Shown piece after piece: positions 1 to 64,000 of a stretch of 64,000 nucleotides of DNA. Within the stretch, counting starts at the first letter, position 1. Every line of letters starts with the position of its first letter. Origin of the DNA: Asparagopsis taxiformis (lineage: Eukaryota; Rhodophyta; Florideophyceae; Bonnemaisoniales; Bonnemaisoniaceae); the NCBI GenBank assembly GCA_030407315.1, contig JALQPE010002106.1, positions 61,730 through 125,729 of the forward strand. The letters run 5' to 3'. Both the position numbers and the translations under genes were made by a program. The notes beneath the pieces were generated by a model that ran no database searches, was not told where the DNA came from, and saw only the letters and a list, made by a program, of their open reading frames with translations.

Positions 1-476
1 TAATCGTTCCGCCACGTTCAGTCTTCATCGGTCACGGCCATGTACAACATGCCGGGGCAGGGCATGTCCACAGAGTTGTGTCACACACGACAACGAGGTA
101 TCACACGTATTTCAGGAATGCGTCGTATCCGATTCCCGACAATGTTTCGTTTGGTTTCATCAGGCGGTTGGGATTCGAAGAAGAAGTAATCGCCAATGCT
201 CCGCGCCGGTCTGCCAGGCAAAGTCAACCGGCACCTGTCAATGTTCGCCACAAGACAGTTGTTCCCATCCCGGTCAAGAAAGATCGTAGGCCGAAGACAG
301 GGCAGCTCGGAATCATGCGGATGAAGACGACAGAAGCTCCCAAGAAGAGAACCCTCACGCCGGGTCAACAATTCATCTTGAGCTATTCAACTCCACAGTT
401 GCCGATAACGCCTATTCTGCCGGGAGATCCTGAATATAGTGAGGACGAAGAGGAAGAACAGTTTTCCGACGGCTAG
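1..476 (+). CDS. Hypothetical protein, C-terminal part (runs off left edge)
   Basis: The reading frame is open from base 3 to a stop at 474-476, so the gene starts outside the window; the GTG at 78 is only an internal codon. The product is basic (RRSARQSQP, KKDRRPK, KKRTLTPGQ) and ends in a very acidic tail with DEEEEQF. I recognise no domain and see no signal peptide or membrane segment in the visible part. A basic body with an acidic tail fits a nucleic-acid or chromatin-associated protein, or the end of a mobile-element polyprotein, but this is inference. Dispersed repeats begin about 270 bp downstream. Confidence 0.45.
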   Translation, partial: IVPPRSVFIGHGHVQHAGAGHVHRVVSHTTTRYHTYFRNASYPIPDNVSFGFIRRLGFEEEVIANAPRRSARQSQPAPVNVRHKTVVPIPVKKDRRPKTGQLGIMRMKTTEAPKKRTLTPGQQFILSYSTPQLPITPILPGDPEYSEDEEEEQFSDG

Positions 477-748
477 ATAGCTTAACAACTACTACTTTGG
501 TAAACAATTATCGAGAATATAATCATCTCCTTTATCACTTTCAATCTATGAACCTACTATAATGTACTTCCGTTCCATGCTTTCAAACTAGATTGTCCAT
601 TCCCTCGTGGGTTGGAGCATGATTTCCAGGACGATTCCCTCACATCTCTAGACTCGATGGTCTATGGTAGAAATAGCAGAACAATTGGGTTTGTACGTGC
701 TTCATCGCCTACTTGCTTCCGGTAATGTGTGGACGTGCACGATACACG

Positions 749-951
749 ATCAACCTGAAATGGACGTCCGGTGGATGTCCAGCTCAGATGCATTGCTGGC
801 CAGCCCAGAAATTCTACAATTTCGGGCACAAAAAATTATTGCAAAAAACATCGATTTCAGCGGGTCGATTGTGCCGTATGGCACACCCCCATCTCAAAAA
901 CATGTTCACATGTGCATGTTTTTGAGAATAGCCCAAATTTTAATTCAAATG
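749..951 (+). repeat. Dispersed repeat, copy 1, with terminal hairpin
   Basis: About 200 bp that recurs in inverted orientation at 62283-62479 and, truncated, at 1199-1285. It opens with a GGACGTCC-type motif followed by GGATGTCC. Near its end it has a 12-bp inverted stem, CTCAAAAACATG against CATGTTTTTGAG (893-926). It contains no credible gene and looks like a short non-autonomous transposon. Confidence 0.7.
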
Positions 952-997
952 AATGTGTCTAATTTGGCCACAACGGCCCCAGGAACCGACCGCCGGC

Positions 998-1104
998 CCC
1001 GATCGGGGGCTATCACTGGCGTCTGTAAGCATCAACTGTAAGCCGGAGCCGGCTGACGCCCCGATCGGGGCTATCACTGGCTTCTATCAGCACCAACTGT
1101 AAGC
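998..1104. repeat. Tandem duplication of a ~59-bp unit
   Basis: Two imperfect copies, each starting at the palindrome CCCCGATCGGGG and running through CTATCACTGGC to CAACTGTAAGCC. There are only two copies, so this is a local duplication rather than an array. Confidence 0.6.
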
Positions 1105-1198
1105 CAAAATGGCGTCTCACGAAGGGTCGATTTCAGGCTCAACACGTCAGGGAAAGGTCTTGGTCCTCGTTTCATCATGGTCCCGCCCCACTCTCTCA

Positions 1199-1285
1199 CG
1201 ACCAACCTGAAATGGACGTCCGGTGGATGTCCAGCTCGATTGCACTGCTGGCCAGCCCAGAAATTCTAAAATTTCCGAAAAATCA
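1199..1285 (+). repeat. Dispersed repeat, truncated copy
   Basis: The first ~85 bp of the repeat at 749-951 reappear here in the same orientation. Similarity stops after the stretch reading GAAATTCTAAAATTT, so the hairpin end is missing. Confidence 0.6.
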
Positions 1286-2589
1286 ATTTGGTGGCCCAGC
1301 ATCTCCTGTGCCGAAAATTCCCGCACTCACTTCTGATATACGTCTAGACGTGTTTCGCACTTATACGCATCAGGGAAGGCGTCACGGAAGGTTGAGACTA
1401 CGCTACTTGTGTACCGCGTCGTCTGAAATAGCGAGTAGTGTTTGTTGTATAGTTGTGGAGTATGCGTCTAGTGGTTTGTAAAGCTTGCAGAACGGGATAG
1501 GGATGTGGGTGGCCCTATTTTATGAATACATGAGTACCAATATTCAAGGGTGACAAAGCGGAAAGTCATAGGCTCATACATGTTTGAGATTGCATAATGG
1601 AGAAAATATTTACATCGAAATTTACATGGAGCTGATGGAGGTTTTAAGGATGAGATATGAGAGGAAGAAAATTCTTCTGTGGTATGAGGATGTGTTCTGT
1701 GGAGGGATGCAATCTTGGGATGGTACAGGGGGAGGTGGAAATGTACGGAGTGCGGGTTTAGAATGGAGTGTGATTCGGAGAGGAGTGCCGACAAGCATAT
1801 TATGGGGATTGGGAAGACGCTGCGGGGTGTTGGGGTAGTGAGGGCGGAGGAGGTGTTTAGGTGGGACCGTAGGAGGGTGCGGTTCAAGGCGCCGAGAGGA
1901 GGGGGTTTTAGGAAAGTGAGGAGAAAGAGGGGGAGGGGGTGGCGTCTGTTCTGGCTGTGGTGAGTGGGGATGTGATGGAGAAGAATGGGGTTATTGTATT
2001 TGGGGAGGGAGGGGAGTGGGAGGAAGGGTGCGAAGTGGGGGGTTGATATGTGTTTCAGAGCGGGGAGGTTTCTGGGGAGACGGCGGGGGAGCGGGAGCGT
2101 GGGCCGGTGGTGGTGGTGTATACGGTATCGAAGATGCGGATGGCGTGGGGGCATGGAGCAGCTGAGGGAGGGAGGGGTGGAGCAGGTCGGGTACGGGATG
2201 GGGAGTGAGAGGTTTTGGAAGAGTAAGCTGCAGGGGAAGTTTGTGGAGAGGGCGAAGGAGAGGGGTTGAAGGTAGAGGAGAGAGGGTATTGAAGAACAAT
2301 ACGTTTCAAAGGTGATGGGGGAGAGCATGGTCGAGGAGATAGGGGGTGTTTTTCCCTATTCTGAGGTAGTATGAGGACTGGTTATACGAAATCTTACGGT
2401 AGAGCAGAAAAGTAGGTATGGAATGGAGGTGTGCACCGTGGAAGCGGGGATAGGTAGCTGAAAATGCGTGCTAGAGTGGTATTGGGGGTGTTTGAGGTAC
2501 AGTACGGGGGAGGTGAGCACCAACTGGAAGGGGGTGTGAACGAGAGGATGAAAAAATTAAAGACGAAATTGGAGTCGACCGACAAGGAA
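1286..2589. other. Purine-rich stretch, possibly decayed coding DNA
   Basis: The + strand is strongly G-rich from about 1700 to 2300. Short + strand reading pieces look protein-like, for example a fragment with KCTECGF and a later histidine near 1740-1830, and a piece with NGVIVFGEGG near 1990. They lie in different frames with stops between them. I see no intact gene. The long open frame on the minus strand here is Pro/Leu/Ser-rich and is probably only the complement of the G-rich strand. Confidence 0.3.
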
Positions 2590-2599
2590 AAATAGAGTG

Positions 2600-2907
2600 G
2601 TCGCCGTGATGGATGCGGACATCCAAGTCGAGCACGGCGGCAGAAATTTCTGGGGTCGAAATTTTTGAATTTCTGAACCGGCGCCCGTCCTAGGTGGACA
2701 TAGACATGGCGGAAGTCCATCCCGAGGGGGACATCCGTGGTACTAGAAACAATGAATGTCGCCCTAGTAATACTAGACGTACTAGACCGCATGGACGTCC
2801 GGTTCTAGGCGGACATCCAAAAATACTGGAGAACATGGACGTCCGCCTAGTAATACTAGGTGTACTAGAGGTTGTGGACGTCCGCGTCCATTTCCGAGAA
2901 CACAGAC
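2600..2907. repeat. GGACGTCC-family repeat block
   Basis: Repeated GGACGTCC or GGACATCC palindromes alternate with segments of the CTAGTAATACTAG type. The right end, reading GACGTCCGCGTCCA and then running to CACAGACG at 2907, matches in inverted form the block starting at 40398, so both belong to one family. It abuts the integrase remnant at 2909. Confidence 0.6.
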
Positions 2908-2908
2908 G

Positions 2909-3170
2909 ATGCATCTACGCAATACCCAAGCTCGAGCCCATCTACCTGAACGAAGGTTCAAGGTAGGCGACAAGGTCATGGTGGCGAAGGGGAAGGCTTT
3001 TGGAACGACAAGTTGTCGCTGTTCGAAACCAAGTGGTACGGACCGTTTAAGGTCATCCACTCTAGCCACCCTCGGTACCTACTCGCTTCCGACCAAGCAA
3101 AGGTATCGCGCCGCCCCATTCATTCTCGACGTCTATTGCTCTTCCGTAGGCGTCCACTACATCTACTGCA
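2909..3170 (+). pseudogene. Ty3/gypsy integrase C-terminal remnant
   Basis: The first part reads RRFKVGDKVMVAKG, the typical start of the SH3-like C-terminal domain of Ty3/gypsy integrases. After about base 2997 the match continues in another frame (KWYGPFKVIH, then YLLAS), so one frameshift splits the domain. The catalytic core, reverse transcriptase and gag are absent. It is a fragment of an old element, next to a GGACGTCC repeat block on the left and converging on the H3-tail gene on the right. The family call rests on motif recognition only. Confidence 0.65.
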
Positions 3171-3338
3171 TTAAGTTTCCAATAGGGAAACCCTTCTTTC
3201 ACACTCCTTTTTATGCATAATCCCTTTTAATCATTCAACCCTTGTTCTACGCATGCATTACAATTCTAGATATGTCTATCCATTACTATCTACTCTATTC
3301 AATACGATCCATTTCCTTCTCTATCAATTCGTGCTGTT

Positions 3339-4799
3339 CTAGGACGGCCCAGCACCATCGACTTTCGCTTTGCGGACCTTCTCACGCTTCCTCATGCATT
3401 GGCGCTTCGCGCGCATCTCCTCTGGATTAGAACCCCCCCGTCGGACGCGTCGAAGGTCATCGAATGCTGAGAAATCCGATGACTTGCTTGTACTACAACA
3501 CAAGAAGAATGCCCGAGACTCAAGACTCATCACGAAGGCTTCAGAGGAGTCGTATATCAGACCAGGCTTGGTACGCGAGTCGATACAGATGGCGTGCTTT
3601 AGCCCATCTCGACTCCAAACCTGCACCACGTACACGTCCGGTTCCCTTGAAAGTTTCCCCCGCAACCACTCCCACTGCCTAGAGCGGGAATCTGGGGCCC
3701 CTAGATCGAAACGGGGAATCGCCACCCGGGGCAGAGTCACCGTCGAGGGAGCACGATCAGCGATGGCCTTCGAGACCGAACCAAAGTCCACGACGCTTGT
3801 ACAATAGCCACGAATAAGGCGTTCTTCTTCGACCCGGGCCAGGTTCCGACGGAAGAACCTATCGGCGGTTTCGAAATCGCATACGAGAGCGATACCATTG
3901 GCGGCCGCGGCAGGCAGGCAGTTATTGGTGAAGTCCTGCACTGGTACCACCAGGCGGTTCCGCGGGGTCCCCACGAAGAACTCAGGGGCTTCGGGGGAGG
4001 GCACCCGAGCCATGGCGACATTGAGTCGTTTCTTCTTGCCGAGATTCTTATAACACCAAGCGTTGATGCTGGCAATTAAACTCACCCGCGAGGGTTGACC
4101 ACTCCCTCGGGTCACAGGAGAGGGATTATCCTGCTCCTGGAGTGCCGCGTCGCGCTCCGCCGGTTCGGAGACCTGACGGAAAACCATGGTATACAGATCG
4201 ATTCGATGGCCGGTTCGTTCCCCTTCGGCGGAAGCGTAGAAGCAGCCTTCCAGTTCGCCGTTTTCACCGCCCTTCGACAACCAGATCTTCTCGATGATCC
4301 AATCGGTGTCTTCGGGGCATTCGGCGTACTTTTCAGTGTCACCGTGGGATTCAGTGAGACCGAGACGGCAAGCCATCTCCGCCGTAAGGATGGAGATGGC
4401 AGGATCGGAGGCGAATTCGACTATCTGAGGCCCGAAGAGGAACTCCAGTTCCCTGGCCGTCACTTGGCACGGATCGCGACGATTTCGGCCAAAGTCGACG
4501 ACGAAACGACCACGTTGGTCGGAGAAGCGGCGGATGTTCTGGACGTCTTCACGTCCGAACCAACGGAAGAGGTTCTGACGAATTCCCCGATGGGATTTGT
4601 CGTCGAAGTTAACCTCGTTGGCCCGCACGGGGACGGCTTCCCCAGGGCGATAGCGTACCTCCTGGCCGCCCTCGCGACGGTAGGTGCCAGAAGCAACGGG
4701 AGGGTCTCGTCTGGGGATCCGCGCCGCTCGAGCAGCTAGCTCCCGCCGTGGGGCAGTCCCCCCAGTCGACTTCGTTGCGGTCTGTTTCGTCTTGGCCAT
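3339..4799 (-). CDS. Histone H3 tail-mimic protein with C-terminal cysteine protease-like domain
   Basis: An intact 486-codon gene starting at ATG 4799. Residues 2-27 copy the histone H3 tail: AKTKQTATKSTGG, then APRRELAARAAR, identical to H3 at 19 of 26 positions counted by eye. RYRPG at 49-53 may correspond to the H3 RYRPG motif. The middle (70-250) is not recognised. The C-terminal half has the order expected of a papain-like cysteine protease: Gln288, Cys294 in NNCLPAAAAN, His402 in HAICIDS and Asp417 in IYDSSE. The last ~40 residues are very basic, possibly a nuclear signal. It converges on a broken Ty3 integrase tail, which suggests mobile DNA. Seen: the H3-like sequence and the intact frame. 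Inferred: protease activity and nuclear action. Confidence 0.75.
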   Translation of the reverse strand: MAKTKQTATKSTGGTAPRRELAARAARIPRRDPPVASGTYRREGGQEVRYRPGEAVPVRANEVNFDDKSHRGIRQNLFRWFGREDVQNIRRFSDQRGRFVVDFGRNRRDPCQVTARELEFLFGPQIVEFASDPAISILTAEMACRLGLTESHGDTEKYAECPEDTDWIIEKIWLSKGGENGELEGCFYASAEGERTGHRIDLYTMVFRQVSEPAERDAALQEQDNPSPVTRGSGQPSRVSLIASINAWCYKNLGKKKRLNVAMARVPSPEAPEFFVGTPRNRLVVPVQDFTNNCLPAAAANGIALVCDFETADRFFRRNLARVEEERLIRGYCTSVVDFGSVSKAIADRAPSTVTLPRVAIPRFDLGAPDSRSRQWEWLRGKLSREPDVYVVQVWSRDGLKHAICIDSRTKPGLIYDSSEAFVMSLESRAFFLCCSTSKSSDFSAFDDLRRVRRGGSNPEEMRAKRQCMRKREKVRKAKVDGAGPS

Positions 4800-4933
4800 C
4801 TCAATGGATCACCCGCCAGGTACCGAAAGGCCCACGTAAGCGAGATCTCAACAAATCGACGGCCGCGACTACGCAGGGTGCTCGGAGAGACGACCGAAGG
4901 GAAGGCGAGAGATGGGATGACTGCAAACGGACG

Positions 4934-5001
4934 TTTACTGTAAGGTATCGAGCTACAGTAAGCTACGCTATACTGTAAATTGTTTACAGTAATTACAGTG
5001 A
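4934..5001. promoter_or_regulatory. Clustered TACTGTAA-type motifs upstream of the H3-tail gene
   Basis: Five related 8-10 bp motifs (TTACTGTAAG, CTACAGTAAG, ATACTGTAAA, TTTACAGTAA, TTACAGTGA) occur in 68 bp, in both orientations, 135-200 bp upstream of the ATG at 4799. A short regularly placed motif at this position could be a binding site cluster. No experimental support is visible and it could also be a decayed foldback. Confidence 0.35.
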
Positions 5002-5286
5002 CGATGAGGCCAGTGTTGGAAGAAGGCTTGGAGTCCAGACCCACTCGGAGGAACTGCCGGCTTTTATACCGAGCGCAGTTTCAAACCTGCGAAATTAGAC
5101 CTCCTCGGCGCCTCGGTCTGGTCGGGGGGTCATGTGGAAATGACTTTTACAAGAAAAATTCTACAGGTAATTTGTACCAGAATTTTAATTAAGGGTTGGA
5201 TGGACGCCTGGAAAGTTCCGGACGTCCAACCGCTGGGAGTTAAATGCAGCTCTGAGCGGTGATAGAATAACCTAGAGGTAAGCTAG
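5002..5286. other. Spacer between the H3-tail gene and the PiggyBac element
   Basis: No gene seen. At 5200-5240 there is an imperfect inverted repeat with GGTTGGATGGACG against CGGACGTCCAACC, another member of the GGACGTCC theme of this window. Confidence 0.4.
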
Positions 5287-5322
5287 TGTCTATCGGACAA
5301 GTGGCCTCATATGAGGCCACTT
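5287..5322. repeat. Left terminal inverted repeat and 24-bp palindrome
   Basis: TGTCTATCGGACA at 5287-5299 pairs with 8088-8100. A perfect 24-bp palindrome centred on CATATG follows at 5299-5322; such subterminal palindromes can be transposase binding sites. Confidence 0.75.
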
Positions 5323-5399
5323 TTTACCACTGTAGTTTAAATTGAAAAAATAAACGAATAGCTCCAATTTTACCACTAGAAGACTCGCCGGCGAGATTA

Positions 5400-7589
5400 A
5401 TGATATGGCAGGGCAGAGTGAATGCTGAAATTTTAATCCTTCCATCAGCAAACTACGTCAACTCCATCTCGATCCTGAAATCACAAAAAATGGTGAAACC
5501 AGTTGATTGTCGCCAAGTTGTCGGAAACAGGGTTCTCGCCCCTGCCAGACAACTGACATATATCTCCAAATGTCGCAGGATGTATGGCGCCGGATGGAAG
5601 ACAAAGATGATATCCGGAACTGTCATTCGAGTCATTAAGGAGAGAGGAAACAAGCGAATGATGACATCTATCGAGGCTGAGTGGGAGCTGGCCGATGGTA
5701 ACAAGGTGACATCCCTGCGTCTCTGCAGTGTGAAGGCACCTGCAGGTGGTGAAGAAGACCGTGTGACCGAAGGAGGAGATCAAGCTCAAGACACCGGGAG
5801 TGACGGGAATGAGGCCGAAAAATCAGATGCAGTCACGCCGCAAGAGCGGGACTTGAGTACGAGTGTTAATACTCAGCCATGTGACACTGGGTCAACCGAT
5901 GAACCGGTTGTCATATGCAATGACGTGGAATGGATTGTATCTGATGTATCTATGCAAATGAATGGTTGGCGCCCCAATCGGTCGTGGAGGGTGATTGGGC
6001 CATTGGATGAGATAATATCTGAGGGGCACGGTCCATCAGATATGACACCATATGACTATTTCCAGTGGATGTTTCCGATGGGATTTTTAAGTACTATCGT
6101 GTCATACTCCAATTACGAGCTGGAAAAGCGGAATCTCAAATCGACCTCGCTGGGAGAGATTTTGAAATATTTTGGAGTCATTGTACTCATGTCACGATTT
6201 GAGTTCAGTGGTAGGCGCTCTCTCTGGAGTAGTCAATCCGGGACTAAATACATCCCCAGACCAATGCTCGGGCACATCATGTCACGCAAACGGTTTGAAG
6301 AGCTGAGGCAATACGTGACATACTCCAAGGTTCGTGACGAAACTGACCGGTGGGGTGTCATATCTGAGTTTATCACCGCCATCAATGACCACAGAAGCTC
6401 TCAGGTATTCCCTTCAGATTCTATATGTGTGGATGAGATTATGTCAAGGTGGTATGGTCTGGGAGGTGACTGGATCGATATCGGACTCCCACATTACGTC
6501 GCGATGGACCGTAAGCCTGAGAATGGATGTGAGCTGAAAACTGCATCATGTGGCAATAGTGGCATCATTCTCAGGATGGATGTTGTGATGTCAGCTGAGG
6601 AGACACGTGGAAAAGCATTCGAGTCCGAAACGACGCATGGTGCTGCCGTCACATTAAGGCTCGTCGAACCATGGTTTTATACTCATCGCCTCGTGTGTGC
6701 CGATTCATACTTTTCCTCTGTTGAAACGGCAGAAATACTCTTCAAGCATGGGCTACGTTTCACTGGTGTCGTCAAGAATGCTACAAAGGGATACCCGCTC
6801 CAGCATTTGTCCCACTTGGAAGTCACTGGAAAGGGTGAACACGTGTCTATGGTTGCTAAAGATAGAGATGGTCCGGATCTGATGGCAGTGATGTGGATCG
6901 ACCGTGACAGAAGGTACTTTATTAGTACAGCCGGTACTACTCAGCCTGGGACGCCAATATTCCGAGAGCGTTATCGAAGCAGGAATGGCAGGACATGGAA
7001 GGAGTAAATTGACATTCAGATCCCGCAAGTATGTGAAACATATTATGCGACGTGTTCGCAGGTGGACCGTCACAACCGATGTCGCCAAGATGACCTTATG
7101 CTGGAGAAGAAATTTGAGGTCAAAGAATGGTCGGCACGTGTCAACACGTCACTGTTGGCCATATGCGTCGTGGATGCCTGGAAGCTGTACTGTGGAGCCA
7201 TGCATAACAGGGGCAGGATGACACCTCATCAGTTCTATACCCAATTGGCTGAAGGACTGATTGACAACTCCATGGATGCAATTGGATTACGTCAGCGACA
7301 ATCAGATGCACCTGATGTGGAAGAGATGGAGAGCGGTAGTGGCATTGGAACCCATTTGACGCCGACTACTCGCACTCGCAGGACTTCCAATGGTAGGGAT
7401 AGCAATGCTATCTATCAAGGTCGTTGCGATATTTGCAAGGGAACGAAGAAGTCGAAGTTCTTATGCTCCACTTGCAAACGACTATACCGAAAGGATGTCT
7501 TTATCTGTCACCATCAGACAGGTCGTGATTGCTTTAGAAAGCATGTCGAGATGTGTCACGATCTTTCCTACGAAGGTCCTTTTTACTAA
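5400..7589 (+). pseudogene. PiggyBac transposase interrupted by one in-frame TAA
   Basis: A DDD-type transposase that cuts and pastes the surrounding element. With ATG 5400 as codon 1 (an alternative ATG is at 5490) the conserved blocks are PYDYFQWMFP near 217, the first catalytic Asp345 in CVDEIMSRW, Asp435 in CADSYFSS, and the third, Asp556, in QVDRHNR. A cysteine/histidine-rich zinc-binding domain (CDICKG, CSTCKR, then ICHH) lies at the C-terminus. One TAA (7005-7007) falls between the second and third Asp. The frame before and after it is the same and conserved sequence resumes at once, so there is no frameshift. It is either a young pseudogene or needs readthrough. Inverted ends at 5287 and 8100 frame it. 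Confidence 0.85.
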
Positions 7590-7856
7590 GTATGCTCTCT
7601 CTATGGGTTGTTTAAACGCCCTTTAGTCACGCATTGATATCCAAAATAGAAAAATAAGATACTCCTTTAGCTCCCTCCGATTCTGACTGGCGTTCTCGAC
7701 TTGCTCAGTAAACTTCTGCTTATGGCGGAATTCCCCTTTATGAAATGTCACCTTATACTGTCTCATGTTCAAGTGGGCGCGTAAGCATCCTAAAGCAGAA
7801 GTTGCAACTAAGAATCGGCGAGTTCTCCGAAGAGAATTTTCGAGCTGCCCAAGCAA

Positions 7857-7920
7857 CTCGGCGAGGAGTCGAACCTCCGCCCTCTGGCTTTCCCGAGAGG
7901 TGCCAACCACTCCGCCATGT
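7857..7920 (-). other. tRNA-like sequence (tRNA-Ser-like) inside the PiggyBac element
   Basis: On the minus strand TGGCGGAGTGG matches the A box and GGTTCGACTCC exactly matches the B box of an RNA polymerase III promoter, with tRNA-like spacing. Between them CCTCT and AGAGG could form an anticodon stem, but the loop would be 10 nt, and I cannot pair an acceptor stem. This is probably a tRNA pseudogene or the head of a tRNA-derived SINE rather than a working tRNA. Confidence 0.4.
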
Positions 7921-8043
7921 GAGGACATGTGTCCGAAAGGCAAGCAATGCTTTATACAATGCAATGCTTGCGTTAGAAGTTTTATAAAGGCGATATAAAG
8001 AGGGAATGCTAAATTCTAATAATTTCTAGTAGATTTTTTTTCT

Positions 8044-8100
8044 GCCTCATATGAGGCCAGGGTTGACCTCATATGAGGAAATTTTAATGTCCGATAGACA
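8044..8100. repeat. Right terminal inverted repeat with two subterminal palindromes
   Basis: TGTCCGATAGACA (8088-8100) is the inverse of the left end. Two CCTCATATGAGG palindromes lie just inside, at 8045-8056 and 8067-8078, whereas the left end has one. Confidence 0.75.
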
Positions 8101-8104
8101 CTAG

Positions 8105-9903
8105 ACTTAGTAAATTACATCTGTTCTACATTCCTATCTTTACACCGTTTTGACTCCTCGCCCGTGTACACGCGTAACAAACACCCTGTATTTTGTTAAA
8201 GAAAAGGGAATAATTTTTGTACTGAATAGTTTTGAAATGTTCGCGTATTTTCCTACTTGACGGACCTTTGATTAAAATATACAGATTTTTTATTTTAGTG
8301 TGTAATCTAGGAAATGACTCGATCTTTAAGGAAATACCCCGTATTTGAATTTGAGGTCTACTGTAATCGTATTACTGTAATATTGTGGTGATTATCGAGA
8401 ACGTTTCACTATGGGTAAATCGGTCACGGTCACGTCGCGCTTACCCCACCGTGGCACTACCGCATGCCTTGCTCAGGCGGAAGATTTGTTATGGGCCACT
8501 TTTGGCCCACTTGAGGAGTTTTCCTGAGGTGCCACTTGGCACTGGAATGGGCTCTCAGAAGATATTCTGGGCGCCGGTCGAGCGTTCATCATTTGTAAGG
8601 TGATTCCAGATTTAGATTCCCCTCCAAAATTTTCTTCATCACAACTCTGCCATGCACACACCAACACAACTACACGAAGGCGGTTTACTCAGGGGTCAGA
8701 AAATATGTAGTTTATGGCACAAACAATGAACCACTTATGTCATACTGGATAAAAGGGTTAATGCCTTTGCAGCTCTGACATAGAGTGTTGGAGCCTACGC
8801 TAAAGCACTACCAGCGTATATCTTCTGAATGGTCAACAATAGAAAAGCTCGTGGAAACCGTCCAGTGTCTCAAAACCCCGATATGTTCTTCGAGCAATGT
8901 CCAATCTCGAGAAAGCAGCTAATGACGATAATCTGAGTTTTCCCTTATAAGCGTCCGTCCATGTATTGTAACCAGGATTTGGGATCTTAGAGAAGTACCA
9001 AGATGCAACGATTTGCTGCAGGAAACGTAGACAAGCACATGAGATCACGGCATTCTGAATTTTTATCCGGGAGCGATATGGACTTTATCAAGTGGAATTT
9101 CTTTTGGAAGTGTATTCGCAGTATGGGAAGTTGGGCTCGCTTTCTCATGCTTGTGCATTCTTTCATAGTTGGAAGAATCTGTGCAGATGTGTGTCTTTTT
9201 CTTCTGGCGTGCCATATTACAGTTGCATATAGAGGCAGCGAATTGACCACTACGATTACAAGTTGGATAGCAGTGGGTGGAATTCAGGAGTGATAGTTGC
9301 ACACCATTCGACACGAAGCAGCTTTCCTGTGACGCTTTAAGGGATGACAAGGAAAGTAGTTGAATGGTTTGATGGACCGTTCATGGTTTCCACCGCTAGA
9401 TTCATGGTTGGAAAAGAGCGCTTGGAGGAAATTCGAGCTGGTGATTGCGATTTATGACACAAGCTTTGCAGCAGGCTCAGAGCCGACGGATGTATTTTGC
9501 TGGCACATATGCGAGCAGAACTACAGTAGGTCATTATGGAATAAATCTACAACAGTACAGTACAGTACATATTATAGAAGACTAAAATATAGATGGTGCT
9601 GCACTATCAGCAAATATATGGTTAAAGCAGTGAACAACGTTACACGGGAAGGGAATAGCTTCGAGACCGTCTTATATAACCAAGAAATGATATACAACTG
9701 CCAACTGTAGTAGCGTTGGTCTGATCCTTTATTCCAATAGACCGGAGCACCTCTGGTCTTGGCTGCACACAAATGAGCGCAAATGGCACCGTATATGTCG
9801 CTTGGTTTATCTCTCAAACTACCTCCATCAATCATCAGAATCAGTCAATACCAATCACATAATTTCCAATAACAAACCGCACATACGATACCAGCATATA
9901 TAT
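8105..9903. other. No intact gene; two weak coding scraps
   Basis: Around 9003-9070 (+) the sequence reads RFAAGNVDKHMRSRHSEF, like half of a C2H2 zinc finger. Around 9395-9530 (+) another scrap reads ERLEEIRAGDCD and, after a stop, RADGCILLAHMRAEL. Neither extends to a gene. They may be remnants of one decayed protein. Confidence 0.3.
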
Positions 9904-10668
9904 CTACAGCTCACAAATCGCCTCAACAATTGATTCAAGGACGGTCGGGAGCTGAGCGTACCTCTGGATCACAAATACATTTGAGCGATCCTCTCCGACA
10001 ATATCTCTCAAAGTCCTTACATCGGGGAATCCGATTCCAATTGCGCAAATCTCTGCAGTCTCGAAGAATGTCCCAAACAAACTGGCAATCGGCACGGGGC
10101 TGATGCCAAAGTTAGAGCGGCCATCTCCAAGGACGATGATCTTAGGCGGCAATTCAGGTCGAACAGTGGGTGTGACGTCGACAAGTTCTCCATCATCAGT
10201 GGCACCTGAACGCAATTCCTGAATACAGAATCCGATGCCAGCGGCGAGGAAGGTGCGTTCGGCACCCGCGAGCTCACTGACGGTGAGAGCTTCGACGAAA
10301 GCGTCGATGTCATCCGTGAGAGTTGAAATTTCAATGTTACGAAGTCCATATTGCACGGCGGAATAACCTGCATCTGAGTCGACGGAAATAAGCGCGGAAA
10401 TTAACTGAGCAAATTGAATCTGCAGCCTGTACTCGAAGGGAGAGATGGAGCCAGAGCCGTCGAGTGCGAAACAGATGTTGGCATTGCAGCTACCGGAATC
10501 GATGATGCGACGTTGAAGCCTGCGGAGGCCGCCGATGGTGCCATTGTTAATGAAGGTGTTGTCCTCGAGCGAGGTTCTGCGGAAACGGTAGATTGATGGA
10601 CGGGGCGCGACTTGAGCGGTCGCGAATGTGAGGAGTAGGAGAAGGGAGAGGGTGGTAAGGATGGACAT
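9904..10668 (-). CDS. Secreted von Willebrand factor A (vWA) domain protein
   Basis: 254 residues with a clear N-terminal signal peptide (hydrophobic run LLLLLTFATAQV), so probably secreted or cell-wall located. From about residue 62 a vWA fold follows: ICFALDGSGSIS gives the MIDAS metal-site motif DGSGS (70-74), and IIVLGDGRSNFG near 180 supplies the later aspartate strand. vWA domains bind ligands through a divalent metal; matrix or adhesion roles are usual. The protein is little more than signal peptide plus one domain. An ATG at 10668 with a TATA box ~75 bp upstream supports the start. Partner and ligand are unknown. Two further secreted genes lie on the same strand upstream. Confidence 0.85.
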   Translation of the reverse strand: MSILTTLSLLLLLTFATAQVAPRPSIYRFRRTSLEDNTFINNGTIGGLRRLQRRIIDSGSCNANICFALDGSGSISPFEYRLQIQFAQLISALISVDSDAGYSAVQYGLRNIEISTLTDDIDAFVEALTVSELAGAERTFLAAGIGFCIQELRSGATDDGELVDVTPTVRPELPPKIIVLGDGRSNFGISPVPIASLFGTFFETAEICAIGIGFPDVRTLRDIVGEDRSNVFVIQRYAQLPTVLESIVEAICEL

Positions 10669-10740
10669 GTTGAGTGGGCCGAAGTGTGCACGAGATAAAC
10701 AAATGCCGATGAGCGGGTGGAGGAATATAGAGGGTGTTGT

Positions 10741-10746
10741 TTTATA
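10741..10746 (-). promoter_or_regulatory. TATA box of the vWA gene
   Basis: TATAAA on the minus strand about 75 bp before the ATG at 10668. Both other secreted-protein genes here have the same arrangement. Confidence 0.55.
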
Positions 10747-12548
10747 GTGGCGCGGATGTTTGTACTGTTGGACAGGATGTAAGCTGAGTGGTGGTCGATT
10801 AGATGTCGCGAATCGTTAAGAAATGATGCGTTGCATGACGTGCCTGTGTGACGTTGGAGTTTGTGATCGAGGAGCTTATGATTTCTACGATAGTAAGGCA
10901 GATGGATGTGTTTTGAGAAATGAAAGTCCACGTCGATAGGAACGATTATGTTTTGTTTGCGGATGTGGTATTTTGGCGGATACAGTGTAATTGGCGTAAG
11001 GTGGTGTGGCGAGGGGTGAGCACCTGAGGGGTGGTTTCTAATTTGAGTTGCTTGCGGAAGATACGAAACTTGTAGATGGAAAGGGAACGGAGAGTGCACA
11101 GCTCACTGTGGTCTCACGTTATATGCCACGGACACGTCGTGGAGTCGATGCCTTTGTACCATACAGCAGTCGAATCACGACGGCGGCGATGGCAATTGAA
11201 TTCTGAGAGAATAAATTGAGCGTTGTTGATTGGACAAACCAATGATGGTGACGAATCATGATGCGCGTTGTTAGCGTTTCTTTTGACAGCAAGGAGGAGA
11301 TATCTTTTTGTTGTGGACGAGCGGTGGGCGCGACAGAAAATGATTGCGTGCTCTCACCGGCATGAATAGTGCGCGCAGTGGTCAGAACGAGTGACCTTAC
11401 ACACCAGCGCAAGCGAGTAGCAGCATTGAAAGAAGAAAGGCCCGAGTCCAGCAAGGCGGTGTCGATTGCAAGTGGAAGCAATCGATGGGCGATCGATCGA
11501 AAGGGCGCTGCACAGCGCTCTTCAAGCTGATCATACGGCATAACGGGCATCGTTGCGTGGCAGCTTGTAGCGCTGTGCGCGATGGAAGGGGCAGCCTGCC
11601 GCGAATATGTGCGCGATGCGATGGTGGAGTCGATAGTTGACGCGACTGGCGCTTATCGCTTACAGCGCGTTCCACGTTTCACGGAAAGAGGAATGGAATG
11701 TTTGTCTGATTTCAAAATAGCTGCGCCGGCGTTGGCGCTGGACAGCCATCGAATTGTGATGATGTGCCTTTATTCTGAAAATAACGAGTTGCCCGCCGAA
11801 ATCGCGCTTTGCTAAACTCATCACTCCATCAACATCGAGTATCACACCCAAGCGTATAACACACCTCCGTCATTGTGTGCCGACCGACCAGTTGCTCGAT
11901 TCTTGCATGACGGCGCAAATGTGATACTCTGAGCATGGCTCGTCACATCCATTTCTCCGTTGCATGCTCGACCTACTGTGTCTCTGAAGGGCCTCGTCTG
12001 ACCACGCCACACCAGCCTACAGCGCCATTGACAGCACATTTCTTCTGTGGGTCCACATTTCGTAGACATGTAATACAGTCCCTATCGGACCTCGACCTTT
12101 AGATAAACTCCCGCCCTGTCTCAACACGTGTCGCACGCAACGGCGCTCTAGAATTGCGATACTACTTGTCTTGGAAAACAGTGCGCACACACAGTCCGCG
12201 TGTCCACGTGGCACTTCGGCTGCAATTTCTCCAATCCAATTGAGATTTGATATTTCCATTGTCACCCTAGTTACACATTTGTTCCGATCTACAACAATTG
12301 TCACGTCGACAAATAGACCAAGCCTTCGTGTCCAACGGTGGTAATAAACCCACATCATTACTACCTACGATGTAGTGCCACCCAGGCTTCATCTAAGCCC
12401 AACTGGGACCGATTCACGCGGCGCATTGTCACACACATCAAGCATATTCTCTGGGAAACAGCTAGTCTTTTATGCCGATCATCGAAACACTACCACATAT
12501 ATGTATCAAGACTAACTATCCTCCGTAGTAGATTGCATGCGCGCCAAA
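10747..12548. other. No gene recognised
   Basis: Open frames here are short, overlap on both strands and show no domain. It separates two minus-strand secreted-protein genes. Confidence 0.4.
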
Positions 12549-13055
12549 TTATTGCGACACCATAAACACAACACACTTATTCTCCCTCCTTCCAACAAAG
12601 TTCCTGTTCCTCATAACTCGCCTGCCCTTGGGGAACAGAATCTGGTATTGTCTAAAGAACACGCGAACACATGCGCCCCTGGCCAACATCATCTGATTGC
12701 CGTGGAAGTCCTCACGAGTAAGACCTGAGCTCGGCGTTCCCACGATGTGAATCGGCTTGATGGCGGACGGTGAGAAATTCTGCTCTCCAAAGTCATCGAC
12801 GAGGAACACCCGTCCATCAGGTACAATAGACTCGACACGGATGTTACCATTCAAGAGACCAAGGCGCTCATTCTGGGCAACGGAGAAAATGCGTGGCGTG
12901 AAAGGCTCGTTCGGCACACCGAGCGTGAATGTCGGCACACGATTTGCAGAGCCACGGAAACGGAAATCACATTCGGTGTAGGCAGTCTGACACGCGGACT
13001 GGCCAGCGACCATAGTCGTCAGAGCGACCAGAGCAATGATTGAGAGTGCGTTCAT
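12549..13055 (-). CDS. Small secreted cysteine-containing protein, family member 1
   Basis: 168 residues from ATG 13055, starting with a signal peptide (ALSIIALVALTTMVAGQS). The mature part is clearly paralogous to the gene at 14595-15134: TECDFRFRG, ANRVPTF, PFTPRIFSV, ERLGLLN, FSP then IKP, GTPSS, FFRQYQILFP, GRRV then RNRNFVGRRE, and KCVVFM are shared. Four cysteines are conserved and may form two disulfides. I know no domain for it; a lineage-specific secreted family is likely. Its size suits an extracellular effector, inhibitor or wall protein, but no function can be read. A TATA box lies ~100 bp upstream. Confidence 0.8.
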   Translation of the reverse strand: MNALSIIALVALTTMVAGQSACQTAYTECDFRFRGSANRVPTFTLGVPNEPFTPRIFSVAQNERLGLLNGNIRVESIVPDGRVFLVDDFGEQNFSPSAIKPIHIVGTPSSGLTREDFHGNQMMLARGACVRVFFRQYQILFPKGRRVMRNRNFVGRRENKCVVFMVSQ

Positions 13056-13153
13056 GGTGAGATAAACGTGGTTTGTGTTGGTGAATGACGACGATGGGAT
13101 GGTCAGGCTGAGTTGGTTGCTTCAGAACTGTCTGGTGCGAGCAACGGGCAGAC

Positions 13154-13159
13154 TTTATA
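13154..13159 (-). promoter_or_regulatory. TATA box of secreted family member 1
   Basis: TATAAA on the minus strand about 100 bp upstream of ATG 13055. Confidence 0.5.
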
Positions 13160-14594
13160 CTTGCAGAGTTTGCGCGCGGCATTGTGTTTGAGGATGCACG
13201 GCATGGTTGGCGTGAGATTGGATTTTTAATGCTGAATCAGTGGTTTGTATGGGATGGCCCTGTGAAAATGGTGAGTGGAGGCTTGTTTACACGAAAAGTT
13301 CAGTTTGTTGGGTGGTTTTTTTTCGACGCAATGATGTCACATGTTGGGTACATGTCTGCATCGATGGATGCTTTTCGTCGCGATTGGGCTTTGAGAAGTT
13401 GATGTAATAATACGGGATCAGGATTGTAACTTTGGCATGGGTTGATGTCAGCAAAAAAACAACGTGTAGGATGGGTAGGAGCCGCGAGATTTCAGATGGC
13501 TCTCTTGGCGGAGATCTATGCGACGCGTAAATCAAATACGTATATTGTCTCTTTATGAAAGGACATAAGCTCCAGTCAACGCTGGCCACGCTGTGCGCCT
13601 TAGAAATGGCCGCCAGCCGTCGTGCAGCTGCTGTACTCTTGAAGATTACAGTACTGTCCGGGATTCACTTTTCGGAATCTCGCAAAGCTGTCCTGCCATT
13701 TACAGTGGCTCGTTGTACCGGTCACACGTAGCGCCCGCGGGCCTGTTGATCTGCGTCGTTACAGTGCTGCCTCCGATTAAAACGGGCCTAGTCCAAGTCC
13801 CTGCCTGCTTCAGACATTACATACATACACCATAGGGCTGTTCTAGAAGCGCACCGCACGCCCCACTCGCTGTATGTACCAAGCTCTCCAATCCCGCCAA
13901 CGTTGTCGTATTTGTCAACATGCAGCGCAAAGGAGGCTGGCGAGTCCTTTCTTCACCAAGCAGCATGGGTCAGCATCCCCGGCCAATATAAACTGCTCTG
14001 CAACATGATATACCGAATATTGTTGGTACTCGGGCCGGACAAGTACACGGACGACACGGTATAAGCCGCCAATTCAGCACCTCTATCTTCGCCAACGATC
14101 TATCATATCTTCAAAACCCTCACATTCTCCAGTGATTGATAACCCATCTGTTCATCCGTGAGTATCCCTTACGTCAATGTGCTTCCTATTCTGATACCAC
14201 ACCAGAATCTATTAGCAACAAGTCCCTAATCACCACTGCCATGTCGGTTTCCGGTGTCCGCCTGTAATTTCTAGTGCAGAAACAACCGTTTGCCTCCATT
14301 GTAACACGATTATGTTTGTGTCTTTAGGAAGGGCATGTGATATACTTCCGTTGTTGGGCATGTCAGCGGGTTAATCACAATTGCGAGCCACGCACATCAC
14401 ACGTCTTCTACCAATCACACCATTTTTATGACATGAATATGATACATTACCCTATTTGAGAGGAGCTTGTACCGTGACTGGGATCATACTTTGCCTTCTA
14501 GCTATCGAGAAAGGATCTTGGACTTTATTGCATGGGATCTACAAACTTGCTAAATAACCTCATTTGATGAATCCCAAACTATATCCAAACTTCA
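13160..14594. other. No gene recognised; possible + strand promoter and splice donor
   Basis: A GGTATAAGCC element near 14060 followed ~90 bp later by CCGTGAGT could be the start of a + strand transcript with an intron in its leader, but no coding exon follows. Otherwise nothing seen. Confidence 0.3.
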
Positions 14595-15134
14595 TCACTC
14601 TGCAGTCATGAACACAACACACTTGGCCTCTCTTCGTCCGACAAAGTTTCTGTTCCTGCGTACACGGCGACCCCTCGGGAACAAGATCTGGTATTGTCTG
14701 AAGAACACTCCGACGCAACTGCCCTTAGCGAGCTCCAATTGATCTCCCTGGAACGCTTCATGTGCAAGCGCAGAAGACGGTGTGCCAGGCATGCGAACTG
14801 GCTTGATAATCGTCGGGGAGAACGTCTGGTTGCCAAAGAGCTCCACGGGGATAGGCACCACGCCATCATCACTCTCGACAGCAACCAATACTGAAATACC
14901 GTTCTGGTTCAACAAGCCCAGTCTCTCGCCGTCCTCTACTGAGAAGATACGCGGGGTGAACGGAACATCTGCCGGCCCTGTGATGTCAAATGTCGGTACC
15001 CGGTTTGCAAATCCGCGGAATCGGAAATCACACTCGGTGTAGAACTCCTGACAGGCTTCCTCAATGGCAGCGTCGTGTGCGAAAGCGACGGCGATAAGCG
15101 CCGCGAGGAAGAAGAATTTCGTCGGGCTGATCAT
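14595..15134 (-). CDS. Small secreted cysteine-containing protein, family member 2
   Basis: 179 residues from ATG 15134. I chose this start, not the in-frame ATG at 15308, because it places a signal peptide (FFFLAALIAVAFAHD) first as in the paralogue at 12549-13055, and because a TATA box lies between the two ATGs. The body shares TECDFRFRG, NRVPTF, PFTPRIFSV, FFRQYQILFP and the four cysteines with its paralogue, with a short insertion (ESDDGVVPIP) in the middle. Function is unknown. The two genes are same-strand neighbours ~1.5 kb apart and probably arose by tandem duplication. Confidence 0.8.
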   Translation of the reverse strand: MISPTKFFFLAALIAVAFAHDAAIEEACQEFYTECDFRFRGFANRVPTFDITGPADVPFTPRIFSVEDGERLGLLNQNGISVLVAVESDDGVVPIPVELFGNQTFSPTIIKPVRMPGTPSSALAHEAFQGDQLELAKGSCVGVFFRQYQILFPRGRRVRRNRNFVGRREAKCVVFMTAE

Positions 15135-15191
15135 GGCGAATGCTTCACGGAAGTGGCGGATATGACAGAGTACGTCGAAGGTGTCGATCGC

Positions 15192-15198
15192 TTTTATA
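15192..15198 (-). promoter_or_regulatory. TATA box of secreted family member 2
   Basis: TATAAAA on the minus strand about 60 bp upstream of the preferred ATG at 15134. Confidence 0.55.
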
Positions 15199-17328
15199 GA
15201 GTTTGGAGAGGGGAGTCTGGATTGTTGTGATCGACAACATCGGCACCAAACGTGCGTTAGAGAGCGATAATCAGCATGGCGTATTGGCGACGGTTCTAAA
15301 CGGGACATACAGGAACCCCAATTGCAGGCATCAGACGTGCGCGTTTCCAGATTCGGGATTGGTCCAAACGGATGGAGGCATGCGCAAATATTCTGTTGGC
15401 TGTGATGTCAAATAAAGTGATGAGTATATAATAGAAGCGTGGCGTGTAGGTCGTGAAGATTAATGTCTGGGCTTCGCAATTGGCGGCAAACAACGGTGCA
15501 GGATGATAACCGCCGCATCATATTACGTGATTACCCTACGCTGCATCTTTTGCGGATTATTCGCCTGCAGAGGACATGCCTAGCACTGCAGCCAAGATAA
15601 CGAGGTCAACGTGACCCAACTCGTGCCTGATTTTCAAGGCCCGCACGCAGAGATTCTGAATCTGGTTTGGGCCTCTTCATCACTACACGAGCTATCTACG
15701 ATGGATGCGAGTATTGACAGTTCTGATCTCGATGAGTCCGTAAATTAATGAAAATTAAACAAAACCCTCGTCTACTTCGCTTCCTTTTTATGGCCCCACC
15801 CTTCGTGGCTCGCATGATTCTGATCCGGACACCGTAGGTTAACCGCATTGTTGCGCGAGAAATGCTCACATTTCTACTGATACGTACTGTACCATTCAGT
15901 TTTCCAGCGCCTATTCATAACCCGCCACCCACCGCCGCCAGCTGTCTCGCGACAAATTCTCGACGCCAACCTTTGTTTCAAGACTGGCGCCAAGGTAACA
16001 ATGGTGATTGAACCTGAGTAGAAACTGCCGAGGTACTGTATATGCCATTCTCACGTACGTCTCTACCGTGCCTTAACTGGAAACTGCTTCTTCTATTCCA
16101 CCACCTACGAAATGCGGCACATACACTACAGTGTTTTTCGATATCGAAAAGCTGTGGGCCACAACGGCCATCAGTCGAACTGTCTCTATCACCATGAACT
16201 GCACTTTAGGCTTTGATCATTAGACGTACCAAATTTGTCCAGTGCCCTCCTGATCAAAGCTCAAGCGGCGCATTGAGCCACCCATACTGTTCGAGATCAC
16301 CATCATCTGTAACCACCATTTTCTAACGGAGAGTGCAACAGTTTCTTGCCGTGTCTCCTTGCTTCTGCTTGTACAACTATGTTGGATTGAAAATATCAGA
16401 TGAGAGCATCGATATTTTCATCTTCATTCTGAGCGAAAGAATGGAGTTGCATTCGATTCTCAAACGAACGCTATGCGCAGATATCGTCGCAACGTATTGG
16501 CATTAAATTCGGTAGTCAGAGATAGTTTTCATGCTACTGTAGAACGATTGTGCACCTACTGTTCGCAATTTAATTGCCAAAGACAGTAATTACGCTTGGA
16601 GTCTACGTGACTTCAGTGCTCTCCGCTGTACAGGTACAACTACTTCAGCTTGAGAACTGCCTTACATAACTGCGTTGTGGAGCCTGGTACAGTCTCGCGT
16701 TCACCTATGACGCAACATGAGCCCCTTGCGTCGAATAGACTTGTGTTATGCCCAACTCATGCTCGATAGGACCTGGGATCATGCTTGAGCTTGAGTGGTC
16801 GGACTATCTCCTATAGCGGTTATGTAATTTCATTGTGGATGAGTTTCATCATATGATGTTGAAAATATGAGTAAGGCAGGAAAGCTAAAAATCGAATTGT
16901 TCACAGCTGCAGAATTGCAGATTGGATTAGTAAGGGCACAGTACATGGGGACGTTCTCAATATTGATATATCATCGAGAATCTTTCACAGGTCTTGTAGC
17001 GCATGGTACGGCGTGTCTCAGGTCGAGCTCAAGGACTATCGGTGACCAATCAGTCTCATGAATGTAACTTCTCTCCATATTCGCTGTTATCTGTAAGGTT
17101 GTGATCAGAGTAAATGGGTGTTGTAAGTCTCGTTCATGAGCGTGATTAGCTGATGCAGAGTTCCGAACCAATAATGCCGGCTCGGAGAGAAAGGCTGCAA
17201 GGTTTCCGCAGGAACGAGGACAGGTGCGGAAGGCAAGAAAAAAATTCATAAATCCAAAATCGGAGAGGTATACGACCAGCAGTAGACGGTGGTCAGAGGG
17301 TACAAATTACAATAAAAATAGGACTTCG
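15199..17328. other. No gene recognised
   Basis: Only short frames without recognisable domains, and no clear repeats. Confidence 0.4.
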
Positions 17329-17402
17329 TACTCTTGTGGAGGGTCGAACTCCAGACCTCCAGCATGTTAGGCTGGCGCTCTAACCAACTGAGCTACAAGA
17401 GC
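17329..17402 (-). tRNA. tRNA-Val (anticodon AAC)
   Basis: A complete cloverleaf on the minus strand: acceptor GCTCTTG with CAAGAGT (one G-U pair), D arm GCTC with GAGC, anticodon stem CCAGC with GCTGG around loop CTAACAT (anticodon AAC), a 5-nt variable loop, and T arm TGGAG with CTCCA around TTCGACC. Discriminator base A. No intron, and CCA is not encoded, as usual for nuclear tRNA genes. Confidence 0.95.
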
Positions 17403-18820
17403 TCGATGTCCTTAACAGCTTTGGTTCAAATTCGACTTCATAAATTATTGAATGCAGAGATTTCTCGATAATTGGAAAGAGTCTTTTCCTAGAACCCCTC
17501 TGCACTTAGCCAATCAAACCAGTTCGTACTGTGATGAAATTCTTTTCATTGGCCAAGGACAAACAATATTGCGAAACATCCGCCAATGATATTCCTCTTG
17601 AAAAGGCGAACACAAAATCTGCTGTGAAGGTCAACCGAACCTCATTGCTTCAAAAATTCCAAAATATAAATTGAGAGAAGTGACCCAGTTGGTACGATTG
17701 ACTTGGGTGGGGAAGATCCTGTAACTTACTCCCGGTCTGAAGGGATGATACCGGACGAACCCAGCGACTCGACCACGGTGCATAGGCATACGAATACCGG
17801 AAAGACGGCTTTTATGACGGTAGCTAGTGTAACAAAGAAGTGTTGGATTGGAAATGTAGGTGACACGGAAGCCAATTAAAAGAAAGTGGAACGGCCTTCA
17901 TACTAATACACAAATTATAGGGTAGAGAACGAATGAAGGGTTACCTGTGGGGTAGCTGATGGTGTTGAAACTCATGTCTTCACCGGCTACTGTACCACTG
18001 GGGAGTTGAGAGATGTGTGAAGTCACAGCACAATGTTGAGTTCAGAAGTGCAGAGTCCTCTCCTAGACACCGGAACGTGCACAAACGGTTGTGCTAGACA
18101 ATAGCGGAACACCATATACAGCGAAACTAATTCGTTGAAGAATTTGTGGTGACTATCTGTTCTGTGGAAACCATCACATGGGTTTGTCAGCAGAGCGGTC
18201 GAAACGGATGTGGATAGATGTTACCGGATACGATGGTATTAAGGAGGAACTAACAGCGGTGTATATCACACCAATGGTGACATCTCTTCTAGTACAATAA
18301 TACTTGGACAATCGTGTAGTGCAATAGCTTGGTCGATTCGACAACGGGCAGCCTTGGCTGTAAGCCGAATAGGCGAGCCACTGAGAGGGGTTCGAGCCCT
18401 CCTGTCCCGGTAGTCAGGCTCGAGTCGAGTGTAGTAGAGCAAAGGCGAATCGCCTGCATTAGTGTGGGTTGTAAGGCCACACAGACGATCCGTCTAGAAT
18501 TCTGTGGTCACATGGTGAGTTATGGTGGTGCACCGAAAGGATGGTGGTTAACAAACCCTAATAGGGAAGAAGGGAGAAAACCAGGCACAACAGGGATGAG
18601 TGCCTTGTATAAGAAGCAAGCAGGGAAGAAGAAAGGGGAGTCCTATAGAATAGGGCGGGTGCTGGTACAGCCATGAATAAAGCGATACGCTTGTACAGCG
18701 GGAGAGGGGCAGTGGATCAAGAGCCGGGCACCAGGCACCCGAAGATAATTGATCGAAGGGCACGCGCACCACCGGTGACGCGTGGTATCGGGGAAAGGGA
18801 AGCTGATCCAGCACAATAAC
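17403..18820. other. No gene; one tRNA-like fold near 18346-18411
   Basis: Mostly featureless flank of the Ty3 element. At 18346-18411 (+) GGGCAG can pair with CTGTCC, a loop reading CTGTAAG resembles a tRNA-Tyr anticodon loop, and GAGGGGTTCGAGCCCTC resembles a T arm, but no D arm is present. I do not call it a tRNA. Confidence 0.3.
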
Positions 18821-19336
18821 TGTAGGACAAGCCGGAATGGCGATCGATAAGGGAGTTCTAGAATTGCTAGCCGTATCAGAGCGAGGTGAACTGGATAGCG
18901 CTGATGAACTTGCGTTCCGCGGGTCGCTCGGTCGCGGTGGCGATCGGGTGGTACAACGGCGGAACGCGCAGGGATCGATCGCAACACGGGATTCGAGGGC
19001 CGGCGGAAGCCGTGATCTCAGGGTGAGGTCACCGAGTAAACTCGAGCACAACGCGATCTACGCAGGGGTCGTAAATCACTGGCCTAGTGGTATGCGACGC
19101 AATGTGCAGTATCGCGGTGCGACGCAATTCGACGGTCGGTTTACGCGGCGCGCGCGCACGTACGGTGGCGATCGTGAGCAATCCGCATGCAACGTCGTAA
19201 TGCAATCGGTCTTCGTGATGCACTCAACGCTTAACTCGTAGCTGCGAAAGTGCTGACTGTTTATTGGTAAGGTGCGAAGCAAAGCGACCATTAATAGCTA
19301 ACTATTCAGGACAGACTGTCCCTGCATGGCCGGCCG
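18821..19336 (+). repeat. 5' LTR of the Ty3 element
   Basis: Homologous over its whole length to 27629-28145. It begins TGTAGGAC; the 3' limit is uncertain. CCTACA at 19359-19364 would give a perfect inverted end to TGTAGG, but clear similarity to the other LTR stops at 19336. Confidence 0.85.
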
Positions 19337-20502
19337 CTCGTGGTGTATTAGCTAGATGCCTACAGGGTACCCAGCCTTAGTAGTGAGGTTGGCGGTAGAG
19401 CAAACGAATCCAAAAGATTCACGCTGCTTTCGCGTTGGCGGTAAGCCAATAATGCACGTTAAATGGGAGGGTGCTCACGCGCTAGGCGTATCGATGGAGC
19501 AAGGGACGTAAAATATAGAGCCACGAAGCTGGTGAGAGCGTTGTCTCAAGAGGAGGGAATTTCGAACTGAGATAAACGGCAAGCCCGCGAGGTGCTGTGT
19601 CAATGGGGTCGTAAGTCCCATTAACTTTACGTTACCTTTTCAGGCTAGGCGCCCTCCGCTAGTCAGAGGGGCTTAAGTACTAGTAGTTAGTCTAAATAAA
19701 GCTACACTATTGGCTAGTGATTAGGTGTACATGTCCTACCACGCGGTGGTCTGCCCTGGTGGGGTCGTGTCAACATCCTATTCGATGACCCCGGTTCGGG
19801 AATGACCAATGGAAACAGCCTCGCTGTATCTAGCCCAAGTCAAGGGAATGGACCCACTGGGGCAACTCAAGACCCCACAAGGGGCAAATTTTAACTAAGC
19901 TGACTCAGCTAACTTTACACTGTAACACTAACAGTTGGTGATCTCGCGGGCTCCCGCAGTCGCCATAATCAGGGATCTGATTGATGCACCTAAGGATATT
20001 TATTCCTAACTGTCTACCTACCCTAAATGTTTACAGTGACTTAGATTAGTATAAAACGCCTCTGGATTAGCCAGAGTGCTTAACCTTTAGAGGTAACGTA
20101 AACTCACGTGGAATTTACGACTCCACTGAACAGTGTTTGCATTGCTCTATTCCATCCTTCCAGGACGAATTAGCTTTAGCTATACAGCTCGACGGGTTAC
20201 GTCTTTCGCTCCATCAATACGCACTTCGTGCGTGAGCACCCCCAACCTTCACCCGGCATTACCGGAAGACCTTTCGTGGTGTACTCGCCATTGGCGGTTG
20301 ACGCAAGATTCGCTTGCTCTACCACACTACCGAGGCTCGGGACACCTGTAGGGTGGTTTTGCCGCTTTGCGGATTTTCTACCTACTACATTGGTCTCTCG
20401 ACCTAGAATCTTACCGACATCTTAGCCGACCGGCGACACACCGAAACCACTCAAGAAGAGTAAACTCGTCGTTAGACGTGAGCTCATTGAACAAGAGTAG
20501 AA
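19337..20502. other. 5' untranslated leader of the Ty3 element
   Basis: No coding frame is supported. The primer binding site should lie at the start; TGGTGTATTAGC at 19341 begins with the required TGG but I cannot name the tRNA. Confidence 0.45.
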
Positions 20503-22451
20503 GTGATGCCATCGGACAAGTCTCCGGAACATTCTGACTCCGAGTCAGACCCCATCGGGAGAGGTTCAACCCAAGAATTCGTCACTGAGGAAGGAGTCTT
20601 CCGACTTATGCATGAACATGCAGACAAGATTCTCAATGATAAATTGAAAGAGATGCGTGAGGAGATCAGCCAAGCTGTTGAGGACACCCTCGATGACCGA
20701 CACGGCGATCTCGTCTCAACTCTCGTGGATAACACGATTGATTTGCTTGCACCCAAACTGAAAGCCATTTGCCACGAAGTGGTAGATGAGAAAGAAGTAG
20801 AAGTCTTTTCGGGAGCGTGGAAGTCTATCCGTGTGGATTTTCTACAACGGGTTATCCGGCTTGAAAAGAAGGTCACTGACCTACAAAGGAGAAGCTACGC
20901 CAGATCTTCTTCCGGTGATCAGCACCAAGGGCTTTGGAACAAACAGGACGGCACTGCCGAGAACAGCGTAGCTGTGGAAGCCGAGAAGCTCGACAAGGTC
21001 GTGGACGTCACCAGACGTTTGTCGGATCGAGTGGACTTACTCAGCGAGTCTCTCGCCCGGCCGGTACCAAGTAAAAATCCCAACGGGGGTGACCCAGTTT
21101 TCGGGTTTGATTCACCTTCGAATCCATTTGAAACAGAAGAAGGACCCCTGGAACCAGGCTTAACTCCTTTAAGAGCCCGCGAACCCGCGTTCGATCGTGT
21201 AGTATCTTACCGGTATTACCGGTTACAAGACTAGTCATCATCGACGGAAGCTCCGAACGGAAAGAGTAGAAGTCTCTACAAGATAACAGAAAAGATACGG
21301 AACTTCAATGCGTCTTTAACGCCGTTCGATGGAACGCAACCCATCGATATACTTCGATTCCTTGCGGAGTACCAAGATGCTTGTGACTCCTGCGGAGTAC
21401 CAGAAGGAATTGCAACAAAGTTGCTACGTTATTTCCTTGAAGGAGATGCGCAACGATTCATCGCGTCCGAATCTCGGAAAAGGAAGTTGCTAAATCAACT
21501 GCACCAGCAGATAACGTGGCCACAGACCGTCCATGCTTTACTTTCTCGTTATGCAACGGATATAGTTTTGGATGACGCCTACGACGCGGTCACGCGTATT
21601 AAACAAGAACCTCACGAAGATGAGGCAGAATACGTCGACAGACTGCAAGAGGCCGCACTGTTGTGTGCCAACGTTTTCTCTGAAAGAGACCTGGTAAACT
21701 ACTACCTCAAAGGGCTACGCCCGGGGGTAAAAGACACCGTGAAGGTCACCGTTGGCCGTGATGGGGAAGACTTCCTTGCCATACGCAACTTGCGTATTGA
21801 TTGAATCTGGCAAAAGGACTCGGGGATTCCCTAAGAGCCACCACCGCCGACACGGCTAAACCCAAGATGTACCCTAGTAGGGAGCTTGCCGAAAGGAAAC
21901 GCAAAGCGTTATTAGCTACCATGGCTAATGAAGACCTCGGAATGAGGAGAGAAATGTCTACGTCGCAGACGTTACAACCACTGACTGTGGGTCCGAACGC
22001 GGAGACACCGCCGATGGAGGTACCGCCCCTCACAGAGGAACATGGGAGTCTTGCCGAGTCCATGATCCCGAAGGGAGCGGTCAATTGGCGCTGCTCCGGA
22101 TGCCGGCAACCCGGTCACGTGCTGTACACATGCCCGTACCTCTCCCGTTCCGTGGGAATGTATTTCGCTTTCGCGAACTATGCATACCAGCAAGAGCCGG
22201 AACAAGTCATGCGCCGACAGCAACGGCAATTCGACAAGTTCAAGAAGAAGCAGGTCCCTGCAAAGACGATTATCCAACGGCAGAAACCGTTTCCACGTAT
22301 GGTCGCGTTTGCCGAGGACGACCCCGTCGCTAACCAAGCCAATCCGGTTTCCGGACTTCAACGAACTATAGGATCGTCTCTCTCGGCAGAAAACGCAGTT
22401 GATGCCCTGGCATCTTCAGATGAATCATCCGACACGTCGTCGGAGAACTAA
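20503..22451 (+). pseudogene. gag: Ty3 gag (capsid and zinc knuckle), broken
   Basis: Gag forms the particle that packages element RNA. The N-terminal part (from ATG 20503) is acidic and coiled-coil-like, the capsid-like region follows with FDGTQPIDILRF and LLRYFLEGDA, and a zinc knuckle of the CX2CX4HX4C type (CSGCRQPGHVLYTC) lies near 22095. A TAG at 21232-21234 interrupts the first part without changing frame. A frameshift at about 21800 moves the reading into another frame, which ends at TAA 22449-22451. The protease frame begins ~15 bp later. Confidence 0.8.
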
Positions 22452-22465
22452 CCGGGGGGAGTGAG

Positions 22466-23158
22466 GTGTCGCGCTCCCGCCAGGAGGTGGAACAGCTTCG
22501 CAGTAGGGTAGACATCTCGCCATCCCCACCTCCACAGGGTGGAACGGAGATACCAACGCGGTTGAAACGTACTACCCAGACACCAACAGGGGATATCCCT
22601 TATCCCCTCCCCTCTCAGCCAAAGGCTGCATGTCTTTTGAAGGCAGCCCACTACGTGGTTTTAGGTTCCATCGGAATATCCGAGACACTTCTAACGCCTA
22701 TGCGTATGGTTATGGACACCGGTTCCGGTCCTTCGGTCGTCCAAGAATCAACCTTACCCAAGGGATGGAAGGCCTATGCCGCGCAGACCGGGAACATCCC
22801 TCAACTGGCAGACGCTAATGGTAATCCTCTCAGGATAACGGGAAGAATCAAACTGCTAATACAGCTAGGCCGAAAGCTTCTGGACGCAGAATTATTTGTA
22901 GCACCTAAGCTGGCAGTACCAGTTATCCTGGGAACAGGTATCATGAACCCACATGTAGATGCAATTCGATGCCGCGCTCAGCGCATTGATGTACACGATG
23001 GTGGATCGATCGCCATCCTGCTTATGCAGAATGTGAGTAAAATGAACAACTCTTCTTCTTCTTGCTATATACATGATTCAAGCCCTTCGCAGGGTACTGA
23101 TTTGGACCACCAGTCAAACCGGATCCGGCTAGCAAGAGAAATCACCCTTCCCCCATGA
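22466..23158 (+). pseudogene. Ty3 aspartic protease region
   Basis: The retroviral-type aspartic protease that cleaves Gag-Pol. The active-site motif is VMDTGSGPSVV and the flap/second-half motif VILGTGIMNPHVDA, giving the normal single-domain (dimeric) arrangement. It is in a different frame from both gag and the reverse transcriptase that follows, and ends at TGA 23156-23158. Confidence 0.75.
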
Positions 23159-24933
23159 GTCAAGTAACCGCATCGGTTGTCTGTGCTGGGGGCGGACTAA
23201 GCCTCCCCGAGGCGAAGGAAAAACTTTTCCACCGACATCGGATCTTAATGCCGAACGGCATTGTCGAAATCATTCCTCGAACAGTCTTCACTGCTATTCT
23301 AACGAATTTTGGTTCAGCAGAAAGATACCTCCCGAAGGGGACGGTTGTTGGTATTGCTCATCGAGCACCCGGCACAGCCGATCGAAAGTTTCCCAGTGAG
23401 TTATCCTCTTCCGGTACAAACCGCATCATCAGTTTGACCAACCCGGCGACGGGAACCAAGGAGAAAGAGAATCCGCAATGGCGGGAGGATGTATCCTTGG
23501 AACACCTTCAACAACCGCAGTTGAAGGATAAAATTATAGCGATGCTATCGCAACATGAGTACATGTGGGACGGGTCTCTTGGAGACATTAGAGAAACCGA
23601 GCATCGTATCGATTTAATCGAAGGAAGTCGACCTCGTCGACAGCAACCATACCGGATGGGACCCTTGAGAAGGGAGTTAGAAAGTAAGGAGATCATCTCC
23701 ATGCTAGAGAAAGGGGTCATCGAACCCTCGAATTCTGAGTGGGCTAGCCCAGTTGTCTTGGTACCCAAGAAGGATGGTAAGCTACGCTTTTGAGTTGGCT
23801 ACCGCCGTCTCAACGACATCACAATATCGGACGCTTATCCGTTGCCTCGTATGGACGATTGTATAGACTCCTTAGGAGATGCACGCGTGTTCACCACGCT
23901 TGATTGCAACTCAGGCTATTGGCAGATACCCGTTGCCTCCGAGGATCGGGATAAGACGGCCTTTACGTCGCACCTTGGAACATATAGATTTAAAAGATTG
24001 CCCTTCGGGCTGAAGAATGCACCCGCCACGTTCCAACGTGCTATCGATATTATCTTAAGCAGCGTACGCTGGCAAACTTGTCTCATCTAACTTGACGACG
24101 TCATCGTCTTCTCACGGAGTGAGGAAGAACACCTTCATCAGGTGGATCAGGTATTCACACTGTTGAGGAAGGCAGGGGTAAGCCTAAAGCTGGCCAAGTG
24201 CCACTTCTTCGAAGCGAAGGTAGATTAACTTGGACATGTGGTTATGCCAGGTAAGCTGGCGGTCGCCCAAACGGCGATGGACGCTATTGCGAAAGCAACT
24301 TTTCCGACCACACCTACGCAAATGCGTTCTTTCCTTGGGAGCTGCGGGGTCTTCCGCCGTTTCGTTAAAGGGTACGCGGATATCTCCCATCCCCTCAACG
24401 CGATGTTGACTAAGGAAAACCTACCGAGCTTCGGTTCAATGCCTCCAACAGAGGAACAACGCCACGCGTTTGACAAACTCAAAGAATCCTTGGTGCAACC
24501 ACCAATATTGGCTCTGCCAAGGGTGGGTAAACCCTACATCGTAGACACGGACGCTTCTGCGTATCAGATAGGGTGTGCGCTGTTGCAACAGCAGGATGAC
24601 GACGACTATCGTCCTGTAGGATACTGGTCGCGGACCTTAACCAAACCCGAACGGGGATATTCTCCGACGGAGCGCGAGTGTCTCGCCGTAGTATGGGCAG
24701 TCACTACCCTGAGACCATACCTTGAACAAACAAAGTTTGTGGTACGATCCGATCTTAACGCGTTGCGTTGGTTGATGAACATCACCGACCCATCCGGGCG
24801 CCTTTGCCGGTGGCGACTCCGCCTTTCAGAATTTGACTACACCATAGTCTATCGCCCCGGTAGGGTTCATCAAGTACCAGACGCGTTATCGCGTGTTGAA
24901 AAAGGAAGGGTTAGACCCACATCCAGTGGATGA
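23155..24933 (+). pseudogene. Ty3 reverse transcriptase and RNase H, three in-frame stops
   Basis: The reverse transcriptase starts with SEWASPVVLVPKKDG, then DAYPLPRMDD and TLDCNSGYWQIP; the catalytic LDDV box follows at ~24090. RNase H begins at YIVDTDASAYQIGCAL with the first catalytic Asp. All of this lies in one frame, interrupted only by TGA at 23791-23793 (expected Cys), TAA at 24088-24090 (expected Tyr just before LDDV) and a TAA near 24226 (expected Tyr before LGHVV). The YLDD catalytic box is therefore destroyed. A frameshift near 24900 leads into the integrase. Confidence 0.85.
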
Positions 24934-26791
24934 CGAAATTCCCACACTCTTCGCGTATGACCTTACCCAGGAGGTACCTGTTACAGAAGAGATGAACCCT
25001 TGGTTCTTTGATGTGCTTATCGCGCGGAATCCCGCTGACACACCCCCAACGGGAATAAACCCAGCTGTCCTAACGACACGCCCTCAGACAGAGGGTTCCG
25101 AACCGATAACACTCAACGAGTGGATTGAGGAGCAACACTCTAATGACTTCTGTCAACAAGTATTGACCAGTCAGAAGCCTGACTCTCTCTTCTTTGAAGA
25201 TGACCAAGGTGTCTTGCGACGTAAATCCAATCTTGACAATTCCCATCAAGTGGTTGTACCAAGAACACTCAGGCCCCGCCTGTTGAAGATGTGTCATCAC
25301 GACGTGCTCACGGGTCACCCCGGACAAAACCGTATGTATGAGACCATGCGTCTCTCGTACTACTGGCCAGCCATGGCCGCGGATATTACCGCTACGGTTG
25401 AACGCTGTTAGGTTTGCGCTAGAAACCGACTCAAGTTGCGTAGACAAGCTAATACCTTGAAACTATTCACAGCTTCAGCACCGCTGGAAGAAGTCTCTAT
25501 AGACTTACTAGGCCCTCTGCCTAAAACAAAGAAGGGTAACCTTCACCTTTTAGTGATTACCTGTCGCTTCACGAGGCTTACACAGGTTGTACCATTACGC
25601 AGTATCACTGCTTACCATGTGGCTGTCGCCTTCTGCACCCACTGGGTTTTCAAGTACGGTCCCCCTAGGACGTTGCTCTCCGATAATGGACCTCAGTTTG
25701 CTTCCAAACTTTTCCAGGCTGTTTGCCTGCAACTTGGAACAAAGAACCTGTTCACAACAACCTATCACCCACAGACCAACGGTCAGGTGGAACGGTATAA
25801 CCGTACGTTGTTGAACATGTTACGCAACGACGTCAATGAAAACCAGAATGACTGGGACGTGTACGCACCAGCGTTGACGTACGCGTATAATACGCACGTG
25901 CATCGCACGACAGGGACGACACCCTTTGACCTTATCCTAAGTAGACCACCACCCCCTTATTCCCTTCATCACTCGACGAGAATACGGCAAAAACCGGACG
26001 CTTTCTTGAAACAGGACTTCCTGCAAAGGATTGCTCAAGCAATTGAGAAGGCCGGTCAACGGCTACAAGCCACGCAAGCGCGTTATAAACCGGACTTTGA
26101 CCGGAGGATCCGGAAGACCAAACGACTCCTTCAGGAGGGTGACTACGTCTACCTTGACAACCCCGAAGTACGGGAACGAAACAAGTTGACGCCGTTGGCG
26201 CAAGGACCTTTTAAGGTTACTAAAGACGGTAGGCGTACCGTTCATATTGAACGTGATGGACTTGTCGAACAAGTTAGCCACGACCGTGTGACGTATGCGC
26301 CACAACCTGAACAGGAAACAACGCACCCACGGTTAACTTCTAGCGGAGCATCCGTACCTGCGGCAAGAACCGACGATCAAACCGCCAACACGGTGCAGAG
26401 TATGGCGGAAGAACGACTACGTCGCGTGGCATCAAGCCCGCAGCGCGTACCTCTTCAAACCGGACAACCCCCAGGTCACCCTGTAACCAAGCCTTTGCCA
26501 TCCCGCTCCGCGGTTGAAGGTGATTTCTTAACTAACACACCGAGTATCGGTCCGAGACGAACCGTCTTTGAGGAGGGGCCCAGGCCGACATACGTCGTAA
26601 TAACGACGCTGCTTCACAGCCGATGTCCACTCAAATTGACCTCGCCGAGGATGAAACTCTTGACACAATGCAGGAACCTGCTTCCCAAGACGCCAACAAG
26701 ACGTTCTCCCGGCTACGCCGATCAACCCAGAAGGCATCAACCGGAACAAGTCCGAAGAAGAATAGTCGCTCTCGTCGACAAACAAGAATAA
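24893..26791 (+). pseudogene. Ty3 integrase
   Basis: Inserts element cDNA into chromosomes. It shows the HHCC zinc domain (HHDVLTGHPGQ, then ERC and VCARN with a TAG between, at 25409-25411), the DDE core (SIDLLGPLP, LLSDNGPQFASK, QVERYNRTLL) and the C-terminal SH3-like part (LQEGDYVYLDNPEV, GPFKVTKDG). One frame holds throughout, with only the TAG inside the HHCC region. The DDE residues are all present. The frame shifts again before the chromodomain. Confidence 0.85.
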
Positions 26792-27165
26792 GCCGACCGC
26801 AAGGCATGGAAATATCCCAAGAAGCCACTTCGGCTGAGCCGATAAACCCTGCGGGTGACACTGCTAACACCGGAAGCAGACGACGCTCGTCGAGCCATGA
26901 GGTTATACCCGAACCGGGAACTGTCTCCCAGAACCTGGAACCACCTGAAGAACAGGAATTCGCCATAGACGATTTGATCGATTATGTCGTCGACGACGAT
27001 CAGGAGGAATGGTTCCTCGTGAAGTGGTACGGGTACCGTGACCCTACGTGGACGCAACGGCACAACGCGCCAGACGAGCAAATATCTCGGTACTTCCGGA
27101 AAGCTGACCGCCAAGCGGGTAAGAAAACGTCTAAACGACGAACGGTCAAAAGGCGTGGTAAGTAG
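26623..27165 (+). pseudogene. Chromodomain C-terminal to the Ty3 integrase
   Basis: FAIDDLIDYVV, EEWFLVKWYGY and PTWTQRHNA, then QISRYFR, give the expected order of a chromodomain: beta strands with the aromatic/KWYGY segment and a C-terminal helix. Such domains on chromovirus integrases bind histone marks (commonly H3K9 methylation) and steer insertion into heterochromatin. It is in a different frame from the integrase, so the fusion is broken in this copy. A basic tail (KKTSKRRTVKRRGK) ends the frame. Confidence 0.75.
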
Positions 27166-27628
27166 AACGGCAGAGCTGCCCCACAGCGAAGCTATTGTAC
27201 GCAAGAGCGTCAGTAGGAACGGCTAGTGATCGCGGCGTCACCGCTAATGACCACAAGGTTGAGCCGGTAAAATTCCACGAACAGCACCCGTAGGGTTGGC
27301 TAAATAACAAAAACCGCGAGCGGTAGAAATATGAAGCCAATCGGCGGAAGGAAAATTCCATAAACAACAAAAACAATCCAAATTTTAATGGGAGATATGA
27401 CAAAGCCGTACACGGCGCATGGATAAACGATCTAACATGAGAGTGAAACGAAAATGCGTATAAGAAGGTAAACCCGGTTAGGGAAGGAAGACGTCTAACG
27501 ACGGAAGTTGTCGGAGGGACGGGGTCGCTGATGCGAAGGGTAGGAAGAGGTTGGACTCAATGACCGGTTGGTCGGATGTTGAGCCGTAGAACGAAGAGTG
27601 TCGCGAGGACGAATGCGTCCAGCATCCC
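27166..27628. other. 3' untranslated part of the Ty3 element
   Basis: No coding frame. Purine-rich toward the LTR, where a polypurine tract would be expected, but no single clear tract stands directly before TGTAGGAC. Confidence 0.45.
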
Positions 27629-28145
27629 TGTAGGACCAGCCGGGGTGGCGATCGCTAAGGGAGTTCTAGAATTGCAACCGTGTCAGGGCGAGGTGAACTG
27701 GATCGCGCTGGTTGAACTTGCGTTTCGCGCGTCGCTCGGTCGCGCTGGCGAACGGGTGGTACAACGGCGGAACGCGTAGGGAACGATCGCAACACGGGAT
27801 TCGCGGGCCGGCGCAAGCCGTGATCTCAGGGTGAGATCACCGAGTAAACTCGAGCACAACGCGATCCACACAGGGGTCGTAAATCCCTGGCCTAGTGGCG
27901 TGCGACGCAACGCGCGCTATCGCGGTGCGACGCAGTTCGACGATCGGTTTATGCGCAGCGCGCACGCGAACGCCGGTGATCGTGAGCAACCCGCACGCAA
28001 CGTTTCAACGCAATCGGTCTTCGCGATTCGCTAAACGCTTAACTCGTAGCTGCGAAAGTGCTGGCTGTTTATTGGTAGGGTGCGAAGCAGAACGACCATT
28101 AATAGCTAACTACTAAAGGACAGGCTGTCCTTACGAGGCCGGCCG
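27629..28145 (+). repeat. 3' LTR of the Ty3 element
   Basis: Homologous to 18821-19336, with scattered substitutions and small indels; starts TGTAGGACC. Confidence 0.85.
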
Positions 28146-28397
28146 GCGGCCACTCGCTCGCACGCATAAAGGGAAATATTTGGGAAAAAGACTTTCGTCA
28201 TAAAAAGCCCAAAAAGGGGAAATAAAGGGAAATTCGTAGAAATCGCTACACGTGGCGCCGGGCTCGTAATCGCACGCGTTCGCGCAGGTGCACCGTGACA
28301 CGTAATCGGTTCGCCACGCGTACGCTCGCTTACTAACTAACTCAGCGCGGATGCATGCGGACTCAACTCGTCGATATCGCTTCAACCCGCGTTCGCG
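28146..28397. other. Junction DNA, possibly LTR end plus primer-binding-like sequence
   Basis: CTACACGTGGCGC at 28246-28258 recurs at 30944-30956, directly after the solo-LTR end. This could be an LTR end followed by a primer binding site (TGGCGCC), i.e. remains of another retroelement. No gene. Confidence 0.35.
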
Positions 28398-29228
28398 TTA
28401 GCGGCATAAATTGCACCACACCTTCCACATATCGGCGTCCGGATTGGCCAGGAATACATGACTATAAGGGGCAGCTACTATAGAGAATCCATCTGCTCCG
28501 CTCGACATCATGAAATATGATGGAGACTCGGTAGGTCCGGCAACACGACTCGTTGATACTTTGAAGTCCGTGTGCCCATCCTGGTCCGCAGCCCCATCTG
28601 CTGTAAGAAGCAGCCGCAATCCTGTCTTCGGGAAGAAGACAGGATCCCCACCCTCCATTCCCAACTTCAAGAACTCCGCACGAACACCAAGAGCAAGCTC
28701 TGCCACCAACTTGTTCTTATACATATCCAAATTCCCCTCCTCCAGCTTATCGCACAACTCACGCCACGGCAGAGAGAGGCGCCCACGACCACCATCGATG
28801 CGGTCCTTCGCATCACCCACGTTGTGGATGAACTGCCACGGAGAAGGATCGAAGCCGGGCTTTGCGAAAGCTGGCGGCTCGTCCTGTGCTTCCCTGTCGT
28901 CATCATTAGAATCAGACTGCTGGGAGGGTTTTTCAACCTCCTCAACCAGCGGGAACTGCCTAGCGAAGTGACCGAACAGCTCATGCGTCGCACTCCCAGC
29001 CGTGGACGATTCCAATAAGCGTTCCAAAACAATAACCCCCAAGTTCTCCAGCAACGCCCGCTTCACCGCAAAGTACTGTTCCACCACCGTTTCCTCGGCT
29101 CCCGGCGATGCAGCTACCTGGAATGCTGCCGCCCTCATTTCCGCCCGAACCGTCTCCACCGTCGTACTTTCCATATAGTACTTCATCCGGCTGCCAGACG
29201 CAATTGCGCTGGGGAGAACGGCGGCCAC
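28398..29228 (-). pseudogene. 2OG-Fe(II) oxygenase-like domain, module copy A (3'-truncated)
   Basis: Paralogue of the C-terminal domain of the gene at 33663-35837: SRMKYY, THELF, NKLV then EL, FPKTGLRLLLTADG, HTDFKV, SPSYFMM, GADGF and SHVFL all align. The HxD iron ligands are present (H219, D221 counting from the frame's first codon), but the protein ends shortly after and lacks the distal His and the Arg that binds 2-oxoglutarate in this fold. The end coincides with the start of retroelement DNA at ~28400, so the 3' part was probably lost when elements inserted. Its own upstream part is at 29432-30247, separated by a stop and a frame change. Confidence 0.75.
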
Positions 29229-29431
29229 ATTCTCATCGACGATACTGTCAGGAATGGGATTCTACTGGGCGTCGTCGAACTGGAGAACGGCTCCCGAGAA
29301 CGACCTCTGGAAGCCGACTTGGATTTCTTTGACGACGACTTTGATGAAGTCTCACCGAGCCTTCTCTTTTTGGGAGAAGGCTCGGGCGTCGCAGAAGGCG
29401 CATCAAAGTTACGCTTCCCGAGGATGGAGCT

Positions 29432-30247
29432 TTAACCCGCATCCTCGGGGGCGCTCTCCAGTTCGACGACCTCAACAGCACCACCCGCCGTTCCACTACG
29501 ACCGGAACGACTCGCTTGCAGGCGGGTGCTCCTTCTGGGCATCACTTTCCTCCCAGAAGTTTCCACTCCGGACGGTGCAGAATCACTGACTTCAATGACA
29601 TCTTCGTCAGGATCTGCACCGCCCTTCGCGCTGCTGCCTCCCTGTCCACCCGACTTGTCCTCGACCACATTCTCGGGAGTAGGGCCCTCCGTCGAAATCC
29701 TCGCAACCGTCTTCTGTCCAACCCCAGTAGATGGTGAAGGGACAAAACTGTCATTGCTGGAGCTTCCCGAACTTCTAGCAGATGCAGAACGGGAAGATTC
29801 GACAGCGGGGGCCAGAGCAGCAGGGAGCTGCTCGGCAGCCGGAGTCGCAGGCTCAGGCTGCGAAGCCGGTGAGACCTGCTCCTGCGCGGCTTGGACAGGA
29901 CGGTTGGGGGTACCAGTCCCAGCGTGGGAAACTGGACCAGAGCGTTCGCTGCCATCCAGGGGACCAGGTGCAGTCGGCTTGACCGGGGTCACCGCAGGGG
30001 AGGATGCCGACACGGCAGGGGTAGAGACAGGAACAGGGGCAACCTCGGAATCGCTGGAAGATTCCAGTTGAGGTGGTGGGGGCAAAGGGATGGAGGATGA
30101 AGGGATGGGCAAGGAATTGGAAGAGGAAGGGATGGGGGCATCATCACCACATGTGGCTAGGAGCGCAGCATGTGGGATGTCTGGGTACATCGCGTGAAAG
30201 CGTTTCCGCATAATCATGTCGCGGTACCCAGTGACGCGCAGGAGCAT
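29432..30247 (-). pseudogene. Disordered N-terminal part of the copy A oxygenase gene
   Basis: From ATG 30247 the frame is Pro/Ser/Ala/Val-rich (IPSSSNSLPIPSSSIPLPP, PVSTPAVSASSP) and then basic (RRSTRLQASRSGRSG), matching in position and style the long disordered part of the intact copy B gene. It ends at a TAA (29432-29434). Downstream in the same frame a further basic stretch with KKRRLGETSS is readable, aligning with KKRRREETSA of copy B, before a frame change into the oxygenase domain. A probable solo LTR (30260-30948) sits directly upstream. Confidence 0.6.
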
Positions 30248-30259
30248 TTTCCTGGCGTC

Positions 30260-30948
30260 TGTAGGACTTAACTGGCGCTTAGACGTAATGACTTAGGTAG
30301 TCGTCCAAACGTCTCGAGTAGTCGCCGGAGAGGCGGCTTCGCACTCCTGGCTTTTGTTAACCCGAAGCGGTAAAGCGTAGTCGCACTGCCGACGACCGTC
30401 CACTGGCCTCGACTCGGTAGGTGGTAGAGCGGTTTGAATCGGAAGGATCTTGATCACCCTTTGAGGAAAATCCACCAGGGCGACACACGAGCCAACGGTG
30501 GCTAGGTCGGATCACGGAAACAGGCGGGCGTTTTAGCGGTTAGTCAACTCAGAACGGACGGCGCGACACACGGTGTATGTCGGTTCCGAGCACTCACGCT
30601 TAGACGAAACTGTTGACCTTGATCAGCCTCACACGCGTAGACGTCGTGTTGGCGTTCCGTGGTAACCCGGGGACCACGGTACGTTACGCACCCACGCCGT
30701 GATGCGGAACGGAACAATCCCTAAGACGGAAACGATTGATACGAGTGTCGTAAACGGTACGTCACCTCCAGGGTTAACTTGGATCGGTACCTTAGAGGGG
30801 GTTTGTTACCTTTTAATCATTGGAGAAGGGTCACTACTTGTAATTGCGTACCGGGGCCGAGTGGTCCGTCCCGAGGGCCCAATGGGGCGGGCCGCGCCGG
30901 CGGCCGCGGTGGTATTGCAATACGTGTACTACGACCAATAACCCTACA
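30260..30948. mobile_element. Probable solo LTR interrupting the copy A oxygenase gene
   Basis: A 689-bp block starting TGTAGGAC, like the Ty3 LTRs, and ending CCCTACA, so TGTAGG and CCTACA form matching inverted ends. It has the CG-rich composition of the retroelement DNA and no gene. It splits copy A between the part at 31046-31320 and the part at 29432-30247, which are adjacent in copy B. No clear target duplication is visible. Confidence 0.5.
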
Positions 30949-31045
30949 CGTGGCGCTCGCCATGCTCGCATGTGCGCCCGCCAATTCTACATAATTTCGA
31001 AAATTTCCAAATTACGCAAGGAAACTGCTGGTTTCGAAACGATAG

Positions 31046-31320
31046 CTACTGGCGGATGAATTGAGTGCTCGCCCGTTTCAGCTCTTGTCCCACAGCGTCC
31101 TTCCCGAAGACAGACTTCTTACGGGGAAAAATGTTCTCCGACTTGTAACCATCGGGGGGGGGGCCTTCCTTGGGACGGAAGTCTGCCCAACACCCCTTCT
31201 TGGGGACCATCTGAGCAAGAACTTCGACAACGCGATCCATTCCTGCCCAATGGTACCAACCGAGTATGTTTTCAGCCCGGCCAGCCGACGGCTACAAGTG
31301 TAGCGCGCCGTCATCTCAAG
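31046..31320 (-). pseudogene. First segment of the copy A oxygenase gene
   Basis: The frame reads GMDRVVEVLAQMVPKKG and later SENIFPRKKSVFGKD, weakly but collinearly matching DMEEVVRKWLNSA and KNGMFTNSFFDK of the copy B gene. It overlaps the end of the ParB-like frame in the -1 register, exactly as in copy B. A run of ten Gs (31154-31163) lies inside it and could be a slippage site. It stops at 31046 before the probable solo LTR. Confidence 0.5.
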
Positions 31321-32097
31321 GATGAAACACTTGTGGGCGTCCGGAGCACTCCTGAACGACCCATTGAACAACAAGTTCACCGTACATCCAGCCAGATCCT
31401 CAGTGGAAGAACTGCACGAACTCCGGCCTATTCTGGATGCTCGACCAGTATTTGAAAGCAGGGCTTTCAATAGTATTGAAACCTCGGGCGATGGAGACGT
31501 AGCGCATGAGCTGTCTCGGACGAATCCAGCTCAGTGCTTTCCGTTCTTTAATGTATTGAGCGGTCGGCTCGATCTTCTTCCTGCCAAGCTGTGGATATTG
31601 ATGAACTCCATCACAGAGCACATATTGTCAGCAACTGTTACCTCGCTGACATTGAGGGTGTGGAAGTTCATCAGCCGTGAAAGCGGGGGTACTTCTTCGG
31701 AACAGAAGACATCCCGGCCAAGCCGAGTCGGTGGGAGGAGAAAGTCGACTGGAATGGTTCCAAATCGACGGTAAATGTCTGAACTGACAAACTCCTCCCA
31801 CTCTGGACTGTCCTTTGCAGGAGCAGGTCCAGCCGACTCGAGAATGGCCTTCAACGCGGTCACTCGGTGAGATCCATCGACGTATTGCAGTCGGACTTTG
31901 GCATTGGAATCAATCACCTCGCCAACGGGCACGCGTGAAGCAATCACGGAAAATCCCTGAGTGAGAAACGTTTTCTTCCACTCATCAACGCGATGCGGCC
32001 TGACCACCCTGGACACGACTGCCGGAGGAGAAACATCCAGGGGGGAAATGAAGACTGGAATGTTTCGGCAGCTCTCCGGACTTATGTCGTAGTCCAT
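31078..32097 (-). pseudogene. ParB-like DGSHR-domain protein, module copy A (frameshifted)
   Basis: Paralogue of 35765-36811. From ATG 32097: VVSRVVRPHRVDEW, YVDGSHRVTAL, VTVADNMCSVMEF; then in a shifted frame (around 31575) YVSIARGFN and KYWSSI; then in the first frame again FNGSFRS and CFILEMTA. Copy B shows the same blocks in a single frame, so two frameshifts broke this copy. The DGSHR motif (74-78) is the hallmark of ParB/sulfiredoxin-like domains. A possible extra N-terminal piece (MIIASGSVDLAED, from ATG ~32230) lies in yet another frame. Confidence 0.65.
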
Positions 32098-33237
32098 CCA
32101 CTGGGCACTGTGCCAGGGTAGGCCAGCCTGGTGCTGCGGAGAGGCTTGTTCGGTACGATGTCACGAGCGTTGTGATCATCGACCTTCTCCGCATCCTCTG
32201 CCAAGTCAACACTACCGGACGCGATGATCATGTCCGGAGCAGGCGAGTCAGGCAGAGGAGCACCAGATCCCTCGACGGCTGGCGCCGCTTCGGCAGATTG
32301 AGCCGGAAGCGGAGTTGCGGGAACGCCAGCGTCGATTGAAGGGACAGCCGCGGGATCGGAAGCCGAAGGGGGGAGGGGACGGGCTTAGGTGCTGGGCTGA
32401 GCTGGGTCAGCGCTGCAGCAGCTTCGCAAACGTCCATAGGGACAGGGGGCTAGAGAAGGAGTGCGAGAAGGAGTGGGAGAATCGTTGTCACGGCGGCTGG
32501 CAGAGCGCACCTAGCGGTCGAAAGCGTTGGGGGATTGTTGAGCCATTGCTTTGATGAATGTTTGACAAACGAAGAGTGAAAAATTGAGAAAGAGAGAAGA
32601 AGATCTGAACGACAAGCTGTTTTGCCGCGTAAGCTGAGTGAGATAGGCGAAACTCAGATAACTGACACATTCCTATTAGTATACACCCTGGTAATGATAT
32701 TCAGCGGTCGACCAATCCGAACCTTCCACATCACTTCTCGTCCGACAATTACAGCTCAGGCAGTTTACCAAGGTGCATGAAATATTTTCTTACCACTGCC
32801 ATAGTCTACACATACTGCTGCCTTCATACTTCTGCATGCCTACCCTTCCATCTTTCTTCCATCTTTCTCTACCGTGCTGGGCTTAGAGCATGCTCTGTGC
32901 ACATCTGACTTACTTAATATCATTGTATACTTAGAAACTAGAATAATAATTACATCACTAGAGTACACTGCAAATGTTAGTAACTATGGTTGGTGTGGTA
33001 CACAACACCCTACCTCCTTCATGAGTAAACTTTGCGCACAGAACCGTTCAATATCAGGTAGTGCAGCCAGCGCAAACCAGGTTTGCACGAAGCAGAGTGC
33101 TCCCCAGAGCCGTCAACAGCCGTCCAAACCATCGTTGTAAGATGTTCCCGGCTCCACACTTCCCTTCTCATCCTTCCCAAGGTGGGCAACGGACGAAACT
33201 CCCAACCGCTTACAGCCGAAGCAGTTTACCAGGGATG
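32098..33237. other. No intact gene; promoter side of copy A
   Basis: 32230-32560 (-) has Ala/Pro/Ser-rich readable pieces (SAEAAPAVEGSGAPLP) that may be a decayed N-terminus of the ParB-like copy A gene. The remainder up to 33237 shows no gene. Confidence 0.35.
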
Positions 33238-33415
33238 CTTACAGCAAAGTCATCGTTACGTTGACTTTGCTGTAAGGAAAGGTTTGATTACAGTGGTGAG
33301 AAAATTTTCCCGGGTAAAACAATCAGCAAGAATTTTTACCCGGTAAAAAATTGTGGCTGCTGTAATGATTTGATTTCTTACAGCAAAGTCATCGTAACGA
33401 TGACTTTGCTGTCAG
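33238..33415. repeat. Nested foldback (inverted-repeat) element
   Basis: Two near-identical 39-bp palindromic segments (33238-33276 and 33377-33415), each made of ACAGCAAAGTCATCGT and its inverse. Between them lie further inverted pairs: TTTGATTACAG with CTGTAATGATTTGA, and TTTTCCCGGGTAAAA with TTTTTACCCGGTAAAA. The whole could fold into one long hairpin; a MITE or foldback transposon is likely. Confidence 0.65.
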
Positions 33416-33662
33416 CACTCCAGCGGAACTGCATCATCTGTAAGCCTTCCTCACCTCAATGGTGCAGCCGAAGACGACTGCGACATTACCTTGTTCTATT
33501 CTAGTAGTGCCCGCCATAGTTTCCTCCCCTTCTCATATTAAATTGAGTATTGTATATCTCCTGACCCGTATACATACCCAAACGTCATGTACTAGCCTAA
33601 GTTTCATCGTTTACTTGAAGGCGGCCTTGATGCCTGCCATAGAATGCTATTAAGGACTAATT
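33416..33662. other. Spacer downstream of module copy B
   Basis: No gene or repeat seen. AT-rich stretch next to the stop codon at 33663. Confidence 0.4.
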
Positions 33663-35837
33663 TCACCAGATATCTAAACGCTCCCAGTAGTTGACATTGA
33701 AGGGAGGCTGTAGCAACTTCTCCCTGGAAGTTCGAAGTGACAGATGTGACCGGATGGGATGCTGGTACCTCACCGAAGAACGACCCTCCGCGAATCCCAT
33801 TCCTCCGTGGTACACGTCCGTTCGGCATACAAGCAGGGAATACGGTGGGATGCGCACGTTCGTCACTGGCACGGGGTACTTGTCTTTCGCTGGATGACTT
33901 AGGCACACATGGCTGAATTTGGCGATACGAATGATGAACCCATCCGCACCAGCAGCCATCATGAAATATGATGGCGATTTGAGAGGACCAGTTCCAGTTC
34001 CCTCACGGACGGGAACATCGGTATGCATAAGTTGCTCCTGACTACCATCTGCGGTCAAAATCAGACGAAGACCCGTTTCTGGAAAAACCACCGCTTCTTC
34101 TCGTCCAGACCCGAGCTTCAGGTTCTCCGCACAAATCGCCTTACCTAGCTCCAGAACCAACTTGTTCCTGTACTGCCGCGCGCTTTCTTGCTCAAGGTCA
34201 TCGCAGATGCTTTTCCGGTCCGTGTTGAATACACCAGTGCTGTCTTTCGGTCGAAGTGGTTTCCACGGGTTCTTCTCACTTGCACTCGAGCCACTTGTAG
34301 TACCTTGGAATGTGCTGGCCATCTGTGTGAATAACTCGTGCGTAGCTGCTCCCACTGTATTAGAAGAGAAAATGTCTTGCAACACCACGTAACCAAGCTC
34401 GTCGATAATTCTCCTCTGGTAGCTGAAGTATTGTTGGCTTTCAAAAGAACCGAGGGGACATACCAAAGTAGAGTAGCCTGCAGCTGCTTCCATTATCTCC
34501 GTCCGGATTGTATCAATGACTTCTTCTGTGGTATAATACTTCATTCTCGAGTTGGAAGGAACGCATAAAGGCAGCTTCTCAGGTATCTCCTCTGCGAATG
34601 TGCAGTCTGGAAGGGAGTTTTCTTGCTCGTCAGTGAAGAGTAGTGCTTCTTGTGTAGGCGTTCGCTTCCTTGCATTGACTCTACTCTTCTTTTCCCGAGG
34701 AGGCCCAATCTCAATGTTGTCATCCGGCGTATTGGGCTCAGAAAAATTCGCGCTAGTTTCTTCCCTTCTTCGCTTCTTATGCAACCTGGAAACGTTTTCA
34801 TCACCGCTTCCACCAGAACTCCTGCTTCTTCCCGAATTATCCTTGTCCACTTCAGCCGGACTAGTGCTGTTAGTTTCTGGTGTCCTGATTCGAAGTTTCA
34901 ATATCACAGAGCGGTTCTGCGCATCTCCAGCTTGTTGTCCAGGCGTGTCTATGTCCATGCGACCACTTTTGTCCAAATTGATATCCAGACTTTGCGTATC
35001 GCCGCTTTGTTTCCTTCCCTGAGGACGATCTTCTCTGACAATCCTTCCCGGCGAATTATCCCTGGCACGACTTTCCCGCTCTGCCCTTGAAGCTGGAAGA
35101 CGTTCCTGTGCTTTTTGTAGAACAGCAAGACGTTCTGCTTCCCTCTTCTCAGCTGCTGCAAGACGCGTGGCAGGACGTTCCTGTACATCCTCTTTTGCTG
35201 CGGCAGGACGGTCTTCGGCTTCTTTCGGGGTGCTCAGAGGTGCCTCTTCTATTGCTTTCGTCGCGACAGCAGGAATCACTTCCTCAGCCACCACATTTGG
35301 AGTAATTTCCTGTTCTTCCTCCACAACATCAGAAACTTCCTGCTCTACTTGGGCTTTGGGAGATATTCCTTCTTCTGCTTGAGGACCAAGAGTTTCCACC
35401 GTTTCCTTCTCTGTAGAATTATTTCCCTGTTCTGCGGCAGTAGCTGCTTCTTCCTCTTCTGCTTTGGCGCCAGCAACAAGTGCTTTTTCTATTTCTCCGG
35501 GGGTCATACGATTCCGTTCCCTCTCCTCCTCCGCTTTCGTCTCCTGCATTGCCTTTGTCCCGGTAGCATATTTCATTTTGTCGAAAAAACTGTTAGTAAA
35601 CATCCCGTTCTTGGTTCTCAGACTGCCTCTGTCTACCACGTCGTCATGAAAGTCGACAAGGACGAATACAATGCGCTCTCCAATGCAATGATCATTATCC
35701 CCGACCTCCTTCGCGTGTTCTGCTGCCAAGTACGTTCGCACGAATTCCTCCATCGTTGCAGAGTTCAACCACTTGCGGACGACCTCTTCCATATCATAGA
35801 TGGCCAACAGAACCAGAGCCAGTAGCCAAGTGCGCAT
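33663..35837 (-). CDS. 2OG-Fe(II) oxygenase-like protein with long charged region, module copy B
   Basis: 724 residues from ATG 35837; the frame is open to 35936 but only via a GTG. The N-terminus starts with a hydrophobic stretch (TWLLALVLLAIY), either a signal anchor or a helix. Residues ~95-420 are Glu/Ala/Lys-rich, coiled-coil-like and disordered, with a basic cluster (KKRRREE) like a nuclear signal. The C-terminal ~280 residues hold SRMKYYTTEEV, THELF, FPETGLRLILTADG, the HxD motif HTD (H605, D607), SPSYFMM, GADGF, then the distal His677 in DVYHGGMGF and Arg690, the order of a 2OG-Fe(II) dioxygenase. Substrate is unknown; DNA, RNA or protein are all possible. It overlaps the end of the ParB-like gene in the -1 frame. 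Confidence 0.7.
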   Translation of the reverse strand: MRTWLLALVLLAIYDMEEVVRKWLNSATMEEFVRTYLAAEHAKEVGDNDHCIGERIVFVLVDFHDDVVDRGSLRTKNGMFTNSFFDKMKYATGTKAMQETKAEEERERNRMTPGEIEKALVAGAKAEEEEAATAAEQGNNSTEKETVETLGPQAEEGISPKAQVEQEVSDVVEEEQEITPNVVAEEVIPAVATKAIEEAPLSTPKEAEDRPAAAKEDVQERPATRLAAAEKREAERLAVLQKAQERLPASRAERESRARDNSPGRIVREDRPQGRKQSGDTQSLDINLDKSGRMDIDTPGQQAGDAQNRSVILKLRIRTPETNSTSPAEVDKDNSGRSRSSGGSGDENVSRLHKKRRREETSANFSEPNTPDDNIEIGPPREKKSRVNARKRTPTQEALLFTDEQENSLPDCTFAEEIPEKLPLCVPSNSRMKYYTTEEVIDTIRTEIMEAAAGYSTLVCPLGSFESQQYFSYQRRIIDELGYVVLQDIFSSNTVGAATHELFTQMASTFQGTTSGSSASEKNPWKPLRPKDSTGVFNTDRKSICDDLEQESARQYRNKLVLELGKAICAENLKLGSGREEAVVFPETGLRLILTADGSQEQLMHTDVPVREGTGTGPLKSPSYFMMAAGADGFIIRIAKFSHVCLSHPAKDKYPVPVTNVRIPPYSLLVCRTDVYHGGMGFAEGRSSVRYQHPIRSHLSLRTSREKLLQPPFNVNYWERLDIW

Positions 35838-36811
35838 CGTAACGGACTTCCGCTTCCGATATTTCTGACAAGTCCTCTCTTCCTCATCATCCTTGTCCAC
35901 GACGCTGTCATCTCGAGCACAAACCACTGGAACCACTCCTTATCGCGCGTCCCGCGTCCGTCTGTGCCATTGCGGAATATTGCGTTATTAACAAGATCGA
36001 GCACGCACCCGTACATATCGGCAGAGTCAATTCGAGAAAAGTCCGGATCTCTTCCCTCGGTTCTTGCATCCTCAATTTCTCTATTCCTATCCAAAGCATT
36101 GTAAACGCTATAGCGTTTACATATCCCTATAGGGATAGAGCTCCAGTACACGAAAGCAACGCTGTCTGTGCGATTGAACCCCTTCGCAATGTTGATGTAC
36201 TGCCTATAGGAGTTCTCCGAACGGTTCCTGTCGGACGGCAGAATATAGCTCACTTCTTTCAGAATAGGAATAAGCCGGACAACAGGAAGATCCATCTGGT
36301 TGGAAAACCTGCGAAACTCTATGACCGCACAGACATTGTCGGCAATGCTCACAGAAGCGACATCGTGAGTTTGTATATTGGCTTCGAGAGACAGTTTCAG
36401 AACCTCCAGCGCATCGAAAATTAGACGCCCGTTCGGCGCAAGCAACTGTTGTACCCAAACCAATTCCAAGGAATCCCTGTTCTTTCCTGAGTACTTCTCC
36501 AGGCATAGTTGCATAGCAGCTATGCGATGAGAGCCATCGATACAGTAAAACTCGTCTCCTTCGTTATCTTCCATTTTGCAGACTGTAATCATAGTTCCAG
36601 TGGTAGAGAAACCTCTATCCATGAAAATGCTGGCCAGTTCGTTTACACGACCCGGTCGCACCAAACGGGAGGTCACTGTCGGAAACTTCACTTTGCGAGG
36701 ATCAACTTGCACTTTAGAAGAGCTGTACAGAGCAATAGTGATGCTTGTCTCTTCAGCAGAAGGAGAATTGCTCTTCTCCGCTGTAGTATTCATGATACTA
36801 TTGTCTCCCAT
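35765..36811 (-). CDS. ParB-like DGSHR-domain protein, module copy B
   Basis: 348 residues from ATG 36811, the first ATG in the frame. After a Ser/Thr-rich start come SRLVRPGRVNELASIFMDRG and FYCIDGSHRIAAMQ (DGSHR at 92-96), the layout of the ParB/sulfiredoxin-like fold, in which this loop binds a nucleotide; ParB proteins bind DNA and use CTP. Further conserved blocks shared with copy A are VSIADNVCAVIEF, YINIAKGFN, VYWSSI and FVLEMTAS. The last ~57 codons overlap the start of the oxygenase gene in a frame that makes an arbitrary-looking Trp/Arg-rich tail, so the true end or a frame change may lie near FVLEMTAS. Context suggests the two proteins act together. Confidence 0.65.
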   Translation of the reverse strand: MGDNSIMNTTAEKSNSPSAEETSITIALYSSSKVQVDPRKVKFPTVTSRLVRPGRVNELASIFMDRGFSTTGTMITVCKMEDNEGDEFYCIDGSHRIAAMQLCLEKYSGKNRDSLELVWVQQLLAPNGRLIFDALEVLKLSLEANIQTHDVASVSIADNVCAVIEFRRFSNQMDLPVVRLIPILKEVSYILPSDRNRSENSYRQYINIAKGFNRTDSVAFVYWSSIPIGICKRYSVYNALDRNREIEDARTEGRDPDFSRIDSADMYGCVLDLVNNAIFRNGTDGRGTRDKEWFQWFVLEMTASWTRMMRKRGLVRNIGSGSPLRCALGYWLWFCWPSMIWKRSSASG

Positions 36812-37213
36812 TGTAATCCCTGCAATCTCAGTTCGTTCAATCGGTTCTCTGTTCAAATGTTGTGTAGAAGATGAAATCCACAATTGTGGTACCTCCGAGT
36901 GCGCTTCCCGTCTCTCAGCTTCCTCTCATATACTGTCCGGACAAGACATCCCCTACCTACCTTCAGTCCTGATGAACCTTACGCTGCACCCGCTCAGCAC
37001 CTCTGACTCTACCTGATCCTGATACCTCCACAAAGCGTTTAGACCTTTCCATCGATCTACACCTAATAGTATGTACCTCTAGCGCATATAATGCAATCGA
37101 ACCCGTTTAGCTCACCACGTCAATTATCATGCATATTCCAACAACCTATTTCATCCACACTCTCCACCTCGCTTCTTCTTCCATACCATTGATTCCTATC
37201 AATCGATTCTACG
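36812..37213. other. Upstream spacer of module copy B
   Basis: No gene. Probably contains the promoter of the ParB-like gene, but no TATA box is clear. Confidence 0.35.
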
Positions 37214-37831
37214 TCAATAGTGCATAGCAAAAACCTCAGTGACTCCCTCACTCATCTCCACAATTACTGTTCGCCGCCTCTCTTCGACCTTGAACACTCC
37301 TTCATCAGTTTTTTGCAAACCCAGGCAAACTCCATAAGCTGTACCTTGCTCATCTCCCGCTCTATCGTTCCTCAGGACAAAGAACGCTAGAACAACAAAA
37401 AACCGCGGTTCATAATTAATTCTTCCCCACATTATCTCTGATGTGACACGAGACGCCGGGTACAGAATCGCTTGTGAAGTTTCACCATCCTCACATGTCC
37501 TCTGTTCAGGGCAAACAGCATGGATGATAGCTCTTGATTCTAGAGAGCCAGACCTCTGCACTGTTTTCCTTCCCCACTCTGTCGTGGTGCTTCTAGAGAT
37601 TCTTCTCACCCATTCGGCATACTTTCCACACCCGCTTGTTCCGCTTCCGTACGTTTCGGTAAAGAACCGTTTGAAAACACCTACAGCACCCTCTGCCATA
37701 TCACATTTTCCATTCATGTACTCCTTGACCTCGTCAATAGATATACCTCCATGCCCCCTCCACACAAGATAAGCAAAAATAGAGAATATTCCATGGAAAA
37801 TGCCGTATCGTACAGTAGAACTAGTCACCAT
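37214..37831 (-). CDS. Hypothetical protein
   Basis: 205 residues from ATG 37831. The first 25 residues are hydrophobic (YGIFHGIFSIFAYLVW), then comes a polar body with scattered cysteines (GTSGCGKYAEW, VCPEQRTCEDGE), a second hydrophobic stretch RFFVVLAFFVLR near 145, and a C-terminal acidic/basic part. I do not recognise it. The frame is intact and same-strand with module copy B, ~400 bp from the ParB-like start, so it could be a third module gene; no copy of it is visible beside copy A. Confidence 0.45.
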   Translation of the reverse strand: MVTSSTVRYGIFHGIFSIFAYLVWRGHGGISIDEVKEYMNGKCDMAEGAVGVFKRFFTETYGSGTSGCGKYAEWVRRISRSTTTEWGRKTVQRSGSLESRAIIHAVCPEQRTCEDGETSQAILYPASRVTSEIMWGRINYEPRFFVVLAFFVLRNDRAGDEQGTAYGVCLGLQKTDEGVFKVEERRRTVIVEMSEGVTEVFAMHY

Positions 37832-38934
37832 ATTTTAGCGGAACGCCCATCCCCAACGTTTCGATAAGGCCCATCGAAAACAATGTAAAAAATCATGGGC
37901 TGAGACCAGCACGGCGATTTTGTTTTACAGTAGGCAGGAACCAAGCAGAACTATGGTGTGGCCGTGAGGTGATGGCTGAACCATGCACGGAAGGACACGT
38001 AGGGATGGAAATGAACCACATCCATATATGAGCAGGACGGCGGGTTGACTAGAACGGGCCAAGTCACGCAGGCACGGACTGTTGGAGTGGAACCAGTACT
38101 GTATTTGGGTATAGTTAGATATGGAGTGCACCGTGACTGCGAGATGTGGTGGAAGGTGCAGAGCGATTTGTAGAAATAAACTATAAAATATAATGGGCAC
38201 ACCGTGACGGTCCGGTTTCTGAAACCAGGCATAAGCAACACTCGCTGAATGGACGGTGACCAAAGTATGATTATTGTATTCATTGGAATAATTCCAGAGT
38301 AGGTGACTTTTTGCTCATGGGACGTGACCAAGCTGACTTGTGGAACTGGCCAAACGATAATCTGGAAAGGGACCATTGCCTGGGCATGTATGGCCCAAGG
38401 CAAAGCGCGGCTAGTTTCCAAACTACAGTACTCTGGAAAGCCCGGATATATTCTATTATCACACCTGCTCGTGACAGTGGAATTATTCCACCGTGGAGCA
38501 CTGTAATGGGTACGGCTCAATTCCACTGGATGTAGTGGTTGTACCGTCGGGTTGGCGTGGACCATGTCCACTGGGTAGAGTGGTTGTACCGATGGGCGCT
38601 CTGGATAGAAACTGAAAGGTAGAATGGGCGGCACATCGCACTTTTGCGGAGAAACTGCAGGACGGATAGGTCTGACTGAAACGATATCTGGGAAGAATGG
38701 AAATCGGCATAGGGACAATGAATTAGACTAGGGTGCAGCCAGTAGCGGGTACGCAAGATGTACGATATGGTGTAGTGGATATGGAATAGGTAAATGGGCA
38801 GCTAACGCCAAAAGTTTAACGGCATGAAGATCATCTGTACATTTCACTAAGGAACTATGAACTATGCTACCATGGTAGATGCTAAACGGCAAAACGCTAG
38901 CTCTACATAAAGTAACTACAAATAATTATAGGCA
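37832..38934. other. No gene accepted; short direct repeats
   Basis: A 255-codon frame on the minus strand is open but low-complexity and contains short duplications (PLYPVDMVHA against PLHPVELSR), which on the DNA are repeats of GTGGTTGTACCG at ~38538 and ~38580. I treat it as non-coding. Confidence 0.35.
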
Positions 38935-39215
38935 TGAAGAGAGAGATGAGGGAAAGCCAGAAATTTCTGTTGGCACCTGGAAGGAGAAGAATAGATGAAT
39001 CAATGGTTAGTGCTAGGAATGTAATTTCATCAACGCTTGAAGCATGATTAGAAGCGAGAGAACATACCGTTGATAGTGGGGCCAGAGCTTGAGTAAGCGT
39101 ATTGTAGAGAACCCAGAAACTTCTGCTGGCACATAGATGGAAAGAAGTGGATGACACAGTGGTTAGTGCTAGAAACGGTATGCCAAAAGCTCGATTAGAA
39201 GTGAGAAAACGTAGT
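38935..39215. repeat. Two-copy tandem repeat (156-bp offset)
   Basis: CCAGAAATTTCTGTTGGCAC at 38957 recurs with changes at 39113, followed in both by GTTAGTGCTAG and GATTAGAAG. The + strand translation between stops is charged and helical (for example EVDDTVVSARN), so this may be decayed coiled-coil coding DNA. Confidence 0.5.
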
Positions 39216-39768
39216 AATGACAGTAGCCCTGGAGAAAGACGAAACAGAAAGTAGGAAAGGCAGCAAAGTACGTTAGCAGAAGAACAACGAAGAACCGCAG
39301 AAAAAGACAATGGGAGGAATGGATAAAAGACTAAATGGGCTGGAAAACCTTATCGTAGGATGAGAGAACCACATCCGTAGGGATGCGGTTGCACACCGCG
39401 ACCCCATCCTGCGTACGTGGTGTGCTCCGAGCGACAGGTTATGGCGATGTTGCCCGGCGTGACGCAAGCCTTAAATACTGTTGCAGAGTGAGCCCAGAGG
39501 TCGCGTATTTCACTTGCGTAGTGAGAAAGCGCGCTTTTCGTACTGAAAAATCAGAGACAAATCATCGATGATCTATGGACACGTCATGGACACGTCATTG
39601 ACTCGAGATGGACTCGTCATGAACACGTAATGAAATAGAACACTGGCGTGCAGCTGCACGCTTGTGAGCGGAAACGTCTATTGCAGGCTGAGGAGCCAAT
39701 GATGAAAAATTAGAAAAAATGACTAGTTACTGCAGCAAAAAGTGATCTAGGAAGATGCATTTGGTAGA
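39216..39768. other. No gene recognised; short GGACACGTC repeats
   Basis: At 39575-39630 the motif TGGACACGTCAT or similar repeats about four times at ~12-24 bp spacing. Otherwise nothing. Confidence 0.35.
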
Positions 39769-40397
39769 TCAGTTTTTACTGCAGTAGAAAAACATAATTA
39801 ATTCCATCTCAATTTGGCCATTATCATTCGTTACTATTCGTTCTGTCTGCATCTTCCGTTTCTTCGAGACCGCTGTGCTCCGCTGTCTGGTAGGAACAGT
39901 CTTGAGCAGGTCATCCACTAGAGTAGCATATTCTTTCGATAGCTGCTGCAGACGACGGAGACCGTTGTGCGCAGAATTCCCTGTAGCTCTCTGTACTGCC
40001 TCAGAACCGTCGATATTGTTTCGTGGCAGGAAGTATGTAGCTGCAGAAATAGAGGAAAGGAGACAAACAAGTTCGAGAGACAGATGGCGTTGCTGTTCAG
40101 AAGCCTGGAGTGATCTTGAACCGCTACCTTCGGATGACCTTGTAGTCTGCGACTGGAATTTCAGAGAAGACCTGAAGCAGTGTTCGGCGACGAGGAGAAC
40201 TGCAAATCTGTCCGAGATTCCCATTGTATGAGTTTCACCTGCGTTGAAGTTATATATCTTGTTCTGATGTGCGAGGCCCAATACACGGAGGGCATCCACC
40301 ATGAACCTGTCGGCCAGCCTTCTCACACCATCGATAGGCAAGCTTGGAAAAGCATTGTCCAGAGCATCCTTTGCCAGTCCGTGGAGGAGATTGTCAA
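39769..40397 (-). pseudogene. Hypothetical protein fragment cut by a GGACGTCC repeat
   Basis: The frame is open from the repeat boundary at ~40398 to a stop at 39769. It reads LLHGLAKDALDNAFPSLP, then IDGVRRLADRFMVDALRVLG, NAGETHTMGISDRF, a Ser/Gln-rich middle and a basic stretch (SKKRKMQTE). There is an in-frame ATG at 40302. I recognise no family. Because the frame reads into the repeat block without a start, it looks like the 3' part of a gene whose 5' part was replaced by the repeat. Confidence 0.45.
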
Positions 40398-40740
40398 CGT
40401 CTGTGTTTTCGGAAGTGGACGCGGACGTCCAGTCTCTCTAGTACGGGTCCTAGTCGGCCCCGAGATTTACTAGAACAAATGAACGTCCGCGTCCAAAAAA
40501 AAATAAAAAAATTTTGGATGCGGACGTCCACTTTCTCTAGTACATATGGCGGAATACTAGGGCCCGACATCCACTTTCTCTAGTACGTTTGGCGGAATAC
40601 TAGGACCCGACATCCACTTTCTCTAGTACATATGGCGGAATAATAGGGCCCGACATCCACTTTCTCTAGTACATATGGCGGAATAATAGGGCCCGACATC
40701 CACTTTCTCTAGTACATATGGCGGAATACTAGGACCCGAC
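40398..40740. repeat. GGACGTCC-family element with a 43-bp tandem array (5 units)
   Basis: 40398-40425 is the inverted counterpart of the element end at 2880-2907 (CGTCTGTGTT, then GGACGCGGACGTCCA). 40526-40740 is exactly five 43-bp units, each starting with TCCACTTTCTCTAGTAC after one variable base and containing TGGCGGAATA. Units differ at only a few sites, so the array expanded recently. Confidence 0.8.
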
Positions 40741-40869
40741 ATCCAGTATACAATATATCAGCGAAAACCGGGAGGGAAGAAATTACAGCGGATGGTAAAT
40801 TCAGGGCCCATATAGGACCGTATTTTATTCTCTCATTTACGAAACTGCTCGTATACAATACGTCTCTCT

Positions 40870-40966
40870 AGAATAGGAAATACATATCTGGTCAGAATAG
40901 GAAATAAATACCCGGTTAGAATAGGAAATACGTATCCAGCCAGAATACGGAATACGTATCCAGCCA
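40870..40966. repeat. 24-bp tandem array, copy 1
   Basis: Four units at exact 24-bp spacing (GAATAG or GAATAC at 40871, 40895, 40919, 40943), unit of the type GAATAGGAAATACGTATCC. The same array recurs in the same orientation at 54568-54655. Confidence 0.75.
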
Positions 40967-40979
40967 CACTAGGAGGGCA

Positions 40980-41340
40980 TGAAGGTTCCAGAACAGTAAA
41001 AATAGTGTTTCAGAACAGTATTTCTAGTGTTCTTCAGAAGAAACAGTACCAACATCGTCTCAGGACAGTGTGCAGTGCGCCATGAACAGTGAATGTACTA
41101 TTCTTCCTCGAAATACACAGATTTGAGAGCGGTGTATATTGTTCTGGAGATTCGAATGTACTGCTCTACGAAAGAACAGTAAATAGTGTCCTGAAAAACG
41201 GTGAAAACAGTATTCATTGAACACAGAACGGTAAATGTGGTAACCGAGATGGTGAACTGCTCTCATACGGAACATTGTAAACTGTTCCAAAGATTTAAAT
41301 CAGTGTTGTTTCGGGTCAATGTTACTACGAATTGATCTGT
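40980..41340. repeat. Diverged GAACAGT repeat block, copy 1
   Basis: About ten instances of CAGAACAGT or GAACAGT-like motifs with irregular spacing of ~30-40 bp. It is the counterpart of the larger block at 53280-54540. Confidence 0.55.
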
Positions 41341-42038
41341 TTAAACCGAACTCGGTCTAAAGCACGAACTGAAATTTCCGGATAAAGTTCTGGTCACTGG
41401 CGTGGCAACCAGAGGAGAGTAGTCGAAGAGATAGTAGATTCGATTGTAGAGGCAAAGAAGAGGGCGGACAGCGAAGGAGGAACTGGGCTTAGCGGTGCGA
41501 AGGTGTAAGATATGGGGTAGAAGACAGTAGAGGAGGTAAAGCAGTGCTGAAGATTTGAGTATCACATGGCCAAGAACAAACATGACCCCTTTTAATCGAT
41601 CTCAGTTTCCTTTATTACCGGGACACAGCGGCATGGTGGGATACTCATTGTAGATGTGGCGCTTCGCCAGTGAGAGTGTACCAAAGTTAGATGCGATGAT
41701 GCAGAAGAGCTAAATCTGGAAACGGTGCGCTGAAATGCCAACTGTGAAAAACGCCGAATGGTTGTCCGACTGGGCAGTTGATAAGTATCATTCATGGGCG
41801 TGAGGTGCTTCTGTTGGAACAGATCACAGGCAGCGCTTGCTGTCGTTGTAATATTGCGCACAGGATTGGTACTACCACCTGCAGTACAAATCGCAGCGTC
41901 GATTGATCTCTCGTACATGCCATTCCTCGCTCCACATGTCCTAGGACAGAACCATGCTATTGCATAAGAAATGGAGAATAAGAGGAACTAATCCGTCTCT
42001 CCATTCCCCACCTACCCTCCTCCCTCGTCTGTCCCAAC
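41341..42038. other. No gene recognised
   Basis: Short frames on both strands only; nothing conserved seen. Confidence 0.35.
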
Positions 42039-43520
42039 ATGGCAGCCGCAGTTGTCTCGTCCTGCACCCGCGCCCAAGCTCGCCCCACCCGAACCGCCCA
42101 TGACTTACATTCGAATTCAGCTTCGTCTGCAAGCTCTATCCGGTCCTCAACTGCGCCCCGCACCCACGACCTACTCGGCAGCCTGGGAGCGCCCCTTCGC
42201 ACCGACCAGCGCCCCGATGATACTTTGCAATCGCCTGGGTTTCTCTCCGATTTTGTAAGCAGCGCCTACGTTCTCATGTGCGACCTTGTGTGGTTCGCAG
42301 ATGATGACTTGATGGACGAAGAGCTTGCTATAATTAACGACATTTGGACCACATATTCAGAGAGGCACAATTGCTTGGCTGGAGTGTTTCCGGTACTGCT
42401 TTCCGCCACCTCTGGTGAGAACCACGAAATCATAGAGCTACTAAACAGCACATGCAGCCTGATGTTTCTGGAAGCATGCGTGAGGGTCAGCTTAATTTGT
42501 GGATCAGATGAGGTGAATGCTGTGGAGACGGCATTGGAATTCTCGAAAGCCATCGACAAGTTGCGATGCATACGCGAAGTTTCCGAAAACGAAACAAATC
42601 GTGTCTACACGGCAGATGATTTGATGATTTTGCCAGGCATCACAAATACGGATTACTTCTTAATGCGTCTACATGAAACGTTGAACGCAGTCAGCTACGA
42701 TTATATGACGATGAATTCAACCATGCACCCCACCGCAACAATGACACTATCCGAATAAGCGGTTTCTATAGACCAAGAGCTGGAGGGATTGATATTCGCA
42801 GCACGAATTACTAGCAGGCCGGAGACGTCTCGCTACGAAATGAAGACTGGCAAGACGGTGGTAGGCAAGTAATACGTGACGTATACGGCGGTGATGGGTG
42901 GCAGTGAATTGCGCTGCACGATAAAAAGTCAATTCTCAAGCGGAGAGCGCAGAAGCTACCGCATACTGGAAACGAGGTCAGCGGCTAGTGTTCCTTTGCA
43001 TGAAAGCGCCGAACAAGATGAAGATTGTAAAGAAGTAATCAATTCATTTCTGTCGGGCGAGTGTGGACAAGAGGCGGCGAGATGGGCTCTTGACCGAATT
43101 GTTGAGGGACAGATTAAGGTGAGCGAGAACTCATCTTGCAGTATCAAGCATTGCGTTGAAACATATGCAGACGGTCCGGGAGTTTTGCGCATTGATCGTT
43201 GCATCTCTGCTTTGACAATACAGGAGCGTCTAGTGCTGTATCACAGCGGGAAAAACGTTGGATGTCTAGTGCTTCACGAGGACCTTGAAGCCCAGATAGT
43301 GGAAATGCGAAACGGGCGATACTTGATCACGCAGAAGGAGACGGGAGTAGAGTTGGACTCGTCCGGTTGGAAGCAGTGTGCGCTGAAGTACGTAATGCAG
43401 CTGGCAAAGCCGCATGAAGTTATAGAAAAATTTGATGAAATTGTTCACATGCTGAACAGTATATTATTGGCTGTATCCCGATGCGATAGAAATGTCAAAC
43501 TCTCAACCCAGAACGAATGA
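42039..43520 (+). pseudogene. Hypothetical helical protein gene with two in-frame TAA stops
   Basis: From ATG 42039 one frame runs to 43520, interrupted by TAA at 42756-42758 and at 42870-42872. The 37 codons between the stops read as normal protein (QELEGLIFAARITSRPETS), and after the second stop the frame goes on with no ATG (YVTYTAVMGGSELRCTI), so this is a single gene of ~490 codons with two nonsense changes and no frameshift. Product features: Ser/Arg-rich start, then helical segments (ELAIINDIWTTYSERHNC, EIIELLNSTCSLMFLEACV) and scattered cysteines. I recognise no family. Confidence 0.6.
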
Positions 43521-44150
43521 AAACCATTTGAGCACACGTCCTGTGTGACCAACGTAAATGCGAAAGGAATCAGAGATTTATCGAATGAGGCATTGAATCA
43601 AGCGGTGCAGATGCGCATCACAAACTAGAACTATCAAACACAAGGTCCGCATCACCGCCAACGAGTCTCAGTAACTCGCTACGATTTGGATTACCGATAG
43701 CAACTGCACAGAGGCAAGTGTGACGAAGAAACTGGCGCCATGGTAACAGTTGAATGACATGCAATTATGATACATGTGCTACCAACAAGGTCACGACGTG
43801 CACTATTTTAGAAAACAAGTCTGTTCAAATCTCGTGTCGAACAAAACTATTGCCATAAAACATAACGCTGTTGATCGTAGATGCAATTTACATGAAAACA
43901 GATGTCGATGCTGTCAGAATATGGTTGGATGGTCTTACTGATCAACAAAGACAAACTCATGACGTTAATTTAGTAATCAACGGGTTGGTAGCCAACTACA
44001 GCAAAATGTCGCTATTCAACTTTCCTACGAAGATAGCAGTTTATCCTGAGAAACACAATCCTGCACTAAATTCATCGGCGCTGTCTCTCCTCCTATTCAG
44101 TGTGTAGACGTTTAGCGTTGTATTGCTACTGTACATTTCGCGGCTAGTGT
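43521..44150. other. No intact gene; one small open frame
   Basis: 43871-44107 (+) encodes 78 residues with DVDAVRIWLDGLTDQQRQTHDVN, protein-like but without a recognised domain. It may be a fragment. Confidence 0.3.
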
Positions 44151-45662
44151 CTAGTGCTGCGACGCATGCAGATGCCAAAGAATTGGTAGAGATGGTTCAT
44201 CGCCTAGTCCCAGATGAGCGTTATCAGTAACGAGATCAACATGGTACATTCCTCTACCAAAAGACGCGATCCACAACCGACGTGAATTGTAACAATAATA
44301 CGCCCCTGTAACATCGTCTTCCAGACTGGCTATAACGAACGACATGCCGTCAAGCTCATAAACCACATCCCCTGAATATCGCATCCCGACGGACGACAAC
44401 TGCGGCTGGCAAACCAGACGAGCGGTTGCAGTGCAATTCGAACCACTACTCTCGCCAACGAGCTGTGCGTCATCCACAGCCTCTCCCGACGCCACGTTCC
44501 ACGAAAGCGACTTTCTCTCGACCGTCGAATCGTCTCCAATCGGCGCTGCAACTCCCACACCCGAAATAGCACTTCCATCTGAGCTGAACCATAGCGATTC
44601 GATATCCCGCCATGGACCACCACCTGTCACAATACTCGAATCGTCGGAACTTGAACAATTGGACGAATTGCAAGCTTCGTCCGCGGCTTTCGACAACACC
44701 CAATGCTCCAGATTGGACAGCGAGTGCAAAATCTGTCTGTTACGCACGTGGCCAACATGCACGACACACTTGCATGCACTGGAGTAGGCAATAAGCCGCT
44801 GGTCGTTAGACACGGCCAGTGATTCTGGTTGAAATCGATGCGGAATTCTGAAACTCCAAATGACGCGATCGATGCCCTGTGCAACCTCACTCAAGTTGCG
44901 TATCTCCAGATATTTCGCACCTTCGCTCCATGTCAACACGGTTGCTCCATCTGCAGACACTGCAAATTTGCGCACATGCGACACAAAAGCATCGATTCCT
45001 CCTTTCTTGCTGTCAATTTGTCCCACGTTCCAAACATGTACACCATTCCGATGCAACACCAATAGTTCCGAGTTTTCTGCGATACAAAGCGAATTGATGT
45101 CGTATATCGATGTATGACAGAGGGTTTGTAGTAAGGCAACGTCACGACCACCGTTGCTCATCCGCCACACACATATCGTATCATAGTCTGCAGAATACAG
45201 CAGTCGATCATCGGCACTGAACACAACGCACTCTACAGGTCGGCCATGATCGTCAGACGATGTCCAACGATGATCGCGAAGCTCTAAATCCCACAAATGA
45301 ATAGTTCCATCGCTTGATCCTGAGGCTAGTATTTTACCATCACCGCTCAATATCACACTTCTCATCCATGTCATGTGCCCCTGCAACACATATCTCGTGT
45401 CGCCGAAACATGCCATGTCCCAGACGATGATGGTTTCATCCTTTGATGCAGAAACCAGATAAACTTTGCTGGTGTCAACCGCCAGCGAGGTCACGCTATC
45501 CGTTTGCGCGTCCGAAGTTTGCATCATATTTCCACTATTCACATCAATTACCAACAGTCGTCCGAGGTTTGTGTTCCCAGAATTGCTTTGTCCTGCGTAC
45601 ATAATATTTGCATACAAGTGATCTATTCTTCGTCTAGTGTACCAGCCTGCAAAGACTGCCAT
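44151..45662 (-). pseudogene. WD40-repeat part of an NB-ARC/WD40 protein
   Basis: 503 codons from ATG 45662. WD40 beta-propeller repeats are evident: VTSLAVDTSKVYLVSASKDE with IIVWDM, MRSVILSGDGKILASGSSDG with IHLWDL, VECVVFSADDRLLYSADYD with ICVWRM, and later weaker blades to the C-terminus. Such propellers sense ligands or partners in Apaf-1-type and NLR-type switch proteins. The frame is open by itself, but WD-like sequence continues upstream in another frame (GRVIIWNEHKKWQ at ~45660-45720), which in turn is in frame with the NB-ARC part, so I read it as the 3' half of one larger broken gene. Confidence 0.75.
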
Positions 45663-47647
45663 TTCTTGTGTTCATTCCATATTATCACTCTTCCTCTCGA
45701 GCTGCAAGAATACATCTTTCTCGCCCAAGAGTCTACAAATACATCGACTACAATATCATCTTCTTCATGACCAACAAGCCAATTTTCCGTTGAACCATCA
45801 AGGCTATTCAATACAGACACATTTGCCTCCCTTACGTTCCACAACTATTTCATCTCCTCGCGTTCCAGCAGATATAAATTGTATATCACTTTCTACTTCT
45901 ACCACGCGTCTCAAAGGGCCCTTTGCACTAGCCAGCACGAGCCCAAGGGCACTGTCCATACCGCTCAATAGTATATACTAATCGCTCCACAACGCCGCTA
46001 TCGCTTGAGACGTCACGCAGTCGTCCATACAGCTTGAAGGTACACTCATCACGATTTCTCATGCAATGCGGTATCTAACAAAGCTTCATCGTGCTCACTG
46101 CAAGATCCATGTCGCGCACAATTTTTCCATCTGTCTCCGTCTTCTTTGCCAAATTCCACCATTCGTCCAATTTATCGCTCCCCTGTCTCCAGTACTTCCA
46201 CTTCCACTCCTTGACATCTGGTATGCATCCAACAGCTTCGCATGACACTTCTTCGGACAACTTGATTCTCAGCCATCCTGACACTGATATCTAGCACTAA
46301 ATCGTGCGCACACACTTCTATGATCCCTTTGCCCTCTTCTCGAGCTTCAGATACTAGGCTCTTTCGTGAATACATCAATAACCCAGACTGTACATCGGTC
46401 ACACCCCACGACCGCTCTATCACACCAACTGGCAGACATGTTTGCTTTTGTACAATGCAAAATGAGTGAAACATGTCTTGCACTGTGAGGTGATCAGCGA
46501 GCTTTTCTGGCGCTTTCGTCGACTCCCATCCATCCTCGACAAATTTTATGCTCGTCTCCAAGATAGATGTCATGCCTAGATGTTTTTCTACACCCTCTGC
46601 CCCTGCAGGAGACCGGGTCCTCGATGCCAGTCCCCCCCAATACCGACCGATCGCACTCTGATCACATTGATCTACGCTAGGGTACATAAGCTGCCTGACG
46701 GTAGATCCAGCCATTCTCAATGGGAGCGGAAGTCCTTGGCATATTTCCAGAACGTGGTCCAGGGCGTCTCGGTTCTAATCGGAGAGTAAAGAAACATCTG
46801 ACATCTCCAAGGCTGCGTAGTGACAAAATATTCGAAGGCTTCTTTCAGCGTCAGAGTTTCCAGGGTCGATCTCTGCACAAAGGTTGTGACTAAATACATC
46901 GGAAACAACTCTGCTGCTTGTGGATGTCAGAATCTTCAATGATGTACAGTTGTTCCCTTGCACGGCTTGACACGTAGCACAGGCCAATCTGTACTCATCT
47001 GCATTGACATCGCTAACGTCATCGAATAGAAGCAGGAAGTGCTTCATGGACAAAGGATGGTTGATCATCATGCAGTGCGTATCTTCTGAAGCAGCGAGCT
47101 ACTTGAAATCTGCTACAAAATCTGGACATGCGGATTTGACAAGCAACTCGAGTTGGCGGATGAAGGAGGAGAGTGTTATGTCATGACCAAGTCTGAAAAA
47201 CCACAAGCCATCGCGGTATTTGTCGCTGATCTCCTCGTCATTACCGAGAGCACAGAGGATAGTAGTCTTCCCTGCGCCACCAATACCAACAAGCACGACG
47301 GAATTAACGCCTGGGTCTTCAGACAGAAGGGCGTACTTCACAGCGCTTTCTGGAGTCGTGGAGGATGGCGATAAATCCAGTACCGGGGGCAGAATGATTG
47401 GAACGTAGAAAGGTCTCCTGAGGAATTGCGGCTGGGGGATGAGACGTGCAGATGGATCTGATGAATTTGGAGCGGGGGAACATGGAGACGTGGAGGATGT
47501 CAGAGTTGCAGACGAGATGGCTGATGCGCTGGAATGGGCGGCGGATGCGATGGTTCGGTGAGACGTCGGTTGATTTGCGCGGTTAAAACGAAAAGTTGGG
47601 TTAGGTGAGCTTAGATTGGAGCGGTTTGATGGCGGAGCAAAGCGCAA
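45663..47647 (-). pseudogene. NB-ARC (STAND ATPase) part of an NLR-like protein, broken
   Basis: One frame from 47647 carries a Ser/Pro-rich linker, then the P-loop GIGGAGKTT (~47265), FLLLFDDV (Walker B), ILTSTSSRVV (sensor) and, after a stop, HVLEICQGLPLPLRMAG, the GLPL motif. In-frame stops are TAG at 47099-47101, a TAG at 46775-46777 and a TAA at 46172-46174; the protein match resumes immediately after the first two. Downstream of 46172 the reading wanders through frames before the first WD40 blade. NB-ARC proteins are ATP-driven switches for cell death or immunity. This looks like a decayed receptor gene. Confidence 0.7.
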
Positions 47648-48294
47648 TTGCCCATTATGGACGAGAGAATGTTGTTTCCTGTGGAGAAGACCGGGAGACT
47701 AACAGGACGGTAAGACCAAAAGCTGTGGATGTCGCATGAGCGGGTTGCCATCGACAAGACGGCGTGTGACGACCTATTCAGGCTGATTTTGGGCGTCTTG
47801 TATGTCTGAAAATTGTAAGCTAATACAAGACAGCCTGTCATACGCACTGTCGTCGAGACCAGGATATGATCAGATACATAGTAAACTTGGACGGAAGCCG
47901 ACCAGAGTTCTAAAGCAACATGGGACTTCCACTCACGCCATTCAACGAGGCATAATTCTATATCCGGGAATGGCAGGAACCAATCAGAGGAACTCGTCCA
48001 ATCACTCGCTTCCGATATTTTCGATTTCCTTTTCGTCTCTATCACATGTTGTCCACCTAGATTACACTGTTTTCCCGGCCACAAATTAGTAGTCGCCGTA
48101 CTTGCGAGAAATATGATGACAAGTACAGCTCTCAAAGTGGGCAAGGCACCTATGGGTTTATGCTTCAGCGTCTTTGCGTCTAGTAATGTATCTCTGGCGC
48201 AGTGCGGCTGTAGTGTACGCGATTCAAATGGAGATCCCAAATTGGGGTGTACTGAAGGTCGTGCAGGCGATGAACACACGTGTAGCCAGGACAC
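47611..48294 (-). pseudogene. Possible N-terminal segment of the NB-ARC gene
   Basis: 227 codons overlapping the start of the NB-ARC frame in another register. One hydrophobic segment (LRAVLVIIFLAST) is followed by a polar domain with Trp-rich blocks (SDWTSSSDWFLPFPD, CLVEWREWKSHVALELW). It may be the N-terminal region of the receptor, separated by a frameshift, or unrelated. No domain recognised. Confidence 0.3.
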
Positions 48295-48360
48295 ATTATG
48301 CTACACGTGTTATGGTCAGCGTTTGCACGAGTGTATTTGTGCAGATGGCTTGTGGGTGGT

Positions 48361-48790
48361 CGTGAACCGGTGACGAAGTCGACACGTGCGTAGCTGCGCA
48401 AATAGCTCGTCGGTGGTCGTGAAACCGGTGACAAGGTCGACAGCTGTCCCTCTCTGAAGCCGGGTTGAGCCAGAATTCACTAGACGCGTTCCCACCTTTG
48501 CTAGTTGCCGGGTCGAGATGGATAAGATTCCAGGGTTACCTTTCGTCCTCGGTCGTGCGAGTAGTGACAACATCGACACGTGTGTAGCTGTGCAAATGGC
48601 TTGTCGGTGGTAGTGAAACCGGTGACGAGGTTCACACGTGTGTGGGCGTGCAGCTGGCTCCAGGGTAGTTGTGAAGCCGGTGACGAGGTGCACACGTGTG
48701 TAGCTGTGAGAATGGCTTGTCGGTGGTCGTGAAACTGGTGACGATGTCGAAATGTGTGTAGTTCGTGCGCAGTCGTGAAGCCGGTGAGCG
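48361..48790. repeat. Tandem array, ~57-58-bp units
   Basis: Units of the type GTCGTGAAACCGGTGACGAG then TCGACACGTGTGTAGCTG, at 48361, 48418, 48613, 48671, 48729 and 48775, with a gap at 48440-48560 of unrelated sequence. Each unit carries the core motif GTGAAACCGGTGAC. Confidence 0.65.
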
Positions 48791-49371
48791 CCATGTGTTG
48801 GTTGCAGTACATGGGCGCATTAGTGGCTGTATCAGTTGGTGGTATCTGAGTCAGGGAGAATGCAGGATGGAATTCTGATGCTGGACAGGTAGAACACACA
48901 GATCTCACAATTATTTCAAGCTCCTGAATTGTGCTGTCGGGGCTGACGGATATGAGACCTGTGCTAAGTGTGTCAATACCAAGATCAGAGTCCGGATTTC
49001 TCCCCTAGGTAATGGCTGTTCCCGGTGCTATGCTATTTTACGTCTCAAATAACCAAATATGCGATGCAGAACTGCATCGGAATCATGGACACGAGCAGTT
49101 CCACTGTAAAAACCATGGTAGAAGACACATGTTCGCTCCATGTGTTGAAGACTGACATGGAAGTGAGAAACTTTTCCAACCAGTGTGGACTACACGGGAC
49201 TGCAAGAACCTTCGTCCAGAACTGAGGAAGTAATGCTGTATTCATATACGCTGTGTGTCATAAGTGATTGGCATCTTGAAAGGCATTCACAGAGTCTACA
49301 AAGTAGATGAGTACAGCGCGCTAGAAAAGGATCCCGCAGAGCAGAGGGAGTTTCTTCCATGAGCAAATGCC

Positions 49372-49740
49372 AAGACAAGCCATGTCACTGGTTGTGCAAC
49401 CTGTGCTGGGTGCAACCCTAAATGACAATTTGCTCCGAAATTTTGGCTCGTACCAAGCATAGCTTCTCCTGGTGGGTCCAAAAGCCATGACGAACCATGT
49501 CACTGGTTGTGCGACCAGTGATGAGTGTAACCGTAAATGAAATTTGGTCTGAAATTGGTGTTGCAAGGGTGGGAGGTACTCCTTTTGGTTCCGAAAGCCA
49601 TGACGATCCATGTCACTGGTTGTGCGACTAGTGCTGTGTGTAACCCTAAATGAAAATTTGCTGCGAAATTTTGGCTGGTAGCATGGCCTCTCCTGTTTGA
49701 TCCAATAGCCATTGTAAGCCATGTTACTGGTTTTGCAACA
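49372..49740. repeat. Tandem array, 111-115-bp units (4 copies)
   Basis: CATGTCACTGGTTGTGC recurs at 49381, 49496, 49609 and (changed) 49720. The core motif is in the opposite orientation to that in the arrays on either side. Confidence 0.75.
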
Positions 49741-49970
49741 CACCCGACAGATACCGAGTTGGCCGCGACACGGTGCATGGCAAACAATATCAATAATTTC
49801 AATTTCACCAAACATCATCTGTGTTTGCATTGCTGCCATCGCCCGCGCAGCTGAGCTGAGCCATGCCGTGCCGACTGGTTGGTGAACCGAAACAATTGAT
49901 ACGGTACAGAGCAGCGCCAAGTCGAGCCCAATCCGTTGATTTCGATCCAACTTTCCCCATTGTGAACCAG

Positions 49971-50730
49971 AGGTCGTGCGGCCGATGACTACACGTGTAG
50001 CAAGGACACATTATGATACACGTGTTATGGTCAGCGGTAGTGAAACCAGTGACATGGATGGTCTCACTGAGGAACCAAAATGTGGGTGTGCGCCAGAGGT
50101 CGTGCAGCCGATGACCACACGTGTAGCCTGGATACATTATGATACACGTGTTATGGTCAGCGGTAGTGAAACCAGTGACATGGATGGTCTCACTGAACAC
50201 CAGAAATGGGGCGGTGTGTACCGGAGGTCGTGCGGCCGATGACTACACGTGTAGCAAGGACATATTATGATACACGTGTTATGGTCAGCGGTAGTGAAAC
50301 CAGTGACATGGATGGTCTCACTGAACACCAGAAATGGGGCGGTGTGTACCGGAGGTCGTGCGGCCGATGACTACACGTGTAGCAAGGACATATTATGATA
50401 CACGTGTTATGGTCAGCGGTTGTGAAACCAGTGACACGATTGGCTCACTGAGGAACCAAAATGTGGGTGTGCGCCAGAGGTCGTGCGGCCGATGACCACA
50501 CGTGTAGCAAGGACACATCATGGTACACGTGTTATGGTCAGCGGTAGTGAAACCAGTGACACGAATGGCTCACTGATCAGCTGGAGGAGGGGGTGTACCG
50601 AAGGTCGTGTGGTCGATGACCACAAGTCTAGCCTGGATACATTACACTACACGTGTTCTGGTCAGCGGTAGTGAAACCAGTGACACAAACGCACTCATTG
50701 ACTGTACAATGTGGTCTGGAACACTTATGA
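49971..50730. repeat. Tandem array, 124-128-bp units (6 copies)
   Basis: AGGTCGTGCGGCCGATGAC starts units at 49971, 50097, 50225, 50353, 50478 and 50602; a stray unit lies at 48256. Each unit has the palindrome CTACACGTGTAG or a variant, ACACGTGTTATGGTCAGCGG, and the core GTGAAACCAGTGAC. Confidence 0.85.
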
Positions 50731-51083
50731 GGGGTAGCGAAATCAGTGACGAGTATGTTCACAACGTTATTGAAACGTGAGTCCTAGAAGCAGTGATATC
50801 GTTGACCCCCACCAATGCTAATGGAAATGTTGACTGTTTTGTTTTCGTCCGTGGCAGAGAAGCAAGTGAAACGCACATGCACTATACTGTCATCGTTGTA
50901 TCAACGACGGTCCTGACTCTGCGGATAGGTAACATATCTCAATTGCACCGTAACCTCCGGTGTGTTTAATGGGCCATTTTTTATCTCTAGATAGGTGATA
51001 AATAAAAGTACACCGGGGATCTCAAATCTCGCTTAGTTCTATTTCCGAGGTCAACGGATTCGTACTCTGCTCTTCGCAATTCA
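50731..51083. other. Unique-looking DNA between arrays
   Basis: One more degenerate core motif (GGGTAGCGAAATCAGTGAC at ~50732). No gene. Confidence 0.4.
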
Positions 51084-51537
51084 TTGTACCACTGGTCGTG
51101 TGGTATCGTGGTATTCATCTCATTCGTTGGCAACCAGCCTGGAAATGGTTCGGCGCAGACTTATACGTTCTGGACCGCATTGCAGGCTGCGGAAAAATCG
51201 ATTCAGATCTTGGACAACTCCTGGAAACGCAACTGCAATAGCATGTGTTCCACCTACGAGGGAAAGTCTTCCCAGCCGGGCTAGCTTTACAGACAGTGTT
51301 CTGGATAAAGATGCTGATGCTGTAATCGACAGGATACTCAGCAACCCCGATGAGGAAGACGAGTCTGATACCGAAAACGGCGAGGAATACTCTTTCCACT
51401 TTACATGGCAATCTTTGATAGCTGTTATGTCCGTGACTGGATCAGTGCGTTTTTCAGTCGATCAGAACACATTTTTTGTTACCTGTGTGAACTGCCTCAC
51501 TTCTTCCGTGATTCGAGTTGCAGCTATACATGCATGA
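51084..51537 (+). pseudogene. Possible gene remnant
   Basis: One frame reads QTYTFWTALQAAEKSIQIL, and after a stop and frame change another reads DADAVIDRILSNPDEEDESD and EEYSFHFTWQSLIAV. The pieces are adjacent and protein-like, suggesting a small gene with one frameshift. No family recognised. Confidence 0.3.
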
Positions 51538-51706
51538 TCCACAGAACACAAATGTTCTGCAAACACTACCCTCCACCAGGTCAGCCACTCATCAGCACTC
51601 CTGGATGGCGGTTCACATTACGTCGTAGATAGATCCCTGGGTTACCCTCCTAGAACGGCATAAACTGTACTGATCCACAACCCGAAATATACAATTCGTT
51701 TCGGCA

Positions 51707-51805
51707 GTCACCGGTTTCAAAACCTGTTTCTGCTTCAGTGTCACCGGTTTCAAAACCTGTTTCTGCTTCAGTGTCACCGGTTTCAAAACCTGTTTCTGCT
51801 TATGT
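51707..51805. repeat. 33-bp tandem array (3 units)
   Basis: Three identical 33-bp units start at 51707, 51740 and 51773 with GTCACCGGTTTCAAAACC (the last two bases of the third vary); a degenerate fourth core is at 51812. Confidence 0.85.
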
Positions 51806-53279
51806 GTGTTCGTCACTGGTTTCGAAACAACTGCCATTGTTCTATTACGATAAATTGGTTACATTAGGCAGCCCTTGCATATTTTTCCGCTCTTCTATTC
51901 TCGCGTGAAAGGTGCAGCTTTCTTTCTTTCTTGCATTTCATGAAATGCAAGTGCACTTGAGAAGGAAATCCTCCGACGTCTGAGGCTTTCCTTCTCCAGT
52001 TAAACTACATTTGCGCTAAACCGCTGCCCTCAGCTGTCAGTGGTTGTGCAACCCATGGTCTCTTCAACAACTGCAGCCCTCCATCTCATGTTTCACTACT
52101 GTGCATACCCATCAATATGCAGACAAACACACATGCTTGTCAGAGGTTCTCCAGCCGATGACATCCTCCGTCATGGGTTTTCACAAAGTACCTATTACGG
52201 GCAACATCACACACATCCCAAGGCGTATCTCTAGCCGTCATCACAAACTTCTATATCACTTGGCATTAATGTTCCCAGACTGTGCCAGGTCATTCCTTCA
52301 ACAGGGCGTGAGAGTGGTTATTTCCTCCTTTCTACGATGATTCTATTTTTAATATTCAACCATGATTGTATTGCCAGGCCAGTCTACTCAAATAAATTGA
52401 CAGATGATTGAGTTCCACTGTTCACAGCTGTGACTTGGCAAGCGATACAAACCGTTGGCAGGTAGTACGTCCCAATTCACATTGTGTCTTCCGGGCCAAT
52501 GACCAACAAGTTTGCCAAATCACTCAGCCCGCGAACCTAGGTTTTTCTCTACTCCTGACACCTGCCGCAAGTTCCCAATTCTGCCCCTAGACGATCCTCC
52601 ACTCCTTCTTGCCTCATATAAATTGAGAGAGAACTCAATAACCTCTCTCCAGGAAAATTTCGCTCATGCAATTTCCTCACACTATCGTTCCGAACACCTT
52701 CTACCTGTTGCACGCTTCTTGGCAGGTTCATTTTCCTCATCAATCAACTACTTCACATATCATCTTCATCATTGCATGGTTTTGCCGACTCACATTTATC
52801 CCAACTCCGAATGGCCTCCTTGGACAATGGATTGAATCGATCCAATGGAGACAGCACTACTTTCAAACTATTTTGCTCCCTTCAAGTAACAATATTTCGT
52901 TGGTACTCGACTACTTGTTCATGGCATGGGATTGTGCCGGTCCGTGGATTTGTACTCACCATTCCCAGACGCTCAAAAACCCGCCAGTGGTTGTGCAACC
53001 TGTGTTTCCTGATATCACTCTCCACTATCATTACCCAGGCTGACCAATTGTTTTTCTTCACTTGTACATTTCTTCATTCTCTTCACAGTCTGTACATCAA
53101 CCACACTCCATCCATCTCAAATTCAAATACCAAGAGCCGGATACTGTTTTGGTGATGCATCTATTACTCTTCATTATCGTTAATATAGCTATGGTGATCT
53201 TTCCTTCCCAATAAATATTGCTTCAGAGCGTCTGTTGCCTATACAACTACACTTCTTTACCATATCTGTCTTCAAAACA
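51806..53279. other. No gene; isolated core motifs
   Basis: The core motif returns singly as GTCAGTGGTTGTGCAACC at ~52037 and CCAGTGGTTGTGCAACC at ~52984. Open frames here are short and without recognised domains. Confidence 0.4.
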
Positions 53280-54540
53280 TCCCGAAATCTAGTGTTCCCA
53301 GAGCACATTGTGGCATTTCTGGTTTGAAAATTAGGTTTCAATTTACACCGTTATGGTATTTCTGGTTCCGTAATTTAGAGCTCTTAGAACGGTGCACAGC
53401 ATCCATGTCTTTTAGTGATAGTGGTCCCAGAGCAATTTATGACGTTCCTGTTCTCAAATAGCATTGTTCCTAGAACGATATATACTGTTCATGACTTCAA
53501 CTTGCATTAATCACAGAACGCTCTCTACTGTTCACCATTTCGATGTTCACTGTTCTCAGAACTTCTCAGGCTCTTCTAGGTACGGTCCGTGATGTTCCAG
53601 GTTCAGACTTTCTTACTTCGCAGAACAGTCTACACCGCTCTCGGCTCCTCAAAACAGCGTTCTGGGAATTGTCCGCGGGTTTCCTGAATACACTTCTTAG
53701 TATTCCTCTGCCGGTATGTGCTGTTCCTGGCTATATACTTCTTCATCTCCGGGAACAGTCTCTACTGAACCTCTCTACACTTATCACTGTTCATGGAACA
53801 TCACTCATCGTCTCTATGTTGCTCCTTTGGTATTCGAAGAACAGTCTGTGATGATCCATGCCGTCTTTTCTGCTCTTCCGAGGACAGTATATGGTGTCCT
53901 TGTTAGTTGGATTCATTGTTCCCAGGCCTTTCAACAGTGTTCCTGGTTTCTATGCATACTGGCTCCGGATCAATCTTCGGTGATCCCAGTTTCCATCTAT
54001 ACCACTTCAGGGACTGTCTTTGCTGTTTTGTTGCGTTCCATGTCTGCATTCGTATAACAATCGTTGTCGTTCCTGTTTCCAAGTTCACTGTTCCACGAAC
54101 GCTATGTTCCGTTTTGCTCCTCTCAATACATTGCTCCACAGAACGGTTGTTATTGTTCGCAGTTTCGATATTACGTCAGACTACACCGTTCATGTGGTGT
54201 CGTTTGTATAGTTCCTGGAGTATTCGAAGCTGTTCCGGGTACTCAACCACACTGTTCCCAGAACAATGATTACTGTCCCAGTATGTAAACATAGTGTTCT
54301 TAGAACAGTAGGATTACTGTCCCAGGATGTAAACATAGTGTTCTTAGAACAGTATGATTGGTTACTGGCTGTCCAATACAGCACTCTCAGGAACGGTCTT
54401 CATCGTTTCTCATGTTTGAAATATCGTTCTGGACATTGTCCGTACTGTTCTCAGTTTTAAATATACTGTTCTCTGAACAGTGCTCTTCTTGTTCCATGAA
54501 CAGTGTTTGGTGACACAATAAAACACTGTTTCACTGTTCT
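53280..54540. repeat. Diverged GAACAGT/ACTGTTC repeat block, copy 2
   Basis: Dozens of ACTGTTC, TGTTCCYAGAACNGT or inverse motifs at ~30-45 bp spacing over 1.2 kb. Some form short palindromes (GTTCTTAGAAC, twice at ~54296 and ~54342 within a 57-bp direct duplication). Same family as 40980-41340. Confidence 0.6.
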
Positions 54541-54567
54541 CAGCGCATTTCGTGCCTTCCTAGTGCA

Positions 54568-54655
54568 GAATACGAAATACGTATCCAGGCAAAATACGGA
54601 ATATGTATCCAGCCAGAATATGAAATACGTATCCAGCCGGAATACAAAATACCTG
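54568..54655. repeat. 24-bp tandem array, copy 2
   Basis: Four units at 24-bp spacing (54568, 54592, 54616, 54640) of the type GAATACGAAATACGTATCC, matching 40870-40966 in sequence, spacing and orientation. Confidence 0.75.
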
Positions 54656-54984
54656 TCAGCATATCGTCGATCACCCATCTCCCTCACTATCGCGTTCTCC
54701 CTACCATCCGAACGCCATGCACCACCATCCGCACATACTTCAAGAACCCTCACGACCTTGATTACAAAAAATCCGCTCCTTCCCAATTCCATCCCGCTTT
54801 CCTCGACACCACCCAGCCCATTAAATCATCAAGACATCAAACACGAACATGGTCAGCAAAATCTTACACCACTTGAAACCCACTCTCACTTCTATCGTAT
54901 GCCCGAAAATATACACATACCAGAAACACCTCACAGCTTCATTCCCCATCTTCCTAGATCCCTTCTTCACTCTCCTTCAGTCCT
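54656..54984. other. No gene recognised
   Basis: C-rich, low-complexity DNA leading into the satellite at 54985. Confidence 0.35.
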
Positions 54985-56060
54985 GCCGTTCCTGCTTCAC
55001 CACTCCTGCATCACATACAAAACATCAACCCCAACAGTCAGATTCAAAAGCAACGCTTACCACGACAGATATCCTAGAAACTCCCTTACTTACCTCTCCG
55101 AGAGGATGAGTGAATCATCTATCCTACACAAAATACAAACCATGATCCAAAAACCTTCCAATGAATAATCAAAGTCAGCAGTCCATATCTTCGCAAAACA
55201 AGTCTTGGTGCTCAGTGAAACTTACCTTCTGTCATCAACATTCCTGCACCATCTACACAACATCGGAATCAACCACAACAGTCAGACCCAAAACCAACCT
55301 TCCCTCGCTGCTTACTTTCAAAACTCGCACACTTACCTTCGCTCCACACAATACACACCATGACTCAATAGGCTTCCAATGAAAAATATCGCATCAACGG
55401 AAATAGTCAGACTCAAAACCAACCTTCCCTCGCTGCTTACTTTCAAAACTCGCACACTTACCTTACCTGTTCCATCCTGCACACAATAAAAACCATAAAT
55501 CACGTAATCGTGTAGCCAAGAAAAGTAGTCAGCATTCCGCATCTTCGCACAACCGGTCTGGGCGCCAATGTGACTTACCTTCCGTCATCACTATTCCTCC
55601 ATCACCTACGCAACATCGGAATCAATCGCAACAGTCAGATTGAAAACCAACGTTTCCCTCGCTACATACCCTGAGAACTCGCAAATGTACCTCTCATCCA
55701 TCCTACACACAATACAAACCATGATCCAAAAACCTTGCAATGAATAATAATCATAGTCAGCAGTCCATATCTTCGCAAAGCACATCTTGGCACTCAATGA
55801 AACTTACCTTCCGTCATCAACATTCCTGCATCATCTACACAACATCGGAATCAACCACAACAGTCAGACTCAAAACCAACCCTCCCTCGCAGCATACTTT
55901 CAAAACTTCACGTACCTCTCTTCCATCCTCCGCTCAATACACACCATGAGTCAACAGGCTTCCAATGAAAAATATCGCATCAACGGAAATAGTCAGACTC
56001 AAAACCCACGCTTCCCTCAATGCATACCCTCAAGATTCGCGCAAGTACCTTCGTCCATCC
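54985..56060. repeat. Complex satellite of ~130- and ~230-bp sub-units
   Basis: ACATCGGAATCAA recurs at ~55259, 55612 and 55842; AACAGTCAGA or variants recurs about six times, followed by CAAAACCAACC and CCCTCGC; CAGTCCATATCTTCGCAAA occurs at ~55178 and ~55758. The pieces form mixed higher-order units. Open frames through the array are by-products of its lack of stops. Confidence 0.65.
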
Positions 56061-56472
56061 TCTACACTAAACAAAGCAAAGGCGGTAAAAGAATCCCAGT
56101 CGGTGATGAGGGCGGAGTGGAGCCTGCGGCGTCGACCGGACAGCTTTCTGCGTCCGCTTAAGTCTTGCTGTGCATACTCGAAATCATCGCCGGCAGTGAG
56201 ATTGAGTATGGCCCAAGCCATGGTCTCTGATTCCCCGAACAATGAGATCCGGATCGAGAACAACGAATATAAACATATAATCATATATATGAGAATCCAT
56301 TTGCTTTCCTTACATGATCCGTGGCATATCCGCTGTAAAGCACATTCAGATTCCACGAAGTTCGGAAATAAAAAAATTTATTATTACAAATGAATTAATT
56401 GAAAATTCATCTCCCAGGGCGGTCGTTCGTCCTTCCATGCACACGTTGCCAGCACGCAATGTGATGTAACAG
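56061..56472. other. No gene recognised
   Basis: Short frames only; AT-rich toward 56400. Confidence 0.35.
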
Positions 56473-56673
56473 TTGGAAATGATTGAACTCTCGGTTAAAT
56501 TCCACCGTTGGGATGTCAGCTGGAGTGAGCACAAAACTACTACCCACAAAACTACGAACGAACACGTTACATTCCAAGTCTCGAAAGCACCACAAAAATA
56601 TAATTGGTCGCATCTGGACGGCACAGTCTCCCCTGTTCAGCTCGCAATCCTCCCTTTTGCGTCAAAACTCGAC

Positions 56674-59450
56674 ATGGAATGCAAGTATGAAGGGTGCTTC
56701 TACTACTGCGTAGATGCCTATGCGCTCGCGCTGCATGAGCAAACGTGTCGCTACCGTTTCAACCCCTCTCCCCAACATTTCAACAACGCTCGTGTCCCTG
56801 CCGTCACCCATGAGCCTGCTCGAAACGGCGACCATGATTCCCCGCAACCCAGCTCCCCAGACCCAGAATCTGGTCGTGCTTCCTCCAGCGACTCACCCTG
56901 TGACGCTCCACTGCCACCAACCTCAAACCCCCTCCCGCGCAGACCTCTCGTGCAATCCTCGCGGCAGTCTCACAACCCTCGAGTACAAGGCGGCGCTGGC
57001 CGCGTGAGCGAAGTCATACCATCTACAAGACCCTCATTCTCCCTAGAAAAGTTCAACAGCGCCGTTCGCACCGTAGAAGAATGTCGCCACGTTACGCTTC
57101 CATGGCGAAACACATTCCGGCACCGAAGGTTACAAGAGCCACATCATTCCAGACAAACTGGTAAGTACTCGGCACAGCTGTACCTCCGCGCCCAGTCGAC
57201 AGCTCCGCAGGCAGTTAGCACTGGCTAACGACCAAAATACTCTCTTCCACCCCTCCCCACAGACGCCCCAGACGGCACCGCAATATTTTCTCATCCCCCT
57301 ACACACAGAATTCGCGAAAACGCTGCACCAGGTTACCAGACAGCGCGTGCAGCTCTCGGAAGATTCCAAAGGTCGTATGGGCAGAGGAAACTGATCCCAC
57401 CGCTTCCTTTGCCGGCCTCCTCCAAGTGTACTCCGACAGAGCAGCACAAGCCTCAAGAGCTCCGCAATCGTTGCGCATACCCCATACACGTCACATGCTC
57501 AACTTCTCCGCCCCCCTCGTCGCCACTGCATCCGTACGGCCTCACCATCGTCGGGTATCTTCCGTACATTGTTAACCCTTCGTCAACGCCTTGTTCGGTG
57601 ATGAAATGCCGACAACCTCTAGTTCTGCTAGTCGCGCTCGCAAAATTGATATTCTCTCATAAAGCACTCGAAAAAGTGTTCGTCCCTATCCACCGCGTTC
57701 TCTTCCGGGTTCCCCTGCACAGACTCCACTGCAACTGCCCGCCAATGCTTTCCCATCCTAGCCAATTATTGCTGCGACTTTCCAGAGGCCAAAGAGCTGT
57801 CATGCACTCGCAACAGCACTACCACCACACATCCCTGCCACCGCTGCTACATCCCCGCCACTCAACTTGAATCCACCGCGCCACACCAGCCCCGCTCCTC
57901 GATGATACACGCTCTGCACGCCAAGAGAGCGCTCAGGAGCATACAACTGCTCCGCTCGAAGCTCTCTCCCTCCTCGAACAACACTCTGTCCTCGAATCGA
58001 CCGCTCTTTTACCCACCAACAGTCCCCTAGACCCCTACAACATTTTCTCCTTCGAGCCTCTGCACAATCTCCACTCGGCATCTCAAAGCTCATCAAACAG
58101 TGCATTGTCCACCGCCTCAGTCCCCAGACCTCACCACCACCACTGCCTCCCATTCCGGGACACCTCGCACCTTCAAGAAGGTGAAAAAATCCATCCTCGC
58201 CGGCTCAAACAGCATTCTGTCCGCTATCGAACGCGACTACTACATCACCGGTCTTCATGTCGACTTCTCCAAGGGTGAGAAGGGCACCAATTTGAACGGC
58301 CTCTTCACGGAGGACGGCATACGCGGCATGCTCGCAGCCAAAGACTATCACCATGTCGACATGGTGTTCCCTTCATCTTTCATCGCAGCATTCATGACAC
58401 ATGCTGTGACGAAGTAGAGACAGCCCCCCTCACTTCCATCTGCACGCAATACTCTGACCTCGTCGCATGGGTCATGAAACGCGGTCGCATCAAGCACTAG
58501 ACTGCCGCCGAACTAGAAAGCCTCCAGAACTCCATTTCCTATTTCAAACAATCAATGCTCTCCACCTCGGCCCATTCCACACCACAGGTCTCAAAACTTT
58601 CAAGTTCCATCTTCTAGACATCTTCCCGGTGACTTGCAGAGATATGGCGCCCTGGAACACATTGATGCAGGCCCCTACGAACACTCGCATCTTCTGTTCA
58701 AACAGAGTTATAGGAAAACCTCTCGAAGGCGCTCCACAGCCATGGAAGAGACTATTCGCCACATGGAATTCTCCTTGGCCACTCCAACTGGTCACATCCC
58801 ATCGAACACATTGGGAAACGCACGCATGATATCGCCCACAGACGGTGCAGTACTCGTTCGCGACGGATTCACCGTTGCACTGCACGACTTTGCCTCCCTG
58901 CGCCCGATGCAACCCTCCTCGTTGCAGAGATCGACGGACAGCCCGATCCTGCCCACACTTTTTGCCTCTGCACAACTCCTCGTTCCCGTCTGGCACCATA
59001 ACGCTATTCCAGCAACTCGGTGACACAGCTGCACAAGCGTTCCTCACCCTCGCTAGACTGCGCGCCACGGCAGAAGGCCCTCCAATACATGACATGGACA
59101 TTTCCGTCACCGCGGTAAAGTCCGCCTACGTCATGGGAGGGTACGTCCCAGATGCCGACGACTTTGACCCGCACAGTGGCATGCTTCGCCCCACAAACGT
59201 GTCGAGGCACAAGCAGCAGCGCGTCTTTGCAACTTCATCATTCGGCCCCGCAAAGAGATCGCAGTACTCCTTTGTCGTCATCTCCGGAACTGCCGATGAC
59301 TACAGAACCATATGGGTAGGGGGGCGTCCTGGCACTGGTACGCCTGCAGTCTCCAAACCTGTTTCAACCTGTAGAACTCGCTTCGTTCAGTATATGACCT
59401 GCTTTGCCCCAAAAACCGCTGTGAAAAATCACTTGGGTGCATTTGTTTAA
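56674..59450 (+). pseudogene. Zinc-finger transposase-like gene with one intron, decayed (Plavaka/CACTA-like)
   Basis: The start at ATG 56674 opens with a zinc-finger-like segment (MECKYEGCFYYC, then HEQTCRYRF), followed by a Pro/Ser-rich linker. An intron (57161-57262) joins HGETHSGTEGYKSHIIPDKL to TPQTAPQYFLIPLHTEF. Later pieces in changing frames read CCDFPEAKEL, SCTRNSTTT and PCHRC, then GLHVDFSKGEKGTNLNGLF, then RYGALEHIDAGPYEHSH with QSYRKTSRRR. A zinc finger, a D-PE segment before a PCxxC, and an EHSH..SYRKT segment recall Plavaka-type CACTA transposases. At least four frame changes and several stops make it non-functional. The family call is from memory of the motif order. Confidence 0.4.
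57161..57262 (+). other. Spliceosomal intron (102 nt)
   Basis: GTAAGT donor, a GGCTAACGA branch-point-like site ~40 nt before the end, a C/T-rich tract and CACAG acceptor. Removing it joins protein-like frames on both sides in phase 0. Confidence 0.65.
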
Positions 59451-60566
59451 AGTGGTCCACATGGGACCCGGACAACGGATCCGTTGACAGCAATGACACT
59501 GCATCCCACAGTGCAGGTGGTCTTGGTTTGACCTCATTCCTGCATCTACTATATCTGGCACGTGCACATCGTACGAAGTAACTTTCCAGTCAAGCCATTT
59601 ACGAAACAAATGCACTGGTCGGACCACCGTTTCTATCTCAACCGCTTCTACACCAACACTGATTACCAGTTCACAGATGATAATGAAGAAGAATAAATCT
59701 AAATCGCAGCACTCTATTGATAATGTACTACATGATAAGCCTTCTAGTCAACGTCACATTTACTGCACTAATTTCAACCATCCTCCATTACGCCAAAACC
59801 GTTATCAGCAGTTGCTGCATGGCGCCGCTCCATGCCCCATACTGTGGGCATTGATTTCTACATTCAGGTTTGCACTCAGGTGTCCAGCATATGGGTCAAC
59901 GACGAAAAGTTCTGCGCCAATTAGTCCTTGCGCAATCACACAATCCATTACAGCACCGAGGTTTGACGTAATATGCGATGAATCCAATCCTCGGACACTA
60001 GAACAAGTGATGAGCAGCGGTTTACATCATCAACGACATGAACAATTCCAGACCCCTCTCCGCTTTGCCACACTTCAACAGCCTCTCTCGTCACAGTACG
60101 GCTTGCAAACACATGCCGTGACTGTGCACTAGTCCGCTGTTCGCTCTCGACAACGTCCGTTTCTTCCCTTGCTTGCGAGCCTTGGAGACAAGACATGCAG
60201 TACACCACCATACCAACTAATTGCTGAAAAGCTACCCCCCACATATGACTGTACCGCCTTGTAAACTCCTTCTGCCGTGCACCTCCTTTCCCCTCGGTTC
60301 ATCCAAACACTCCACAGTAGTCACTAGCCAAGCATCCAGGCGCGCCAGCGTTAGTATGCTCGTCTCTATGTCCATTACTTGTTCTGGTCGTATCGAATAC
60401 CCCTGAAGATGTCCAGCACATTCACAGCTACTCGGTTGTTAAACCATGCATCACCATTCACTTCCATTTCGAAGCTGTCAGGAACCATGCCTTTGCTGTA
60501 TCGCAGCTCTGAGAAACGGTGCCGTTCGCCACCTCCCCATATCCAAATCACCGTTGCTTTCCCGTT
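59451..60566. other. No gene recognised
   Basis: Between two converging decayed genes. Short frames with no conserved sequence; it may hold the 3' ends of both. Confidence 0.35.
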
Positions 60567-62046
60567 TCAAAAGCTTCTCAGACGCTTCGCGTTTTGATCC
60601 TCTCGCTCGTCCATCTCAGCTCGCGTCGTCAGCATCGTGCATCTAGACATTAATTTCGTGTACCCCAGCGAACCGAACAATCTGTCCCTCGCATTACGCT
60701 TCCGTGCACTCATCACGTCGGACAGTTTCTGCGTCACCTTCACTTTCAATTCCTTGCTCCCCGCCACAGCCTCTTGACAGCACACACGCTGCTCCTCATC
60801 GGAAAACACATCACACCACGGACTTTGACGCAGTACGTGTCGCACCAAGTCATTCAACAGATCACTCTCGTCCCTGTACGAAGGTGTATACCACTGCAGA
60901 TTCTTGATGATATAGCCCGGGGGGTAGCAAATATCCTACACCGTTTTCGCTCCAAAGTGTCCCTTCTACCGGCTCTACCTCGATGGTACGTCCAGTCCAA
61001 CGTCTCTGCGTTTGTTCCGCTATAGGGTCCAGCTCCATAGTCTCGTTCTTGCACCACTTTGTCAGGTTTTCCTCAACCGCCCTAAGAACTCCAAGGTATT
61101 TCACAGGAATGGCTTTCTGTATTTTCGACTTACCGCCACCGTGATCACTGATTCTACCTGTTCTCGCAATTGCAGTAAGGCTGGCATTTTCCGCCTGCAG
61201 AGTCTTCACCTTAGCCTCCAACGCAACTATCTCCGTGGTGAGCGCCTTGTTTGCTATGTCCTGGCTAAACACTTTTTTTCCAGCTCCGCGATCTTCTTCT
61301 TCTGCGCATTGATGCGACTCGCCATTAAATCGATGGATTCCGGCGGATGCAACCTCTCTGCCCTCACCGTCCCCCCATCTCGCACGCTATCGGGAATATG
61401 ATGTCCTCCATCGGCAATAGCCTGACGTCGCGGGGGCGTTACGCGCATATTTGGCACCAATGACAGTCTGTTGTGACGAGGCGCACTCCGGCTGCTCTCT
61501 CCCCTCAGTACCACCTGACCGCCGATGATAGTTGGCATCCTGTGAACGTTGCTCAGAAACAACATCCCTTGCCGCTATCCTCGGGTCCCTGACTGCATTA
61601 CCTGCTGGGGCTGATGTACTCGGCATAGTTGGCGCAGTGGGGGTCACAGCCTCCAGTCTCGCGAACCCCGGCTGGGACTCCGTCTGCAGCACCTCCGCAT
61701 CTGCCAACCCGGGAGGAACTACCTTGCCATAGCACTCTGCCGCAATTCCAACATGTTTTGAGCCACTATCATGTCATCATCATGATGTTCACTGTCCCTG
61801 CGAGCACGCTTGCCTCGGTCAAGCCCCATCTCTCTCCGCGCCGTTCCTCCTTCCTCACTTTCTCGCTGCGGATCCCCAGTTCTGCGCCGGTCCGTCTTGC
61901 GACTACCGGACCGCGGTTCAATGCTGCCGGTAGGCCCAGACCGCTTCTTCGCACGGGATTGTCGGGCACTCGATACAGCAGCTGCTGACCGGGTTTCTGG
62001 AGGCCCGGAGGCTTTGGAGCTTTCTTCGCAATACGCGGCGGCATAA
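60567..62046 (-). pseudogene. Coiled-coil protein gene, frameshifted
   Basis: From ATG 62046: a basic Pro-rich start (PPRIAKKAPKPPGLQKPG), an Ala/Thr-rich linker, a coiled coil (INAQKKKIAELEKK continuing in another frame as ALTTEIVALEAKVKTLQAEN), then a conserved-looking domain (IPVKYLGVLRAVEENLTKWC, EGTLWSENGVGYLLPPG) and KVTQKLSDVMSARKRNARD. A run of seven As marks one frameshift (~61265), another is near 60860, and the 5' part also changes frame. The layout (basic linker, coiled coil, compact domain) suits the accessory protein of a mobile element. It converges on the transposase-like gene. Family unknown. Confidence 0.45.
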
Positions 62047-62282
62047 TGAAGCTTCCCGAAGCGATGGAACGATTGAGTTGCACGAGATACAAAAAAGATT
62101 GCTGTATAGTGTCGGTAACCACAACGGTCTGCGATGAACGTTCAGGTCAGGTCAAGTACCGGAGAATACGCCAACAGCCCAGATGATCGTATACATGTAG
62201 GCAGTCATCAACAGTATTTAATGAGGTACAATTACAGCTGTCGAGCTAGGCCGCGAGCACCCCTATGTCGGGAAGACGTCCT

Positions 62283-62479
62283 GATTTGAATTAAAATTTG
62301 GGCTATTCTCAAAAACATGCACATGTGAACATGTTTTGAGATGGGGGTGTGCGTACGGCACAATCGACCGCTGAAATCGATGTTTTTTGCAATATTTTTT
62401 CTGCCCTGAATTGTAGAATTTCTGGCTGGACAGCAATGCAACTGAGCTGGACATCCACCGGGCGTCCATTTCAACTTGG
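62283..62479 (-). repeat. Dispersed repeat, copy 2 (inverted)
   Basis: Reverse complement of 749-951, including the hairpin and the GGACGCCCGGTGGATGTCC end. About 61.5 kb separates the two copies. Confidence 0.7.
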
Positions 62480-62700
62480 TCTGTATTTTGCATCTGCACG
62501 CATAACAGCAACCAAGCAGTCAGGTTCACTGCTCGGACGAAGTGCACCTAGAGTGTGAACGATTGGTTTTTGACAGGCGAGTACTGCTCAATAGGTTTCA
62601 CCCTGGACTAATGGTGGCTGGACATGCTGCATTATATGATATACTTCAACTCTGGAACGTAGCTTTATTTGTAGTCGAAATGAAAACATCTTTCGTGACC
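62480..62700. other. Spacer between repeat and SET reading frame
   Basis: No gene or further repeat seen. Confidence 0.35.
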
Positions 62701-63504
62701 CTAATTCCATGCTCTAAACGCTGTCCCATAATGAACGTAGAGCTCCTGCCCCGGACGGATATCGCGGATTGCACGTACTACAATGATCTTCGGATTTTCT
62801 AGGTCCTTCGCCTTGAGCTTCTTCCCCGTCGAACCGCTGCTGTAGTTCTCGACAAACTCGACGTTGGCCATCCGCCTGGTGTCTTCCGCCGGAGTGTCCT
62901 CACCTCGCAAATACCGCGGGTCGTTGATGAACTGCGCGCCGAACAGAACGGAGCCGGAACAATCCAAATTGGATGCTCGATGTTTTCGTCGTCCTCCGCT
63001 GTTGCATACAGCTTGATGGCATACATCAAGAATGTTTCCTTCGTTATCGCCATGTGACCCTCTCCGTACGCGAACCTCATCGACTCCTTGCTCATATCAG
63101 AGTACACAACAGTTCCGTAGTATGCACATACTTCGTCGCCAACATTAAATGTCTGTTCAGCGAAGAGCCCTCTTCCTGCATTTGGATGCTTAATCAGCGA
63201 TGGTCGAACGCTCAATTTTTTCGCAACACAATCGTGTGCCTGCATCACGCGAGGGTTTTCAGTTTGCAACCAGCGGCGCAGGGAGGTGGCCAATAATGTA
63301 CCGGTTTTCCATGTGCTCGTGCGACGCAATCGACTCTGGGCACAGCTGCCAGAGGTACTGCCGAATATATTTCGGGAACCTCTGGTACAGGGGAAGGCCA
63401 GGTGGGGGTTCGATGATCCTGCGTTCCCTCTGCGTACGCATCGTGACAGAGGGGGACGCCAAGAACTTCTCAGCACTCTGTTTCGCTTCTGTCGTGACCC
63501 TCAT
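62701..63504 (-). pseudogene. SET-domain protein (lysine methyltransferase-like), two frameshifts
   Basis: An ATG at 63504 opens a frame (VTMRTQRERRIIEPPPGLP, then FPKYIRQYLWQLCPESI). After a one-base shift near 63265 the SET domain starts: HPNAGRGLFAEQTFNVGDEV then YYGTVVYSD. After a second shift near 62955: SGSVLFGAQFINDPRYL, NVEFVENYSSG, VVRAIRDIRPGQELYVHYG. This is the normal SET order, with FINDPR in place of the common NHS motif and GQELYVHYG in place of GEELxxDYG. SET enzymes methylate histone or other lysines. The start lies 1 nt after the stop of the DNA methyltransferase, suggesting a shared transcript or a former fusion. Confidence 0.7.
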
Positions 63505-63505
63505 G

Positions 63506-64000
63506 TCAGTTGTTGTTTGAAAGAATTACACGTGACATGACTGCACACAGCTTTGGAAGCGATCGTGCCACACACAATTTGTCCATGTCACTGCCGACGA
63601 AAACACGGTGCTCAGGCAAGCTCATAGCTGCTTTTCCCGTTGCGAAAGTGCCAGAGAATGGATCGACAACAATATCACCAGGCTGTGAATGCTGGCTGAT
63701 CAACTCCATCATGAGAGCGACGCTCTTCTGCTCTGCACGAACTCTGACCGTAGCACCGGTTGTGCTCCTTGTTCGCCACACCATCTCATTCGAATCGATG
63801 GCGGGCATATTGATGGTGACGTTGCACCACGCCGGGTACGTGCCGTCCATGTATCCGTGGTTCCTATAGGCCACCATCTCGCTTCCGGTCTTGAACGGAA
63901 CACCTCGCTTCCAGAAGTGGATAGCGACCTCTGCCATGTTCATGCGTTGGTACCTCTTCCGCCCCGGCATTTGATAGAGGTGCCCAGGTAGTCGGACAAA
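63506..64000 (-). CDS. DNA N4-cytosine/N6-adenine methyltransferase, C-terminal part (runs off right edge)
   Basis: The frame is open to the window edge, so the start is missing; ATG 63970 is internal. EQKSVALMMELISQHSQPGD then VVDPFSGTFATGKAAM then FVGSDMD is the AdoMet-binding motif I of the N6_N4_Mtase family, preceded by the segment that usually lies between the catalytic motif and motif I. The catalytic (D/N/S)PPY motif would be further upstream on the minus strand, outside the window, giving a motif order with catalysis first. The product methylates adenine N6 or cytosine N4 in DNA. The stop (TGA 63506-63508) is 1 nt from the SET start. Beta-class enzymes of this kind are mostly bacterial or phage, so transfer into a mobile element is likely. 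Confidence 0.75.
   Translation of the reverse strand, partial: FVRLPGHLYQMPGRKRYQRMNMAEVAIHFWKRGVPFKTGSEMVAYRNHGYMDGTYPAWCNVTINMPAIDSNEMVWRTRSTTGATVRVRAEQKSVALMMELISQHSQPGDIVVDPFSGTFATGKAAMSLPEHRVFVGSDMDKLCVARSLPKLCAVMSRVILSNNN

Follow-up and report, generated by a model that had tools for sequence, protein, structure and literature searches.

Why a gene that lies in mobile DNA, and whose product is otherwise not a histone, should begin with a near-copy of the histone H3 N-terminal tail is the question raised by a locus near one end of the window (the whole 64,000-nucleotide stretch of Asparagopsis taxiformis DNA that was analysed). The reverse strand from 4799 to 3339 is a single open frame of 486 codons plus stop, the N-terminal start of which reads MAKTKQTATKSTGGTAPRRELAARAARIPRRD. 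The features of this gene, which belongs to an element family with two subfamilies (A and B), are as follows.

3339..4799, reverse strand: accessory gene, encoding an H3-like tail, a middle region, a C-terminal domain and a basic C-terminus (open reading frame; 94 own-genome matches; dN/dS; third-codon-position excess of differences)
4716..4799, reverse strand: residues 1-28, histone H3-like N-terminal tail MAKTKQTATKSTGGTAPRRELAARAARI (19/26 identities, z 8.9; tail present in both subfamilies)
5062..5068, reverse strand: candidate promoter TATAAAA of the antisense gene, 269 bases upstream of the ATG and outside the LTR (copy scan, sequence)
3363..3416, reverse strand: lysine/arginine-rich C-terminus, residues 462-479, candidate nuclear localisation signal picked out by eye (basic in subfamilies A and B)
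3594..3920, reverse strand: Cys294-His402 span of the accessory protein (Cys294, His402 and Asp407/Asp417 invariant in seven aligned sequences)

An in-frame TGA lies 12 bases upstream of the ATG at 4799, indicating that the tail begins directly after the methionine, and the start context TGA-TCC-ATT-GAG-ATG is common to 19 of 20 scanned copies; in copy L040 the start codon is altered. TATAAA is present between -260 and -269 in 18 of the 20 copies, is lacking in L047 and was left unplaced in L040. A forward-strand open reading frame at 4080-4739 was rejected as a real gene because, in five copies, the frame of the antisense gene is the only stop-free one of the six, and the codon-position bias fits this same frame.

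The initial annotation's claim of 19 identities to histone H3 among the 26 positions of residues 2-27, beginning right after the methionine, is upheld both by the upstream TGA and by a BLOSUM62 score over 27 positions of 94, compared with a mean of 1.6 (sd 10.4, maximum 57) for 100,000 shuffles of the same residues. Five tails of the element family give z values of 8.9-9.6 against H3 (100,000 shuffles each), and by this test the imitation of H3 at the N-terminus exceeds chance; histone H3 is also the best match of the protein among PDB chains (phmmer, E 3.6e-7). The remainder of the product, as the initial annotation also had it, is not a histone: comparison of the window protein with Pfam (E<=10) and with NCBIfam (E<=0.1) gave no family for it, and no Pfam histone match indicates a histone fold after the tail. 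Past residue 28 subfamily A is perhaps weakly H3-like, best at the motif RYRPG, the score of its extension against H3 28-136 being matched by 37 and 108 of 3000 shuffles in two copies, and that against H3 28-60 by 115 and 158, whereas in subfamily B, for which 2123 and 2565 of 3000 shuffles reach the score, the extension is absent. Capture of a complete H3 was rejected on these grounds. Amongst the histone genes of the host itself, the H3 gene on contig C578 (L012) has an intron inside codon G44, at RYRPG, with exon 1 ending in this motif, and contig C2491 (L013-L014) bears a divergent H3-like gene, 56-69% identical and matching only from residue 29 on, that is possibly of the centromeric type.

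The gene is an antisense accessory gene of a Ty3/gypsy LTR retrotransposon that is 7.03 kb long and has LTRs of 232 bp, and it occupies the interval separating pol from the 3' LTR. The copy in the window is a truncated remnant spanning 2909-5286, as established by alignment of 20 copies with their flanks, and is truncated at one end by a piggyBac-type element and at the other by a further repeat. Around the gene, the following features were recognised.

2909..3170, forward strand: remnant of the 3' end of Ty3/gypsy pol (integrase C-terminus), convergent with the accessory gene; its right boundary is approximate (alignment with intact copies; Pfam on the Pol of copy L037)
5133..5286, reverse strand: remnant of the 3' LTR, 232 bp when intact (LTR pairs, copy alignment; inner end by base counting)
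5298..8106, forward strand: neighbouring piggyBac-type element that truncates the LTR and is separate from the accessory gene (DDE_Tnp_1_7, E 3.2e-38)

Where the element is intact, the gene and a Ty3/gypsy Pol converge tail to tail, the gene being placed between pol and the LTR, and in L037 Pfam places the Pol domains in the order protease-reverse transcriptase-RNase H-integrase, which is that of Ty3/gypsy. The LTRs begin with TG and end with CA (by eye) and occur as direct pairs in at least 12 contigs (40 of 112 candidates scored); eight of the 12 pairs listed span 7,026-7,035 bases end to end, the remaining spans being 6,116 (C743), 6,849 (C2551), 6,934 (C273) and 7,804 (C2230), and on C2689, C2495 and C1607 both LTRs are 100% identical to the query. 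A 1556-codon pol frame, which is probably Gag-Pol, is found at nine or more places among the best 86 of 4159 Pol candidates, and several copies are >99.8% identical across 6 kb; taken together, these two observations indicate that the family has moved recently. Nineteen of the 20 aligned A copies extend beyond the pol stop, the exception being L047. The gene therefore lies in mobile DNA, as originally proposed, and specifically in a multi-copy Ty3/gypsy element. The piggyBac transposase was rejected as a part of this element, being a separate repeat that also occurs inside another copy of it, L040, in the form of a relative 98.75% identical to the one in the window.

Other parts of the window contain repeats of their own. 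A separate Ty3/gypsy element at 20491-27165 (forward strand) comprises gag, RNase H and integrase, with a weak chromodomain match (E 0.0016, below the cut-off) at its end. On the reverse strand, several frames within 28398-36925 (e.g. 28398-29261, 33663-35939) look related by eye, in the manner of a repeated gene family, and have no confident Pfam match. A VWA protein encoded in the window gave 42 hits, and the three of these whose names reveal an organism belong to red algae (Chondrus crispus and Gracilaria domingensis, 34-37% identity). At 62799-64000 (reverse strand) a DNA methylase frame (N6_N4_Mtase, E 1.2e-11) is followed by a stretch that appears SET-like by eye, with no Pfam SET match on the frame. 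A SET search of the genome, in which the best 150 of 1661 candidates were scored, returned about 140 near-alike matches (33-36 bits) in frames of up to 1180 codons; these would seem to represent a mobile element of very high copy number that carries a SET domain and is perhaps linked to a DNA methylase.

Searching the organism's own genome (141 Mb, 3156 contigs) with the 486-residue protein gave 94 matches. With H3 as query at E<=10, 56 places were found, comprising six H3-gene stretches, 49 tails of the element family and one unrelated weak match; many of the tail matches, taken singly, are weak, with E values as high as 0.37, and their inclusion in the count is based on their also matching the element protein. 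Subfamilies A and B are identical at 194 of 471 aligned residues and the tail is present in both, so that homologues in other mobile copies do keep it, which the initial annotation had named as the finding that would support its claim. Genes of subfamily B lie on 14 contigs (matches of at least 69% identity), in at least seven of which Pol pieces are found opposite and downstream of the gene, 46-54% identical to those of A (best 86 of 4159 candidates); two of these seven, C910 and C2821, do not differ in their values and probably represent a single locus that has been duplicated. Further Pol relatives, 52% identical, on C2018, C806, C1771, C953 and C704 have no copy of the accessory gene among the genome matches listed, suggesting that the gene may be dispensable in some relatives. 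A 486-residue relative that is 93-94% identical, with the tail kept, is encoded on an ENA contig. Protein-database searches with the element family, in each of which about 8,000 candidates were scored, gave P0001 as the only match, and a scan of IMG/VR found no relative.

The accessory protein is under purifying selection: dN/dS is 0.14-0.32 in 21 pairs drawn from seven copies, these pairs being non-independent, and the differences between the window and L037 fall at codon positions 1, 2 and 3 in 13, 17 and 72 cases, respectively. Between A and B, 18 of 26 residues are identical in the tail, compared with 175 of 444 in the remainder (Fisher p 0.0027), and the tail is the best-conserved 26-residue stretch of the protein, its value being reached by 2 of 446 such windows, both of which overlap it. 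At tail positions where the two subfamilies have the same residue, identical codons are used in 5 of 18 cases, and four tails match the DNA of the host H3 gene at 52-54 of 84 bases. What has been preserved in the two diverged subfamilies is accordingly the amino-acid sequence of the tail, the codons having been scrambled, and retention of the tail in both indicates that it was acquired before they separated. The initial annotation had offered a mobile element or a recent chimera as the source of the displayed tail; a non-histone gene of a mobile element it is, but a recent chimera it is not, given that the tail is older than the split and its codons have been randomised.

The positions kept across H3, A and B are A1, T3, Q5, T6, A7, S10-G13, P16, R17, L20, A21 and A24-R26. 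None of the six lysines K4, K9, K14, K18, K23 and K27 is kept in both subfamilies, compared with 16-17 of 21 other positions (p 0.0007-0.0016), in a test that was devised after inspection of the sequences and whose three A and two B tails amount to two lineages. Position 27 is isoleucine in these three A tails and arginine in the two B tails, and beyond it the sequence departs from H3 (IPRRD, RRSS). Subfamily A is not lysine-free, retaining K4 and K9 together with a lysine at 2 and, in many copies, at 8; the two B tails read carry N4 and R9, and display of methyl-K4 or methyl-K9 was rejected on that account as a function common to both subfamilies. More generally, each H3 tail lysine is lost in one subfamily or the other, which argues against the reading of any single methyl-lysine as the common function and points toward a decoy.

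We therefore consider a model, to which the sequence features lend about an even chance of being right, in which the antisense accessory protein imitates a free H3 N-terminal tail and acts as a decoy for host chromatin factors. The gene would be transcribed from its own promoter, with the TATA at -269, and the protein would enter the nucleus by means of its basic C-terminus. Removal of the methionine would expose the tail, A-[KR]-T-x-Q-T-A-x-x-S-T-G-G-x-x-P-R-x-x-L-A-x-x-A-A-R, which could then keep H3-tail-binding proteins of the host occupied, serving as a decoy presumably not open to the marking that H3 undergoes. In the most specific version, a host silencing enzyme such as PRC2 would be blocked or diverted, PRC2 standing out as the most specific candidate through position 27, where I (in A) or R (in B) takes the place of K behind an intact A-A-R.

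This version draws additionally on an EZH-type gene in the host and on the presence of H3K27me3 on the repeats of a unicellular red alga. An EZH-type CXC domain is found above the cut-off in the genome (E 2.8e-4), within a 1399-codon frame (C317) that also contains a SET domain, in a search whose CXC control matched 0 of 14 genomes; a Pre-SET search of the genome found none, its control likewise matching 0 of 14 genomes. EZHIP and K27-substituted H3-like peptides inhibit PRC2, and the oncohistones H3K27M and H3K27I have a non-lysine residue at 27 after A-A-R, as does the accessory tail. K27M and K27I prevent methylation of K27 by PRC2 (PMC13068663), and H3K27me3 in the red alga C. merolae is found predominantly on repeats, covering as much as 50% of repetitive elements (PMC5405695). 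Unlike the oncohistones, however, the accessory protein has no histone core, its sequence diverges beyond position 27, and at 27 itself R is found in subfamily B; PRC2 inhibition is put forward as a candidate activity.

Several other explanations of the tail have to be weighed against a decoy. H3 tails are import signals that act as nuclear localisation sequences, and the tail is basic in both subfamilies, as would be expected were it mainly a nuclear import or histone-chaperone handle that borrows this property of H3. We nevertheless consider such a handle unlikely, as the conserved positions are mostly non-basic (Q5, T6, A7, S10, T11, G12, G13, P16, L20, A21, A24, A25) whilst the lysines drift, and both subfamilies have a separate KR-rich C-terminus. 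The sequence evidence for a decoy would serve equally well for a tether that brings the protein, and perhaps the pre-integration complex, to H3-tail binders and so steers integration or transcription without poisoning these factors; some Ty3/gypsy elements steer their integration with chromodomains. The accessory protein lies outside the pol frame, however, with no link to integrase seen, and A and B have no H3 lysine in common, and a tether also appears improbable to us.

It is rather doubtful that the tail serves as bait for a cysteine peptidase in the C-terminal domain, the targets of which would be tail-gripping proteins or H3 tails themselves. The cysteine, histidine and aspartate concerned (Cys294, His402, and Asp407 or Asp417) are invariant in seven aligned sequences including one B copy, in a pattern that we take, as a motif guess, to resemble the triad of papain-type cysteine peptidases, and in a low-confidence model the predicted strand order after the Cys helix is compatible with this. 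Neither Pfam (at E<=10) nor NCBIfam nevertheless recognises the window protein; seven C-terminal pieces compared with Pfam gave only an unrelated CSS-motif match in two (best E 0.059), a C-terminal profile compared with the PDB picked up four designed TIM barrels by way of their repeats, plus a single further chain (E 2.1), and the AlphaFold models are unreliable (mean pLDDT 39.6 and 41.7). That the tail is the fading and now functionless relic of a captured H3 exon would fit the weak similarity past residue 28 in A, which is best at RYRPG, where exon 1 of one host H3 gene ends; this extension is absent in B, however, and no other part of the protein is as well conserved as the tail despite its scrambled codons, which would not be expected of a relic, making this explanation very improbable. 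There is, finally, a negligible chance of a misassembly, or of host H3 sequence joined to a repeat. The initial annotation had allowed for such a junction at 4716-4799, and it is excluded by the occurrence of the gene at dozens of places and of the tail at 49, by the 93-94% identical protein on the ENA contig, and by the low identity of the tail DNA to host H3.

Precedents exist for the constituent parts of the proposed arrangement, both for antisense pol-3' LTR genes and for short histone mimics of viruses. The aORF-3R genes of Ty3/gypsy elements (maize Grande gene23, rice RIRE2, Silene Retand and PvRetro13) are, according to PMC7264820, likewise positioned between pol and the 3' LTR on the opposite strand, the likeness being one of position and orientation. 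In that source, gene23 of Grande is expressed from a promoter of its own, situated upstream, and its product is nuclear, and the roles of the Ty3/gypsy antisense accessory genes are given as undetermined (PMC7264820). For the accessory gene considered here, the TATA at -269 and the basic C-terminus are hints of a similar promoter and a nuclear product. According to PMC7264820, no clear similarity of aORF-3R products to other proteins had been described, except for an SMC domain in PvRetro13, whereas the product considered here has an H3 tail at its N-terminus.

Viral histone mimics also copy part of the H3 tail, those described in PMC10208167 being influenza NS1 (ARSK), SARS-CoV-2 ORF8 (ARKS), adenovirus protein VII (AKKRS) and the HDV antigen (KXXR); these are motifs of four to five residues, whereas the copy found here is of about 26 residues, is placed exactly at the N-terminus and belongs to a retrotransposon. 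Retrotransposons of dinoflagellates and Klebsormidium that have captured a DNA methyltransferase represent a further case, according to PMC5890265, of chromatin silencing being enlisted by a retroelement, with purifying selection acting on the captured function (Ka/Ks < 0.2 for the Klebsormidium gypsy element). The captured methyltransferase is, however, an enzyme within the sense Pol polyprotein (PMC5890265), in contrast to the antisense imitation of a histone tail considered here. In the literature searched, which comprised best-ranked results and few subscription papers, we found no report of a transposon-encoded H3 tail, or of an antisense pol-3' LTR gene combined with a histone mimic.

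More broadly, and as a tentative possibility suggested by the sequences, these genes may represent an ancient class of transposon anti-silencing proteins, encoded antisense in Ty3/gypsy elements, in which an N-terminal H3 tail with its modifiable lysines replaced would hold silencing enzymes (PRC2 via the K27 position, or other factors that grip the H3 tail) on a substrate that cannot be marked. The N-terminus of the accessory gene product points to its likely partners, namely proteins that handle the H3 tail, and its role can be tested directly with a peptide. Should the decoy model be correct, histone mimicry would reach beyond the short motifs of viruses to include a tail-length copy that a transposon has retained, and there would be a hint that red-algal elements fight silencing based on H3.
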